Assembly (NCBI GenBank): GCA_947175555.1
Contig: CAMWNK010000006.1
Coordinates: 1-45,124 of the forward strand
DNA length: 45,124 nt
Reading direction: 5' to 3'
Source of the DNA: an uncultured Clostridia bacterium
GTDB lineage: Bacteria > Bacillota > Clostridia > Christensenellales > UBA3700
Made by a program: the position numbers and the translations under genes. Below are positions 1 through 45,124 of this stretch, one piece after another. Position 1 is the stretch's first letter. Each line of letters begins with the position of its first letter. Under the pieces are notes generated by a model, which saw only the letters and a list, made by a program, of their open reading frames with translations, was not told the DNA's origin and ran no database searches.

Positions 1-2
1 AG

Positions 3-545
3 ATAAGCATAGATACAAGCAAGTACGCCATAGACGGAGCGTGCTCGGACGTATGCGAGTACGTGATAGTAGTAGACGCAAACGGCAACGGAGATTACAA
101 GATAATTTCAATCGAGGTAGGCGGAAATTATAAAAAGAACTATTCTACAGGCGATAGCTTTGATAGTTATGGCATGGTAGTATACGGAATATATCCCGAC
201 GGCGAGAAGGTAGAGCTCAATAGTAATGATTATACGTATTCGGGAGGCGGCGCGCTTGTTGAGGGCGACAATACCATTACTGTGAACTACGGCGACTTGA
301 GCGCGACGTTTATCGTAAAGGCAGGACAGCTTGTAGATGGTGGAATACTATCGCTGGATGATTATGTTACAAAGCGCAATTTTATGATTTGTATGGTAGG
401 AGTTATCGTCCTGATAGTTATAAGCATAATCCTATGCGGAGTAATAATAAGTCTTGCTAGACGCATCCCCAAGCCTGTCAAAGATAAGGATATTGATAGC
501 GTGCAAGATACGTCAGTCGATGAAAATAACATCGGCGATGATTGA
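3..545 (+). CDS. C-terminal part of a membrane-anchored surface protein with a Big_3-like domain (5' truncated by window edge)
   Basis: The reading frame is open from the left edge, so the track start at the GTG at 63 is not the true start; the gene begins upstream of the window. The visible part contains a bacterial Ig-like repeat of the Big_3 type: a 'YSTGDSFDSYGMVV' strand pair, then 'YPDGEKVEL' and a closing 'TVNYGDLSATFIVKA'. After a short linker comes a hydrophobic segment (about residues 105-130 of the track ORF, 'MICMVGVIVLIVISIILCG') followed by positively charged residues and an acidic cytoplasmic tail. That arrangement fits a cell-surface protein held by one C-terminal membrane helix and not by a sortase signal. 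Big domains usually mediate surface adhesion or act as spacers; the N-terminal functional domain is not visible. Confidence 0.75.
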   Translation: MSIDTSKYAIDGACSDVCEYVIVVDANGNGDYKIISIEVGGNYKKNYSTGDSFDSYGMVVYGIYPDGEKVELNSNDYTYSGGGALVEGDNTITVNYGDLSATFIVKAGQLVDGGILSLDDYVTKRNFMICMVGVIVLIVISIILCGVIISLARRIPKPVKDKDIDSVQDTSVDENNIGDD

Positions 546-574
546 TAAAGCAAGTTATACCTAATAGCAATGAC

Positions 575-603
575 AAAAGCGCGGCAAAATTACGCGCTTT
601 TTT
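575..603 (+). terminator. Rho-independent terminator after the surface protein gene
   Basis: A 9-bp perfect stem, AAAAGCGCG / CGCGCTTTT, closes a 9-nt loop and runs directly into a T-tract. It lies 30 nt after the stop of the surface protein gene and upstream of the ogg promoter. Confidence 0.85.
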
Positions 604-677
604 AATTATTAATTAGCGACGGCATAGGCGTAGCGTATGTGTAATGCGCGCTTATAAGTCTCGGCTAAATCGGTAAA

Positions 678-706
678 TTGCATAATACGTCGTATTGTGC
701 TATAAT
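678..706 (+). promoter_or_regulatory. Sigma-A-type promoter for the OGG gene
   Basis: TTGCAT, a 17-nt spacer and a perfect TATAAT (701-706) sit 36 nt before the start codon of the glycosylase gene and downstream of the previous terminator. Hexamers and spacing are near consensus. Confidence 0.75.
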
Positions 707-741
707 CTGACAAGAACAAACACGGAGTAAATACTGAAGTT

Positions 742-1563
742 ATGAATAATAATGATATAATTGTTAGTGATTTAAGGGACTTTGATATAAGACAGATATT
801 AGATTGCGGACAAATATTCCGTTATGTTCGCAATGATGACGGCAGTTATACTGTCTATAGCACAGATAAGCGTTGCAATGTCAGACAAAGCGACGGTTAT
901 GCGGTCATCGGCAGTGATGATAAGTCCTATTTTACTGACTTTTTTGATTTAAGCAGAGATTACTCATTGATTAAGTCGAGACTTGAGAGTAAGCCATTTA
1001 TGGCAGAGGCTATCAGTTACGGTAGCGGTATAAGAATCCTTAACTCTCAGCCGTGGGAGATGATCATATCTTTTATTATTTCGGCTAATAATCATATACC
1101 GCGCATAAAGGGTATAATCGATAGATTATGCACAGGGCTGGGCAAGAATATGGGCGATTATTATGCTTTTCCCTCGCCCGAGGCTATGGCAAGTAAAGAC
1201 GAGGATTATTACGCTTCAATCGGAGCCGGTTACAGGGCGGCGTATCTTGCAAAGACTGCGCGGGCTGTAGCGGACGGAGACTTTAATATCAACGCCGTAT
1301 ACGGTATGGACAGCGCAAGCGCGGGTAGATACTTGTGCACGCTCATGGGCGTGGGACCTAAGGTAGCGGACTGTATATTGCTGTTCGGCTATCATAGAGA
1401 GGATGTATTTCCTGTGGATACTTGGATTAAGAAGGTATATCGCGATACCCTCGGCGGCATAGATAATAATGCGGTCATAAGAAAAAGACTTATCGAAATA
1501 TACGGAGACTTATCCGGTTACGCTCAACAATATCTGTTCTTTAATAAGCGAGACACTAATTAA
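742..1563 (+). CDS. ogg: 8-oxoguanine DNA glycosylase/AP lyase, OGG1 type
   Basis: Bifunctional base-excision repair enzyme that removes 8-oxoguanine from DNA and nicks the abasic site. The 273-aa protein has the OGG N-terminal domain ('ILDCGQIFRY' near residue 20, equivalent to the SGQSFRW region of OGG1) and a helix-hairpin-helix-GPD domain. The HhH reads 'LMGVGPKVADCILLFG' (about residues 200-215), which includes the catalytic lysine of the KVADC motif, and the catalytic aspartate lies in 'VFPVDTWIKK' (about 222-231). Nothing is truncated and no [4Fe-4S] cysteine motif is present, as expected for OGG and unlike Nth/MutY. Start codon ATG; the upstream SD is weak. It is transcribed from its own promoter and stands alone. 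Confidence 0.93.
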   Translation: MNNNDIIVSDLRDFDIRQILDCGQIFRYVRNDDGSYTVYSTDKRCNVRQSDGYAVIGSDDKSYFTDFFDLSRDYSLIKSRLESKPFMAEAISYGSGIRILNSQPWEMIISFIISANNHIPRIKGIIDRLCTGLGKNMGDYYAFPSPEAMASKDEDYYASIGAGYRAAYLAKTARAVADGDFNINAVYGMDSASAGRYLCTLMGVGPKVADCILLFGYHREDVFPVDTWIKKVYRDTLGGIDNNAVIRKRLIEIYGDLSGYAQQYLFFNKRDTN

Positions 1564-1669
1564 AATATTCAGGTCCTTTTAATCTTCTGCAAACATGCGG
1601 GATGTGGTATTATATGATGCAATAATGTATATTATGTGCACTTATTCGGCATTATGGCTTATAAGCTTG

Positions 1670-1697
1670 TTGTAAAATGGCAATAAGTGCATATAAA
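1670..1697 (+). promoter_or_regulatory. Possible promoter for the NYN-domain gene
   Basis: TTGTAA (1670-1675), 16 nt, TATAAA (1692-1697), 23 nt before the ATG at 1720. The match to consensus is moderate; there is no visible terminator between ogg and this gene, so read-through from the ogg promoter is also possible. Confidence 0.4.
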
Positions 1698-1719
1698 ATA
1701 CAGTATCGGAGGACTATTA

Positions 1720-2883
1720 ATGAATTACGCCGTATTATTCGATTTGAATGCGACAAGAGCCGACTTCGGCAGCTTTGAGGATGCTCTGACGAGATTGGAC
1801 GGCAGGGTATCGTATTGTAAATTCTACTCTTACAATCAAAAGCGGAATAATGACTTTTCCGCATACATAAGAGCGCATGGCGCAGAAGTAGCGGTACCTT
1901 TATACAACCGCAAGAAAGTGCGCATTGATATGCGTCAAGTTGTGGATGCTGTGTATCTGGCGTGTACTAATCCTGCGATAGACGCATTTTTCATTGTGTG
2001 CGCTCCAATAGATTGCCAGCCTATGATCAATATGCTCAAGTCTCTTGGAAAAGGAGTATACATAGGCGGCGAGAGCGGCAGCGACGTAGCACGTATGTGC
2101 GACGGCTTTATCGTGCTGCGTAAAGGTATGTCTCTTGACAATATTCCTCAATCAGGTAAGGCGCATCCTCGCGCTCAATCTGCGAGCAACATCAATGTAA
2201 GCGGCGATATGGGAGCTAATCTTGATAAAGGCAACGGCGATATCGCTAATGTGGGTAAGAATATTCGCAGAGTAAGAGCAGATGTCGGTAATTATAATTT
2301 TAGCGATGACAAGGAGCAAGACAATAGATATAAACCATACGGCAAAGACGGCGCGGATATGAATAATAAGGCTGACGGCACCGCGTCGTATCGCGCCGAT
2401 ATGCGCGTAGGCTATGATTCAAGTCAAGAAGGCACAAGACTATCCGCTCATAGCGATAGCGGCAGCAAAGAAAGTCATCGCGATAATGCAGAGCATATCG
2501 ATACTCACAATATGGATAGAGTAGATAAAAGCGCGACGCGTACATTTTTTAAGCAATCCGCGCCTTATGCAAACGATGCCTATTATGATATCGGTATGCG
2601 CCCTACTTCCGCTATCAGTGATATGGAGCGCAAGTCGCATGATAATAATGCGTCTATTTCGCAACGCTCCGAGATTGCGTCAAGGCAAGACGAAGCTATG
2701 CTTCGCTCGCTCAAGAGCGAGAGCTTTTTACCGTTTACCGACATAGAGGATAGCGGCAATGAAAATATGGCTAAAGTCAGGCAAAAGCTGAGCGACATAA
2801 TAGCAGGTAAGCTGAGCGTCAAGGAGAGCGAGATTTCTCCTTCGCAAGCCGAGCTTGATATGCTGCTTAAGAAATATTTTTAA
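1720..2883 (+). CDS. NYN (PIN-like) domain protein with long hydrophilic C-terminal tail
   Basis: The start is placed at the ATG at 1720, 33 nt inside the track ORF, because 'CGGAGGA' lies 6 nt before it and the domain begins there ('MNYAVLFDLNATRADF'). Residues 1-145 look like a NYN/LabA-like domain of the PIN nuclease superfamily: an N-terminal strand with an acidic 'FDLN', a central 'AIDAFFIVCAPIDCQPMINML' strand-helix unit, then 'GKGVYIGGESGSDVARMCDGFIVL'. Most family members are predicted RNases or RNA-binding proteins. Residues 150-340 are low-complexity, rich in D, N, S, R and K, and probably disordered. The last 50 residues ('MAKVRQKLSDIIAGKL...QAELDMLLKKYF') look helical. The specific role is unknown; the fold assignment is from pattern recognition only. 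Confidence 0.65.
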   Translation: MNYAVLFDLNATRADFGSFEDALTRLDGRVSYCKFYSYNQKRNNDFSAYIRAHGAEVAVPLYNRKKVRIDMRQVVDAVYLACTNPAIDAFFIVCAPIDCQPMINMLKSLGKGVYIGGESGSDVARMCDGFIVLRKGMSLDNIPQSGKAHPRAQSASNINVSGDMGANLDKGNGDIANVGKNIRRVRADVGNYNFSDDKEQDNRYKPYGKDGADMNNKADGTASYRADMRVGYDSSQEGTRLSAHSDSGSKESHRDNAEHIDTHNMDRVDKSATRTFFKQSAPYANDAYYDIGMRPTSAISDMERKSHDNNASISQRSEIASRQDEAMLRSLKSESFLPFTDIEDSGNENMAKVRQKLSDIIAGKLSVKESEISPSQAELDMLLKKYF

Positions 2884-3011
2884 TATTAGGGCGACTGCCG
2901 TATGTCTACAGGTTAAAATTCCGTATGCAAATGCGCTTTAATTTTATGATATCTATAAAGATAATAATTTATTAGATTACTTCTATTAAATGTTTTGATT
3001 TCTTAAACATT

Positions 3012-3045
3012 AAAAAACAAAAGTCCTCCCTATGCGGGGAGGACT
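3012..3045 (-). terminator. Terminator for the minus-strand ilvN gene
   Basis: A 9-bp stem (AGTCCTCCC / GGGAGGACT, loop TATGCG) whose T-rich tract, read on the minus strand, is TTTTGTTTTTTAAT. Orientation and position suit the end of the acetolactate synthase regulatory subunit gene. A weaker AT-rich hairpin (AATGTTT/AAACATT, 2989-3011) lies beyond it. Confidence 0.85.
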
Positions 3046-3080
3046 GATTGATTATATAGATATTATGTATTGATAAGATA

Positions 3081-3581
3081 TCAATAAGAACTGACGCCGC
3101 GACGAAGCGCCGTGATACCCGTGCGACATACTTGCTTGACGAAATAGCCGCCTTCGTCTGCTCCGCCATTGATATCGGACAAGAAATTATCTATTTTTTC
3201 ACTGGTTGCGCACAGCTCCAATATGATGGTGCCTTCCGAAATGTCAAGCACCGCCGCGCCGTACTTGTCGCTGAGATTGATAAGCATATTATCAAAGTTG
3301 GCAGTAACAAGTTTTACAAGCAATAACTCTCTGCATACGCTGTCTTCTTCAACGAGAGGGTAGCAGTTGATAGTCTCGGCAAGTTTCTTCGTCTGCTTGA
3401 CGATTTGCTCAAGCGAATAATCGTCGCCGTGCGTTACGACGGTGATTCTTGATATATCGGGATCATCCGTAGCAGCTACGGAAAGCGAGTCGATATTAAA
3501 GCCGCGTCTGCCGTACAGGGAAGATATTCTTGCCAGTACGCCGGAGTTATTTTTTACAACTATCGAAATAATCTGTCTCAT
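3081..3581 (-). CDS. ilvN: Acetolactate synthase small (regulatory) subunit
   Basis: Regulatory subunit of acetohydroxyacid synthase, which makes acetolactate or acetohydroxybutyrate for branched-chain amino acid synthesis; this subunit stimulates the catalytic subunit and confers valine feedback inhibition. The 166 aa match the family length. The N-terminal ACT domain is typical: 'NNSGVLARISSLYGRRGFNIDSLSV' region (residues 11-35), then 'ITVVTHGDD'; the C-terminal domain includes 'ELLLVKL' and 'GTIILELCATSEKI'. No catalytic ilvB gene is adjacent, so it is an orphan here; iolD at 17210 is a related TPP enzyme but belongs to inositol catabolism. It has its own promoter (3603-3631) and terminator. 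Start ATG with AAAGGA upstream. Confidence 0.92.
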   Translation of the reverse strand: MRQIISIVVKNNSGVLARISSLYGRRGFNIDSLSVAATDDPDISRITVVTHGDDYSLEQIVKQTKKLAETINCYPLVEEDSVCRELLLVKLVTANFDNMLINLSDKYGAAVLDISEGTIILELCATSEKIDNFLSDINGGADEGGYFVKQVCRTGITALRRGVSSY

Positions 3582-3602
3582 ATCCGTAAATCCTTTTATG
3601 AT

Positions 3603-3631
3603 ATTGTAACAGAACGCAATTCAATTTGCAA
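3603..3631 (-). promoter_or_regulatory. Promoter for ilvN
   Basis: Read on the minus strand: TTGCAA (3631-3626), 17 nt, TACAAT (3608-3603), 21 nt before the start codon. It lies in the 90-nt gap behind the ABC exporter operon and would allow independent expression. Confidence 0.6.
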
Positions 3632-3671
3632 CGCTTAGTGTCGAAATATAGCAAATATGGATAAATTTACC

Positions 3672-5447
3672 TTATTCGTTTCCGCCTGCAAATTGCGCGT
3701 TATACAGCGTGTAATAAAAGCCGCCTGTAGACAGCAGTTGCGAGTGCGTCCCCTGTTCGATTATATTGCCGTCTTTCATAACTAAAATTTTGTCCGCGCC
3801 CTTGATAGTGGACAGCCTATGCGCGACGATAAAAGATGTCCGCCCTTCCATCATAGTAGCGAAAGCGCGTTGAATCTTCAGCTCGGTTCGCGTATCGATG
3901 CTCGAAGTCGCCTCGTCGAGGATAAGCATGGGCGGACGAGTCAGCATAATGCGCGCGATACATAACAGCTGACGTTGACCTTGAGACAGCGAGTCGGAAT
4001 CTATTATCGTATCGTATCCGTGCTCGAATCGGCTAATAAAGTCGTCGCAGCTTGCAAGTTTAGCCGCAGCAATTATTTCTTCGTCGGTAGCGTCCTCTTT
4101 GCCGTAAGAGATATTGTCTCGTATACTGCCGTGGAACAGCCACGTATCTTGCAGTATCATGCCGTAATTAGCTCTTAGGGCGGAGCGCGTCATATCGCGG
4201 ATGTCCTCTTTATCTACTTTTATACTGCCTTTATCTACGTCATAGAAGCGCATGAGCAGATTGATAAAAGTAGTTTTTCCGCAACCCGTAGGACCGACTA
4301 TTGCTATACGTTGTCCTTTGCTTACGTCAAGATTGAAGTCGGTTATCAGCGGTCTGCGGCTGTCGTAAGAGAAGTATACTTTATCGATTTCGATATCTCC
4401 CTCGGCGCGGAATTCGTCCCTCTTAGAGCTGTCGTCGCACTCTATCGGCTCGTCGATAAGAGAGAATACTCTTCTTGCCGCAGCGAGAGCGTTCTGCAAT
4501 TCGTTGACGACGCCCGTTATTTCGTTAAAGGGCTTAGTATATTGATTGGAGTACATTAAGAATGTGGACAGCCTGCCCGCCGTCATCACGCCCGAATACA
4601 TGCCGAGCGTAGGCATCATCACTGCAATCAGTCCGCCCGCAACGCCTACGCATGCGTATACGATAGCATTGACAAAGCGCGTGCACGGATTGATGAGCGC
4701 GGAGTAGAACTGCGCGCGCAGACCGCTGTAATATAGCTTGGAATTGATTGACTTGAAGCCGTCCAGCGACTCCTCTTCGCGTCCGAAAGCCTTGACGACG
4801 CCCAGCCCGCCCAGCAGTTCTTCGATATAGCCGCTCATCTCGCCGCGTCTGTCCGATTGTGCTTTGAAGTGCTTGCGGTTGCCTTTAGCGATGAACGATG
4901 CTACAAACAGCGACAGGGGAGTGAGTACGACTACTACTAAAGCAATCAACCAGTTGAGCATAAACATGAACACTAGCGTCATGATTACTGTGGTTACGCC
5001 GTTGAATAGTTGCGTCATCGCCTGTAACAGACCGTCGGAAATGAGGTCCGTATCTCCTCCCGTGCGGGCAATAATATCGCCGTGTGCGTGCGTATCGAGA
5101 TAGGATAGCGGCATGGCGGTAATCCTGTCAAAAGCGTGCTTGCGCATATCCTTAACGGCATTGTATGCCAAGGAGTTGGCGCACATATTCATAAGGTATT
5201 GGAAGAATACCGAGCCCGCTATAACAGGGATAAGAGCGATGCAATAGTCAAGCAGTTTTGTAAAGTTTACATTGTCTGCGCCGATAATGTAGTCTATTGC
5301 GTCGCCTATGAGCACCGGTACTGTCAGCTGCAATACTACAGACAGCACCGAGAAAATGAATGCGCAGATAAATCTTCCTCGATAAGGCTTAGTGTAAGTA
5401 AGAATGCGCTTGAGAGTAACTAAGGAGGAAGTCTCTTTTTTATTCAT
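3672..5447 (-). CDS. ABC exporter half-transporter with canonical ATPase site (second of pair)
   Basis: Half-transporter with a type IV (exporter) membrane domain of six helices (about residues 15-310) and a C-terminal nucleotide-binding domain. Visible motifs: Walker A 'GPTGCGKTT', signature 'LSQGQRQLLCIAR' (the SQGQ variant is common in this subfamily), Walker B with catalytic Glu 'MLILDEATSSID', H-loop 'VAHRLSTI'. The track start (5468) is rejected for the ATG at 5447, which has AAGGAGG 9 nt upstream and overlaps the stop of the upstream gene by 8 nt (ATGAATAA), indicating translational coupling. It most likely forms a heterodimer with the upstream gene product, as in LmrCD, BmrCD or TM287/288 multidrug exporters. 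Substrate unknown. Confidence 0.9.
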   Translation of the reverse strand: MNKKETSSLVTLKRILTYTKPYRGRFICAFIFSVLSVVLQLTVPVLIGDAIDYIIGADNVNFTKLLDYCIALIPVIAGSVFFQYLMNMCANSLAYNAVKDMRKHAFDRITAMPLSYLDTHAHGDIIARTGGDTDLISDGLLQAMTQLFNGVTTVIMTLVFMFMLNWLIALVVVVLTPLSLFVASFIAKGNRKHFKAQSDRRGEMSGYIEELLGGLGVVKAFGREEESLDGFKSINSKLYYSGLRAQFYSALINPCTRFVNAIVYACVGVAGGLIAVMMPTLGMYSGVMTAGRLSTFLMYSNQYTKPFNEITGVVNELQNALAAARRVFSLIDEPIECDDSSKRDEFRAEGDIEIDKVYFSYDSRRPLITDFNLDVSKGQRIAIVGPTGCGKTTFINLLMRFYDVDKGSIKVDKEDIRDMTRSALRANYGMILQDTWLFHGSIRDNISYGKEDATDEEIIAAAKLASCDDFISRFEHGYDTIIDSDSLSQGQRQLLCIARIMLTRPPMLILDEATSSIDTRTELKIQRAFATMMEGRTSFIVAHRLSTIKGADKILVMKDGNIIEQGTHSQLLSTGGFYYTLYNAQFAGGNE

Positions 5448-7215
5448 GACTTGTCGCCTCCTTATCATTATCGTTGCCGCTATCTTCTTGCGAGGTTACT
5501 ATTTCGCGGTAAACTTCGCAGCTGTCGATGAGCTGTGAGTGCGTGCCTATTCCTACGGCGACGCCCTTATCCAGCACGATTATTACGTCGGCGTGCCGTA
5601 TGGACGAGGCGCGTTGCGATACTATAAAGACGGTGCAGTCGTTAAGGCAGGTGCGTAAAGCCTTACGCAAGGCAAGGTCGGTTGCAAAGTCAAGCGCGCT
5701 CGCGCTGTCATCCAATATCACAATCTCCGGATTCCGTACCAGTGCGCGGGCAATCGTCAGTCGTTGACGCTGTCCGCCCGAGAAGTTGCGTCCGCCTTGC
5801 GACACTACGGTGTCCAGCCCGTCGGGAAGAGCATTGACAAAGTCTGCCGCCTGAGCGATTTCCAATGCGCGCATAATCTGATTGTCGTCGGCGTCCGAGT
5901 TGCCCCACTTCATATTATCGCGCAGCGTGCCGCTGAATAGCGCGGTCTGTTGCGGTACATAACCAATCTTGCCGCGCAGCTGCGAGAGAGGATACTTTCT
6001 TACGTCTACGCCGTCTACTTCTACCGCTCCCTTTGTTACGTCGTAGAAGCGAGGTATGAGGTTGACAAGAGAGGATTTACCCGAGCCGGTACCTCCGATT
6101 ACGCCCACAACCATGCCCGATGATATTGAGACGTCTATATCTGTAAGCACGTCCTTTCCGCCGCCGTAACCGAATGATATATTATCGAATTTTACCTTTG
6201 CCGCATTTTCTACAGGCGAAACTTGGGCGTTGCCATCGTCGCTAATCGATGTTGCGGTGTCGAGCACTTCTCTTACTCTTGCTCCCGAAGCCGATGCCTT
6301 GGTGAATATGACTATAAGGTTGGCTACTACTACCAAAGTAAGCGATATCTGAGTGAGATAATTTACGAGCGCGACTACTTCGCCCTGTTTAAGTCCGCCT
6401 ATATTGACCGTAACTCCGCCAAACCACAGCACCGCTATTACAGCCATGTTGATTATAAGATATGTTACGGGGTTGAGCAGAGCGGAAATAGCGCCCGCTA
6501 TCGTAGCCGTACGCGACAGGGAAGTCGCCGCGTTGTCAAATCTCTTTCGCTCGTATTCTTCTTTGGAAAAGGCGCGAACAACTCTCACTCCCGCAAGATT
6601 TTCTCGCGTTACCTGCGATACGTCGTCCAGTTTACCCTGTACCTGCTTATAATGAGGTACGCTGCGGGACATAATAAAGTATAGCGCTACGGCAATCAGC
6701 ACTGCCGCCGCTATAAATATCAAAGATAACTTAGGGCTGATGATAAATGACATTACAACAGAGCCGATAATTATGAACGGCGTACGGGACGCAAGCCTTA
6801 TGAGCATGGCGACAGCAGTCTGCAACTGATTGACGTCGCCTGTTATCCTCGTAATGAGCGATGACGCTCCGAATTTATCGAACTCGGCATGAGAAAGCGA
6901 GTTGACGTGCTTGAACAGCGCGTTGCGCAAATCCGTGCCAAAGCCTTGCGAGCACTTGGATGCCATGTATTGGCAAGTAAGGGAAAAGCCCAGTCCTACT
7001 GCGGCAAGTCCGACAAGCAGCAGTCCGCGCCACAATATATATGTCGTGTCGCCGCCTGCAATGCCCACGTCGATTATATCTGCCATAATCATAGGCACGA
7101 ATAGCTCGAGCACAGCTTCGAGCAACTTGAAGAAGGGACCGAGCACGAACTCCTTTTTATACGAGGAGAGATAAGTAGTCAGTTTCTTGGTTTTCAAACG
7201 CTTGTTTTGTCGCAT
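5440..7215 (-). CDS. ABC exporter half-transporter with degenerate ATPase site (first of pair)
   Basis: Six-helix exporter membrane domain (about residues 15-320) plus an ATPase domain with Walker A 'GGTGSGKSS' and signature 'FSGGQRQRLTIARAL'. The catalytic glutamate after Walker B is replaced by aspartate ('IVILDDSASALD') and the H-loop histidine by glutamine ('VSQRASSI'). These are the two changes found in the degenerate-site partner of heterodimeric multidrug-type exporters such as TM287/288, so the gene is functional in partnership and not decayed. It overlaps the downstream half-transporter by 8 nt. The start codon has no SD and a promoter lies so close (7227-7256) that the transcript would be nearly leaderless. 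Substrate unknown; no dedicated regulator is visible. Confidence 0.9.
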   Translation of the reverse strand: MRQNKRLKTKKLTTYLSSYKKEFVLGPFFKLLEAVLELFVPMIMADIIDVGIAGGDTTYILWRGLLLVGLAAVGLGFSLTCQYMASKCSQGFGTDLRNALFKHVNSLSHAEFDKFGASSLITRITGDVNQLQTAVAMLIRLASRTPFIIIGSVVMSFIISPKLSLIFIAAAVLIAVALYFIMSRSVPHYKQVQGKLDDVSQVTRENLAGVRVVRAFSKEEYERKRFDNAATSLSRTATIAGAISALLNPVTYLIINMAVIAVLWFGGVTVNIGGLKQGEVVALVNYLTQISLTLVVVANLIVIFTKASASGARVREVLDTATSISDDGNAQVSPVENAAKVKFDNISFGYGGGKDVLTDIDVSISSGMVVGVIGGTGSGKSSLVNLIPRFYDVTKGAVEVDGVDVRKYPLSQLRGKIGYVPQQTALFSGTLRDNMKWGNSDADDNQIMRALEIAQAADFVNALPDGLDTVVSQGGRNFSGGQRQRLTIARALVRNPEIVILDDSASALDFATDLALRKALRTCLNDCTVFIVSQRASSIRHADVIIVLDKGVAVGIGTHSQLIDSCEVYREIVTSQEDSGNDNDKEATSHE

Positions 7216-7226
7216 AACTATGTTGT

Positions 7227-7256
7227 ATTATAAGATATATATTTGTTTAATTACAA
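7227..7256 (-). promoter_or_regulatory. Promoter for the ABC exporter operon
   Basis: Read on the minus strand: TTGTAA, 18-nt spacer, TATAAT. The -10 ends 11 nt before the ATG at 7215, so transcription would start about 3-6 nt before the start codon, and no SD is present. It is in the divergent region shared with nadE. Confidence 0.65.
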
Positions 7257-7271
7257 GTAAATTAATATATA
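7243..7271 (+). promoter_or_regulatory. Possible promoter for nadE
   Basis: TTGTTT (7243-7248), 17 nt, TATATA (7266-7271), 33 nt before the nadE ATG. It matches consensus only moderately in an AT-rich divergent region. Confidence 0.35.
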
Positions 7272-7304
7272 TTAATAACCGCTAATGGGGAAGAAGGACA
7301 GAAT

Positions 7305-9284
7305 ATGAAAGACGGTTTTATTAAGGTCGCTGCCATCACGCCTGCAATTAAGGTTGCAGATTGCGCTCATAACGCAAAAGCAATAATAGACGCGATTTCT
7401 CGCGCTGTTGCCGACGGCGTAAAATTGGCGGTTTTCCCCGAGCTGAGCGTATGCGGATACACGGTGGGCGACTTGCTTTTGCAAGATACGTTGCTTGACG
7501 GATGTGCTAAGGCAATATCCGATATCGCGGCTGCCACGGCTAAGTGCGACATCGTCGCCGTAGTGGGGTCTCCCATTGTCAAGAGCAATAAGTTATACGA
7601 CTGTGCCGTCGTTATTAACAGAGGTAAAGTAATCGGCGTATGCCCTAAGAGTAATATTCCTAATTACGGAGAGTTTTACGAGCTGCGACATTTTACTCCA
7701 TACGACTCACAGGTAGCGGATACGGTTATGCTAAATTACGGCGCGGGCGAGATTGAAGTGCCTTTTGGGTATCTGCTGTTCAGATGCGCGGGCAAGCGCA
7801 ATTTCTGCTTTGCAACAGAGGTGTGCGAGGACTTGTGGTCGCCTTGCTCGCCGTCTGCGCTTTTATGTTCTGCGGGAGCCAATATTATTGTCAATCCGTC
7901 GGCAAGCGACGAGATAATAGGCAAGTCCGACTATAGAAGAAATTTGATTGCCGTGCAGTCGGGGAAACTTGCTTGCGGCTACGTGTATTGCGATGCGGGC
8001 GAGGGCGAGTCGGTTACCGACCTTGTATTTGCGGGGCACAATATTGCGGCAGAGTGCGGCGCGATAATAGCAGAAAGCGCACCGTTTGATAGCGGATATC
8101 TCGTTACGGAGATAGACGTAGATAAGATAGCGCATGAGCGCAGAAGGATTAATACCTTCGGCGTTGCAAGCGGCATTACAGAGGTTAGTTTTGAGTCGGA
8201 TGTGAGCAAGACCGTCTTGACAAGGCGCATAGACGCCACGCCTTTCGTTCCTAAGGACGGCGGCGAGTTGCAAAGTCGTTGCGAAGAAGTGCTTGAGATT
8301 CAGGCAAGGGCGCTTGCGGCAAGGCTCAAGCACGTTGGCGGCAAGAGCGTTATCGGCATATCGGGCGGACTTGATTCTGCATTAGCTTTGATAGTAGCGG
8401 TAAAAGCGACTGATTTAATAGGCGGGAAGAGGAGCGATATTACCGCAGTTACTATGCCTTGCTATGGTACTACGTCTCGCACTAAGTCCAATGCGTCGCT
8501 GTTGTCAGAGGCCTTAGGAGTCAATTTCTCGGAAGTAGATATAAAAGCCTCGGTAGATAGACATCTTAAAGATATCGGGCACGACATGCAATCTACCGAC
8601 GTAACTTACGAGAACGCGCAGGCGAGAGAGCGTACGCAAGTGCTCATGGATATAGCCAATAAGACGGGCGCGATTGTGGTCGGCACGGGCGACTTATCGG
8701 AGCTTGCTTTGGGCTGGGCTACCTACAACGGCGATCATATGTCGATGTACGGAGTCAATGCGGGCGTCCCTAAGACGCTTGTGAGACATCTCGTCAGACA
8801 CTATGCGTATTCTTGCGGCAGCAAGCAGGCTGCGGACGCATTGTACGATATTCTCGATACGCCCGTTTCTCCGGAGCTGCTACCTGCCAAGGACGGCAAG
8901 ATATCTCAGTGCACGGAGGAGATAGTCGGTCCTTACGAGTTGCATGACTTCTTCTTATACAATATTCTGCGTTGGGGATTTTCTCCGCTCAAAGTATACA
9001 GGCTCGCCTGCGAGGCATTCTCGGATTATAAGCCTGCTGTAATTGCCAGGTGGCTCAAGACTTTCTGCTCAAGGTTTTTTGCTCAGCAATTCAAGAGGTC
9101 GTGTATGCCCGACGGTCCTAAGGTAGGCAGCGTTACGCTATCGCCGAGAGGAGATCTCCGTATGCCCAGCGATGCTCACGCGGCTCTTTGGATTAAGCAA
9201 CTCGAAAGTATCGGAGGAGCTAAAGGTAAGAAGGCGCAGTCGGACGCTCAGGATAGCAAGAAGCAATCGCCTAAGCGTCAATAA
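7305..9284 (+). CDS. nadE: Glutamine-dependent NAD+ synthetase
   Basis: Final step of NAD synthesis: amidates nicotinic acid adenine dinucleotide using ATP and ammonia from glutamine. The N-terminal nitrilase-type glutaminase domain (about residues 5-290) carries the Glu-Lys-Cys triad in 'VFPELSVCGY' (E46), 'CPKSNIPNYGEFYE' (Lys near 114) and 'ATEVCEDLW' (Cys near 174). The C-terminal ATP-pyrophosphatase-type synthetase domain has the P-loop 'SGGLDSALAL' near residue 350 and 'GTGDLSELALGW'. At 659 aa it is the long bacterial form. A Lys/Ser-rich tail of about 20 residues ends the protein. Start ATG follows GAAGAAGG. It is a monocistronic gene divergent from the ABC pair. Confidence 0.96.
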   Translation: MKDGFIKVAAITPAIKVADCAHNAKAIIDAISRAVADGVKLAVFPELSVCGYTVGDLLLQDTLLDGCAKAISDIAAATAKCDIVAVVGSPIVKSNKLYDCAVVINRGKVIGVCPKSNIPNYGEFYELRHFTPYDSQVADTVMLNYGAGEIEVPFGYLLFRCAGKRNFCFATEVCEDLWSPCSPSALLCSAGANIIVNPSASDEIIGKSDYRRNLIAVQSGKLACGYVYCDAGEGESVTDLVFAGHNIAAECGAIIAESAPFDSGYLVTEIDVDKIAHERRRINTFGVASGITEVSFESDVSKTVLTRRIDATPFVPKDGGELQSRCEEVLEIQARALAARLKHVGGKSVIGISGGLDSALALIVAVKATDLIGGKRSDITAVTMPCYGTTSRTKSNASLLSEALGVNFSEVDIKASVDRHLKDIGHDMQSTDVTYENAQARERTQVLMDIANKTGAIVVGTGDLSELALGWATYNGDHMSMYGVNAGVPKTLVRHLVRHYAYSCGSKQAADALYDILDTPVSPELLPAKDGKISQCTEEIVGPYELHDFFLYNILRWGFSPLKVYRLACEAFSDYKPAVIARWLKTFCSRFFAQQFKRSCMPDGPKVGSVTLSPRGDLRMPSDAHAALWIKQLESIGGAKGKKAQSDAQDSKKQSPKRQ

Positions 9285-9719
9285 CATTGCTTGCGGCGGG
9301 TGTAATTATTATCAATATTATTTTATAGTAAGAGCCCGTTCTATACGCTATGCCTATTGATGCGTAGCATAGTCAACGCGCAGAGCAACTTCTTGAACGT
9401 CTACCATTAAGATTTTTACATAAAACGGGGCAATGTCTTATAAGCAATGTTTATTGTATACTTGGTAAAAGGCGCGAAGCCGCGGGCGGTGCTAACGAGT
9501 ATAACATAGACGTAGTCAAACGGACTTCTTAACACGCACTTATCGAGATTGGTGATAAATAAGGTTGCGGATTGACAAGAAATTGAAAAAGTCGTCATTA
9601 GACGTATCACATAAAATTCATTGGCGATAAATCAAATAGCTATGAAGCGGCGTTTAACTGAGCCGACGAGTATTTTTGAGTCAAAACACGTAAAAAACCG
9701 AAAAATCCATATAAGATAC
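9285..9719. other. Gene-free stretch between nadE and iolJ
   Basis: About 430 nt with no ORF having both a plausible SD and a recognisable protein. The only track ORF (9416-9610, minus, 64 aa) has no family signature. A TTGACA occurs at 9572-9577 but no convincing -10 follows at the right distance. Whether this is a long leader for iolJ, a decayed gene or an unrecognised small RNA cannot be decided from sequence alone. Confidence 0.5.
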
Positions 9720-9749
9720 GCGGCTTTGCATAGAAAGCCGCTTTTTTTT
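9720..9749 (+). terminator. Strong intrinsic terminator or attenuator just before iolJ
   Basis: GCGGCTTT / AAAGCCGC, 8-bp perfect stem, loop GCATAG, followed by eight T. It sits 435 nt after the nadE stop and only 39 nt before the iolJ ATG. It could end a transcript from the gene-free stretch or attenuate a long iolJ leader. A TATAAT (9754-9759) follows immediately without a clear -35. Confidence 0.8.
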
Positions 9750-9788
9750 GTTGTATAATTATGGCATAATAGTGTCGAGGAGGCGGCT

Positions 9789-10622
9789 ATGATTACGGGT
9801 ATTGCCGAGTTGCTTAAGGTAGCGCGTCGCGGCGGTTATGCCGTGCCTGCGTTCAACGTCGATAATCTCGAGAGCGTCATGGGCGTGCTCGAGGCATGCA
9901 AAGATTACCCCGCTATCGTGCAGACTATTCCGCGTACTCTCAGTTACGGCGGAGTAGGTAGCTATGCCGCTATGATAAAGTCGCTGTATAACGGCAATGC
10001 GGATATAGCTATACATCTCGATCACGGCGGCAGTCTCGATATATGCAAGAGCTGTCTTGTAGCAGGATATACTTCCATAATGATAGACGGCTCGGCTCTG
10101 CCTTTTGACGACAACGTAAAGCTGACGTCTGAGGCAGTGGAGCTCGCGCATAGCTTCGGAGCGGACGTCGAAGCGGAACTCGGCGGTATCGGCGGCAAGG
10201 AGGAGAGCTCGGCGCAGATACGCTACACCGATCCCGAAGAGGCGCGACTATTCGTGAAGTTGACAGGCGTGGACGCCTTGGCGATAGGAGTGGGGAGCGC
10301 GCACGGCATTTATAAGGGCGAGCCTCACATAGATATCGACAGGATTAGAGATATAGCATCCGTTACGGACGTGCCGCTTGTGTTGCACGGCGCGAGCGGA
10401 CTTAGCAACGAGGTGCTTACCGATTGCATTAGGGCGGGAATTGCAAAAATCAATTTTGCTACCGAGCTGAGACAGGCATTTACAAGAGGATTGAAGGAAG
10501 GTCTTAAGCTCATGCCCGACGCTTACGATCCTAAGCAATATCTGCCGTATGCGGTAGAGCAGGTCAAACAAGTTGCGTTATCTAAGATTAAAGTTTGCGC
10601 AGGCGGAGCGTTTAATCCGTAA
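9789..10622 (+). CDS. iolJ: Class II aldolase, probable 6-phospho-5-dehydro-2-deoxy-D-gluconate aldolase
   Basis: Zn-dependent class II aldolase of the FBA/GatY/IolJ family, 277 aa. Family motifs are intact: 'IHLDHGG' (catalytic Asp and Zn His, about residues 76-82), 'EAELGGIGG' (about 119-127), 'GSAHGIYKGEP' (Zn His), 'LHGASG' (Zn His) and 'INFATEL'. The family cleaves fructose- or tagatose-bisphosphate or, in inositol catabolism, DKGP to malonate semialdehyde and DHAP. The last role is chosen because iolC, iolB, iolD, iolE, iolA and iolG lie just downstream and no other DKGP aldolase is in the window. It has a strong SD (GAGGAGG). It is followed 21 nt later by a lipoprotein gene and is separated from the main iol operon by a terminator. 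Confidence 0.82.
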   Translation: MITGIAELLKVARRGGYAVPAFNVDNLESVMGVLEACKDYPAIVQTIPRTLSYGGVGSYAAMIKSLYNGNADIAIHLDHGGSLDICKSCLVAGYTSIMIDGSALPFDDNVKLTSEAVELAHSFGADVEAELGGIGGKEESSAQIRYTDPEEARLFVKLTGVDALAIGVGSAHGIYKGEPHIDIDRIRDIASVTDVPLVLHGASGLSNEVLTDCIRAGIAKINFATELRQAFTRGLKEGLKLMPDAYDPKQYLPYAVEQVKQVALSKIKVCAGGAFNP

Positions 10623-10643
10623 AAAAGTTAAGGAAGGGAAGTT

Positions 10644-11792
10644 ATGAAGAAAAAGTTGTTGGTGCTGATAAGCGTTATTGCGGCGACAGTATGTCTTGCC
10701 GTGGTATCTCTTGCAGGGTGTAAGAAAGTCGGCGGAGTACCTATGGTTACGGATAAGTCGCTTGCCGACCATGATAAGGCTCCTGCATATGCCGCTTATT
10801 ATCAAAGTCAGTTCGAGGACATGATGAGCGATTATTCCGCAGGTAATATTTCGGCTGCGGATGCTGCCGCTATTATGTGGGCGCTCGGCTCTTATAATCA
10901 CGGCCAAGCTAAGCAAGTCGTATTTTTCCAAGATAAAGTAGGCGAGACGACTCTGGGCGGCAAGACAGGTAAACTTGCTTACCAGCAATATCATAAGGAA
11001 AGACGCAAGGACGACAGCACGGGCTATAAGGGTGAGAAGTATCACTATACCATTAAGCACGTATTCGACAGTAGCATAAGCTCGATATACGAGAACGCTC
11101 TTGAGGGCGCGAGATTGAGATTTGTCGTCAACGATACGTCCGTAGGCTTGGACAAGTACGGTCTCTATCGCTTTGAGAAGAACGGCGATACAGTCTTTAA
11201 CGGTGAGCAGCTTTTCGGTCGCGACTTAATGACTACAGAGTGGAAGAAGGGTAGCGATTTCGGCAAGGCGGAAGAAGTATGGGCAAGCGGCGTTGTCGCA
11301 AGCAATACCTTGAGTTACCGCGAGGTCGAGTCTTTGTTGTACGACGATATCGTTAGATGCGAGGATGATAAGAATGCGCTTGAGAATAGAAGTATATTAG
11401 GCAATATCAATGTGCTTGAGGACGGTATCGTAACCGGAGCCGTAATTACCGAGGCAGTTAACGGTGCGGGCGAGAAGTATTATAAAGTCAAGATGACTTT
11501 GGATAAGGATAAGGCCAATAGCGACCGCGCGTCCATTGCTATGCTCGGGGACGACAATAGCGCTAAGAATATCGTATGGGATAAGCTGGAGATAGAATTC
11601 GAGATATGGGCAGGCGGCTTTATGAAGAGCTATCATATCTCCGAAGCATGGACAGGTACGATATCTCAGTCTATTATCAATGTGGACGGTAGCGCGAGCG
11701 CAGAGAATTATGTATATTATTCATACTCCGACAGCGATACGTCTTTTGCCGCAGAGCATGAGTTCCTTAAGGATTATATAGCTAATAACTAA
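10644..11792 (+). CDS. Predicted lipoprotein of unknown function, paired with iolJ
   Basis: A signal peptide with lipobox is clear: 'MKKKLLVLISV', a hydrophobic core and 'SLAGC' (Cys near 26), so the mature protein should be diacylglyceryl-anchored on the outer face of the membrane. The 382-aa protein shows no transport solute-binding or enzymatic motif I recognise. The C-terminal half is rich in beta-type alternation ('YYKVKMTLDKDK', 'IEFEIWAGGF'), suggesting a beta-sandwich or lipocalin-like fold. Lys/Asp/Gly-rich composition matches the neighbours. The SD is AAGGAAGGG. It shares the transcript with iolJ and is closed by the terminator at 11841. Its placement suggests a surface role in inositol or glycoside capture, but that is inference. 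Confidence 0.7.
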   Translation: MKKKLLVLISVIAATVCLAVVSLAGCKKVGGVPMVTDKSLADHDKAPAYAAYYQSQFEDMMSDYSAGNISAADAAAIMWALGSYNHGQAKQVVFFQDKVGETTLGGKTGKLAYQQYHKERRKDDSTGYKGEKYHYTIKHVFDSSISSIYENALEGARLRFVVNDTSVGLDKYGLYRFEKNGDTVFNGEQLFGRDLMTTEWKKGSDFGKAEEVWASGVVASNTLSYREVESLLYDDIVRCEDDKNALENRSILGNINVLEDGIVTGAVITEAVNGAGEKYYKVKMTLDKDKANSDRASIAMLGDDNSAKNIVWDKLEIEFEIWAGGFMKSYHISEAWTGTISQSIINVDGSASAENYVYYSYSDSDTSFAAEHEFLKDYIANN

Positions 11793-11840
11793 GGCAAGTA
11801 TATTATAAACATTATTATAATATCGATTTTATAGTCTATT

Positions 11841-11870
11841 AGACCGATTCGGTAGAGTCGGTCTTTTCTT
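11841..11870 (+). terminator. Terminator of the iolJ-lipoprotein unit
   Basis: AGACCGATTC / GAGTCGGTCT, a 10-bp stem including one G-U pair, with a GGTA tetraloop, then TTTCTTT. It lies 48 nt after the lipoprotein stop. Confidence 0.85.
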
Positions 11871-12341
11871 TACTTTAATAGGTTAATAGCGTAGCGATTC
11901 TCTTATGCGGCATACTTTATGCGCTGTCATTGCAGTGGGCGCATTGTATAAGTAAGTACGATTTGAAGTGTGATAATCAGTCGCCTTATGCTGTGATAAG
12001 TATTGAGGTGAGACATCAACGGAGGCGGGAGAGCGGCGTAGTTATGTTATTTGCTTAGCCTAAGCTATTGGTTATCGGCTGAGCCTTAGGCGGTGCGATG
12101 TTATAAGAAAATATGGACGATTTGGGTAATCGGAGCTAAAAAAAATGTTTTTAAGTATTGATTATCTCTATTGCATATTATATTATTAAATCAGGCGGGC
12201 GCATGTGCGACTTGCCGAGGGGATAATTACGTAGCGGAGTTTTGGCAAATATTTTCGGTACATATTGGGATATAAGTTGCTGATATTTATGTGATAATAT
12301 TTGCAATCGACTTGCGCTGACAGGGTATAAAGGAGAGAATT
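11871..12341. other. Gene-free leader region of the GH38-iol operon
   Basis: About 470 nt with no supported ORF. It contains a palindromic cluster (12053-12091) and several AT-rich tracts, and ends with the SD AAAGGAGAG before the mannosidase ATG. I could not pick a consensus promoter with confidence. The length suggests the operon promoter and its control sites lie here. Confidence 0.5.
12053..12091. repeat. Palindromic cluster upstream of the GH38-iol operon
   Basis: GCTTAG-C-CTAAGC (12053-12065) is a near-perfect short palindrome. The GCCTAAG within it (12058-12064) also pairs with CTTAGGC at 12085-12091. The element could be a regulator operator or alternative RNA hairpins. It is 250 nt upstream of the first gene of the operon. 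Confidence 0.4.
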
Positions 12342-15320
12342 ATGATAGAAAGAGCCGCGTTGCATCCGTTGCATGTCGCAAGGCTTGCGGCGCTTAGAAG
12401 AGAGATATATTCCGTAAGGGGCAGTCTTTCGGCTCAGTTTGCGCCGTCTGCCGAGCCCGTAAAATATTCCGATATAGATAAACTTACATTTTTCCCCATT
12501 CGCCGCGGCGACGTGTGGGCGGAGTGCGACAACAGCATCCGCTATGATTGCGCGTGGTTTAGATTTACGGGTAAAGTTCCCAAAAAGATTACTTGCAGCG
12601 ACGACGTAGTAGCCCTTATCGATATCGAGGGAGAGGGACTTGTATATAAAGACGGCGAAATCGCGAGGGGTATAACGCAAGTGCTTAGCGGCGTGGATAT
12701 TTTCCAGAGCCGCAAGGGCAAGCAGGTCGTTGAGCTACCTGACGTCAAGACGGGCGACAATATACTTTTGGAAGTAGATGCTGGCTTTAACGGTAAGCGC
12801 AATAAGCCCGGGGCAAAGGTAGCTTTCAGACACGCGTATATCGCAGTGAGGAATAAGGCGGCGTATACGATGTATTACGACTATCTGCATACTCTTGCGA
12901 TAATTCTTACTTATCCCGACAACGAAAATATAGATAAAGAGCGCGTAAGGCAGCTTGAGCAAGCTCTCAAGGTAGCGTATTCCAAGTATCGCAGAGGCGA
13001 TACGGAAGGCGCGCACGCCGAGATATGCAAGGCGCGCGATATCCCTTGCGACGATGAAGCTGTGCGTTATACGGCGATAGGGCACGCTCATCTCGATCTC
13101 GGCTGGCTGTGGCCCGTCAGAGAGACTAAGAGAAAGGGCGCGCGCACTCTCGCCACGGCGCTTGCCAATATAGCCATATATGACGACTACGTGTTCGGGG
13201 TGTCGCAGGCGCAGCTGCTGCAATGGATAAAGGAAGACTATCCCGCGATATTCGAGGGTGTCAAGCAAGCCGTTGCGGCGGGCAGGATTGAGCCTCAAGG
13301 CGGCATGTGGGTAGAAAACGACTGCAATATCCCTTCGGGAGAGTCTATCATAAGGCAGTTTTTGTACGGCGGTAAGTTTTTCAGAGAGGAGTTAGGCAAG
13401 GACAGCGAAGTCGTATGGCTGCCCGACGTATTCGGTTATGCCGCCAATCTTCCTCAGATAATGCGCGGCTGCGGTAAGAAATATTTCATGACAATAAAAC
13501 TTACTTGGAATACCGTCAATAAATTCCCGTACAAGACTTTCCGTTGGAAGGGTATAGACGGCACCGAGATACTTGCGCACATGGCGCCGCAAGGAGATTA
13601 TAATTCTACGGCGTCGCCCTTTGCCATAGTCAAGTCGGACAAGGGCAATCCGCACAAAAAGGATATTAAAGAGGCATTGCTCATATACGGTATCGGCGAC
13701 GGCGGCGGAGGTCCCGGCGAGGCGCAGATAGAGTATGTAGAGAGGTCTAAGGACGTTGCGGGACTCGGTAAAGTAGAGACCGGCAGCGCGGAGCAATTTT
13801 TTAACCGATTGCAAGATTATGCGGATAAAGCGCCTATATACGACGGCGAGCTTTATCTCGAAAAGCACCGCGGAACGTATACCTCGCAGGCCAAGGTCAA
13901 GATGAACAACCGCACTTGCGAGAGGCTGTTGCACGAAGTGGAGTGGCTAGCCGCTAACGCGCTTGCAAACGGCAAGGAGTATTATGCCGATGAGATAGAG
14001 AAGATGTGGAAGGAAGTTTTGCTTTATCAATTCCACGATATTTTACCCGGTTCGTCTGTCAAACGCGTATACGACGAGTGCAACAGAGGATATGCAAAAA
14101 TTATCGCTAAAGCAGAAGAGATAAAGTCGCAGCTTATCGACTCGTTAAGCAACGAGGTCAGCGATAGCGAGTGCGGCAGATTGCCTGTGTGTATCAATGC
14201 CTCTCCTTTCGACAGATACGAGAATGTCTGCGCGGACGGCATGTGGTATAAGATAAAAGTGCCTGCTTATTCCGCGGCGGAAGCCGACGAGTATTCGCCT
14301 TTGGACAGAGTGGGGTGCGACAGCGATAAAATTTTCAACGGCAGACTTACCGTAGTATTCGGTAAGGGCGGCGAGATTGTGTCGCTTACCGACGCAAGCG
14401 GCAGGGAGGTCTGCAAGGATTATCTCAACAAGTTGACGGTATTTACCGATCCCAAGATGTATTATAACGCATGGGATATACGCCCCGATTACGAGTCGCT
14501 GAGGACATATAAGCCTAAGCTCGTATCATGCAAGAGCAGCGCGGACGGCGTGCGCGCCACGCGTGAGAATACCTATCGCATAGGACGCTCTCGGATAAGT
14601 CAGAAGATTTACGTCGAGGACGGCTCGGATATTGTCCGCATAGATACCTGCGTCAAGTGGCTTGAGAGCAATAAGATGCTAAGGGCGCAGTTTATTCCTG
14701 CCGTGTATGGCGACATAGTCAACTGCGACGTGCAGATGGGCAACTGCGACCGCTCCACAAGAGAGGATAACGACGTCGAAAAAGCTCAGTTCGAGATATG
14801 CGCACATAAGTTTGTCAACGTAGACGGCGACGGCGCAGGCATTGCCGTGCTCAATAACGGCAAGTACGGCTATCGAGTCAAGAGCGGTCTGATATCTCTC
14901 AATCTGCTTCGCTCTCCCAAGTATCCCGATGCCACGTGCGACATGGGCGAGCACCGCTTTTCTTACGCAATATATCCGCACGGCGGCGTATGGCAAGACA
15001 GCAGCGTCGTAGAGGAAGGTTATAGGCTCAACAATCCGCTTATTGTAAAAGATAAGACGCCGTCTCTCACTCGCTTTATATCCTACGAGGGCGAGGGCGT
15101 TATTACCGAGACTATTAAGCCCGCGGAGGACGGTAAGGGCATAATCGTCAGACTGTACGACAGGCGCGGCATGAGCTGTCGTATTACTCCCGTATATGCC
15201 GACTGCGTAGAGGCGGCATACGAGTGCGATATGGTAGAAAATATTACGGGCGATGCGCCGTCTGCGCTTGAATTTACCCCGTATAAGATAAAAACTTTAT
15301 ATCTCAAACTTAAGAGGTGA
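12342..15320 (+). CDS. GH38 alpha-mannosidase, cytoplasmic
   Basis: Zn-dependent retaining alpha-mannosidase of glycoside hydrolase family 38; 992 aa is normal for bacterial members. Motifs: 'GHAHLDLGWLWP' near residue 246 (Zn ligands in HLD), 'WLPDVFGYAANLP' near 357 (Asp nucleophile) and 'YLEKHRGTYTSQ' near 505 (Zn His). The C-terminal 400 residues form the beta-rich domains ('AYECDMVENI', 'YKIKTLYLK'). There is no signal peptide, so it acts on imported, small mannosides. It starts the operon and its stop is 4 nt from the iolC start, so it is almost certainly co-transcribed and partly coupled with inositol catabolism. That placement suggests a mannosyl-inositol-type substrate, which is inference. 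SD: AAAGGAGAG. Confidence 0.93.
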   Translation: MIERAALHPLHVARLAALRREIYSVRGSLSAQFAPSAEPVKYSDIDKLTFFPIRRGDVWAECDNSIRYDCAWFRFTGKVPKKITCSDDVVALIDIEGEGLVYKDGEIARGITQVLSGVDIFQSRKGKQVVELPDVKTGDNILLEVDAGFNGKRNKPGAKVAFRHAYIAVRNKAAYTMYYDYLHTLAIILTYPDNENIDKERVRQLEQALKVAYSKYRRGDTEGAHAEICKARDIPCDDEAVRYTAIGHAHLDLGWLWPVRETKRKGARTLATALANIAIYDDYVFGVSQAQLLQWIKEDYPAIFEGVKQAVAAGRIEPQGGMWVENDCNIPSGESIIRQFLYGGKFFREELGKDSEVVWLPDVFGYAANLPQIMRGCGKKYFMTIKLTWNTVNKFPYKTFRWKGIDGTEILAHMAPQGDYNSTASPFAIVKSDKGNPHKKDIKEALLIYGIGDGGGGPGEAQIEYVERSKDVAGLGKVETGSAEQFFNRLQDYADKAPIYDGELYLEKHRGTYTSQAKVKMNNRTCERLLHEVEWLAANALANGKEYYADEIEKMWKEVLLYQFHDILPGSSVKRVYDECNRGYAKIIAKAEEIKSQLIDSLSNEVSDSECGRLPVCINASPFDRYENVCADGMWYKIKVPAYSAAEADEYSPLDRVGCDSDKIFNGRLTVVFGKGGEIVSLTDASGREVCKDYLNKLTVFTDPKMYYNAWDIRPDYESLRTYKPKLVSCKSSADGVRATRENTYRIGRSRISQKIYVEDGSDIVRIDTCVKWLESNKMLRAQFIPAVYGDIVNCDVQMGNCDRSTREDNDVEKAQFEICAHKFVNVDGDGAGIAVLNNGKYGYRVKSGLISLNLLRSPKYPDATCDMGEHRFSYAIYPHGGVWQDSSVVEEGYRLNNPLIVKDKTPSLTRFISYEGEGVITETIKPAEDGKGIIVRLYDRRGMSCRITPVYADCVEAAYECDMVENITGDAPSALEFTPYKIKTLYLKLKR

Positions 15321-15324
15321 AATT

Positions 15325-16350
15325 ATGCAGTACGTAGATTTTGTTAAGGACAGAAAGCTTGACTTGATAGCCGTAGGCAGGATAGCCATCGACTTCAATC
15401 CGCTCGATTACTTTCAGCCGCTGAGCAAGAGTAAGGAGTACCGCAAATATCTCGGCGGTTCGCCTGCAAACGTGGCTGTCGGACTGGCAAGACTCGGAGG
15501 CAAGGTAGGCTTTATAGGCAAAGTATCCGATGATAGATTCGGGGACTACGTTACCGACTTTTTTGCGGCAGAGGGCATTGACGTATCGCACGTTACTCGC
15601 GCTACGGGCGGAGAAAAGTTGGGACTTACATTTACCGAGATACTTTCCCCTACCGAGAGTAGCATACTCATGTATCGCGACGGAATAGCGGACTTGACGT
15701 TGTCTCCAAGCGACGTGGACGGAGAATATATCGCATCGGCTAAGGCGTTGCTCATTTCGGGTACTGCGCTTGCGCAGAGTCCGTCGAGAGAGGCGTGTCT
15801 TAAGGCGGTGCAGCTTGCCCGCAGATACGGCACAAAGATAATATTCGATATAGATTACCGTCCGTATAACTGGAAGAGCAACGACGAGATAGCAGTATAC
15901 TATACTGCGGTAGCAGAGCACAGCGATATAATAATGGGCTCTAAGGAAGAGTATGAGCTCACTCAGTCGATTTTCATGCCTAAGGCAAGCGATGCTCAGA
16001 CTGCCGCGCATTGGATAGGCTGCGGCGCAAAGATAGTGATTATCAAGCACGGCAAGCAAGGCTCTACCGCGCATACGTGCGACGGCGCTAGCTACAGTAT
16101 CAAGCCTTTCCCCGTAAAAGCGTTTAAGTCTTTCGGAGGCGGAGACGGATACGGCTCGGCGTTTTTATACGGACTTTTCAACGGCAGAGAGATAATCGAT
16201 TGTCTCGAGCTCGGCTCGGCTTCCGCGTCAATGCTCGTGGCGGCGCACGGTTGCTCGGAATTTATGCCAACGCTCAAAGAGCTTGAGAAGTTCATTGCCG
16301 ACGAGAAGGCAGAGTACGGCGAGATGATAGCAAGAGGAAGCGACAAGTAG
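15325..16350 (+). CDS. iolC: 5-dehydro-2-deoxygluconokinase
   Basis: PfkB/ribokinase-family kinase that phosphorylates 5-dehydro-2-deoxygluconate (DKG) to DKGP in inositol catabolism. The 341-aa protein begins 'DLIAVGRIAIDFNPLDYF', typical of IolC, and contains 'YLGGSPANVAVGLARLGG' (PfkB signature 1, about residues 46-63) and 'KSFGGGDGYGSAFLYG' (anion-hole GGGD with catalytic Asp, about 270-285). 'IIFDIDYRPYNWKS' is a further IolC-like stretch. It is one gene and not fused to IolJ, which is consistent with the separate aldolase gene upstream. Start ATG with AAGAGGTG, 4 nt after the mannosidase stop. Confidence 0.92.
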   Translation: MQYVDFVKDRKLDLIAVGRIAIDFNPLDYFQPLSKSKEYRKYLGGSPANVAVGLARLGGKVGFIGKVSDDRFGDYVTDFFAAEGIDVSHVTRATGGEKLGLTFTEILSPTESSILMYRDGIADLTLSPSDVDGEYIASAKALLISGTALAQSPSREACLKAVQLARRYGTKIIFDIDYRPYNWKSNDEIAVYYTAVAEHSDIIMGSKEEYELTQSIFMPKASDAQTAAHWIGCGAKIVIIKHGKQGSTAHTCDGASYSIKPFPVKAFKSFGGGDGYGSAFLYGLFNGREIIDCLELGSASASMLVAAHGCSEFMPTLKELEKFIADEKAEYGEMIARGSDK

Positions 16351-16396
16351 TCGCTTGTATCAAGGTCTGCGGCAGCGGAATTAATAGGAGGTTGAT

Positions 16397-17167
16397 ATGT
16401 CGTTTTCTTATCCGCAATTCGATAGTAACGGAGTCAAGACGCTCACGAGTATAGGCGGTAAAGACGGGGATATGCTTATGGATATTTCCGTAGTCAAGGT
16501 TGCCGCGGGCGATAAAAGAAAATACGGATATAAAGATAAAGAAGTATGCGTGTTGCTTACCGAGGGCGGTATAAATATGCGTTGCGGCGACGTATGCGGC
16601 AATGCTTATCGCAGCGACGTATACACCGATTTGCCCGTTGCATTGCACGTTTGCGCGGGAGATACGGCTGAAATAGAAGCGGTAACCGATTGCGAGATAT
16701 TAGTAATCGCAACTATCAACGACAGACGTTTCCCAGCTAAGTTTTACGATAAGCAAGACGTTGTACGCACCACGTCGTGCGAGGGTATGTGGGAGAATAC
16801 TGCGGTAAGGGATGTCAATACGGTATTCGATTATTCCATCGCTCCATACTCCAATCTCGTAGTAGGAGAAGTCATAGCGCGTCAGGGCAGGTGGTGGAGC
16901 TATCTGCCGCATTCTCATCCTCAGCCCGAGGTATATTACTATAAGATGCCCGCGCCCGAGGCTTTCGGAGCTTGCTTTATAGGCGAGATGAATCCTTATA
17001 CTATCAAGGACGGCAGCGTTGGATGCTTTGTAGGCGGCGTTACCCACGTGCAGGTTACAGCCCCCGGTTATCCTATGTATTGCTGCTGGATGATAAGGCA
17101 TCTGGACGGCAATCCTTGGGACAAGACGAGGATAGTCGACGAGAGATATAAGCATCTCGAGGATTGA
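16397..17167 (+). CDS. iolB: 5-deoxy-glucuronate isomerase
   Basis: Cupin-fold isomerase that converts 5-deoxy-D-glucuronate to 5-dehydro-2-deoxygluconate. The 256 aa match the family. The bicupin core is visible: 'NLVVGEVI' followed by 'WWSYLPHSHPQPEVYYYK' (about residues 170-190), with the metal-site histidines and glutamate characteristic of IolB, and 'GCFVGGVTHVQVTAPGY' plus 'CCWMIRH' near the C-terminus. It is preceded by AGGAGGTTGAT and lies 46 nt downstream of iolC in the iol operon. Confidence 0.94.
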   Translation: MSFSYPQFDSNGVKTLTSIGGKDGDMLMDISVVKVAAGDKRKYGYKDKEVCVLLTEGGINMRCGDVCGNAYRSDVYTDLPVALHVCAGDTAEIEAVTDCEILVIATINDRRFPAKFYDKQDVVRTTSCEGMWENTAVRDVNTVFDYSIAPYSNLVVGEVIARQGRWWSYLPHSHPQPEVYYYKMPAPEAFGACFIGEMNPYTIKDGSVGCFVGGVTHVQVTAPGYPMYCCWMIRHLDGNPWDKTRIVDERYKHLED

Positions 17168-17209
17168 GAGGCAATGCTGTATAATCGATTTATATAAGGG
17201 AGATAGCAT

Positions 17210-19120
17210 ATGAGTATAAGAATGAGCGCCGCAGAGGCGATAATAAAGTTTCTCGATAATCAGTACGTCTCGCTGGACGGCGAGCAAAGTAAGCTGGTCG
17301 ATACTGCTTTTGCCATATTCGGACACGGTTGCGTTCTCGGTATAGGCGAGGCTCTATCCATGGGAGACTACAAGATTAAGGTGGTTCAGGGCAAGAATGA
17401 GCAAGGTATGGCGCATGCCGCTATCGCTTACGCTAAGCAGAGCAACAGGCGCAGGATTATCCCGTGTATTTCATCTATAGGCCCCGGCGCTGCCAATATG
17501 GTTACGGCAGCGGCTACGGCTACAGCAAATAATATCCCCCTATTGTTACTGGTGGGCGATACGTTTGCGTCCCGTCAGCCCGATCCCGTACTGCAACAGA
17601 TAGAGCACACTTACAATCCTAATATCACCACTAACGACGCATACAAGGCGGTGTCAAGATACTTCGACCGTATCAACCGTCCCGAGCAGGTGATGAGCGC
17701 TATGCTGGGCGCGATGCGAGTATTGACCGACGCCGCTATGACGGGAGCCGTTGCTATAGCCATGCCGCAGGACGTGCAGGGCGAGTGCTACGATTATCCC
17801 GAAGAGTTTTTTGCCAAGAGAGTGCATCGCATTACAAGACCGCTGCCTGTAAAAGAAGAGTTGCAGGAAGCGACGGAGTTGATACGCAAGTCGTCCCGTC
17901 CCGTAATCATAGCGGGCGGCGGCGTGAGATACAGCGAGGCGGGAGAGGCGCTTGCAAGGTTTGCCGTAGACCATAATATTCCGATATGCGAGACACAGGC
18001 GGGCAAGAGCGCGGTAGCGTCGTCTCATCCGCTCAATCTCGGCGGCGTAGGCGTTACGGGCAATCTTGCCGCCAATAAGATAGCTTCATGCGCCGATTTG
18101 ATAATAGGCGTAGGCACGCGTTTTACGGATTTTACTACAGGCTCTAAGGAGCTGTATTCCGGTTCGAAGGTATTGACGCTCAATCTTTCCCCCTTCCACG
18201 GCGGAAAGCTCGACGCGCTTAAGATGACGTGCGACGCAAAGGCGGGCTTAGAGATACTTTCGCTTGCGCTCGGCGATTATAAGTCGGGCTACACTACCGA
18301 GATATCCGAGGCTAAGGACGAGTGGAGCAGGGAAATGATCAGACTGTCGGGGATGGGGGACGACGGTTGCATAGAGATAGGCAGCTATATGCCCGATGCA
18401 ATCAGCGGATATAAGGAGACTCACGGCGGCGGAATGTCTCAGACAGCGGCGATAGCCGTCGTGCGCGAAGAGATACCCGCTAATGCGATAATAGTGGGCT
18501 CGGCGGGAAGTTTGCCGGGTGATTTGCAGAGGATGTGGACGAGCGACGAAAAAGATTCTTACAACGTCGAGTACGGATATTCGTGCATGGGTTACGAGAT
18601 AGCAGGGTGTCTGGGTAGCAAGATGGCTGCGCCCGATAAAGAGGTATATGCCATGACAGGCGACGGCAGCTACCTCATGCTGCACTCCGAGATGGTAACG
18701 GCATTGCAAGAGGGCATAAAAATCAACGTGTTGCTTTTTGACAACGCGTCGTTCGGCTGTATCAATAACTTGCAGATGGAGCAAGGCGTCGACTCGCTGT
18801 GTACGGAGTTGCGTTACAGACAGGAAGGCAAGCCGATACGCGAAGGCAAGTTTATGAGTATAGATTACGCTATGTGCGCGGCGGGTTACGGATTCAAGAC
18901 TTATACTGCCCGCACCGTAGAGGAGCTGAGGGAGGCGTTGCGCGATTGTGTCAAGCAGACGTTGCCTACCTTTATAGATATCAAAGTATTGCCCAAGTCG
19001 ATGACTCACGGGTACGGCGGTTGGTGGCATGTGGGCTGCACGTCCAATCCCAGGAGCGAGCGGGGCGAATACGTATTGCAAGAAAGAGAGAAGAAGCTGG
19101 ATAAAGCGCGTAAATATTAA
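17210..19120 (+). CDS. iolD: 3D-(3,5/4)-trihydroxycyclohexane-1,2-dione acylhydrolase (THcHDO hydrolase)
   Basis: Thiamine diphosphate enzyme that opens the diketo-cyclitol ring to 5-deoxyglucuronate. The 636-aa protein has the three ThDP-family domains: N-terminal pyrimidine-binding with the activating Glu in 'QGKNEQGMAHAA' (about residues 62-73) and 'ISSIGPGAANMVTAA'; a central domain ('PVIIAGGGVRYSEAG'); and C-terminal cofactor-binding 'MTGDGSYLMLHSEMV' with the downstream Asn of the GDG-N motif ('LLFDNASFG'). 'DTFASRQPDPVLQQIEH' is typical of IolD and separates it from acetolactate synthase large subunits. Start ATG after GGGAGA, 43 nt downstream of iolB. Confidence 0.94.
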   Translation: MSIRMSAAEAIIKFLDNQYVSLDGEQSKLVDTAFAIFGHGCVLGIGEALSMGDYKIKVVQGKNEQGMAHAAIAYAKQSNRRRIIPCISSIGPGAANMVTAAATATANNIPLLLLVGDTFASRQPDPVLQQIEHTYNPNITTNDAYKAVSRYFDRINRPEQVMSAMLGAMRVLTDAAMTGAVAIAMPQDVQGECYDYPEEFFAKRVHRITRPLPVKEELQEATELIRKSSRPVIIAGGGVRYSEAGEALARFAVDHNIPICETQAGKSAVASSHPLNLGGVGVTGNLAANKIASCADLIIGVGTRFTDFTTGSKELYSGSKVLTLNLSPFHGGKLDALKMTCDAKAGLEILSLALGDYKSGYTTEISEAKDEWSREMIRLSGMGDDGCIEIGSYMPDAISGYKETHGGGMSQTAAIAVVREEIPANAIIVGSAGSLPGDLQRMWTSDEKDSYNVEYGYSCMGYEIAGCLGSKMAAPDKEVYAMTGDGSYLMLHSEMVTALQEGIKINVLLFDNASFGCINNLQMEQGVDSLCTELRYRQEGKPIREGKFMSIDYAMCAAGYGFKTYTARTVEELREALRDCVKQTLPTFIDIKVLPKSMTHGYGGWWHVGCTSNPRSERGEYVLQEREKKLDKARKY

Positions 19121-19130
19121 GGAGGCTTTT

Positions 19131-20024
19131 ATGAATAAGCGTAAGGTAAATCTGGGCATTGCGCCGATAGCATGGACCAACGACGATATGCCCGACCTCG
19201 GAGGTGGCAATACCTTCGAGCAATGCGTAAGCGAAATGGCGCTTGCCGGATTTAAGGGGTGCGAGGTGGGCAACAAATATCCTACAGATACCGCTAAACT
19301 TAAGAAGGCTTTGGAGATGAGAGGACTTAGGATAGCCAACCGTTGGTTTTCGTCGTATATCCTCACTAAGCCCGAGGAAGAAGTGGAGAGAGATTTCCGC
19401 ATAGCGTGCTCTTTTCTTAAGGAGATGGGCGCGGGCGTTATAGGCGCGTCCGAGCAAAGTTGCAGCGTGCAAGGACAGATTAATACTCCCGTATTCGACG
19501 CTAAGTGCATACTGAGCGACGCGGAGTGGGATAGACTTGCCGCAGGGCTTAACAAGCTGGGCGATATAGCAAGCGGTTACGGGCTCAAACTTACTTATCA
19601 TCACCATATGGGCACTGTGGTCCAGACGGCGGAGGAAGTGGACAGGCTTATGTCTATGACCGACGCAGATAAGTTGTGGCTGCTGTACGATACGGGACAT
19701 CTGGCATATTGCGGAGAAGATTGTGTAGAGGTATTGCGCAAGCACGTATCGAGGGTTGGACACGTACATCTTAAAGATATACGTCCCAATGTGGTCAAGA
19801 GAGTGAAAGAAGAGAAGCTGTCTTTCCTCACAGGCGTGAGAGAGGGCGCTTTTACCGTCCCGGGGGATGGGTGTATCGACTTTGCTCCGATATTCGATAT
19901 ATTGGACGGCAGCGGTTACGAGGGCTGGATGATAGTGGAGGCGGAGCAAGATCCCGCCGTGGCAGATCCGCTCGAGTACGCTATCAAGGCAAGACAATAT
20001 TTACTTGATAAGGCAGGATTGTAA
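19131..20024 (+). CDS. iolE: 2-keto-myo-inositol (inosose) dehydratase
   Basis: Xylose-isomerase-like TIM barrel that dehydrates scyllo-inosose to the diketo-cyclitol. The track start at 19029 lies inside iolD; the real start is the ATG at 19131, preceded by AAGGAGG (19120s) and giving the family N-terminus 'NLGIAPIAWTNDDMPDLGGG'. Length becomes 297 aa, the usual size. Metal-site residues appear in 'LTYHHHMGTVVQT', 'LLYDTGHLAYCG' and 'VGHVHLKDIRP', and the C-terminal 'GWMIVEAEQDP' provides the last Glu. It follows iolD by 10 nt and precedes iolA by 12 nt. Confidence 0.94.
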   Translation: MNKRKVNLGIAPIAWTNDDMPDLGGGNTFEQCVSEMALAGFKGCEVGNKYPTDTAKLKKALEMRGLRIANRWFSSYILTKPEEEVERDFRIACSFLKEMGAGVIGASEQSCSVQGQINTPVFDAKCILSDAEWDRLAAGLNKLGDIASGYGLKLTYHHHMGTVVQTAEEVDRLMSMTDADKLWLLYDTGHLAYCGEDCVEVLRKHVSRVGHVHLKDIRPNVVKRVKEEKLSFLTGVREGAFTVPGDGCIDFAPIFDILDGSGYEGWMIVEAEQDPAVADPLEYAIKARQYLLDKAGL

Positions 20025-20036
20025 GGAGGAATAATT

Positions 20037-21545
20037 ATGCCGATTAAGACATTGCAATATTTTACAAACAACAAGTTCGTAACATCTACTACGGATAAGT
20101 TTTATCCGGTGTTCAATCCGTCTACGGGCGAGCAGATTGCGCGTATGCCGCGCTGCACTTCGGCTGAAGTAGCCGCCGTCATAGACAATGCGCACGAGGC
20201 GTATAAGAAGTGGAGCGCAGTCCCCGTAATCAAGAGGGTACAGATATTGTATAAGGTGCGCGACTTGCTGATAGAGCACATGGATGAGCTCACTACCATA
20301 TGCGCTACGGAGCACGGTAAGAACTGGGAGGAGAGCAAGGGCGATATCCTCAAGGCTAAAGAGGGCACGGAGCTTGCTTGCAATATGCCTTCTCTGCTGC
20401 AAGGCGAAAGTCTTATGGACGCGTCTACGGGTTACGATACGGTCTTGTATCGCGAGTCCATGGGCGTCTTTGCAGGTATAGCGCCGTTTAATTTCCCAGC
20501 AATGATTCCCATGGGATGGATGGCACCTGTATGTATAGCGTGCGGCAATGCTATAGTGCTCAAGGTGGCTGGAGCTACGCCTATGACGTCGCTTCGCATA
20601 GCCGAGCTGTACAGGGAAGCGGGCTTGCCCGACGGAGTGCTCAACATCGTAAGTTGCGACCGCAACGACACGCAGGAGCTTATATCCAATCCCAAGATTG
20701 TGGGCATTTCGTTCGTAGGCTCTACGACGGTAGGCAGATACATCTACGAGACCGCCGCGAAATACGGCAAGAGAGTACAATGCCTGTGCGAGGCAAAAAA
20801 CCACGCGCTCGTACTCGAGGACGCCGCTATAGACAGGACTGCGGCAGGTATAATCAACGCCGCTTACGGCTGCGCGGGAGAGAGGTGCATGGCTCTGCCA
20901 GTGGTAGTTGCGCAGGAGAGCATAGCGGATGCGCTTGTAGATAAGCTCGTTGCGCTTGCTAAAAAAATCAAGGTAGGACCTGCCTATGATAAAGAGACTG
21001 GCTTAGGTCCCGTATACAGCACCGAGCATAAGAAGAGCGTTGAGGAATGCATTGCAAAAGGTATAGAAGAGGGCGCGAAGGTCGTGCTCGACGGAAGAGG
21101 CGCTGTTGTAAAGGGATATGAAGGCGGTTTCTATCTCGCGCCTACGATATTGGATAACGTTACGCCCGATATGAGCGTAGGACAGAGGGAAATATTCGGA
21201 CCTGTGCTGTGCGTTAAGCGAGTAAAGGACTTTGACGAAGGACTTGCCGTTATGAATGCCAATCCTTTTGCCAACGGCTCCGTTATATATACGCAGAGCG
21301 GTTATTACGCTCGCGAGTTTGTCCGCAACACTCACGGCGGCATGGTAGGCGTCAACGTAGGTATACCCGTGCCTGTAGGATTCTTCTCTTTTACGGGGCA
21401 TAAATATTCCTTCTTCGGCGACTTGCACTGCCTCGGTAGGGACAGCTTTAAGTTCTTTACGGACAGCAAGACGGTTACTACTCATTGGTTTGACGAGCAT
21501 GAAGCCAAGTCCACCAAGGTGTCCACATGGGACGGAACTATCTGA
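20037..21545 (+). CDS. iolA: Malonate/methylmalonate-semialdehyde dehydrogenase (CoA-acylating)
   Basis: NAD-dependent aldehyde dehydrogenase that turns malonate semialdehyde into acetyl-CoA and CO2, the last step of the inositol route (MmsA/IolA). The 502-aa protein has the family start 'FNPSTGEQIARMPRC', the Rossmann glycines in 'GISFVGSTTVGRYIYETA', and the catalytic Cys in 'GCAGERCMALPV' (about residue 285); 'EIFGPVLCVKRV' and the C-terminal 'FFSFTGHKYSFFGDLHCLG' are MmsA-like. CoA-acylating members lack the general-base Glu of ordinary ALDHs; the region around 'CEAKNHALVLEDA' reads AKNH as in MmsA. SD AAGGAGG. Confidence 0.93.
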   Translation: MPIKTLQYFTNNKFVTSTTDKFYPVFNPSTGEQIARMPRCTSAEVAAVIDNAHEAYKKWSAVPVIKRVQILYKVRDLLIEHMDELTTICATEHGKNWEESKGDILKAKEGTELACNMPSLLQGESLMDASTGYDTVLYRESMGVFAGIAPFNFPAMIPMGWMAPVCIACGNAIVLKVAGATPMTSLRIAELYREAGLPDGVLNIVSCDRNDTQELISNPKIVGISFVGSTTVGRYIYETAAKYGKRVQCLCEAKNHALVLEDAAIDRTAAGIINAAYGCAGERCMALPVVVAQESIADALVDKLVALAKKIKVGPAYDKETGLGPVYSTEHKKSVEECIAKGIEEGAKVVLDGRGAVVKGYEGGFYLAPTILDNVTPDMSVGQREIFGPVLCVKRVKDFDEGLAVMNANPFANGSVIYTQSGYYAREFVRNTHGGMVGVNVGIPVPVGFFSFTGHKYSFFGDLHCLGRDSFKFFTDSKTVTTHWFDEHEAKSTKVSTWDGTI

Positions 21546-21560
21546 TAGAGAGGTGAAGAT

Positions 21561-22574
21561 ATGACTAATATAGGTATTATAGGCGCAGGTCGCATAGGTA
21601 AGGTGCATTGCGAGTCTATCACGCGTTACGTAAAGGGCGCGGCGGTTACGGTGATGGCGGAGCCTTTTCTTACAGAGGAATCCGAGCGCGCTATCAAGGA
21701 ACTCGGCGTCCCTAAGATTGTGAAAGATTATAAGGAGATACTTGCGGACAAGAGCGTAGACGCGGTGCTCATATGCTCGTCTACGGATACGCACGCCGCT
21801 ATTTCGCTTGAGGCAATCAAGGCGGGCAAACACGTATTTTGCGAGAAGCCCGTCGACCATAGCATAGATAAAATCATGCAGGTCAAGAAGGCGCTCGAGG
21901 GCAGCGGCGTAAAGTATCAGGTGGGATTCAACCGCCGTTTCGACCACAACTTCGCCGCAGTGAGGAAGGGCGTCGAGGACGGCAGGATAGGCAGGCTCAA
22001 TCTGCTCAAGATATGCTCCAGAGATCCCGCCGCGCCTCCCGTGTCTTATATTAAGGTGAGCGGCGGCATATTCCTCGATATGACGATACACGACTTCGAT
22101 ATGGTCAGATATATTTCCGGCGACGAGGTGGAAAGCGTTTACGCGGTAGGCGGAGTGCTCGTTGACGAGGAGATAGGTAAGGCGGGCGATATCGATACGG
22201 CGATTATTACGCTCAGGCTCAAGAGCGGCGCGCTTGCGGTGATAGATAATTGCAGACGCTCCGTCTACGGCTATGACCAGAGGGCAGAGGCCTTTGGAGA
22301 GAAGGGACAGATTGCCATATCCAACGATACCGCTTCCAACGCCGTAGTCTCCGATGCAAGCGGAGTTACCGCGGAGAAGCCCCTATTGTTCTTCTTGGAA
22401 AGATATATGCAGGCGTATGTGTCGGAAGTATCGCAATTCATCGATTGCATAGTAAACGATAAGCCCGTGCCCGTAGGCATAGACGACGGACTTCAGGCGG
22501 TAGTAATAGGTCTTGCCGCCGCCAAGTCGCTTAAGGAAGGCAGAGAGGTCAAGCTATCCGAGATAAGCATGTAA
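21561..22574 (+). CDS. iolG: myo-Inositol 2-dehydrogenase
   Basis: NAD-dependent Gfo/Idh/MocA dehydrogenase, 337 aa, which oxidises myo-inositol to scyllo-inosose, the first pathway step. N-terminal Rossmann fold 'NIGIIGAGRIGKVHCESI', the conserved 'VFCEKPVDHS' (catalytic Lys, about residue 97) and 'GGIFLDMTIHDFDMVRYISG' (catalytic Asp/His, about 168-187) all match IolG. It is the last gene of the operon, 16 nt after iolA, and is followed by a strong terminator. Other Gfo/Idh/MocA genes in the window are more divergent; position and sequence make this one the inositol enzyme. Confidence 0.92.
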   Translation: MTNIGIIGAGRIGKVHCESITRYVKGAAVTVMAEPFLTEESERAIKELGVPKIVKDYKEILADKSVDAVLICSSTDTHAAISLEAIKAGKHVFCEKPVDHSIDKIMQVKKALEGSGVKYQVGFNRRFDHNFAAVRKGVEDGRIGRLNLLKICSRDPAAPPVSYIKVSGGIFLDMTIHDFDMVRYISGDEVESVYAVGGVLVDEEIGKAGDIDTAIITLRLKSGALAVIDNCRRSVYGYDQRAEAFGEKGQIAISNDTASNAVVSDASGVTAEKPLLFFLERYMQAYVSEVSQFIDCIVNDKPVPVGIDDGLQAVVIGLAAAKSLKEGREVKLSEISM

Positions 22575-22607
22575 GGTATTGCTTAGATTATTAGTGTAAA
22601 TAACAAT

Positions 22608-22637
22608 GAAGCGGGCATTGCGCCCGCTTCGATTTTT
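22608..22637 (+). terminator. Terminator of the iol operon
   Basis: GAAGCGGGC / GCCCGCTTC, a 9-bp perfect stem with a 5-nt loop, followed by GATTTTTATT. It is between convergent iolG and the AraC-family gene; the minus-strand T-tract is weak, so it mainly serves the iol operon. Confidence 0.88.
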
Positions 22638-22689
22638 ATTCGACTGATAACTATTTTATCTATATATTACAAGACTTACTGTACGACAA

Positions 22690-23445
22690 TCACTCAAGCG
22701 TTTCGCCGTTGCGCTCGCAATATGCTTTAGGGCTCACGCCTGTCATCTTTTTGAACACTCTCGAAAAGTACAGTTGGTCGAGAAAGCCGCACATTTCCGC
22801 TATTTCGTATATTTTATAGTTGTTGATGTTTTTGGAAAGCAGCAGCTTCTGCGCATAATTTATGCGCGTCTGATTGAGGAATTGCAGCGGGGAGATCCCC
22901 CTTTCTTTGATGAATTGTCTGCGTAGATAGTCCTTGCTTAGCGGTATTTCGCGATATATTTCGTCCACCGAGAAGTTGGGATCGGAGAAGCCGTCTATTA
23001 TTGTATTAGCCATGTTTTCCACATGCTGAGAGCTGCCCATGTTGCCCGAGAATGCCGCTATCATATTCTCAAGCAATTCGGTGAGAGATATCATAAGTTT
23101 GGGTTGCTCGCGTATATCCGTGTTGAAATAGCGGTAACACATGTTCATTACCGTCATAAGGTCGCGGTGCGCGTTGTCGTCGAGCAGTTGGGCAGTCTTG
23201 AACGGCGGAGTCCAGCCCGACACGTTCATGTGTATGTTCTTAAAGCCTTTTTGCGATTGATTCTCGTGATACATCGACGGCGGCACGAGTACCATTTGAT
23301 ACTGCGTATACCTTATTACTTTACCGTCTTCAAAGGTAATTACTCCGTCGCCGCCTGTACAGTATATGAATTCCCAAAAGTCGTGTTTGTGGCGCGACAC
23401 CTCGTAGGTGCGCAGATTTTTACCCGTATAATTGATAACAGCCAT
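22690..23445 (-). CDS. AraC-family transcriptional regulator, probable regulator of the uronate operon
   Basis: The 251-aa protein has an N-terminal cupin-like sensor domain ('RHKHDFWEFIYCTGG', 'QMVLVPPSMYHENQ') and a C-terminal pair of helix-turn-helix motifs: 'FSVDEIYREIPLSKDYLRRQF' area and 'YKIYEIAEMCGFLDQLYFSRVFKK', ending 'MTGVSPKAYCERN', the AraC/XylS signature. It is divergent from eda-kdgK-uxaC-uxuA-uxuB across a 168-nt regulatory region, which suggests it senses a uronate or breakdown product and activates that operon. The effector is not identifiable. SD AAGGGGGAT. Confidence 0.9.
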   Translation of the reverse strand: MAVINYTGKNLRTYEVSRHKHDFWEFIYCTGGDGVITFEDGKVIRYTQYQMVLVPPSMYHENQSQKGFKNIHMNVSGWTPPFKTAQLLDDNAHRDLMTVMNMCYRYFNTDIREQPKLMISLTELLENMIAAFSGNMGSSQHVENMANTIIDGFSDPNFSVDEIYREIPLSKDYLRRQFIKERGISPLQFLNQTRINYAQKLLLSKNINNYKIYEIAEMCGFLDQLYFSRVFKKMTGVSPKAYCERNGETLE

Positions 23446-23458
23446 AATATCCCCCTTC

Positions 23459-23480
23459 CACGGGACAGCCGTATCCCGTA
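23459..23480. repeat. Inverted repeat in the 5' leader of the AraC-family gene
   Basis: ACGGGA-8 nt-TCCCGT (23460-23465 / 23474-23479) lies between the regulator's promoter and its start codon. It may be an operator for autoregulation or an mRNA hairpin close to the SD. Confidence 0.45.
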
Positions 23481-23509
23481 CAAGCTCATCTTAATAATAT
23501 AATACACTC

Positions 23510-23538
23510 ATATTACCATAATGTCCATACTTTTTCAA
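23510..23538 (-). promoter_or_regulatory. Promoter for the AraC-family regulator
   Basis: Read on the minus strand: TTGAAA (23538-23533), 17 nt, TAATAT (23515-23510), 64 nt before the regulator's ATG. Confidence 0.55.
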
Positions 23539-23548
23539 AATATTTGCC

Positions 23549-23577
23549 TTTATTTCGGCGCACGGTAGTTGTATAAT
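23549..23577 (+). promoter_or_regulatory. Possible activator-dependent promoter of the uronate operon
   Basis: A perfect TATAAT (23572-23577) lies 36 nt before the eda ATG, but the region 17 nt upstream (TTTATT) is a poor -35. A good -10 with a weak -35 next to a divergent AraC-family gene is the usual look of an activator-dependent promoter. Confidence 0.45.
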
Positions 23578-23613
23578 AATAGTTAGAATACAGCTTGTTG
23601 TAAGAGGTGACTT

Positions 23614-24261
23614 ATGAACAGGAGAGATATAATAAGCGAGATAGGCAAGTCGGGCGCGGTAGTCGTCGTGCGCGGCGATAGCGTAGAGCAGGGCGTAAAG
23701 ACCGCCGAGGCGTGTTATAAGGGCGGCATTAAGATTATCGAGGTTACTTTCACTCTGCCGCGCGCCGACGAAGTGATAAGGATACTGTCCGATAAATATA
23801 AGGACAGCGATATGATAGTAGGCGCAGGCAGCGTGCTTGACGCGGAGACGGCTCGCGCGGCTATACTTGCGGGCGCGCGTTTTATAGTGTCGCCTGCTTT
23901 TTCCGAGTCTACCGTAAGGCTGTGCAACAGATACGGCATAGCGGTTATCCCCGGAGTATCTACCCCTACCGAGGCGGTGGCGGCTATGGAATTGGGCGTA
24001 GACGTAATCAAGTTATTCCCCGGTGAGATACACAGACCTGCGGGGCTTAAGGCAATCAAGGCGCCTTTTCCCAATCTCAGCGTGATGCCTACGGGCGGAG
24101 TCAACGCCGACAATGCGTCGGAGTGGCTTGCCGCGGGAGCGTACGCGCTCGGCGCAGGCTCGTCTGTTACCAAGGGCGCGGCTAAAGGCGATTATGCTGC
24201 GGTAGAGGCAGATGCCAAATCGTTCATATCTGCTATCAAGCGTTGCAGGGAGAGTAAGTAA
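23614..24261 (+). CDS. eda: 2-dehydro-3-deoxy-phosphogluconate (KDPG) aldolase
   Basis: Class I aldolase cleaving KDPG to pyruvate and glyceraldehyde-3-phosphate; last step of uronate degradation. The 215-aa TIM barrel shows 'GGIKIIEVTFTLPRA' (catalytic Glu near 44), 'VGAGSVLDAETARAA', 'IVSPAF', 'IPGVSTPTEAVAAMELG', the Schiff-base Lys in 'VDVIKLFPGE' (about residue 133) and 'MPTGGVNADNASEWLAAGA'. First gene of the operon; SD AAGAGGTG; its TAA overlaps the kdgK ATG by one base (TAATG), implying coupling. Confidence 0.95.
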   Translation: MNRRDIISEIGKSGAVVVVRGDSVEQGVKTAEACYKGGIKIIEVTFTLPRADEVIRILSDKYKDSDMIVGAGSVLDAETARAAILAGARFIVSPAFSESTVRLCNRYGIAVIPGVSTPTEAVAAMELGVDVIKLFPGEIHRPAGLKAIKAPFPNLSVMPTGGVNADNASEWLAAGAYALGAGSSVTKGAAKGDYAAVEADAKSFISAIKRCRESK

Positions 24262-25283
24262 TGGCTGATGTATTGACATTCGGAGAGATAATGCTGCGTC
24301 TGCAGCCCGTCGGCTATAAGCGCATCATGCAGGCGGAGCAGTACGAGGCAGTATACGGCGGCGGAGAGGCCAACGTTGCGGTATCCCTTGCTCAGATGGG
24401 CGAGGATGTCGCTTTCCTCACGAGGCTGCCTGATAATGCGGTTGCGGATAAGTGTGTCAAGGAATTGCGCGGTTGGGGCGTAGATACGTCTTGTATATTG
24501 CGCGGCGGCAACCGCATGGGCATATATTTTTGCGAGAAGGGCGCAGGTCCCAGAGGCAGTAACGTCATCTACGACAGAGCGGGCTCTTCATTCAGCGAGA
24601 TAGCTGTGTCCGATATGGATTTAAGTGTGCTCGGCGGTTGCAAGTGGCTGCACTTTACGGGTATTACTCCCGCAGTGTCGGATAGCGCGGCAGAGGCTGC
24701 GGAGCATTTGCTCAAGGCGGCTAAAGACAGAGGCGTTACAGTATCTTGCGACCTCAATTACCGCGCTAAGCTGTGGAGCAGAGAGAAGGCTTGCAAGGTA
24801 ATGACTCGTCTGCTCAAATACGTCGACGTGCTCATATCCAACGAGGAGGATTGTAAGGACGTATTCAATCTTTCCGCAGACGGCAGCAATATACTTTCAG
24901 GCGAGCTCAGCGCAGAGGGATATGCCTTGCTTGCGCGCAAGATGCAGGCTAAGTTCCCCAATATATCGCAGGTAGCTTTTACGTTGAGGGAGAGCCTGTC
25001 TGCAAGCGTAAATAATTGGTCGGGTATGCTTGTTGATAAAGACGGCTGCCACGTATCGCGTAAATACACTATTAATATTGTTGACAGAGTAGGCGGCGGC
25101 GACAGCTTCGGCGCGGGACTGATATATGCGCTCAGGCACGGTAGGCGCGGAGAGGAAGCAATATCGTTTGCCGTAGCCGCGTCGGCTATCAAGCATACGA
25201 TAGAGGGAGATTTCAATATCGCAAGCGTTGCCGAAATAGACAAACTCAGCAAAGGAGACGGAAGTGGCAGAGTGCAGAGGTAA
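24261..25283 (+). CDS. kdgK: 2-dehydro-3-deoxygluconokinase
   Basis: PfkB-family kinase that phosphorylates 2-keto-3-deoxygluconate to KDPG. 340 aa. N-terminus 'DVLTFGEIMLRLQPVG' and 'YGGGEANVAVSLAQMGEDVAF' (PfkB signature 1, about residues 36-56) are typical of KdgK; the C-terminal 'DRVGGGDSFGAGLIYAL' (about 275-291) contains the catalytic Asp. 'VSCDLNYRAKLWS' is another KDG-kinase-like stretch. The stop overlaps the uxaC start by 20 nt, so expression is tightly linked. Confidence 0.93.
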   Translation: MADVLTFGEIMLRLQPVGYKRIMQAEQYEAVYGGGEANVAVSLAQMGEDVAFLTRLPDNAVADKCVKELRGWGVDTSCILRGGNRMGIYFCEKGAGPRGSNVIYDRAGSSFSEIAVSDMDLSVLGGCKWLHFTGITPAVSDSAAEAAEHLLKAAKDRGVTVSCDLNYRAKLWSREKACKVMTRLLKYVDVLISNEEDCKDVFNLSADGSNILSGELSAEGYALLARKMQAKFPNISQVAFTLRESLSASVNNWSGMLVDKDGCHVSRKYTINIVDRVGGGDSFGAGLIYALRHGRRGEEAISFAVAASAIKHTIEGDFNIASVAEIDKLSKGDGSGRVQR

Positions 25284-26631
25284 CATTACACCGATACTTA
25301 CGTCCGATAAGGCGCGTCGTCTTTACGACAGCGTCAAGGATTTGCCCATAGTGGATTATCACTGTCATTTATCTCCCAAAGAGATATATGAGGATAAGCC
25401 CTTTAGCAACATCGGAGAGATGTGGCTGGCGGGCGACCATTATAAATGGCGTCTTATGCGTCAAGCCGGCGTAGACGAGAGATATATTACGGGCGACGCC
25501 TGTTATAAAGATAAATTCGTAAAATTCGTCGATGCGGTATCCACAGCGTTCGGCAATCCTATATACGACTGGGCGAGGTTGGAGCTTGAGCGGTTCTTCA
25601 ACGTAGATTTGCCGCTTATACCCGAAAATGCCGATATAATTTGGGATAGGTGCAACGCTTATATCAAGGACAATCGCCTAAGTCCGCGCAGCGTGATAGC
25701 GTCCGCAGGCGTAGAATATATAGCTACTACGGACGATCCTGCCGATACGCTCGAGTATCACAGTCTGCTTGCGCAAGAAGGCTACGGCGTAAAGGTGTGT
25801 CCGTCTTTTAGGACAGATAATATAGTTGCAGTCGATTCACCCGATTATATGACTTATCTCGGCAAGCTCGGCGCTGCCGCAGGAATAAATATACGTTCGC
25901 TCAAAGACTTGGAGAAGGCAATCGATGCAAGGCTTGATTACTTCGTGTCTTTCGGATGCAAGTTCAGCGACGTGGGCGTAGAGGGCTTCCCTTCCGTTAT
26001 CTACGGCGCAGACGACGCGGCGCGCGCTTTCGAGCGTCTTGTCAAAGGAGAGCGACTCGATAGCCTTAATAGCAACGGACTGCGCGGATATCTGTACGTC
26101 ATGCTTGCCAAGGCGTATGCTCGCAGGGGCATAGTAATGCAGTTGCACATTGCAGTTACCCGCAACAGCAACGCGACTATGTTCAAAGTGTGCGGAAGGG
26201 ACAGCGGCTTCGACTGCGTGGGCGATACGATAGACGTATCGAGCATAAGGGCATTGTTCAATGCGGCAGATGCGGACGGAGGATTGCCGCGTACGATAAT
26301 ATACTCGCTCAATCCCACAATGTATTACACTCTTGCGACTTTATGCGGAGCGTTCAGGGGAGTGAGCATGGGTATCAGTTGGTGGTTTAACGACCACAAG
26401 AGGGGCATGTTCGATACGCTCGACTGTATTGCGGAGCTCGGTCATATACTTTCGCTCGTAGGTATGCTTACCGACAGCCGCAGCTTCCTCTCTTACACCC
26501 GCCACGACTATTATAGGCGGATAGTATGCGAATTTTTGAGCGGGGTAACGCCCGACGGAGTTGATAAATACGCGCTTAAGGCGTCATATGCGCTGTGCTA
26601 CGGCAATGCTAAAGCGATAGTGGAGGGATGA
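25264..26631 (+). CDS. uxaC: Glucuronate isomerase
   Basis: Converts D-glucuronate to D-fructuronate (and galacturonate to tagaturonate). The 455 aa fit the amidohydrolase-related UxaC family: '[17 protein letters not shown]' (metal-binding HxH, about residues 29-45), '[14 protein letters not shown]', '[11 protein letters not shown]', and '[15 protein letters not shown]'. The start is a GTG within the end of kdgK, supported by AAAGGAGA a few bases upstream; an alternative ATG start would remove the conserved N-terminus. First committed step of the uronate pathway here. The neighbouring UxuA/UxuB show the glucuronate (mannonate) branch and not the altronate branch. Confidence 0.95.
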
Positions 26632-26635
26632 AATT

Positions 26636-27685
26636 ATGAAGATGACGTTCAGATGGTACGGCAGGGACGATAAAGTAACTCTCGGCGACATCAGACAGAT
26701 ACCTTGCGTCAAGGGCATAGTATCTGCCATATACGACACTCCCGTAGGCGAAGTGTGGAGCAGGGAGAGTATCGCCGCGCTCAAGGCAGATATCAATGCC
26801 GCAGGACTTGAGTTCGAGGTGGTAGAGAGCGTGCCCGTGCATGAGGATATTAAACTGGGCGCAGCAGACGCGCCCCGTCTTATAGAGAATTATAAAGAGA
26901 ACGTAAGGCGTCTCGGCGAGGCGGGCGTCAAATGTATATGCTATAACTTTATGCCCGTATTCGACTGGCTGAGGAGCGAACTGGCTAAAGAGCTTACCGA
27001 CGGCTCGAACGCGCTCGCGTACGACCACGCAACCGTCTTATCCATGAATCCGTTGACAAGCTCCCTCTCTCTCCCCGGGTGGGATTCCAGCTACACCAAG
27101 GGCGGACTTAAGGACTTGCTTGCAAGATACGCGGATATTGACGAAGAAAAGCTGTGGAGCAACCTTACCGTTTTTCTTAAGGAAGTTATTCCCGTTGCAG
27201 AGCAGTCGGGCGTTAAGATGGCTATACACCCCGACGATCCGCCGTGGGGAATATTCGGATTGCCGCGCATAATTACGTGTAAGGAAAATATTGCGCGTAT
27301 GCTTTCCATAGTCGATAGTCCCGCCAACGGCATTACCCTTTGTACGGGCTCTTTGGGAGTAAGTCCCGCCAACGATTTAGTAGATATGGCGCGCACGTTT
27401 AAGGGTAGGATACCTTTCGTGCACTTGCGCAATATTAAGATAACGGGAGATAAGTGCTTTGAGGAAAGCGGACATCGCAGTTGCGACGGCTCGCTCGATA
27501 TGTATGCGATAATCAAGGCGTTGCTCGATACGGGCTTTGACGGATATGTAAGACCTGACCACGGCAGGATGATATGGGGCGAAGTCGGCAGAGCGGGCTA
27601 CGGTCTGTATGACAGAGCGCTCGGCGCAATGTATCTTGACGGAATAGCCGAGGCTGTAGAGAAGGACAGCGCGGCAAGGAGATAG
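26636..27685 (+). CDS. uxuA: D-mannonate dehydratase
   Basis: Removes water from D-mannonate to give 2-keto-3-deoxygluconate. The 349-aa protein starts '[21 protein letters not shown]', the classic UxuA N-terminus, and keeps '[15 protein letters not shown]', '[19 protein letters not shown]' (metal ligands in IHPDDP), 'LCTGSLG', 'FVHLRNI', and '[13 protein letters not shown]'. It is slightly shorter than E. coli UxuA (394) and matches Gram-positive forms. Good SD (GGAGGGATGA), 4 nt after uxaC and 2 nt before uxuB. Confidence 0.96.
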
Positions 27686-27687
27686 TT

Positions 27688-28509
27688 ATGAAAGATAAAG
27701 TTGTAGTAATTACCGGAGCAGGCGGCGTGCTTTGCAGCGTGATAGCGCAAGCGTACGCGGCTAAAGGAGCTAAGGTTGCGGTATTGGATATCAACGAGGC
27801 TGCGGCGGGCGCAGTGGCTGACAAGATAAACGCAAGCGGCGGCATTGCTAAGGCGTATGCGGTCAACTGCCTCGATAAGAGCGACCTTATCGCGGCGCAC
27901 GCGGCTATAACCGCCGACTTGGGCAAGTGCGATCTACTTGTCAACGGCGCGGGCGGCAACAATCCCAAGGGCACCGCTTCTCACGACTATTACGGCGACG
28001 GCAGCGACCTTGAGGGCGTAAAGACGTTCTTCGACCTTGAGGCGGACGGTATTGATTTTGTCTTCAAACTCAACTTTCTCGCTACGCTGCTCACTACTCA
28101 GGTATTTGCTCCCGACATGATAGGCAGAGAGGGCAATATAATCAATATAAGCTCTATGAACGCATTCAGACCGCTCACGAGGATACCTGCCTACAGCGGT
28201 GCAAAAGCAGCTGTATCCAACTTCACTCAGTGGCTTGCGGTGTATTTTGCCAAGAGCGGCATAAGAGTAAATGCCATCGCACCCGGGTTTTTCGTTACCA
28301 ATCAGAATAAGAGCTTGCTCTTCGATAAGGACGGTAATCCCAGCGAGAGGAGCAAGAAGATACTTGCAGGCACGCCTATGGGCAGATTCGGCGAGGCTGA
28401 GGAGATACTCGGCACATTGTTCTATCTGACCGATAATAAGGCGGCGAGTTTCGTAACAGGCGTAGTGATACCCATTGACGGAGGCTTTTCGGCATATTCG
28501 GGAGTATGA
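27688..28509 (+). CDS. uxuB: D-mannonate oxidoreductase, SDR type
   Basis: Short-chain dehydrogenase, 273 aa, with Rossmann motif 'VVITGAGGVLCSVIAQAYA' (about residues 5-23), 'NGAGGNNPK' and the catalytic Ser and Tyr-x-x-x-Lys in 'NISSMNAF' and 'IPAYSGAKAAVSN' (about 152-177). The 'GAGGNNP' loop and the 'GIRVNAIAPGFFVTNQNK' segment are typical of the Bacillus/Clostridium SDR enzymes (YjmF-like) that interconvert fructuronate and mannonate; E. coli UxuB belongs to a different family. Position directly after uxuA and the otherwise missing fructuronate reductase make this function likely. Confidence 0.88.
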   Translation: MKDKVVVITGAGGVLCSVIAQAYAAKGAKVAVLDINEAAAGAVADKINASGGIAKAYAVNCLDKSDLIAAHAAITADLGKCDLLVNGAGGNNPKGTASHDYYGDGSDLEGVKTFFDLEADGIDFVFKLNFLATLLTTQVFAPDMIGREGNIINISSMNAFRPLTRIPAYSGAKAAVSNFTQWLAVYFAKSGIRVNAIAPGFFVTNQNKSLLFDKDGNPSERSKKILAGTPMGRFGEAEEILGTLFYLTDNKAASFVTGVVIPIDGGFSAYSGV

Positions 28510-28558
28510 TATATCACAATCGATAATATAGCAAATAAAGGGATTATAAAGGGAAATT

Positions 28559-29842
28559 ATGATTAAAGTTGCTGTGCTCGGCTTAGGCTCGAGAGGGAAA
28601 AATTACGGCGGACATTTAGCTAAGAGCAAGGATGTGCGCATCGTATCCGTTTGCGATAAATTTCAAAGTAAAATAGATAAAGTCAAATCTGCTTGGCAGG
28701 TCCCCGCCGATAAGTGCTTTACGGACGAGGACAGCTTTTTTGCGCAAGGCAAGATAGCCGACCTTATGGTCATCGCCACGCAGGATAGAGACCATTACGC
28801 TCATGCTATCAAGGCGTTGAACCTCGGCTACAATCTCTTGCTCGAGAAGCCTGTTTCGCCCAATATCAATGAGTGTCTCAAGATAGAGCGACTGTCGAGG
28901 GAGAAGGGACTGAAAGTGCTGGTATGCCACGTCTTGCGCTACGCCAACTATTACAGATATGTGCGCTCGCTAATTGAAGAAGGCGTGCTTGGGGATATTA
29001 AGCTGATTAAGCACGACGAGAATATCGCATACTGGCACTTTGCTCACAGCTATGTGCGCGGTAATTGGAGAAGAGAGGACGAGACGTCGCCCATGCTGCT
29101 TGCCAAGTGCTGCCATGACGCCGACCTCTTATATTGGTTTTGCGGCTCTAAGTTTAAGAGCGTATCGAGCATAGGCGGTCTTACGTATTTCAATTCCGAC
29201 AACGCTCCGAAAGGCGCAGCGGATAACTGCTTCGACTGTCCGCATAATAAAAAGTGTATCTACGATTGCCTGTATCAGTATGTCGGTCGCAAGCGCGGTC
29301 CCTTCTACGGCAAGCATAAATTCAAGTGGGGTACATACGCATTCAGCACTTCAAGCAAGAAAAAGGACGTTATCGCTGCGCTCAAGAGCGATCCGAAAGG
29401 CAAGCTGTGGTCGAGATGCGTGTTCAAGTGCGATAACGACGTAGTAGACAATCAAGTAGTGCAGATGGAGACGCTGAGCGGCATTAAGGTGGTAATGACT
29501 GTCAATGCCTTTAACGAGAACGACTACCGTCATACCGAGATACGCGGCAGCAAGGGAGAGCTCGTAGCCGACGACAGGGGCAGCGTTATTAAGCTAAAGC
29601 TGTTCGATAAGAAAGAAAAGAAGATAGTAGTCAATATTATCCCCGTAATCAAAGGGCATTACGGCGGAGACGAGGGGATAATCAAAGCCGCGCTGTCCAT
29701 GCTCAGAGGCGAAGCGCACGGACAGTATACATGGATAAGCGATACAATAGAGAGCCACAGAGTAGTGGCGGCTGCGGAGCTGTCCCGCAAAGAGGGCGGC
29801 AGAAAGGTGGATATGTCGGAGATACCCGATATCGCCGAGTGA
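28559..29842 (+). CDS. Gfo/Idh/MocA-family oxidoreductase with a four-cysteine cluster
   Basis: NAD(P)-dependent sugar oxidoreductase fold, 427 aa. N-terminal 'VAVLGLGSRGKNYGGHL' Rossmann motif, 'LLLEKPVSPN' (catalytic Lys near 98), and 'LLAKCCHDADLLYWFCG' (His/Asp region near 182). A middle insertion near residues 221-237 carries CxxC-x5-CxxxC ('NCFDCPHNKKCIYDC'), possibly a zinc site, found in one subgroup of the family. It lies 49 nt after uxuB without a terminator, so it may be an extension of the uronate operon. Substrate unknown; a keto- or deoxy-uronate or a glycoside oxidised at C3 are possibilities. Confidence 0.82.
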   Translation: MIKVAVLGLGSRGKNYGGHLAKSKDVRIVSVCDKFQSKIDKVKSAWQVPADKCFTDEDSFFAQGKIADLMVIATQDRDHYAHAIKALNLGYNLLLEKPVSPNINECLKIERLSREKGLKVLVCHVLRYANYYRYVRSLIEEGVLGDIKLIKHDENIAYWHFAHSYVRGNWRREDETSPMLLAKCCHDADLLYWFCGSKFKSVSSIGGLTYFNSDNAPKGAADNCFDCPHNKKCIYDCLYQYVGRKRGPFYGKHKFKWGTYAFSTSSKKKDVIAALKSDPKGKLWSRCVFKCDNDVVDNQVVQMETLSGIKVVMTVNAFNENDYRHTEIRGSKGELVADDRGSVIKLKLFDKKEKKIVVNIIPVIKGHYGGDEGIIKAALSMLRGEAHGQYTWISDTIESHRVVAAAELSRKEGGRKVDMSEIPDIAE

Positions 29843-29846
29843 ATTT

Positions 29847-30290
29847 ATGTTGATAGCTAAACGGAAGATACATCTGACTTGGGAGGACAATTACAGGCAC
29901 ATACCCGTAAAGATATCGGTGCCTGCGGGGCTGAAAAAACTGGTTTTGAGCCTCAGATATTCGCCCAAGTATGAGGAGAGTCCGCAACGTTGCGCAAGAA
30001 TGATTAAGCAATGTATATCTGCGCAGACGGGAAGAGAGCCTACCGATGATGAGATAAGCAGGCATATTCCTCTTGCCAATCATCTTTCGTTCAGCGTGGA
30101 TGCGCCTTGCGGTTGGCTCGGTACGTCGCATAGGCACGACTATAAGCAGGATATAGAGATAGGCGAGAAGTCAAGCGCAGGCTTCGTCGATTTCGTTCCG
30201 TGTCGCGGAAGTTACATACTTACCGTCAGCGTCAATGCAATCGTTACGCCTTGTCTCGACTTGGATATTACGGCGGAGGGGATATTGTGA
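29847..30290 (+). CDS. Small beta-rich protein of unknown function, coupled to a PHP metallohydrolase
   Basis: 147 aa, no signal peptide, no recognised enzymatic motif. 'HIPVKISVPAGLKKLVLSLRYSPK' near the start and the alternating strands at the end resemble the N-terminal beta domain of CehA/McbA-type PHP metallohydrolases, which normally sits directly before the PHP domain in one chain. Here the stop overlaps the start of the PHP gene by 4 nt (GTGA). That makes a split version of the two-domain protein plausible. A less likely alternative is a small accessory subunit like those of two-subunit glycoside-cleaving lyases. The start ATG lies 5 nt after the preceding stop with only a weak SD, so translation probably depends on coupling. 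Confidence 0.6.
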   Translation: MLIAKRKIHLTWEDNYRHIPVKISVPAGLKKLVLSLRYSPKYEESPQRCARMIKQCISAQTGREPTDDEISRHIPLANHLSFSVDAPCGWLGTSHRHDYKQDIEIGEKSSAGFVDFVPCRGSYILTVSVNAIVTPCLDLDITAEGIL

Positions 30291-31240
30291 AGTGGTATAA
30301 GTGCGAGCTTCATTGCCATACCGTCCACAGCGACGGCAGCATGAGTGCGGATACGCTCGTAGATCGCGCGGCGCGCAGGGGATATACGGCGATAGCCCTT
30401 ACAGACCACAATACCGTATCCGGCTTAGACTCTTTTGTCGCTGCGGCAAGCAAGGCGGGCATAGTACCCATAAGGGGTATAGAGTGGACGACGTTTTACG
30501 GTCATATCACCGTGCTCGGCGTAAACGACGTCAACTGGCGCGAGGTAAGCGTAGCCGCGTTCGACGACTGCGTACAGAGGGCGGCAGAGCAGGGCGCGGC
30601 GGTAAATATAGCTCATCCCGACAGATGGGGATTCCCCGTAGGCGCGGGCTGCCACTTTGAATACGCTGTCGGTAATTGGAGCAATGTCGCAGGTATGGAA
30701 GTGTATTGGGGATTGCGCCCGCACGTAAGCGAGCACTGCGCCCGAGCGCTTGCAAGGTGGCGAGGACTTATATGCGGCGGAGAGAAGATATCAGCGCTAT
30801 ACGGTTACGACTGGCATAAGATTGACGATGACGTATCCGTATACGGAGCAACGTATCTGGGGATAGACGGCGCGCCGAGCGAGGCGTCGTGCATAGCCGC
30901 GGTAAGAGAGGGCAGGACGTTTGTCTCGCTAATCGGCAATGCTGATATACGTTTTATTTCGGGCGGAGTAGAGTATGCTATAGGCGACAGCGTGCCAGTA
31001 GGCGCGGAGGGGATTGTCAAGATAAAACTTGACGGGCGTAATATCGGTGATAATCTTACGCTTAACGTATTCGATTTCGCAAGCGGCGATACTATCTCTT
31101 GCGATATAGTAGGCAATAAGGCGGAGATAGGTTATATTGCAAGCAATACTTTCGGAATAACCGTTTCGGGCAGCGCGGACGGCTGCGCGGGAGACGTGAT
31201 TATAAGCAGTCCGATTTATGTTGAGGGAGGTAAAGTATGA
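30287..31240 (+). CDS. PHP-domain metallohydrolase (CehA/McbA-like)
   Basis: The start is set at the GTG at 30287, overlapping the previous stop (GTGA), with GGAGGGG 7 nt upstream; this gives 317 aa beginning 'MKWYKCELHCHTVHSDG'. The longer track ORF would run far into the upstream gene. PHP metal-binding motifs: HxH ('ELHCHTVHSDG', residues 7-17), 'IALTDHNTVSGL' (about 45-56), 'GIEWTT', 'NIAHPDRWGFP' and 'GYDWHKID'. The last 90 residues are beta-rich. PHP proteins hydrolyse phosphoesters or related bonds; CehA/McbA homologues act on diverse esters. A phosphodiester or phospho-sugar substrate is inferred from its neighbours, a GDPD-like gene overlapping by 4 nt among them. Confidence 0.83.
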   Translation: MKWYKCELHCHTVHSDGSMSADTLVDRAARRGYTAIALTDHNTVSGLDSFVAAASKAGIVPIRGIEWTTFYGHITVLGVNDVNWREVSVAAFDDCVQRAAEQGAAVNIAHPDRWGFPVGAGCHFEYAVGNWSNVAGMEVYWGLRPHVSEHCARALARWRGLICGGEKISALYGYDWHKIDDDVSVYGATYLGIDGAPSEASCIAAVREGRTFVSLIGNADIRFISGGVEYAIGDSVPVGAEGIVKIKLDGRNIGDNLTLNVFDFASGDTISCDIVGNKAEIGYIASNTFGITVSGSADGCAGDVIISSPIYVEGGKV

Positions 31241-31884
31241 TAACGGCACACGGCGGAGCATTGGGCACGGGCAGAAATTCGCGGTTATATTTTGCCAGTG
31301 CGGATAATTTTATGTGCGATGCGCTTGAGGTGGACGTACGTCGCAGAGGCGAATATCTGTTTTTGAGCCACGGACCGAGTATATTCGGCTCTTACGGAAA
31401 GTTGCCTTTGACTTACGCCTTTGAGGTGGTTAAGGATAAGAATTTGATGATCAACTGCGATTTGAAGAATTCCAATTTAGCTGCAAGAGTGGAGGCGCTT
31501 GCCCTCAAGTCGGGCGCCGAGGATAGGATAATTTATACAGGCTCTATCAACGAGCGCGAGGCGATGGGGCTTACCTACGGCAGAGCGTTCTTTAATCAGC
31601 TTGACAATCTGCCTTATAGGGCGGGTAACGCCGCCGCTATCAAGCGCAGGCTGGAGAGCTATAACAATCCCGTGTTTGCGGGTATCAACGTCAATAAGCT
31701 GCTTGTAGACGACAGCTTTTTGGAAGAGTGCGTATACGAGGGCGTCAAGGTATCTTTATTTACCGTCAACAGCAGGCGCGAGGCGGAGAGATACAGCGAG
31801 ATGAACTTGTATAATATCACCACGAATATTCCCGATACCGTCCGCTCGCTTATAAGTACGGTAGGATTTTCGGGAGCGATTTAG
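31237..31884 (+). CDS. Divergent glycerophosphodiester phosphodiesterase-like protein
   Basis: 215-aa TIM barrel of the GDPD/UgpQ type. The usual HRG motif is 'AHGG' (Arg missing), the usual 'ENT' is 'GRNS', the ExD pair is kept ('CDALEVDVRRRGEY'), the His of the HD motif is kept without the Asp ('FLSHGPS'), and the later ElK motif reads 'INCDLK'. The protein is shorter than UgpQ (about 247). Activity is therefore likely but with altered specificity. It overlaps the PHP gene by 4 nt (ATGA) and ends the unit; a terminator follows. Family members release alcohols from glycerophosphodiesters; here a glycerophospho-inositol-type substrate is conceivable, but this is inference. Confidence 0.72.
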   Translation: MITAHGGALGTGRNSRLYFASADNFMCDALEVDVRRRGEYLFLSHGPSIFGSYGKLPLTYAFEVVKDKNLMINCDLKNSNLAARVEALALKSGAEDRIIYTGSINEREAMGLTYGRAFFNQLDNLPYRAGNAAAIKRRLESYNNPVFAGINVNKLLVDDSFLEECVYEGVKVSLFTVNSRREAERYSEMNLYNITTNIPDTVRSLISTVGFSGAI

Positions 31885-31894
31885 CGCGCAATAT

Positions 31895-31922
31895 ACGCGC
31901 ATATTGATATACGCGCGTTTTT
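31895..31922 (+). terminator. Terminator after the GDPD-like gene
   Basis: ACGCGCATAT / ATACGCGCGT, a 10-bp stem with one mismatch and a TGAT loop, followed by TTTTTA. It overlaps a promoter for the next operon. Confidence 0.7.
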
Positions 31923-31932
31923 ATGATAAAAT
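31904..31932 (+). promoter_or_regulatory. Promoter for the Gfo/Idh-TIM barrel-GH-symporter operon
   Basis: TTGATA, a 17-nt spacer and TAAAAT; each hexamer differs from consensus at one position. It lies on top of the preceding terminator and 58 nt before the first gene of the next unit. Confidence 0.55.
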
Positions 31933-31989
31933 CTATATATCCCCTCGCAATCGTCAAGTAGAGGGAGTATAACTTTAAGGCAGGGCAAT

Positions 31990-33159
31990 ATGGTCGGATT
32001 TGCCGTCATAGGCGTAGGCAGAATGGGCAGCAGGCACGCGGACAATCTCGCTAAAGGCAGAGTGCGCGGAGCAAGGCTTGTCGCGCTCTGCGATATCGAC
32101 GCAGCCGTGCGCGATAAGTATAGTAGCAGGTATAAGGGCGTCAAGATATTTTCCGATTACCGAGAGCTGATCTCATCGGGTATAGCCGATGCCGTAGTCA
32201 TTGCTACGCCGCATTATATGCACGTAGAGATAGCTTCCGCCACAATAGCCGCGGGTATTCACACGCTTGTGGAAAAGCCCGTATCGGTAACGTGCAAGGA
32301 CGCTCTTGCGCTCAATAAAACGGCGGCAGAGCACCCCGACACGGTATTCGGGATAATGTACAATCAGCGTACCAACGCAATCTATCGCAAGATTAAGTCG
32401 CTTGTAGGCAGCGGCGCGATAGGCAAGGTGCGACGCGCGGAGCTTACGATAACAGATTGGTACAGGACGCAATATTATTACGACCTCGGCGGTTGGCGCG
32501 CATCGTATGACGGAGAGGGCGGCGGCACGCTCATCAATCAGTGCGTGCATCAGCTGGATATATTGCAATGGGTATTGGGTATGCCTGAATCTCTTATTGC
32601 TGATTGCCGCACCGTGGGCAGGGATATTTCTACCGAGAACGAGGTATGCGCTACGCTGACTTATCCCGATTTCAACTGCATGCTGTTCATGTCCGCGCAT
32701 GAGTTCCCCGGGGTGAACAGACTGGAGATTGCGGGCGATAAGGGACGTATTACGGCAAGTAAATTCGGCGCGGAAGTCGTGATAAATAAGCTGGACGAGA
32801 AGGATATCAATCTCAAGTCCAAGCGCGACTACGGCAATCCCGCCGACAAGAAATATAAGAAATATAAGATACGTTACGGACTTTTCAATCTTATACGCGA
32901 CGGACTGTACGGTCAGCAGATAAATATCTTGCGCGACTTTGCTCGGCGCGTTGGGGGAGATAAGACTTCGCTTATTGCAGAGGGCGCGGAGGGCATAAAT
33001 GCGCTTGCGCTCATCAATGCGGTGTATCTGTCGTCTTGGACGGGCGAGCGCGTAGCGGTGCCTGTCGATGTGGATAAATATGCGTCCGCTCTGGACAATA
33101 AGCGAGCTTATGAGAGAGCAAAATCGACTAATAGCGCGTCAAGCGCCAACTTAAAGTAG
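31990..33159 (+). CDS. Gfo/Idh/MocA-family oxidoreductase (paralogue 1)
   Basis: 389 aa. Rossmann motif 'FAVIGVGRMGSRHADNL', 'TLVEKPVSVT' (catalytic Lys near 97) and 'GEGGGTLINQCVHQLDILQW' (catalytic His/Asp near 180). It closely resembles the gene at 34118 ('YNQRTN', 'WYRTQYYYDLGGWR', 'NRLEIAGDKG' have direct counterparts), so the two look like an ancient duplication flanking the TIM-barrel gene. This clade is common in Clostridia next to sugar-isomerase-like genes and glycosidases; related enzymes oxidise a sugar hydroxyl, often at C3, to prepare a glycosidic bond for cleavage. The exact substrate is unknown. The C-terminal 25 residues are a low-complexity Ser/Ala/Lys tail. Confidence 0.86.
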   Translation: MVGFAVIGVGRMGSRHADNLAKGRVRGARLVALCDIDAAVRDKYSSRYKGVKIFSDYRELISSGIADAVVIATPHYMHVEIASATIAAGIHTLVEKPVSVTCKDALALNKTAAEHPDTVFGIMYNQRTNAIYRKIKSLVGSGAIGKVRRAELTITDWYRTQYYYDLGGWRASYDGEGGGTLINQCVHQLDILQWVLGMPESLIADCRTVGRDISTENEVCATLTYPDFNCMLFMSAHEFPGVNRLEIAGDKGRITASKFGAEVVINKLDEKDINLKSKRDYGNPADKKYKKYKIRYGLFNLIRDGLYGQQINILRDFARRVGGDKTSLIAEGAEGINALALINAVYLSSWTGERVAVPVDVDKYASALDNKRAYERAKSTNSASSANLK

Positions 33160-33176
33160 GAATAACAGGAGGGATT

Positions 33177-34112
33177 ATGGTTAAGATATCCGGATTTTAC
33201 GACGAAGTAACTTCCGACTTCGAAGAGCAATGCAAGACGGTAAAGGCATTGGGCGAGACGTACATGTGTCCGAGAGTGGTCAACGGCAAGAATATTGCAA
33301 ACTACAGTGCAGAAGAGTTTGCAGCTAATATCAAGCCTATCATGGATAAGTACGGCGTAAAGTTTTCCTCTATCGGCTCGCCTATCGGAAAGATCGGTCT
33401 GTATGACGACGAGGCGTACAAGGCTCAGCTTGCCAAGTTGGAGCAGCTTGTTAAGATATGCGTGCTCACCGATTGCAAGTACATAAGGATTTTCTCTTTC
33501 CGTACGGGAGGGAGCGATTACGATAAGTATTTTCCCACGGTAGTGGAGAAGCTCAAGGGATACCTTGAAAAAGTAAAAGGCACCGATATAGTGCTTTTGC
33601 ACGAGAACGAGAAGCGTATATACGGCGACTCTCCCGACAGATGTATTCAGCTTTATAAGGCGATAGATAATCCTCAGTTTAAGCTGTGTTACGATGCGTC
33701 CAATTACATCCAGTGCGGTTACAATCCCAACGAGTGCTATGATAAAGTTAAGGAATATTGCGTGTATTATCACATCAAGGATTGCTCGGAGTACGGCGTC
33801 GAGGTGCCCGTCGGTATGGGTAAGGCGGACTATGTAGCAATACTCAAGGACTTAGTGGTAGAGAGAGGTTACGACGGATTTATGACGCTGGAACCTCACA
33901 CGGGTAAGTACGCCGACCATAAGATACTCTTCCAGTGCCTGTGCTGGATTACGTGGGCTATCCCCTATATCGGCAAGTGGCACAGGGTATTCAGGCGTAT
34001 AGATAAGGCTAAAGGCATTAGCAGATGGCGCGGCGTAGATAGGTCCACGATATTCAGATGGCAGTACGAGGGACTCAAGTCGTTGCTTAAACAAGCAGGA
34101 GCGGAGGTATAA
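33177..34112 (+). CDS. Sugar isomerase/epimerase-like TIM-barrel protein
   Basis: AP-endonuclease-2/xylose-isomerase-like TIM barrel, 311 aa, with metal-site residues in 'IVLLHENEKRIYGDS' (Glu), 'KLCYDASNYIQCG' (Asp), 'YYHIKDCS' (His) and 'GFMTLEPHTG' (Glu). No signal peptide. In described systems, proteins of this fold encoded next to Gfo/Idh/MocA oxidoreductases include isomerases, epimerases and lyases that break C- or O-glycosides after C3 oxidation. It sits between two paralogous oxidoreductase genes, with 17 and 5 nt spacing. SD AGGAGGG. The last 45 residues (basic, Trp-rich) extend beyond the usual barrel. Substrate unknown. Confidence 0.82.
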   Translation: MVKISGFYDEVTSDFEEQCKTVKALGETYMCPRVVNGKNIANYSAEEFAANIKPIMDKYGVKFSSIGSPIGKIGLYDDEAYKAQLAKLEQLVKICVLTDCKYIRIFSFRTGGSDYDKYFPTVVEKLKGYLEKVKGTDIVLLHENEKRIYGDSPDRCIQLYKAIDNPQFKLCYDASNYIQCGYNPNECYDKVKEYCVYYHIKDCSEYGVEVPVGMGKADYVAILKDLVVERGYDGFMTLEPHTGKYADHKILFQCLCWITWAIPYIGKWHRVFRRIDKAKGISRWRGVDRSTIFRWQYEGLKSLLKQAGAEV

Positions 34113-34117
34113 GCAGT

Positions 34118-35296
34118 ATGAATAAGGTAAGATACGGAATAGTAGGTATAGGCAAGCAGGGCTATGGCTATGCTAAGAAATTGTATGCAGGCAAGGACAG
34201 TAACGCCGTGCTCGCGGCTGTATGCGATAAGGATAAAGCCAGACGGGACAAGGCCGCTGCCGAGCTCGCGGGAGTAAAGATATACGAAAATTACAAGGAT
34301 ATGCTCGATAAGAACGTAATCGACGCGGTAATAATCGACACTCCCCACTACCTGCATCCCACTATAGGCGTAGAGGCTATGGAGAGAGGATTGCACGTGC
34401 TTTCGGATAAGCCCATAGGCGTATATACCAAGGCTGTGCGTGAGCTCAACGAATGCGCGGACAGACATCCCGAGCTCAAGTTCGGAGTGCTATACAATCA
34501 GCGCACCAACAGCATGTACCGCAAGGCGCGCGACATCGTTGCGGGCGGCGAGCTGGGCGAGCTGAAGCGCATTGTGTGGATAATTACCAACTGGTACCGT
34601 CCTCAGGCATACTACGATCAGGGCGGATGGCGCGGCACTTGGGGCGGCGAAGGCGGCGGAGTGCTCATCAATCAGGACCCTCATCAGCTTGACTTGTTCA
34701 CTTGGATAGCGGGCAGAAAAATCAAAAAGGTCTGGAGCACCGCAAGGACTGTAGGCAGAGATATTAACGTCGAGAACGACGTCAGTGCGTTTTGCGAGTT
34801 CGAGGGCGGCGCAACGGGCGTATTCATCACGTCTACTCACGAGTCTCCCGGAACTAACAGACTGGAGATTACGGGCGACGGCGGTCAGATAGTCATCACC
34901 AACTCATTGCTTACAAAACTTGTCTATAAAAAGAACAAGACTATGGAGCCCGAGTACTCCGCTATCAGCGCAGAGGAGAGAAAGAAGGGCGCAGTCAAAG
35001 ATTGGACTATGCAGAAGATAGGCACCAAGACCTATAAGTACTCGCAAAAGTTAAGCGAGGTAATAGGAGGTCAGCACATCAAGGTAATACGCAACTTCTC
35101 CGAGGTGGTGCTGGGTAAGAGCAATGAGCTCATAGCCCGCGGACAGGACGGTATAATAGGTCTCGGCTTTTCCAACGCGATACATCTTTCAGGATGGACA
35201 GGCGAGGTCGTGGACTTCCCTATAGACGAAGAGAAGTATCTCAGCGAGCTCAATAAGAGAATTGAGGAGGAAAAGACCTCCGGTGTCAAGAGGTAA
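34118..35296 (+). CDS. Gfo/Idh/MocA-family oxidoreductase (paralogue 2)
   Basis: 392 aa, paralogue of the gene at 31990. Rossmann motif 'YGIVGIGKQGYGYAKKL', 'VLSDKPIGVY' (the Lys of the EKP motif is kept, with Asp for Glu), and 'GEGGGVLINQDPHQLDLFTW' containing the conserved Asp-Pro-His. 'TGVFITSTHESPGTNRLEIT' is typical of the clade. The two paralogues differ at the active-site loop (NQDPHQ here, NQCVHQ in the other), so they probably act on different positions or partners, perhaps oxidising and re-reducing the same sugar. Follows the TIM-barrel gene by 5 nt; GGAGG SD. Confidence 0.86.
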   Translation: MNKVRYGIVGIGKQGYGYAKKLYAGKDSNAVLAAVCDKDKARRDKAAAELAGVKIYENYKDMLDKNVIDAVIIDTPHYLHPTIGVEAMERGLHVLSDKPIGVYTKAVRELNECADRHPELKFGVLYNQRTNSMYRKARDIVAGGELGELKRIVWIITNWYRPQAYYDQGGWRGTWGGEGGGVLINQDPHQLDLFTWIAGRKIKKVWSTARTVGRDINVENDVSAFCEFEGGATGVFITSTHESPGTNRLEITGDGGQIVITNSLLTKLVYKKNKTMEPEYSAISAEERKKGAVKDWTMQKIGTKTYKYSQKLSEVIGGQHIKVIRNFSEVVLGKSNELIARGQDGIIGLGFSNAIHLSGWTGEVVDFPIDEEKYLSELNKRIEEEKTSGVKR

Positions 35297-35301
35297 TAGA
35301 T

Positions 35302-37224
35302 ATGCAAGTCGGGTATAAGGACGGAGCTATCGTAGCGCAGGGCAAGTTGCACGAAAAGGCGGAGTACGACGTCAGCAACAACCGTATTACAGCTCAGTTC
35401 GACGGCAGGGGAGCTATCTCCAAGTATGCCGTAATGAACAAGTATTCCGTATTCAGTAATTTTTACGCTATCATGACCGTTGACGGCAAGCCGCTCGATT
35501 ATATGTGCGACAAGCGCGTCGTAATGCTCGGCAAGAAGCAAATCACATATATCGATAAGGGCGGCGTAAATATCGTCGTTACGCAGTTCCTCGACACGGA
35601 CAATAACTGCATTTACGTTGAGTATGCCGTAGACAGCGATAGGGATACGGACTTCAAGTGCGTAGTCAACTTCGGCATCAACTATGAGTCTTATGTTACG
35701 CAGCTGCCTACCAACAGACTTTCGATAGGCAATCTTGCAAAGATAATAGGCGGACTTATTAAGAAAAAGAAGGTAAAATGCGAGACTCGCGGCGACGTGA
35801 AGAATTATCACAGCGACGTAATGGGCGATTTTTATCTCGACGTAGCGATAGGACAAGGCGGAGAGATAGGCGAGTGCGAGAGAGGCTTTTTCAATCAGTT
35901 TTCTTTAGGCGGAAAGGTGTCTGAGGGCAAGCGCGCGACGTTCCGCTACGTAATAAGCGCGGGTACTAAGGGCGACTTTACTTACTGCGATACGCTCAAG
36001 GCGTTTTATAATTTCGATAAGGCGCTCGTATCGGCGGATAAGTATGCCGCTTCGCTCAAGTGCCCCGTCAAGCTCGAGGGCGAATTCCTCAACGCATACT
36101 ATAAGTCGCTTCTCAACTGTTCGCTCTCCAACTACAAAGAGCTGGGCAAGTTCAAGGGCTTTTTAGCAGGTATAGTGTATCAATTCCCCGCCCGTACATA
36201 TTACAGAGACGCGTATTGGACTGTGCTATCGGTATTGCCTGTGCGTCCCGACTTGGTGCGCAACGAGATAGTTACTCTTGCGCGCGGAATAGACGGCAAG
36301 GGCGAGTGTCCTTCCGCAGTCAAGTTCAACTTTAAGAATTATTGGGGTAATCACTATGATTCTCCCTCTTTCTATGTTATAATGCTGTACGACTACGTAG
36401 CGCATACGGGCGATAGGTCCGTGCTTGATGTCAAGTGCGCAGGCGGTACGTGTCTGAGCGCAGCGCATAAGGTCATGCGCCGTCTGCTCAAGGAAGTGGA
36501 TTCTACGGGACTGCTCGTAAAGGGCGGCAAGTACAACAGGCGCGACTGGTGCGATAATGTCTTCCGCGGCGGATACGTTACTTACGACGAGGCTTTGTAT
36601 GCGCGCGCGCTGTTCGCGATGAGCGAGCTGTACCGCATTAAAGAAGACAAGAGCCTTTCTCAAGAATATAAGGATAGATATCTCAAGGTTAAGGATGCTA
36701 TCAATACCATGCTTTGGGATGAAGAGAAGGGCTGGTACGTCAACTATAAGGACGGCGACTTTATCGAGGACAATCTTTCAATCGATACTGTTGTGTGCGT
36801 ACTTTACGATATAGCGGACGGCGAGAGGGCAAGGCGTATGCTGTCGGCAATGGAGAGACTGCTCGAGTCTAAGAACAATACCAAGCAGGGCGCGGGAGAT
36901 TGGGGCACATTATGCGTGTATCCCTTCTATAAGAATGCTGAGCATATCGTGCAGAAGTCGTCTTTGCCTTATTATTACCACAACGGCGGAGATTGGCCGT
37001 ATCTCTCGTGTATGTATGCCTATGCCAAGCTGATGTACGGCATGGACTACTCTTATCCGCTTACAAGGTGGTTTGAGTATAACATAGAGCAGGGCAATTA
37101 TACGCCCATAGAGTTTTTCTCGCCCGTGCATCCCAAGGGCTCGCTGCTTCAGGCGTGGAGCTCTACAGGCGCGTTTGTACTCAGTTATCCGGACGGAGAC
37201 TTTTTCCGTAAGACGATCGTGTGA
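35302..37224 (+). CDS. Six-hairpin glycosidase-like protein, family not assigned
   Basis: 640 aa, no signal peptide, so cytoplasmic. The N-terminal 250 residues are beta-sandwich-like; the rest looks like an (alpha/alpha)6 barrel as in amylo-alpha-1,6-glucosidase, GH63 or related clan members. Suggestive stretches: 'YYRDAYWTVLSVLPV' (about residue 300), 'WGNHYDSPSFYVIMLYDYV', 'NRRDWCDNVFRGGYVTYDEAL' (about 413-433), 'GAGDWGTLCVYPF', and 'YYHNGGDWPYLSCMYAYAKL' (about 558-577). Candidate acid/base residues include the Asp/Glu in these stretches. The fold is inferred from pattern, not from an exact family match. It may hydrolyse a short imported glycoside, perhaps after or instead of oxidation by the neighbouring enzymes. 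Start ATG with AAGAGGTAA, 5 nt after paralogue 2. Confidence 0.7.
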   Translation: MQVGYKDGAIVAQGKLHEKAEYDVSNNRITAQFDGRGAISKYAVMNKYSVFSNFYAIMTVDGKPLDYMCDKRVVMLGKKQITYIDKGGVNIVVTQFLDTDNNCIYVEYAVDSDRDTDFKCVVNFGINYESYVTQLPTNRLSIGNLAKIIGGLIKKKKVKCETRGDVKNYHSDVMGDFYLDVAIGQGGEIGECERGFFNQFSLGGKVSEGKRATFRYVISAGTKGDFTYCDTLKAFYNFDKALVSADKYAASLKCPVKLEGEFLNAYYKSLLNCSLSNYKELGKFKGFLAGIVYQFPARTYYRDAYWTVLSVLPVRPDLVRNEIVTLARGIDGKGECPSAVKFNFKNYWGNHYDSPSFYVIMLYDYVAHTGDRSVLDVKCAGGTCLSAAHKVMRRLLKEVDSTGLLVKGGKYNRRDWCDNVFRGGYVTYDEALYARALFAMSELYRIKEDKSLSQEYKDRYLKVKDAINTMLWDEEKGWYVNYKDGDFIEDNLSIDTVVCVLYDIADGERARRMLSAMERLLESKNNTKQGAGDWGTLCVYPFYKNAEHIVQKSSLPYYYHNGGDWPYLSCMYAYAKLMYGMDYSYPLTRWFEYNIEQGNYTPIEFFSPVHPKGSLLQAWSSTGAFVLSYPDGDFFRKTIV

Positions 37225-37251
37225 TCGCATATATGATAGGAGGTAAATTAG

Positions 37252-38796
37252 GTGGAAAATACTTTGGAAGAGCCTAAGGCTATCGTCCCCGAAGAAGATA
37301 GCGCGGAGGGCGCGGACGAGGAACTCATTAACCGTAAGTATCTTACTGTTAAGGATTACATATTCTTCTCCATGGCGCAGTTCGCAAGTTCGGCTATTAC
37401 GGGACTTGTTCAGGGCTATCTGCTATTCTACTATACGGTGTGTGTGGGTATCGCGCCTACTGCGGTGGGTACGATGTTCCTCGTATCCAAGATATTCGAC
37501 GCGCTCAACGATCCATTGATGGGCGCAATAGTCGATAGGACGCGTACACGCTGGGGTAAGATGAGACCTTATCTCATATTCGGCTCCGTGCCGTGGGGCG
37601 TGCTTGCAATCGCGCTGTTTATACCCGTTACGGGCTTTAGCTCAGGCGGTAAGATAGCATATATGTACATCACGTATCTTGCGTATACGGTCATGGGTAC
37701 GCTCGTAGGCGTCCCTATGGGCGGCTTGCCCGCGGTGGCATCTCCCAACATGCACGAGCGTTCCAAGTTGATATCTATATCGCGTACGGTAGGCTCGGTA
37801 GGAGAGCAGAGCGCGCTGGTGCTGATATCGCTGGGCTTGCTGTTCAGTCAGAATTATACAGCCGTATATCTTATCGTCGCAATAGTCATCGGCGTGCTCG
37901 GTACGCTTTTCCAGATACTGGGAGGTATCTCTATAAAGGAGCGACTCGAGCCGACTATAGAAAAGCCGCATTTCTTAGACGGCTTTAAGTACATGTTTAA
38001 GAATAAGCAGTTTTTCCTGCTGATTTTATCCAACCTGCTCACATTCTTCCGCAACCTCGTATCGGCGGCAATCATATACGTAGTCAACTACATATTCAAT
38101 AACGGTTCGTTGCAGATATGGTTCTCGCTCCCGGGCGCAATCGCCTCTATGATAGGTATGTTGCTTGCGCCTCAGCTAAAGAAGAAGATGGACTCCAAGA
38201 AGTTATTCATACTCGCTACGATATGGCACTCCGTTGCGCTTGCGCTCGTATTTATGGTATACATGGTAGGCGGCACGCAGTGGTATACGATAGCTGCGAT
38301 AATGTTTATAGCCATGATGCCCGTGGGTATTCTCAACGTCGTCCCGCACCTTATGGCCACGGATACAATAGACTATTGGGAAGAAAAGACGGGCAACCGT
38401 TGCGAGGGTATTACCTTCGCACTTATGTCGCTGCGTAGCAAGGTCTCCAGCGCGTTTAAGGATTACTTCCTTGCTTGGTTGCTTGCATTCTTTATGTTCT
38501 CGCAACCGCTCAGCTTCCTCTCGGGGCATAAGCCGGTACAGTCGGAGTTCACTAAGTCGGGATTGTTCCTTATGTATACGCTCATTCCCGCAGTGCTCAA
38601 TCTCATATCTATAGTGCCCATGCTGTTCTATAAGCTGTCGGGTAAGAAGATGGTCGAGATACAGAGCAAACTTGCTCAGCGTAGAGAGCAGGAGAAGGCA
38701 GAGCTTGACGGAACGGTGGACGGCGGTACAATCGCCGCGGTTTCGGATGCCGTTGCCGCAGGCACGTTGCATATAGACGGGGAGGACATGGAGTAA
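37252..38796 (+). CDS. GPH-family glycoside/hexuronide:cation symporter
   Basis: Twelve-helix major facilitator of the glycoside-pentoside-hexuronide:cation symporter family. The hallmark of loop 2-3 is clear: 'KIFDALNDPLMGAIVDRTRTRWGKMRPYL' region (about residues 83-111), as in MelB, UidB and XylP. 514 aa is longer than usual because of acidic N-terminal (about 30 aa) and C-terminal (about 50 aa) extensions; no EIIA-like domain is present. It is the only sugar importer in the inositol/uronate region, so it may carry an intact glycoside. Start is a GTG with AGGAGGT 8 nt upstream; its stop overlaps the next ATG by one base (TAATG). Confidence 0.9.
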   Translation: MENTLEEPKAIVPEEDSAEGADEELINRKYLTVKDYIFFSMAQFASSAITGLVQGYLLFYYTVCVGIAPTAVGTMFLVSKIFDALNDPLMGAIVDRTRTRWGKMRPYLIFGSVPWGVLAIALFIPVTGFSSGGKIAYMYITYLAYTVMGTLVGVPMGGLPAVASPNMHERSKLISISRTVGSVGEQSALVLISLGLLFSQNYTAVYLIVAIVIGVLGTLFQILGGISIKERLEPTIEKPHFLDGFKYMFKNKQFFLLILSNLLTFFRNLVSAAIIYVVNYIFNNGSLQIWFSLPGAIASMIGMLLAPQLKKKMDSKKLFILATIWHSVALALVFMVYMVGGTQWYTIAAIMFIAMMPVGILNVVPHLMATDTIDYWEEKTGNRCEGITFALMSLRSKVSSAFKDYFLAWLLAFFMFSQPLSFLSGHKPVQSEFTKSGLFLMYTLIPAVLNLISIVPMLFYKLSGKKMVEIQSKLAQRREQEKAELDGTVDGGTIAAVSDAVAAGTLHIDGEDME

Positions 38797-39767
38797 TGAA
38801 GAAGAAGTTATCGCTTATATTGATAGCCGTCGCGCTTATTCTCTCCGTAGTGGGCATAGCAGCTTGCAGCGGCTCGGAACAGGCCTTTTATGACGGATTG
38901 ATTAAGGACGCTCGCAAGGCGGAAGAGGGACTTTCCAAGATGTATACCGCCATGGCAGAGCGTAGCTATTATTCCGATTTTGACGTAATATACACGTATC
39001 ACGACAACGTATCGCGCGGTACTCCCGACAAGGAAGGATGGGTGAACAGCGATATTACCGATTGGTACGTGCAGATAGCGCAGGTACGTATTATCGTCAG
39101 TCTCGGCGAGGACGGAGCTGTGAGTTATTACAGCAAAGTTACTATATTCAATGAGATGACGGATGGACACTATGACGACGTCAAGGGCAAGAGGGATTTC
39201 GTAAAGGCGCTCGAGGGCGAGATATGGATGGATTCTCAAGGAGTATATAGTGTATATTACGATGCCGAAGGCAATAAGACGGCGCGTGTCGACCTGCCCA
39301 ATGTATACGTCGGCGAGTACGATATAGACGCTCTGCTTACACTTTGGCCTGCAATGACGCAGAGATATTCCGACTTAGAGGACGACCTCGGAGACATTAC
39401 GCAGGCTACTTACGGATTTAAGCTGTACTGCAATCTCTGTCAGCTGGGATTGAGATACGTATATGACCTCGACGGCAACATGGTAGACAGCTGGCACAGC
39501 GATGAGGTAAGCAGCGGATACGGCGACGACCTCTCTTATGACTGGAACAAGGTCAGCGGACTTGACAACGTAAGGCTGTCGGTTACCTCGGACACAGCTC
39601 ACGTTATCGATAAGTTCGAGCTTTTTACCGAGCGCGTACTTGCTTACTATCAGGCTAAGAACGAGGTGGACAAGACCTTGGTACTCAAAGCCGATGTATG
39701 GGCTAAGACTCAGATCACCGTCGATATTAAGACTAAGGACGTGCCCGCTATACCCGATAAGGCATAA
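38796..39767 (+). CDS. Predicted lipoprotein of unknown function, coupled to the symporter
   Basis: 323 aa with a lipoprotein signal: 'MKKKLSLILIAVALILSVVGIAACSGS' (lipobox IAAC, Cys near 24). The rest is acidic with Tyr/Trp-rich, beta-type segments ('WYVQIAQVRIIVSLGEDGAV', 'GVYSVYYDAEGNKTARVDL'). No binding-protein or enzyme motif recognised. It overlaps the GPH symporter by one base and ends the operon. The other lipoprotein (10644) has a similar position at the end of a sugar-catabolic unit, but I see no convincing sequence similarity. It may be a surface glycoside-binding or sensing protein; this is inference. Confidence 0.72.
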   Translation: MKKKLSLILIAVALILSVVGIAACSGSEQAFYDGLIKDARKAEEGLSKMYTAMAERSYYSDFDVIYTYHDNVSRGTPDKEGWVNSDITDWYVQIAQVRIIVSLGEDGAVSYYSKVTIFNEMTDGHYDDVKGKRDFVKALEGEIWMDSQGVYSVYYDAEGNKTARVDLPNVYVGEYDIDALLTLWPAMTQRYSDLEDDLGDITQATYGFKLYCNLCQLGLRYVYDLDGNMVDSWHSDEVSSGYGDDLSYDWNKVSGLDNVRLSVTSDTAHVIDKFELFTERVLAYYQAKNEVDKTLVLKADVWAKTQITVDIKTKDVPAIPDKA

Positions 39768-39793
39768 TACCGATATTAATATCAATCAAGACT

Positions 39794-39826
39794 CGGCGCG
39801 CTCCAACTTACGGGCGCGCTGTTTTT
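39794..39826 (+). terminator. Terminator of the symporter operon
   Basis: CGGCGCGC / GCGCGCTG (one G-U pair, extendable inward by a U-G and C-G pair) followed by TTTTT. It lies 27 nt after the lipoprotein stop. Confidence 0.82.
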
Positions 39827-40078
39827 AGATGAGTATTATTTGTTATATGTAGAGGTAGTCGACTTGCTAATACGTTTTAGTAAACTAAGTCTCGCTCGAT
39901 ACCGCTTGTCTCATGATGTCCGACAGTCGTGTCTGCCCATACTTTCATCTATGCTATGTTAAGTATAAGACTTGATGCGGTTGGCGTGATTATTATATAT
40001 TGATTAATTTTCTTGTAAATATTGCGATGCCGCGCCGCCGCTTGTTAAAGATATCTGTAAAGTGGTAAAATATATATT
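39827..40078. other. Gene-free stretch between the symporter operon and uvrC
   Basis: About 250 nt with no supported ORF or RNA. A candidate promoter for uvrC lies at its end (40048-40071); nothing else stands out. Confidence 0.5.
40042..40071 (+). promoter_or_regulatory. Candidate promoter for uvrC, nearly leaderless
   Basis: TTGTTA (40042-40047), 18 nt, TAAAAT (40066-40071). The -10 ends only 7 nt before the uvrC ATG, so transcription would start at or next to the start codon; there is no good SD. Confidence 0.45.
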
Positions 40079-41920
40079 ATGAACGAAGCGTTGAGACTTA
40101 AGATTAGAGATTTACCCAAGAGCAGCGGAGTATATATCATGTATTCCGAGTCGGGGCAAATACTTTATATCGGTAAGGCGAAGGTACTGAAAAATAGGGT
40201 AAGCCAGTACTTCAACGCGGGCGTTAAGACGGATAAGGTAGCTGCAATGGTGTCTAAGATACACACGTTCGACTACATTATCACGCGCAACGAGGTGGAG
40301 GCCCTCGTACTTGAAAACAATCTTATCAAGAAGCATAAGCCCCCTTACAACATATTACTTAAGGACGACAAGTCGTATCCATTTATCCGCATTGACGTGA
40401 AGTCGGATTTTCCGCGTATAGAAATCGTACGCAAGCTGCGCAATGACGGCGCAAGATATTTCGGTCCCTACATGCAAGGCATAGGATTTAAGGATATATC
40501 GGAGCTCATATATTCCGCATTCAGTTTGCGCTCTTGCCGTCTGGATATGAATAGGATACCGCGCTCGCACCGTCCCTGTCTCAATTACCATATCGGCAGA
40601 TGTATGGCGCCTTGCTCGGGGAGCGTAAGCAAGGAAGAGTATCGCACCGTTGTGGATGAGGTAATCTCCTTTTTAAGCGGCAATGATAAGAAGGTAGGCT
40701 CTATACTCGAGTCTAAGATGTTAGAGGCGTCGGAGCGCGAGGATTACGAGCTTGCGCTGTGGTATAAGGATAAGCTCGAGGTGCTCTCCAAGCTCGTAAG
40801 GCGTCAGGTTACGGCGCTGCCTAAAGACTATAATATGGATATATTCGCTATAGCAGGCAGCGGGCTTAATACCGTCATAGCCACCCTGTACGTTCGGGCG
40901 GGCAAACTCGTGGGCGGCGATAAGCAAAGCATTACGGACGTATCGGTAGACGACGGCGTAGCGCTTTCGTCGTTCATCTCGCGCTATTACGACAGCATAG
41001 GATATGTGGCGGACGAGATAGTTACGTCAATAGATGTGGACGGAGAGGAAGCTCTTGCCGAGTATCTTAGTTCTCTTAAGGGCAGAAAGGTCAATATCGT
41101 ATGTCCTAAGCAGGGCGTAAGACGGCAGCTTGCGGATATGGCGGTAGCCAATGCTACGGATTATCTTGAAAAGTCGCTGTCGTTGCAAGAGCGTAAAGAT
41201 AATATGACAGTGGGCGCGGTTATGCAACTTGCGGAGCTGCTCAATCTCAAGCGTCTGCCTTTGCGCATGGAGTGCTACGATATTTCGCACATCAGCGGCA
41301 CGGATAAAGTGGCGTCGATGGTAGTATTCACGGACGGTATGCCCGACAGGTCGCATTATCGCAAGTTCCGTATCAAGAGCGTCGAGGGCAACGACGATTT
41401 TGCCAGTCTGCAAGAGACGCTAAAGCGCAGACTCAAGCGACTTACGGACGGGGATAGCGACGTCAGTCTCGGCACAAAACCCGATTTGATAATTATAGAC
41501 GGCGGCAAGGGGCAGCTCAGTTCCGTCATGGAGATAGCGGAAGCTACCGACGTCGACGTGCAGTTTATTTCGCTTGCCAAGCGGGAAGAGGAAGTATTCC
41601 TTCCGCACAATTCCCTGCCCGTAATTTTGCCGCGCGACAGCTATGCGCTCAAGCTGTTGCAGAGGATAAGAGACGAGGCGCACCGCTTTGCAATCACGTT
41701 CCATCGCAATACCAGGGGCAAGAGGATGTCTCACTCCACGCTTGAGAATATCGACGGCGTTGGCGCGGTTAAGGCAAAAAAATTGCTCAAGGCGTTCAGA
41801 AGCATGGCGGCTATCAAGTGCGCAACAGTCCCCGAGCTCGAGAGCGTGATAGACAAGCGCGCCGCCGCGGCTGTATACGAAGCGTATCACGGCGCAGAGG
41901 GTACGGACGTAATCAATTGA
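40079..41920 (+). CDS. uvrC: Excinuclease ABC subunit C
   Basis: Nucleotide-excision-repair nuclease that makes both incisions around UvrAB-bound lesions. 613 aa. GIY-YIG nuclease domain at residues 12-95 ('GVYIMYSESGQILYIGKAK'); a cysteine group 'SCRLDMNRIPRSHRPCLNY' and 'GRCMAPCSG' near 155-182, the cysteines reported to hold an Fe-S cluster in some UvrC proteins; a UVR motif near 205-240; the RNase H-like domain from about 370 ('ECYDISHISGTDKVASMVVF', 'IIIDGGKGQL'); and tandem HhH near the end ('LENIDGVGAVKAKKLLKAF'). The start ATG fits the family N-terminus and has no clear SD. It starts a group ending with hprK and membrane protein genes. Confidence 0.96.
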   Translation: MNEALRLKIRDLPKSSGVYIMYSESGQILYIGKAKVLKNRVSQYFNAGVKTDKVAAMVSKIHTFDYIITRNEVEALVLENNLIKKHKPPYNILLKDDKSYPFIRIDVKSDFPRIEIVRKLRNDGARYFGPYMQGIGFKDISELIYSAFSLRSCRLDMNRIPRSHRPCLNYHIGRCMAPCSGSVSKEEYRTVVDEVISFLSGNDKKVGSILESKMLEASEREDYELALWYKDKLEVLSKLVRRQVTALPKDYNMDIFAIAGSGLNTVIATLYVRAGKLVGGDKQSITDVSVDDGVALSSFISRYYDSIGYVADEIVTSIDVDGEEALAEYLSSLKGRKVNIVCPKQGVRRQLADMAVANATDYLEKSLSLQERKDNMTVGAVMQLAELLNLKRLPLRMECYDISHISGTDKVASMVVFTDGMPDRSHYRKFRIKSVEGNDDFASLQETLKRRLKRLTDGDSDVSLGTKPDLIIIDGGKGQLSSVMEIAEATDVDVQFISLAKREEEVFLPHNSLPVILPRDSYALKLLQRIRDEAHRFAITFHRNTRGKRMSHSTLENIDGVGAVKAKKLLKAFRSMAAIKCATVPELESVIDKRAAAAVYEAYHGAEGTDVIN

Positions 41921-42064
41921 TAGCTTTGCAAGCGTCTAAGTTTTTTTTGCTTGATAACGGATTATTTTTAGGGCGCGCGGAGTATATCTGTAAGATATAA
42001 CGCGCAATACGTCTATGACGCTCGGCTTGACTTTGACTATAATAATGTATATATTATAAAGTAT
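41921..42064. other. Intergenic region uvrC-HAD with an imperfect hairpin
   Basis: A weak hairpin GCTT-TGC-AAGC (41925-41935) precedes an eight-T run (41941-41948), a poor terminator candidate. A second structure, GCGCG...TATATC-TGTAA-GATATA...CGCGC (41975-42005), pairs well but lacks a T-tract; it may be a leader or operator element. A promoter for the next gene follows. Confidence 0.4.
42027..42055 (+). promoter_or_regulatory. Candidate promoter for the HAD gene, nearly leaderless
   Basis: TTGACT (42027-42032), 17 nt, TATATT (42050-42055); a second TTGACT (42033-42038) with 16 nt to TATAAA (42055-42060) overlaps it. Either would start the transcript within a few bases of the ATG at 42065. 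Confidence 0.5.
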
Positions 42065-42886
42065 ATGAAGTATAAGATAATTTTCAGCGATTTCGACGGC
42101 ACGATTACTATGCCCGATAATACCGTATCCGAGCGCACTAAGCGCAGTATTGCTTCTTTCAGGGATAGGGGCGGTAAGTTTGTTGTGGCGACAGGCAGAC
42201 TGTTTTCCTCTATTTTGCCGCGGGTGCGTCAGTTGGGTATTACGGACGGAGAAGTCGTTGTATATCAAGGCGCAGGCACGTACGATATCGCAACGGGCAA
42301 GCCGCTTTATCTTAACGTCATAGATAAGCCGCTTGCGGTGTCGCTGCTTCGCTCGATAGAGGCACTCGATTATTGCGTGCCGCTCGTATACTTTGACGAC
42401 AAGTGCAACTGCCGCGAGGTCAACGATGCAGTGCGCATGTTTTGCGACATATGCGGTGTATCGCCGTCGGTAACGCCCGATAACATGCCGCTTTCAGACT
42501 ATGTTGCAAGTCATGACGTAAAGCCTGTCAAGGTGCTCACGTTGCTCATGCCCGACGACAGCGGGCGCTTTCTCGAGCATATGCGCGGATTGTACGGGGA
42601 CAAGGTAATCTTTACCCGCTCCAACAAGATGGTTGTGGAGGCTCTGCCTTTCGGCGTAAATAAAGGGGCTGCGTGCAGACGCATAGCCGAGAGCTACGGG
42701 GTAAGTGCTTCCGAAGTCATTTGCGCGGGAGACGCGGAGAATGATATTTCTATGATAGAATACGCAGGTCTCGGCGTAGCCGCCCCCGGTGCAATGCAGG
42801 GGCTTAAAGATAGAGCGGATTACGTCAGTCAAGCCACGGTGGGCGATTGCATCGGCGATATAATCGATAGATTTTGCAAGGAGTGA
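42065..42886 (+). CDS. Cof-type HAD-IIB phosphatase
   Basis: Haloacid dehalogenase superfamily phosphatase of the Cof subfamily, 273 aa. Motif I 'IIFSDFDGTITMPDN' (DxD nucleophile, residues 6-20), motif II 'VVATGRLFSS' (Thr/Ser), motif III Lys region near 'GVNKGAACRRIAESYG', motif IV 'ICAGDAENDISMIEYAG' (about 220-236). The C2B cap lies between. Typical substrates are sugar phosphates or flavin mononucleotide; the actual one is not deducible. It is followed 2 nt later by hprK. No clear SD; see the promoter entry. Confidence 0.92.
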   Translation: MKYKIIFSDFDGTITMPDNTVSERTKRSIASFRDRGGKFVVATGRLFSSILPRVRQLGITDGEVVVYQGAGTYDIATGKPLYLNVIDKPLAVSLLRSIEALDYCVPLVYFDDKCNCREVNDAVRMFCDICGVSPSVTPDNMPLSDYVASHDVKPVKVLTLLMPDDSGRFLEHMRGLYGDKVIFTRSNKMVVEALPFGVNKGAACRRIAESYGVSASEVICAGDAENDISMIEYAGLGVAAPGAMQGLKDRADYVSQATVGDCIGDIIDRFCKE

Positions 42887-42887
42887 T

Positions 42888-43826
42888 ATGAAAAAGAACG
42901 TTATAGACGAGGGCAGTAAGCAGAGCGTGCGGATTAAGGACTTCTGTCAGGAGTGTTCGCTTGAGCTTGCGCGCGGCAATGCGCTCGAGTATATCACTTT
43001 CAGCTCGCTCATGGTCAATCGTCCCGGGCTTTTGTTTACTGGCTTTGACGACTATTTCGGAGCGGGGAGAATACAGCTTATCGGTAATGCCGAGCACTAT
43101 TATCTCAATTCTCTCGGAGAGGAGGACAGGCTCAACGCAATGCGTCGACTGCTGTCTAAGCACGTGCCTTGCGTGATATATGCAAGAGGCATTGCGCCCG
43201 ATTCTGTGATGCTGGACGAGGCGGAGAAGTACAATATCCCCATGTTCCTTGCACCCGATACCACTACGTCGCTGAGCGTCAAGCTCAATAAGTATCTCAC
43301 TCAGCTGCTTGCGCCTACGCAGTACGTTCACGGTACGCTGCTCGAGGTGTCGGGCGTGGGCGTTCTCATTACGGGCAACAGCGGACTGGGTAAGAGCGAG
43401 ACTGCGCTTGAGCTTATCCACCGCGGACACAGGCTCGTATCCGACGATGCGGTGATTATCAAGCGTATAAACGACGAGCTGGTAGGTTGTCCGCCCGAGA
43501 AAATCAGATATTTTATGGAAGTGCGCGGTATAGGAATAATCGACGTAAGACGCATGTACGGAGTAGGCGCGGTTGTCAAGTCCAAAGATGTGGATTTAGT
43601 CATAGAGCTTAAGAAGTGGGGTAATCCCGAGGACGTTGACAGACTGGGCAATAAGCGCATGAGGGAGAATATACTCGGCGTAGAGGTGCCCAAGCTCGTC
43701 TTGCCCGTTATGCCCGGGCGCAACCTTGCTATCGTTGTGGAGACGGCTGCGCGCAATTACCGCTTGCAGAACATGGGTTATGACGCTATGGTCGCAATGA
43801 CAAAGGGGATTGGACTTAATGAATAA
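42888..43826 (+). CDS. hprK: HPr kinase/phosphorylase
   Basis: Bifunctional enzyme that phosphorylates HPr on Ser-46 in Firmicutes, linking glycolytic state to CcpA-mediated catabolite repression and PTS uptake. 312 aa, standard length. The N-terminal domain is followed by the kinase core: Walker A 'GVLITGNSGLGKSETAL' (about residues 155-171), 'RGHRLVSDDAVIIKR', the HprK signature 'MEVRGIGIIDVRRM' (about 205-218), and 'PVMPGRNLAIVVETAARNYRLQNMGY'. Its presence supports cre/CcpA-type control of the sugar loci in this genome. SD AAGGAG; its 3' end overlaps the small gene that follows by 8 nt. Confidence 0.95.
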   Translation: MKKNVIDEGSKQSVRIKDFCQECSLELARGNALEYITFSSLMVNRPGLLFTGFDDYFGAGRIQLIGNAEHYYLNSLGEEDRLNAMRRLLSKHVPCVIYARGIAPDSVMLDEAEKYNIPMFLAPDTTTSLSVKLNKYLTQLLAPTQYVHGTLLEVSGVGVLITGNSGLGKSETALELIHRGHRLVSDDAVIIKRINDELVGCPPEKIRYFMEVRGIGIIDVRRMYGVGAVVKSKDVDLVIELKKWGNPEDVDRLGNKRMRENILGVEVPKLVLPVMPGRNLAIVVETAARNYRLQNMGYDAMVAMTKGIGLNE

Positions 43827-43992
43827 TCTTGAGAGATCTCGGCTTGCCGAGTCGTATGACGAGGATTGCGACTGCATGGAAGGGCAGTCCTTTGAGGACG
43901 CATTCAACTGCGGCAGCGAGGCTGATAAGTTTAAGCGCAGGTATCAGGATTATTATTCCGATATCAAGATAGGACACAAGGAGGATTGGTAA
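43819..43992 (+). CDS. 57-aa acidic protein of unknown function between hprK and a membrane protein
   Basis: The start is placed at the ATG at 43819 with AAAGGGG 11 nt upstream; the track's TTG at 43810 is too close to that SD. The gene overlaps hprK by 8 nt (ATGAATAA) and its stop overlaps the next ATG by one base (TAATG), so it is embedded in a coupled operon. The 57-aa product is acidic with 'DCDCMEG' and a later Cys ('AFNCGSE'), then 'DKFKRRYQDYYSDIK'. No family recognised and no membrane segment. The three cysteines might bind a metal; coupling on both sides makes it likely to be a real gene. Confidence 0.6.
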   Translation: MNNLERSRLAESYDEDCDCMEGQSFEDAFNCGSEADKFKRRYQDYYSDIKIGHKEDW

Positions 43993-44816
43993 TGCTCGAT
44001 TATATTTACGTTACCGTCATAGGCTTGCTGCTGATATTGATTACGGTGCCGCTTGTGCTCGTCTTTTTGCGTGGCAAGCGCGAGCTTGCGGAAAAGATAG
44101 TCTTTGCCGTGTGTTGCTTTGTCCTAATTTATAAGCTGATACACTTTACCATGTACTGCACGATATACAATAAGCGCATTATCGAGCAGCTGCCTGTAGA
44201 GATATCCTCGATATCTTATTTCCTTTTCCCCATCGCGTACCTTACGGGTATTAAGTGGCTTAAAGATTCGTCGCGCTTTATAGCTTTTATGGCGGGATTT
44301 ATTCAGCTCGTTGCAATATCGGTATCGCCACAGTCTTTCGTGCTCTCGGAGATGCCTTACTTTACGTTTGTTGAGAGCATAATATTGCATTACGCGCTCT
44401 TTCTCGGCAGCTTTATCTGCATTACTTGTATCGAGCCGCTTAATATTAAGCAGCTCCCGCTCACGCTTGCAATATTTACCGTGGTGGTGCTTTGGGGCGG
44501 CGTGCTTGCAGCGCAGACTTGGCAGACAGGCTCTAATATAATGTTCGTTCAAGAGAACGTCATTCCGCCTTTCTTACTTATCCCCGGACTTGGCAAGGGC
44601 AAACTCTACATAATTGAGTACGTCATGATATTCCTTGTGTACTGCGTGGCGGTATACGGCGTGAGTTACGCCTGCCATAAGGGCAAGACTTCTAAGGCTT
44701 CGGCATGGAATATGGGACCTATCCGCAACTATATCGCTTATCTGCAATCATTAGCGCCCGTTGATACCGTTACTTCTACGGAAAGTCAACAAGAGGATAT
44801 AACTACTCAACTTTAA
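43992..44816 (+). CDS. Seven-helix integral membrane protein, possibly YwaF/TMEM164-like
   Basis: Start set at the ATG at 43992 (TAATG overlap with the small gene), with AAGGAGG 7 nt upstream; 274 aa. Seven hydrophobic segments can be counted, e.g. 'YVTVIGLLLILITVPLVL', 'IVFAVCCFVLIYKLIHF', 'SYFLFPIAYLTGI', 'FIAFMAGFIQLVAIS', 'ILHYALFLGSFICITCI', 'LPLTLAIFTVVVLWGG' and 'VMIFLVYCVAVYGVSY'. 'QLPVEISSISYFLFP' and the His in 'IILHYALFLGS' recall the YwaF/TMEM164 family, but the resemblance is weak. The C-terminus is hydrophilic. No function can be assigned. It is the last gene of the uvrC-hprK group. Confidence 0.75.
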   Translation: MLDYIYVTVIGLLLILITVPLVLVFLRGKRELAEKIVFAVCCFVLIYKLIHFTMYCTIYNKRIIEQLPVEISSISYFLFPIAYLTGIKWLKDSSRFIAFMAGFIQLVAISVSPQSFVLSEMPYFTFVESIILHYALFLGSFICITCIEPLNIKQLPLTLAIFTVVVLWGGVLAAQTWQTGSNIMFVQENVIPPFLLIPGLGKGKLYIIEYVMIFLVYCVAVYGVSYACHKGKTSKASAWNMGPIRNYIAYLQSLAPVDTVTSTESQQEDITTQL

Positions 44817-44860
44817 TAATAATGCCTTATGGCATTTTGCATGCCGTAAAGTAGAATGTG

Positions 44861-44891
44861 AGCCGCGCAGTAATATGCGCGGCTTTTTTTT
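44861..44891 (+). terminator. Terminator after the membrane protein gene
   Basis: AGCCGCGCA / TGCGCGGCT, 9-bp perfect stem, loop GTAATA, followed by eight T. A smaller hairpin AATGCC-TTAT-GGCATT (44821-44836) precedes it. Confidence 0.9.
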
Positions 44892-45124
44892 GTTAAGAAA
44901 GTCAAGATAAATTGCAAATATGTATTGTACAGTCTATATGATTGTGAAAACTTGTATCATTTAATTTTTCAATAGCCGCATTCTTTATTTAAGTTAAATT
45001 ATATTATATAATATTTATGACATTATGCAGTATATTTTATGAGCTGTCTGCTCAGCTAATATATTGCAACCTAATAATTCATACGACAGATTAAATCAAT
45101 TAGTTAACCAAGAAAAATTATCAT
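44892..45124. other. AT-rich gene-free end of the window
   Basis: About 230 nt, markedly AT-rich compared with the rest. It contains a 14-bp perfect palindrome ATATTATATAATAT (45001-45014) and a small inverted repeat AGCTG/CAGCT (45042-45057). No ORF, no tRNA. It could hold control sites of a gene beyond the edge. Confidence 0.5.

Follow-up and report, generated by a model that had tools for sequence, protein, structure and literature searches.

Which enzyme breaks the glycosidic bond in a locus that encodes two sugar oxidoreductases, a TIM barrel and a glycosidase-like protein side by side? This question is raised by a six-gene cassette of an uncultured Clostridia bacterium (contig CAMWNK010000006.1; the 45,124 nucleotides analysed are called the window). 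A preliminary description had proposed that one oxidoreductase oxidises an imported glycoside, the TIM barrel acts on the keto sugar and the second oxidoreductase re-reduces the product.

The glucuronate array around the cassette

All six open reading frames were found where the preliminary description had placed them (Table 1), and its spacings are exact, with gaps of 17, 5, 5 and 27 nt followed by a 1-nt overlap. Pfam likewise bears out its domain assignments: two Gfo/Idh/MocA oxidoreductases (DH1 and DH2), an AP_endonuc_2 barrel (TIM1), a member of the (alpha/alpha)6 glycosidase superfamily and an MFS_2/GPH symporter. The NQCVHQ loop of DH1 and the NQDPHQ loop of DH2 are kept in 18/18 examined genomes of the same family. 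Since the gene order is also preserved in all 18 family genomes fetched, the arrangement of the cassette is not a chance one. A single promoter, as had been suggested, is plausible, but its only evidence is a consensus match (10/12 at 31904-31932), and matches of this kind number 40 in the region against 23 expected. A hairpin at 31880-31926 is not called a terminator because its stability is no greater than that of shuffled sequences (z 0.51).

With the cassette as its downstream half, a longer array spans 23614-39767; the upstream part (23614-31884) had been overlooked. The array runs from KDPG aldolase through KDG kinase, glucuronate isomerase (UxaC), mannonate dehydratase (UxuA), a short-chain dehydrogenase (SDR), a third Gfo/Idh protein (Gfo0), a PHP-domain protein and a glycerophosphodiesterase-like protein into the cassette, and this order is conserved in the 18 family genomes examined, although the PHP-domain protein is present in most, not all, family loci. 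Thus, the GPH symporter and the UxaC, UxuA, KDG kinase and KDPG aldolase genes share one conserved array. Judging from its position, the SDR is a probable fructuronate/mannonate oxidoreductase in the role of UxuB. No Pfam family match was found for the glycerophosphodiesterase-like protein. Gfo0 was considered as the missing counterpart of DH3, a putative reductase of other loci, and set aside on the basis of the tree. Relatives have been recorded under the names Candidatus Caccalectryoclostridium and, from chicken, Alloclostridium.

Table 1 Features of the array at 23614-39767 and of the terminator that follows it
Feature	Position	Strand	Evidence
KDPG/KHG aldolase	23614..24261	+	PRK06552 over cut-off
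KDG-type sugar kinase	24261..25283	+	scores below curated cut-offs
UxaC glucuronate isomerase	25264..26631	+	PRK02925 479 bits vs cut-off 387
UxuA mannonate dehydratase	26636..27685	+	TIGR00695 419.5 bits vs cut-off 199.55
SDR	27688..28509	+	PF00106
Gfo0, third Gfo/Idh of the array	28559..29842	+	own clade, apart from DH1/DH2/DH3 (tree)
PHP-domain CehA/McbA-type metallohydrolase	30200..31240	+	NF038032 172 bits
Glycerophosphodiesterase-like protein	31237..31884	+	GDPD resemblance by eye only; conserved position
DH1, Gfo/Idh/MocA oxidoreductase, NQCVHQ loop	31990..33159	+	PF01408/PF22725; 8tdi 2e-77; tree
TIM1, AP_endonuc_2 TIM barrel	33177..34112	+	PF01261; invariants of 44-member family; PDB profile alignments
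DH2, Gfo/Idh/MocA, NQDPHQ loop	34118..35296	+	8tdi 3.5e-106, 46% identity; tree
GH-like (alpha/alpha)6 protein	35302..37224	+	GH94 32.7, GDE_C 32.4 bits; 24-homologue alignment; PDB profile
GPH-family glycoside/hexuronide:cation symporter	37252..38796	+	TIGR00792 over cut-off
Putative lipoprotein	38796..39767	+	lipobox VGIAAC in sequence
Strong intrinsic terminator ending the cassette	39794..39821	+	z -3.4

Dehydrogenases, TIM1 and the elimination step

Both dehydrogenases match PDB entry 8tdi, whose label 'P2B11 glucuronide-3-dehydrogenase' is the name given by its depositors. The tree places DH2, which keeps the KP and HQ motifs, inside the 8tdi clade, while DH1 is a paralogue that is sister to the glucuronide-3-dehydrogenase clade and falls outside the DH3 clade. 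By homology, DH2 is a predicted C3-dehydrogenase for a glycoside. Because both enzymes match 8tdi, oxidation of a glucuronide at C3 appears to be the best-supported first step, and the proposal that a Gfo/Idh enzyme oxidises the imported glycoside stands, now with a predicted position. As the reductase that would restore the C3 hydroxyl, the second dehydrogenase is no more than a candidate, since it is paralogous to the oxidising enzyme and not of the DH3 type.

TIM1 and DH2 are co-located across Clostridia, often together with uxuA/uxuB and with TIM2, a second TIM barrel of the AtOGE beta-eliminase type (AtOGE match 7.5e-45). Among 38 loci from outside the family, several of them contig-truncated, TIM1 and DH2 lie no more than 3 kb apart on the same strand in 23, and an OGE-type eliminase stands beside TIM1 in 16. 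UxuA is encoded about 10 kb or nearer to TIM1/DH2 in 9 of the 27 UxuA-bearing genomes of other Clostridia (rough chance estimate 2e-11). The closest 8tdi relative found (66%) belongs to a locus with TIM1, DH3, TIM2, UxuA/B and UxaC (L041), and another relative is accompanied by DH3, TIM2 and glucuronate genes (L111). Three TIM1-DH2 genomes are entirely without UxuA (G006, G101 and G159), and thus the TIM1-DH2 family is not confined to glucuronides. TIM2 is absent from several near-complete genomes with TIM1-DH2 (G006, G101, G193, G149, G159 and most tested members of the window's family), and the minimal set of two dehydrogenases and TIM1 also occurs without TIM2 in other lineages. Present in 59 of 196 sampled genomes of the class, the TIM1 family is widespread, adjoins relatives of glucuronide-3-dehydrogenase and is without an assigned function.

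The 44-member TIM1 family has the metal-site pattern E143-D173-H199-E239, an invariant HENE motif and other polar residues that are invariant or nearly so (R33, K72, R104, H142, E145, K146 and H241). The catalytic histidine of AtOGE, essential by mutation (PMC10628242), aligns with invariant Asn144, so that H-E-N replaces HxH. Cleavage of the glycoside by this barrel is no more than a possibility, since its family lacks the OGE-type histidine and often stands beside a separate OGE-type eliminase, which was not found in this genome. Searched against the PDB, the TIM1 profile gave no match at E<0.01 to AtOGE, AtHYD (8ro4), YcjR (6wn6), the 8tc* structures or any solved C-glycoside eliminase; the second-best match is AsbF, a dehydratase. 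TIM1 aligns with the isomerases and epimerases Art22, IolI and tagatose 3-epimerase, and its Glu-Asp-His-Glu pattern resembles theirs, not that of OGE; such a site is compatible with a YcjR-type 3-keto-glycoside 4-epimerase. A moderate-confidence model predicted from five sequences (pLDDT 65.5) gave only generic barrel matches in a fold search, with AtHYD 8ro4 at rank 22 and YcjR at rank 28.

In this genome, which is about 94% complete, neither an OGE-type TIM2 (best score 37 bits, at the IolE locus) nor a DUF1080 eliminase (PF06439) was found, which leaves the elimination step without a clear owner. The other AP_endonuc_2 proteins were rejected as TIM2, one being endonuclease-IV-like and one a barrel of 247 aa at a contig end that lacks the YHNH motif. 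Since TIM1 is not OGE-type and neither eliminase was found, the more probable role for TIM1 is that of a hydratase, which may be bifunctional, or of a keto-sugar epimerase; its candidate activities are 2-hydroxy-3-keto-glycal hydration and 3-keto-sugar epimerisation.

The glycosidase-like protein passes the Pfam cut-offs for both GH94 and GDE_C and has no evident signal peptide. D415 (RxDWxDN) and E604 (TPxE), invariant among the 24 aligned homologues, are its putative general acid and general base, and in the PDB profile alignment D415 coincides with the DW-D motif of chitobiose phosphorylase. The protein may be an ordinary inverting hydrolase, placed at the level of the (alpha/alpha)6 superfamily and in no numbered GH family. 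It accompanies TIM1 just as consistently as the two dehydrogenases do (41/46 family genomes each). Its predicted structure, from five sequences, was too poor for a fold search (pLDDT 54.0). The symporter scores 278.5 bits against a TIGR00792 cut-off of 231.35, followed by YagG and glucuronide-transporter models below cut-off. The lipoprotein, without a Pfam or NCBIfam match, evolves fast (about 30% identity in relatives), and its position is kept in 17/18 family loci.

A model for glucuronide use and its alternatives

Together, our results suggest that oxidative glucuronide use is likely, with no one enzyme favoured for the cleavage. The more specific reading, in which the cassette is the half of a glucuronide-utilisation locus that handles uptake and deglycosylation, seems to us about evenly balanced. 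This reading is drawn from the position of DH2 in the 8tdi clade, the UxaC and UxuA scores, the 18/18 conservation of the array, the proximity of UxuA to TIM1/DH2 elsewhere, the pairing of TIM1 with DH2 in loci outside the family, the AsbF match of TIM1, and the finding that none of the genome's four GH2 proteins passes the beta-glucuronidase model cut-off. Counted against it are the missing eliminase, the lack of a TIM1 profile match to AtOGE, AtHYD, YcjR or 8tc*, the position of DH1 outside the DH3 clade and the UxuA-free genomes.

We then infer, from gene content, gene order, conservation, homology and catalytic-residue patterns, a possible series of reactions, including the substrate, the agent of the elimination and the way in which DH1 and DH2 share the work. 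A small glucuronide would be imported by the GPH symporter and oxidised at its C3 hydroxyl by DH2 with NAD+. Beta-elimination would then release the aglycone, spontaneously where the leaving group is a good one or else through TIM1 in a second capacity, for which LgdB2, a TIM-barrel hydratase that is also a weak eliminase, offers a precedent (PMC7676230). DH1, or DH2 in reverse, would reduce 3-keto-glucuronate to D-glucuronate, and the module would therefore be redox-neutral. UxaC, the SDR, UxuA, KDG kinase and KDPG aldolase would yield pyruvate and triose phosphate, while the glycosidase-like protein may play an auxiliary part as an inverting hydrolase that cuts a second linkage in the imported compound.

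One alternative, which we regard as rather doubtful, is redox epimerisation followed by hydrolysis: DH1 and DH2 would oxidise and re-reduce C3, TIM1 would epimerise the neighbouring carbon to turn an unusual uronoside into a glucuronide, and the glycosidase-like protein would hydrolyse the latter. The epimerase-like site of TIM1 and the TIM2-free sets of other lineages agree with this, but the OGE-type eliminases beside TIM1 in 16 of 38 other loci would be needless for an epimerase, and YcjR appears only in the fold ranking. Although the glycosidase-like protein is conserved with TIM1, its acid/base pair kept, and ycjQRST of E. coli is a gene set of this class (PMC11543891), no uronoside requiring epimerisation is evident.

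It is also unlikely that TIM1 is a full beta-eliminase and hydratase that acts on C3-oxidised glucuronides without the OGE histidine, the glycosidase-like protein being unrelated to that bond. The substitution by Asn144 and the separate eliminase retained beside TIM1 in many relatives argue against it, even though LgdB2 is bifunctional (PMC7676230), TIM1-DH2 occurs without TIM2 in near-complete genomes, and the TIM1 family conserves further polar residues.

Quite improbable, in our estimate, is a hybrid route in which C3 oxidation by the DH1-TIM1-DH2 set and the (alpha/alpha)6 glycosidase act on the same bond or sugar, the glycosidase-like protein replacing a lost OGE eliminase and cleaving the C3-oxidised or re-epimerised glucuronide; if true, redox chemistry and hydrolysis would here be combined in a new way to cleave a glycoside. 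A role in the epimerisation or catabolism of cyclitols (inositol), the former named in the preliminary description as a competing case, is rejected as very improbable: inositol pathways do typically contain Gfo/Idh enzymes and IolI-like barrels, and the window has an iol cluster upstream, but IolC, IolD, IolE and IolG over curated cut-offs already form that separate cluster, an opposite-strand AraC regulator divides it from the cassette, DH1 and DH2 reach 105 and 100 bits where the IolG model has its cut-off at 355, TIM1 has no IolE match, and the cassette travels with glucuronate genes.

Comparison with known pathways

The structure 8tdi reportedly stems from a 2024 Nature paper on an oxidation-elimination-hydration-reduction pathway for glycans in the gut. 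DH2 belongs to its clade and 8tdi relatives sit with TIM2, DH3 and glucuronate genes, whereas the window contains DH1 and the glycosidase-like protein in place of an OGE-type eliminase and DH3. The levoglucosan pathway LgdA-LgdB1-LgdB2-LgdC likewise joins a pair of Gfo/Idh enzymes to TIM barrels that resemble sugar isomerases, for oxidation, elimination, hydration and reduction, but it has two such barrels, not one, and a different substrate (PMC7676230). AtOGE and AtHYD of Agrobacterium are TIM barrels acting on 3-keto-glycosides (PMC10628242; PDB 8bvk, 8ro4), unlike TIM1 in that it has no HxH motif and its profile matches neither at E<0.01. DgpA with DgpB/DgpC combines C3 oxidation by a Gfo/Idh enzyme with a TIM barrel (PMC8563793). 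This C-glycoside model, put forward earlier, does not fit because the cassette has no small subunit of the DgpB kind; the gaps of 17 and 5 nt leave no room for one among DH1, TIM1 and DH2.

The glycosidase had been called unexplained by known systems. It is less so than claimed, as E. coli ycjQRST clusters two sugar dehydrogenases, a TIM-barrel isomerase and an (alpha/alpha)6 glycoside phosphorylase (PMC11543891), but within this cassette it is unusual. The E. coli set differs in its ABC uptake system and has no linked glucuronate pathway. One of its dehydrogenases, presumably a zinc alcohol dehydrogenase, is also unlike the Gfo/Idh pair of the window. The oxidative chemistry is known elsewhere, and what sets this version apart is that the usual bond-breaking enzyme is missing and a glycosidase-like protein lies in the same block.

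When drugs, hormones and phenols are stripped of glucuronic acid in the gut, beta-glucuronidases are usually held responsible. Judging by this locus, a family of gut Clostridia may dispense with any recognisable beta-glucuronidase in using glucuronides, and glucuronide users of this type would escape both standard gene surveys and beta-glucuronidase inhibitors.

Genomic setting of the cassette

The preliminary description had placed a six-gene cassette at 31990–39767, with gaps of 17, 5, 5 and 27 nt and a 1-nt overlap; this layout is exactly as described, and Pfam and NCBIfam searches bore out the gene families. As for the promoter, only a match to the consensus was seen.

The cassette is part of a longer array. 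The genes that precede it encode KDPG aldolase, KDG kinase, UxaC (glucuronate isomerase; 479 bits versus a cut-off of 387), UxuA (mannonate dehydratase; 419.5 bits versus 199.55), an SDR and Gfo0, the third Gfo/Idh protein of the array. Between Gfo0 and DH1, the first cassette oxidoreductase, lie a PHP metallohydrolase and then a GDPD-like protein that has no match in Pfam or NCBIfam and whose place is conserved within the family. The order (KDPG aldolase)-KDG kinase-UxaC-UxuA-SDR-Gfo0-(PHP)-(GDPD-like)-DH1-TIM1-DH2-glycosidase-like-GPH-lipoprotein was found in 18/18 fetched family genomes (four genera, the window's own genome included). In several of these, the fetched stretch does not reach the first array genes, and in a few the GDPD-like or lipoprotein gene was not detected. 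The PHP gene is in the array of most family genomes and was not seen in several (e.g. L112–L114 and L116). The lipoprotein evolves far faster than its operon neighbours (~30% versus 58–75% identity), and its position is nevertheless retained in 17 of the 18 loci. The near relatives that carry names are genomes from metagenomes, and some of those names point to the chicken gut.

Features of the window and of related clostridial loci
Feature	Position	Remark
Class II aldolase	9789	of the inositol cluster
Inositol cluster	12342–22574	compact; GH38-like protein (12342–15320), IolC, IolB-like protein, IolD, IolE, MMSDH/IolA-type dehydrogenase, IolG
AraC-type regulator	22690–23445	minus strand; between inositol cluster and glucuronate array
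Upstream array genes	23614–29842	KDPG aldolase to Gfo0
PHP metallohydrolase	30200–31240	CehA/McbA-type
GDPD-like protein	31237–31884	glycerophosphodiesterase resemblance by eye
DH1	31990–33159	Gfo/Idh
TIM1	33177–34112	TIM barrel
DH2	34118–35296	Gfo/Idh
Glycosidase-like protein	35302–37224	
GPH symporter	37252–38796	
Lipoprotein	38796–39767	belongs to no known family
Terminator	39794–39821	stable; 3' of cassette
TIM2 of genome G321	G321:C1:165486–166238	
TIM2 of genome G330	G330:C2:164341–165093	
Glycosidase-like homologue	L083:9307–11163	outside the family
Locus with two TIM1 copies	L080:7638–12385	copies around UxuA, TIM2, DH2 and UxuB-type SDR

Oxidoreductases and TIM barrels

The closest solved structure for both DH1 (2e-77) and DH2 (3.5e-106) is 8tdi, named P2B11 glucuronide-3-dehydrogenase by its depositors, a name on which its function rests. 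A tree of 68 proteins joins DH2 and 8tdi in one supported clade, to which DH1 is the sister paralogue; Gfo0 and DH3, a dehydrogenase of other clostridial loci, form separate clades.

TIM1 homologues occur in 59 of 196 class genomes searched. Of 38 non-family loci, 23 have DH2 no more than 3 kb from TIM1; TIM2, the second barrel type, is near TIM1 in 16, DH3 in 15 and glucuronate genes in nine. UxuA is present in 27 of 37 TIM1 genomes and within ~10 kb of TIM1/DH2 in nine of those 27, a proximity with a chance of ~2e-11 (roughly estimated from genome size and copy number).

A YHNH motif is invariant in TIM2, which also carries D, H and E. The TIM2 profile hits the beta-eliminase AtOGE (8bvk) at 7.5e-45, followed by the 8tcd/8tcs/8tct barrels. 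AtOGE binds metal through His132, Asp163, His189 and Glu233, with His134 essential (PMC10628242). Unlike TIM2, TIM1 has invariant E143, D173, H199 and E239 (44 members). Profile alignments place E143 opposite the equivalent Glu of Art22, AsbF and IolI, a metal ligand in the latter two. Between the TIM1 and TIM2 profiles, H142 faces the first metal His and N144 the catalytic His; with this different residue pattern, TIM1 does not pass by sequence as an OGE-type eliminase and, by exclusion, would be a hydratase. LgdB2 offers a precedent for a bifunctional hydratase (PMC7676230).

Candidates for bond cleavage

Neither TIM2 nor a DUF1080 protein was found in the window's genome (94% complete, 102 contigs, so that absence is not proof), and none of its GH2 proteins exceeded the beta-glucuronidase model cut-off. 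Most family genomes tested likewise lack TIM2; strong matches to this OGE-type barrel occur only in G321 and G330, ~80 kb from the cassette, possibly as a recent gain or unlinked remnant. TIM1-DH2 without TIM2 is also seen in other lineages (G006, G101, G193, G149 and G159). Either TIM1 also acts as eliminase, or, once C3 is oxidised, leaving groups are lost without an enzyme's help, or it is the glycosidase-like protein that cleaves the bond.

The glycosidase-like protein has weak matches to the GH94, GDE_C, trehalase and rhamnosidase models. Two residues are invariant in 24 homologues, one of them 38% identical: D415, whose RxDWxDN motif lines up with chitobiose phosphorylase's DW-D motif, and E604, close to the C-terminus. 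Of 46 family genomes, 41 have this protein and 41 have TIM1. That 38%-identical protein, the only homologue found outside the family, follows a GH31-like gene (assigned by eye) and is close to a GH38-like one (assigned from its resemblance to the gene in the window), with no dehydrogenases alongside, so the glycosidase-like family can apparently work as a stand-alone glycosidase. As no signal peptide is evident, the protein should act on symporter-imported compounds.

The locus works like known oxidative pathways, but we do not count it as a full member, since the search for one of their defining parts, the eliminase, gave no hit. Three TIM1-DH2 genomes (G006, G101 and G159) have no UxuA, and the core pair therefore probably extends beyond uronides. 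The window locus itself is predicted, as the most likely reading, to degrade glucuronides via C3-keto chemistry, with TIM1 and the glycosidase-like protein as the candidates for breaking the bond.
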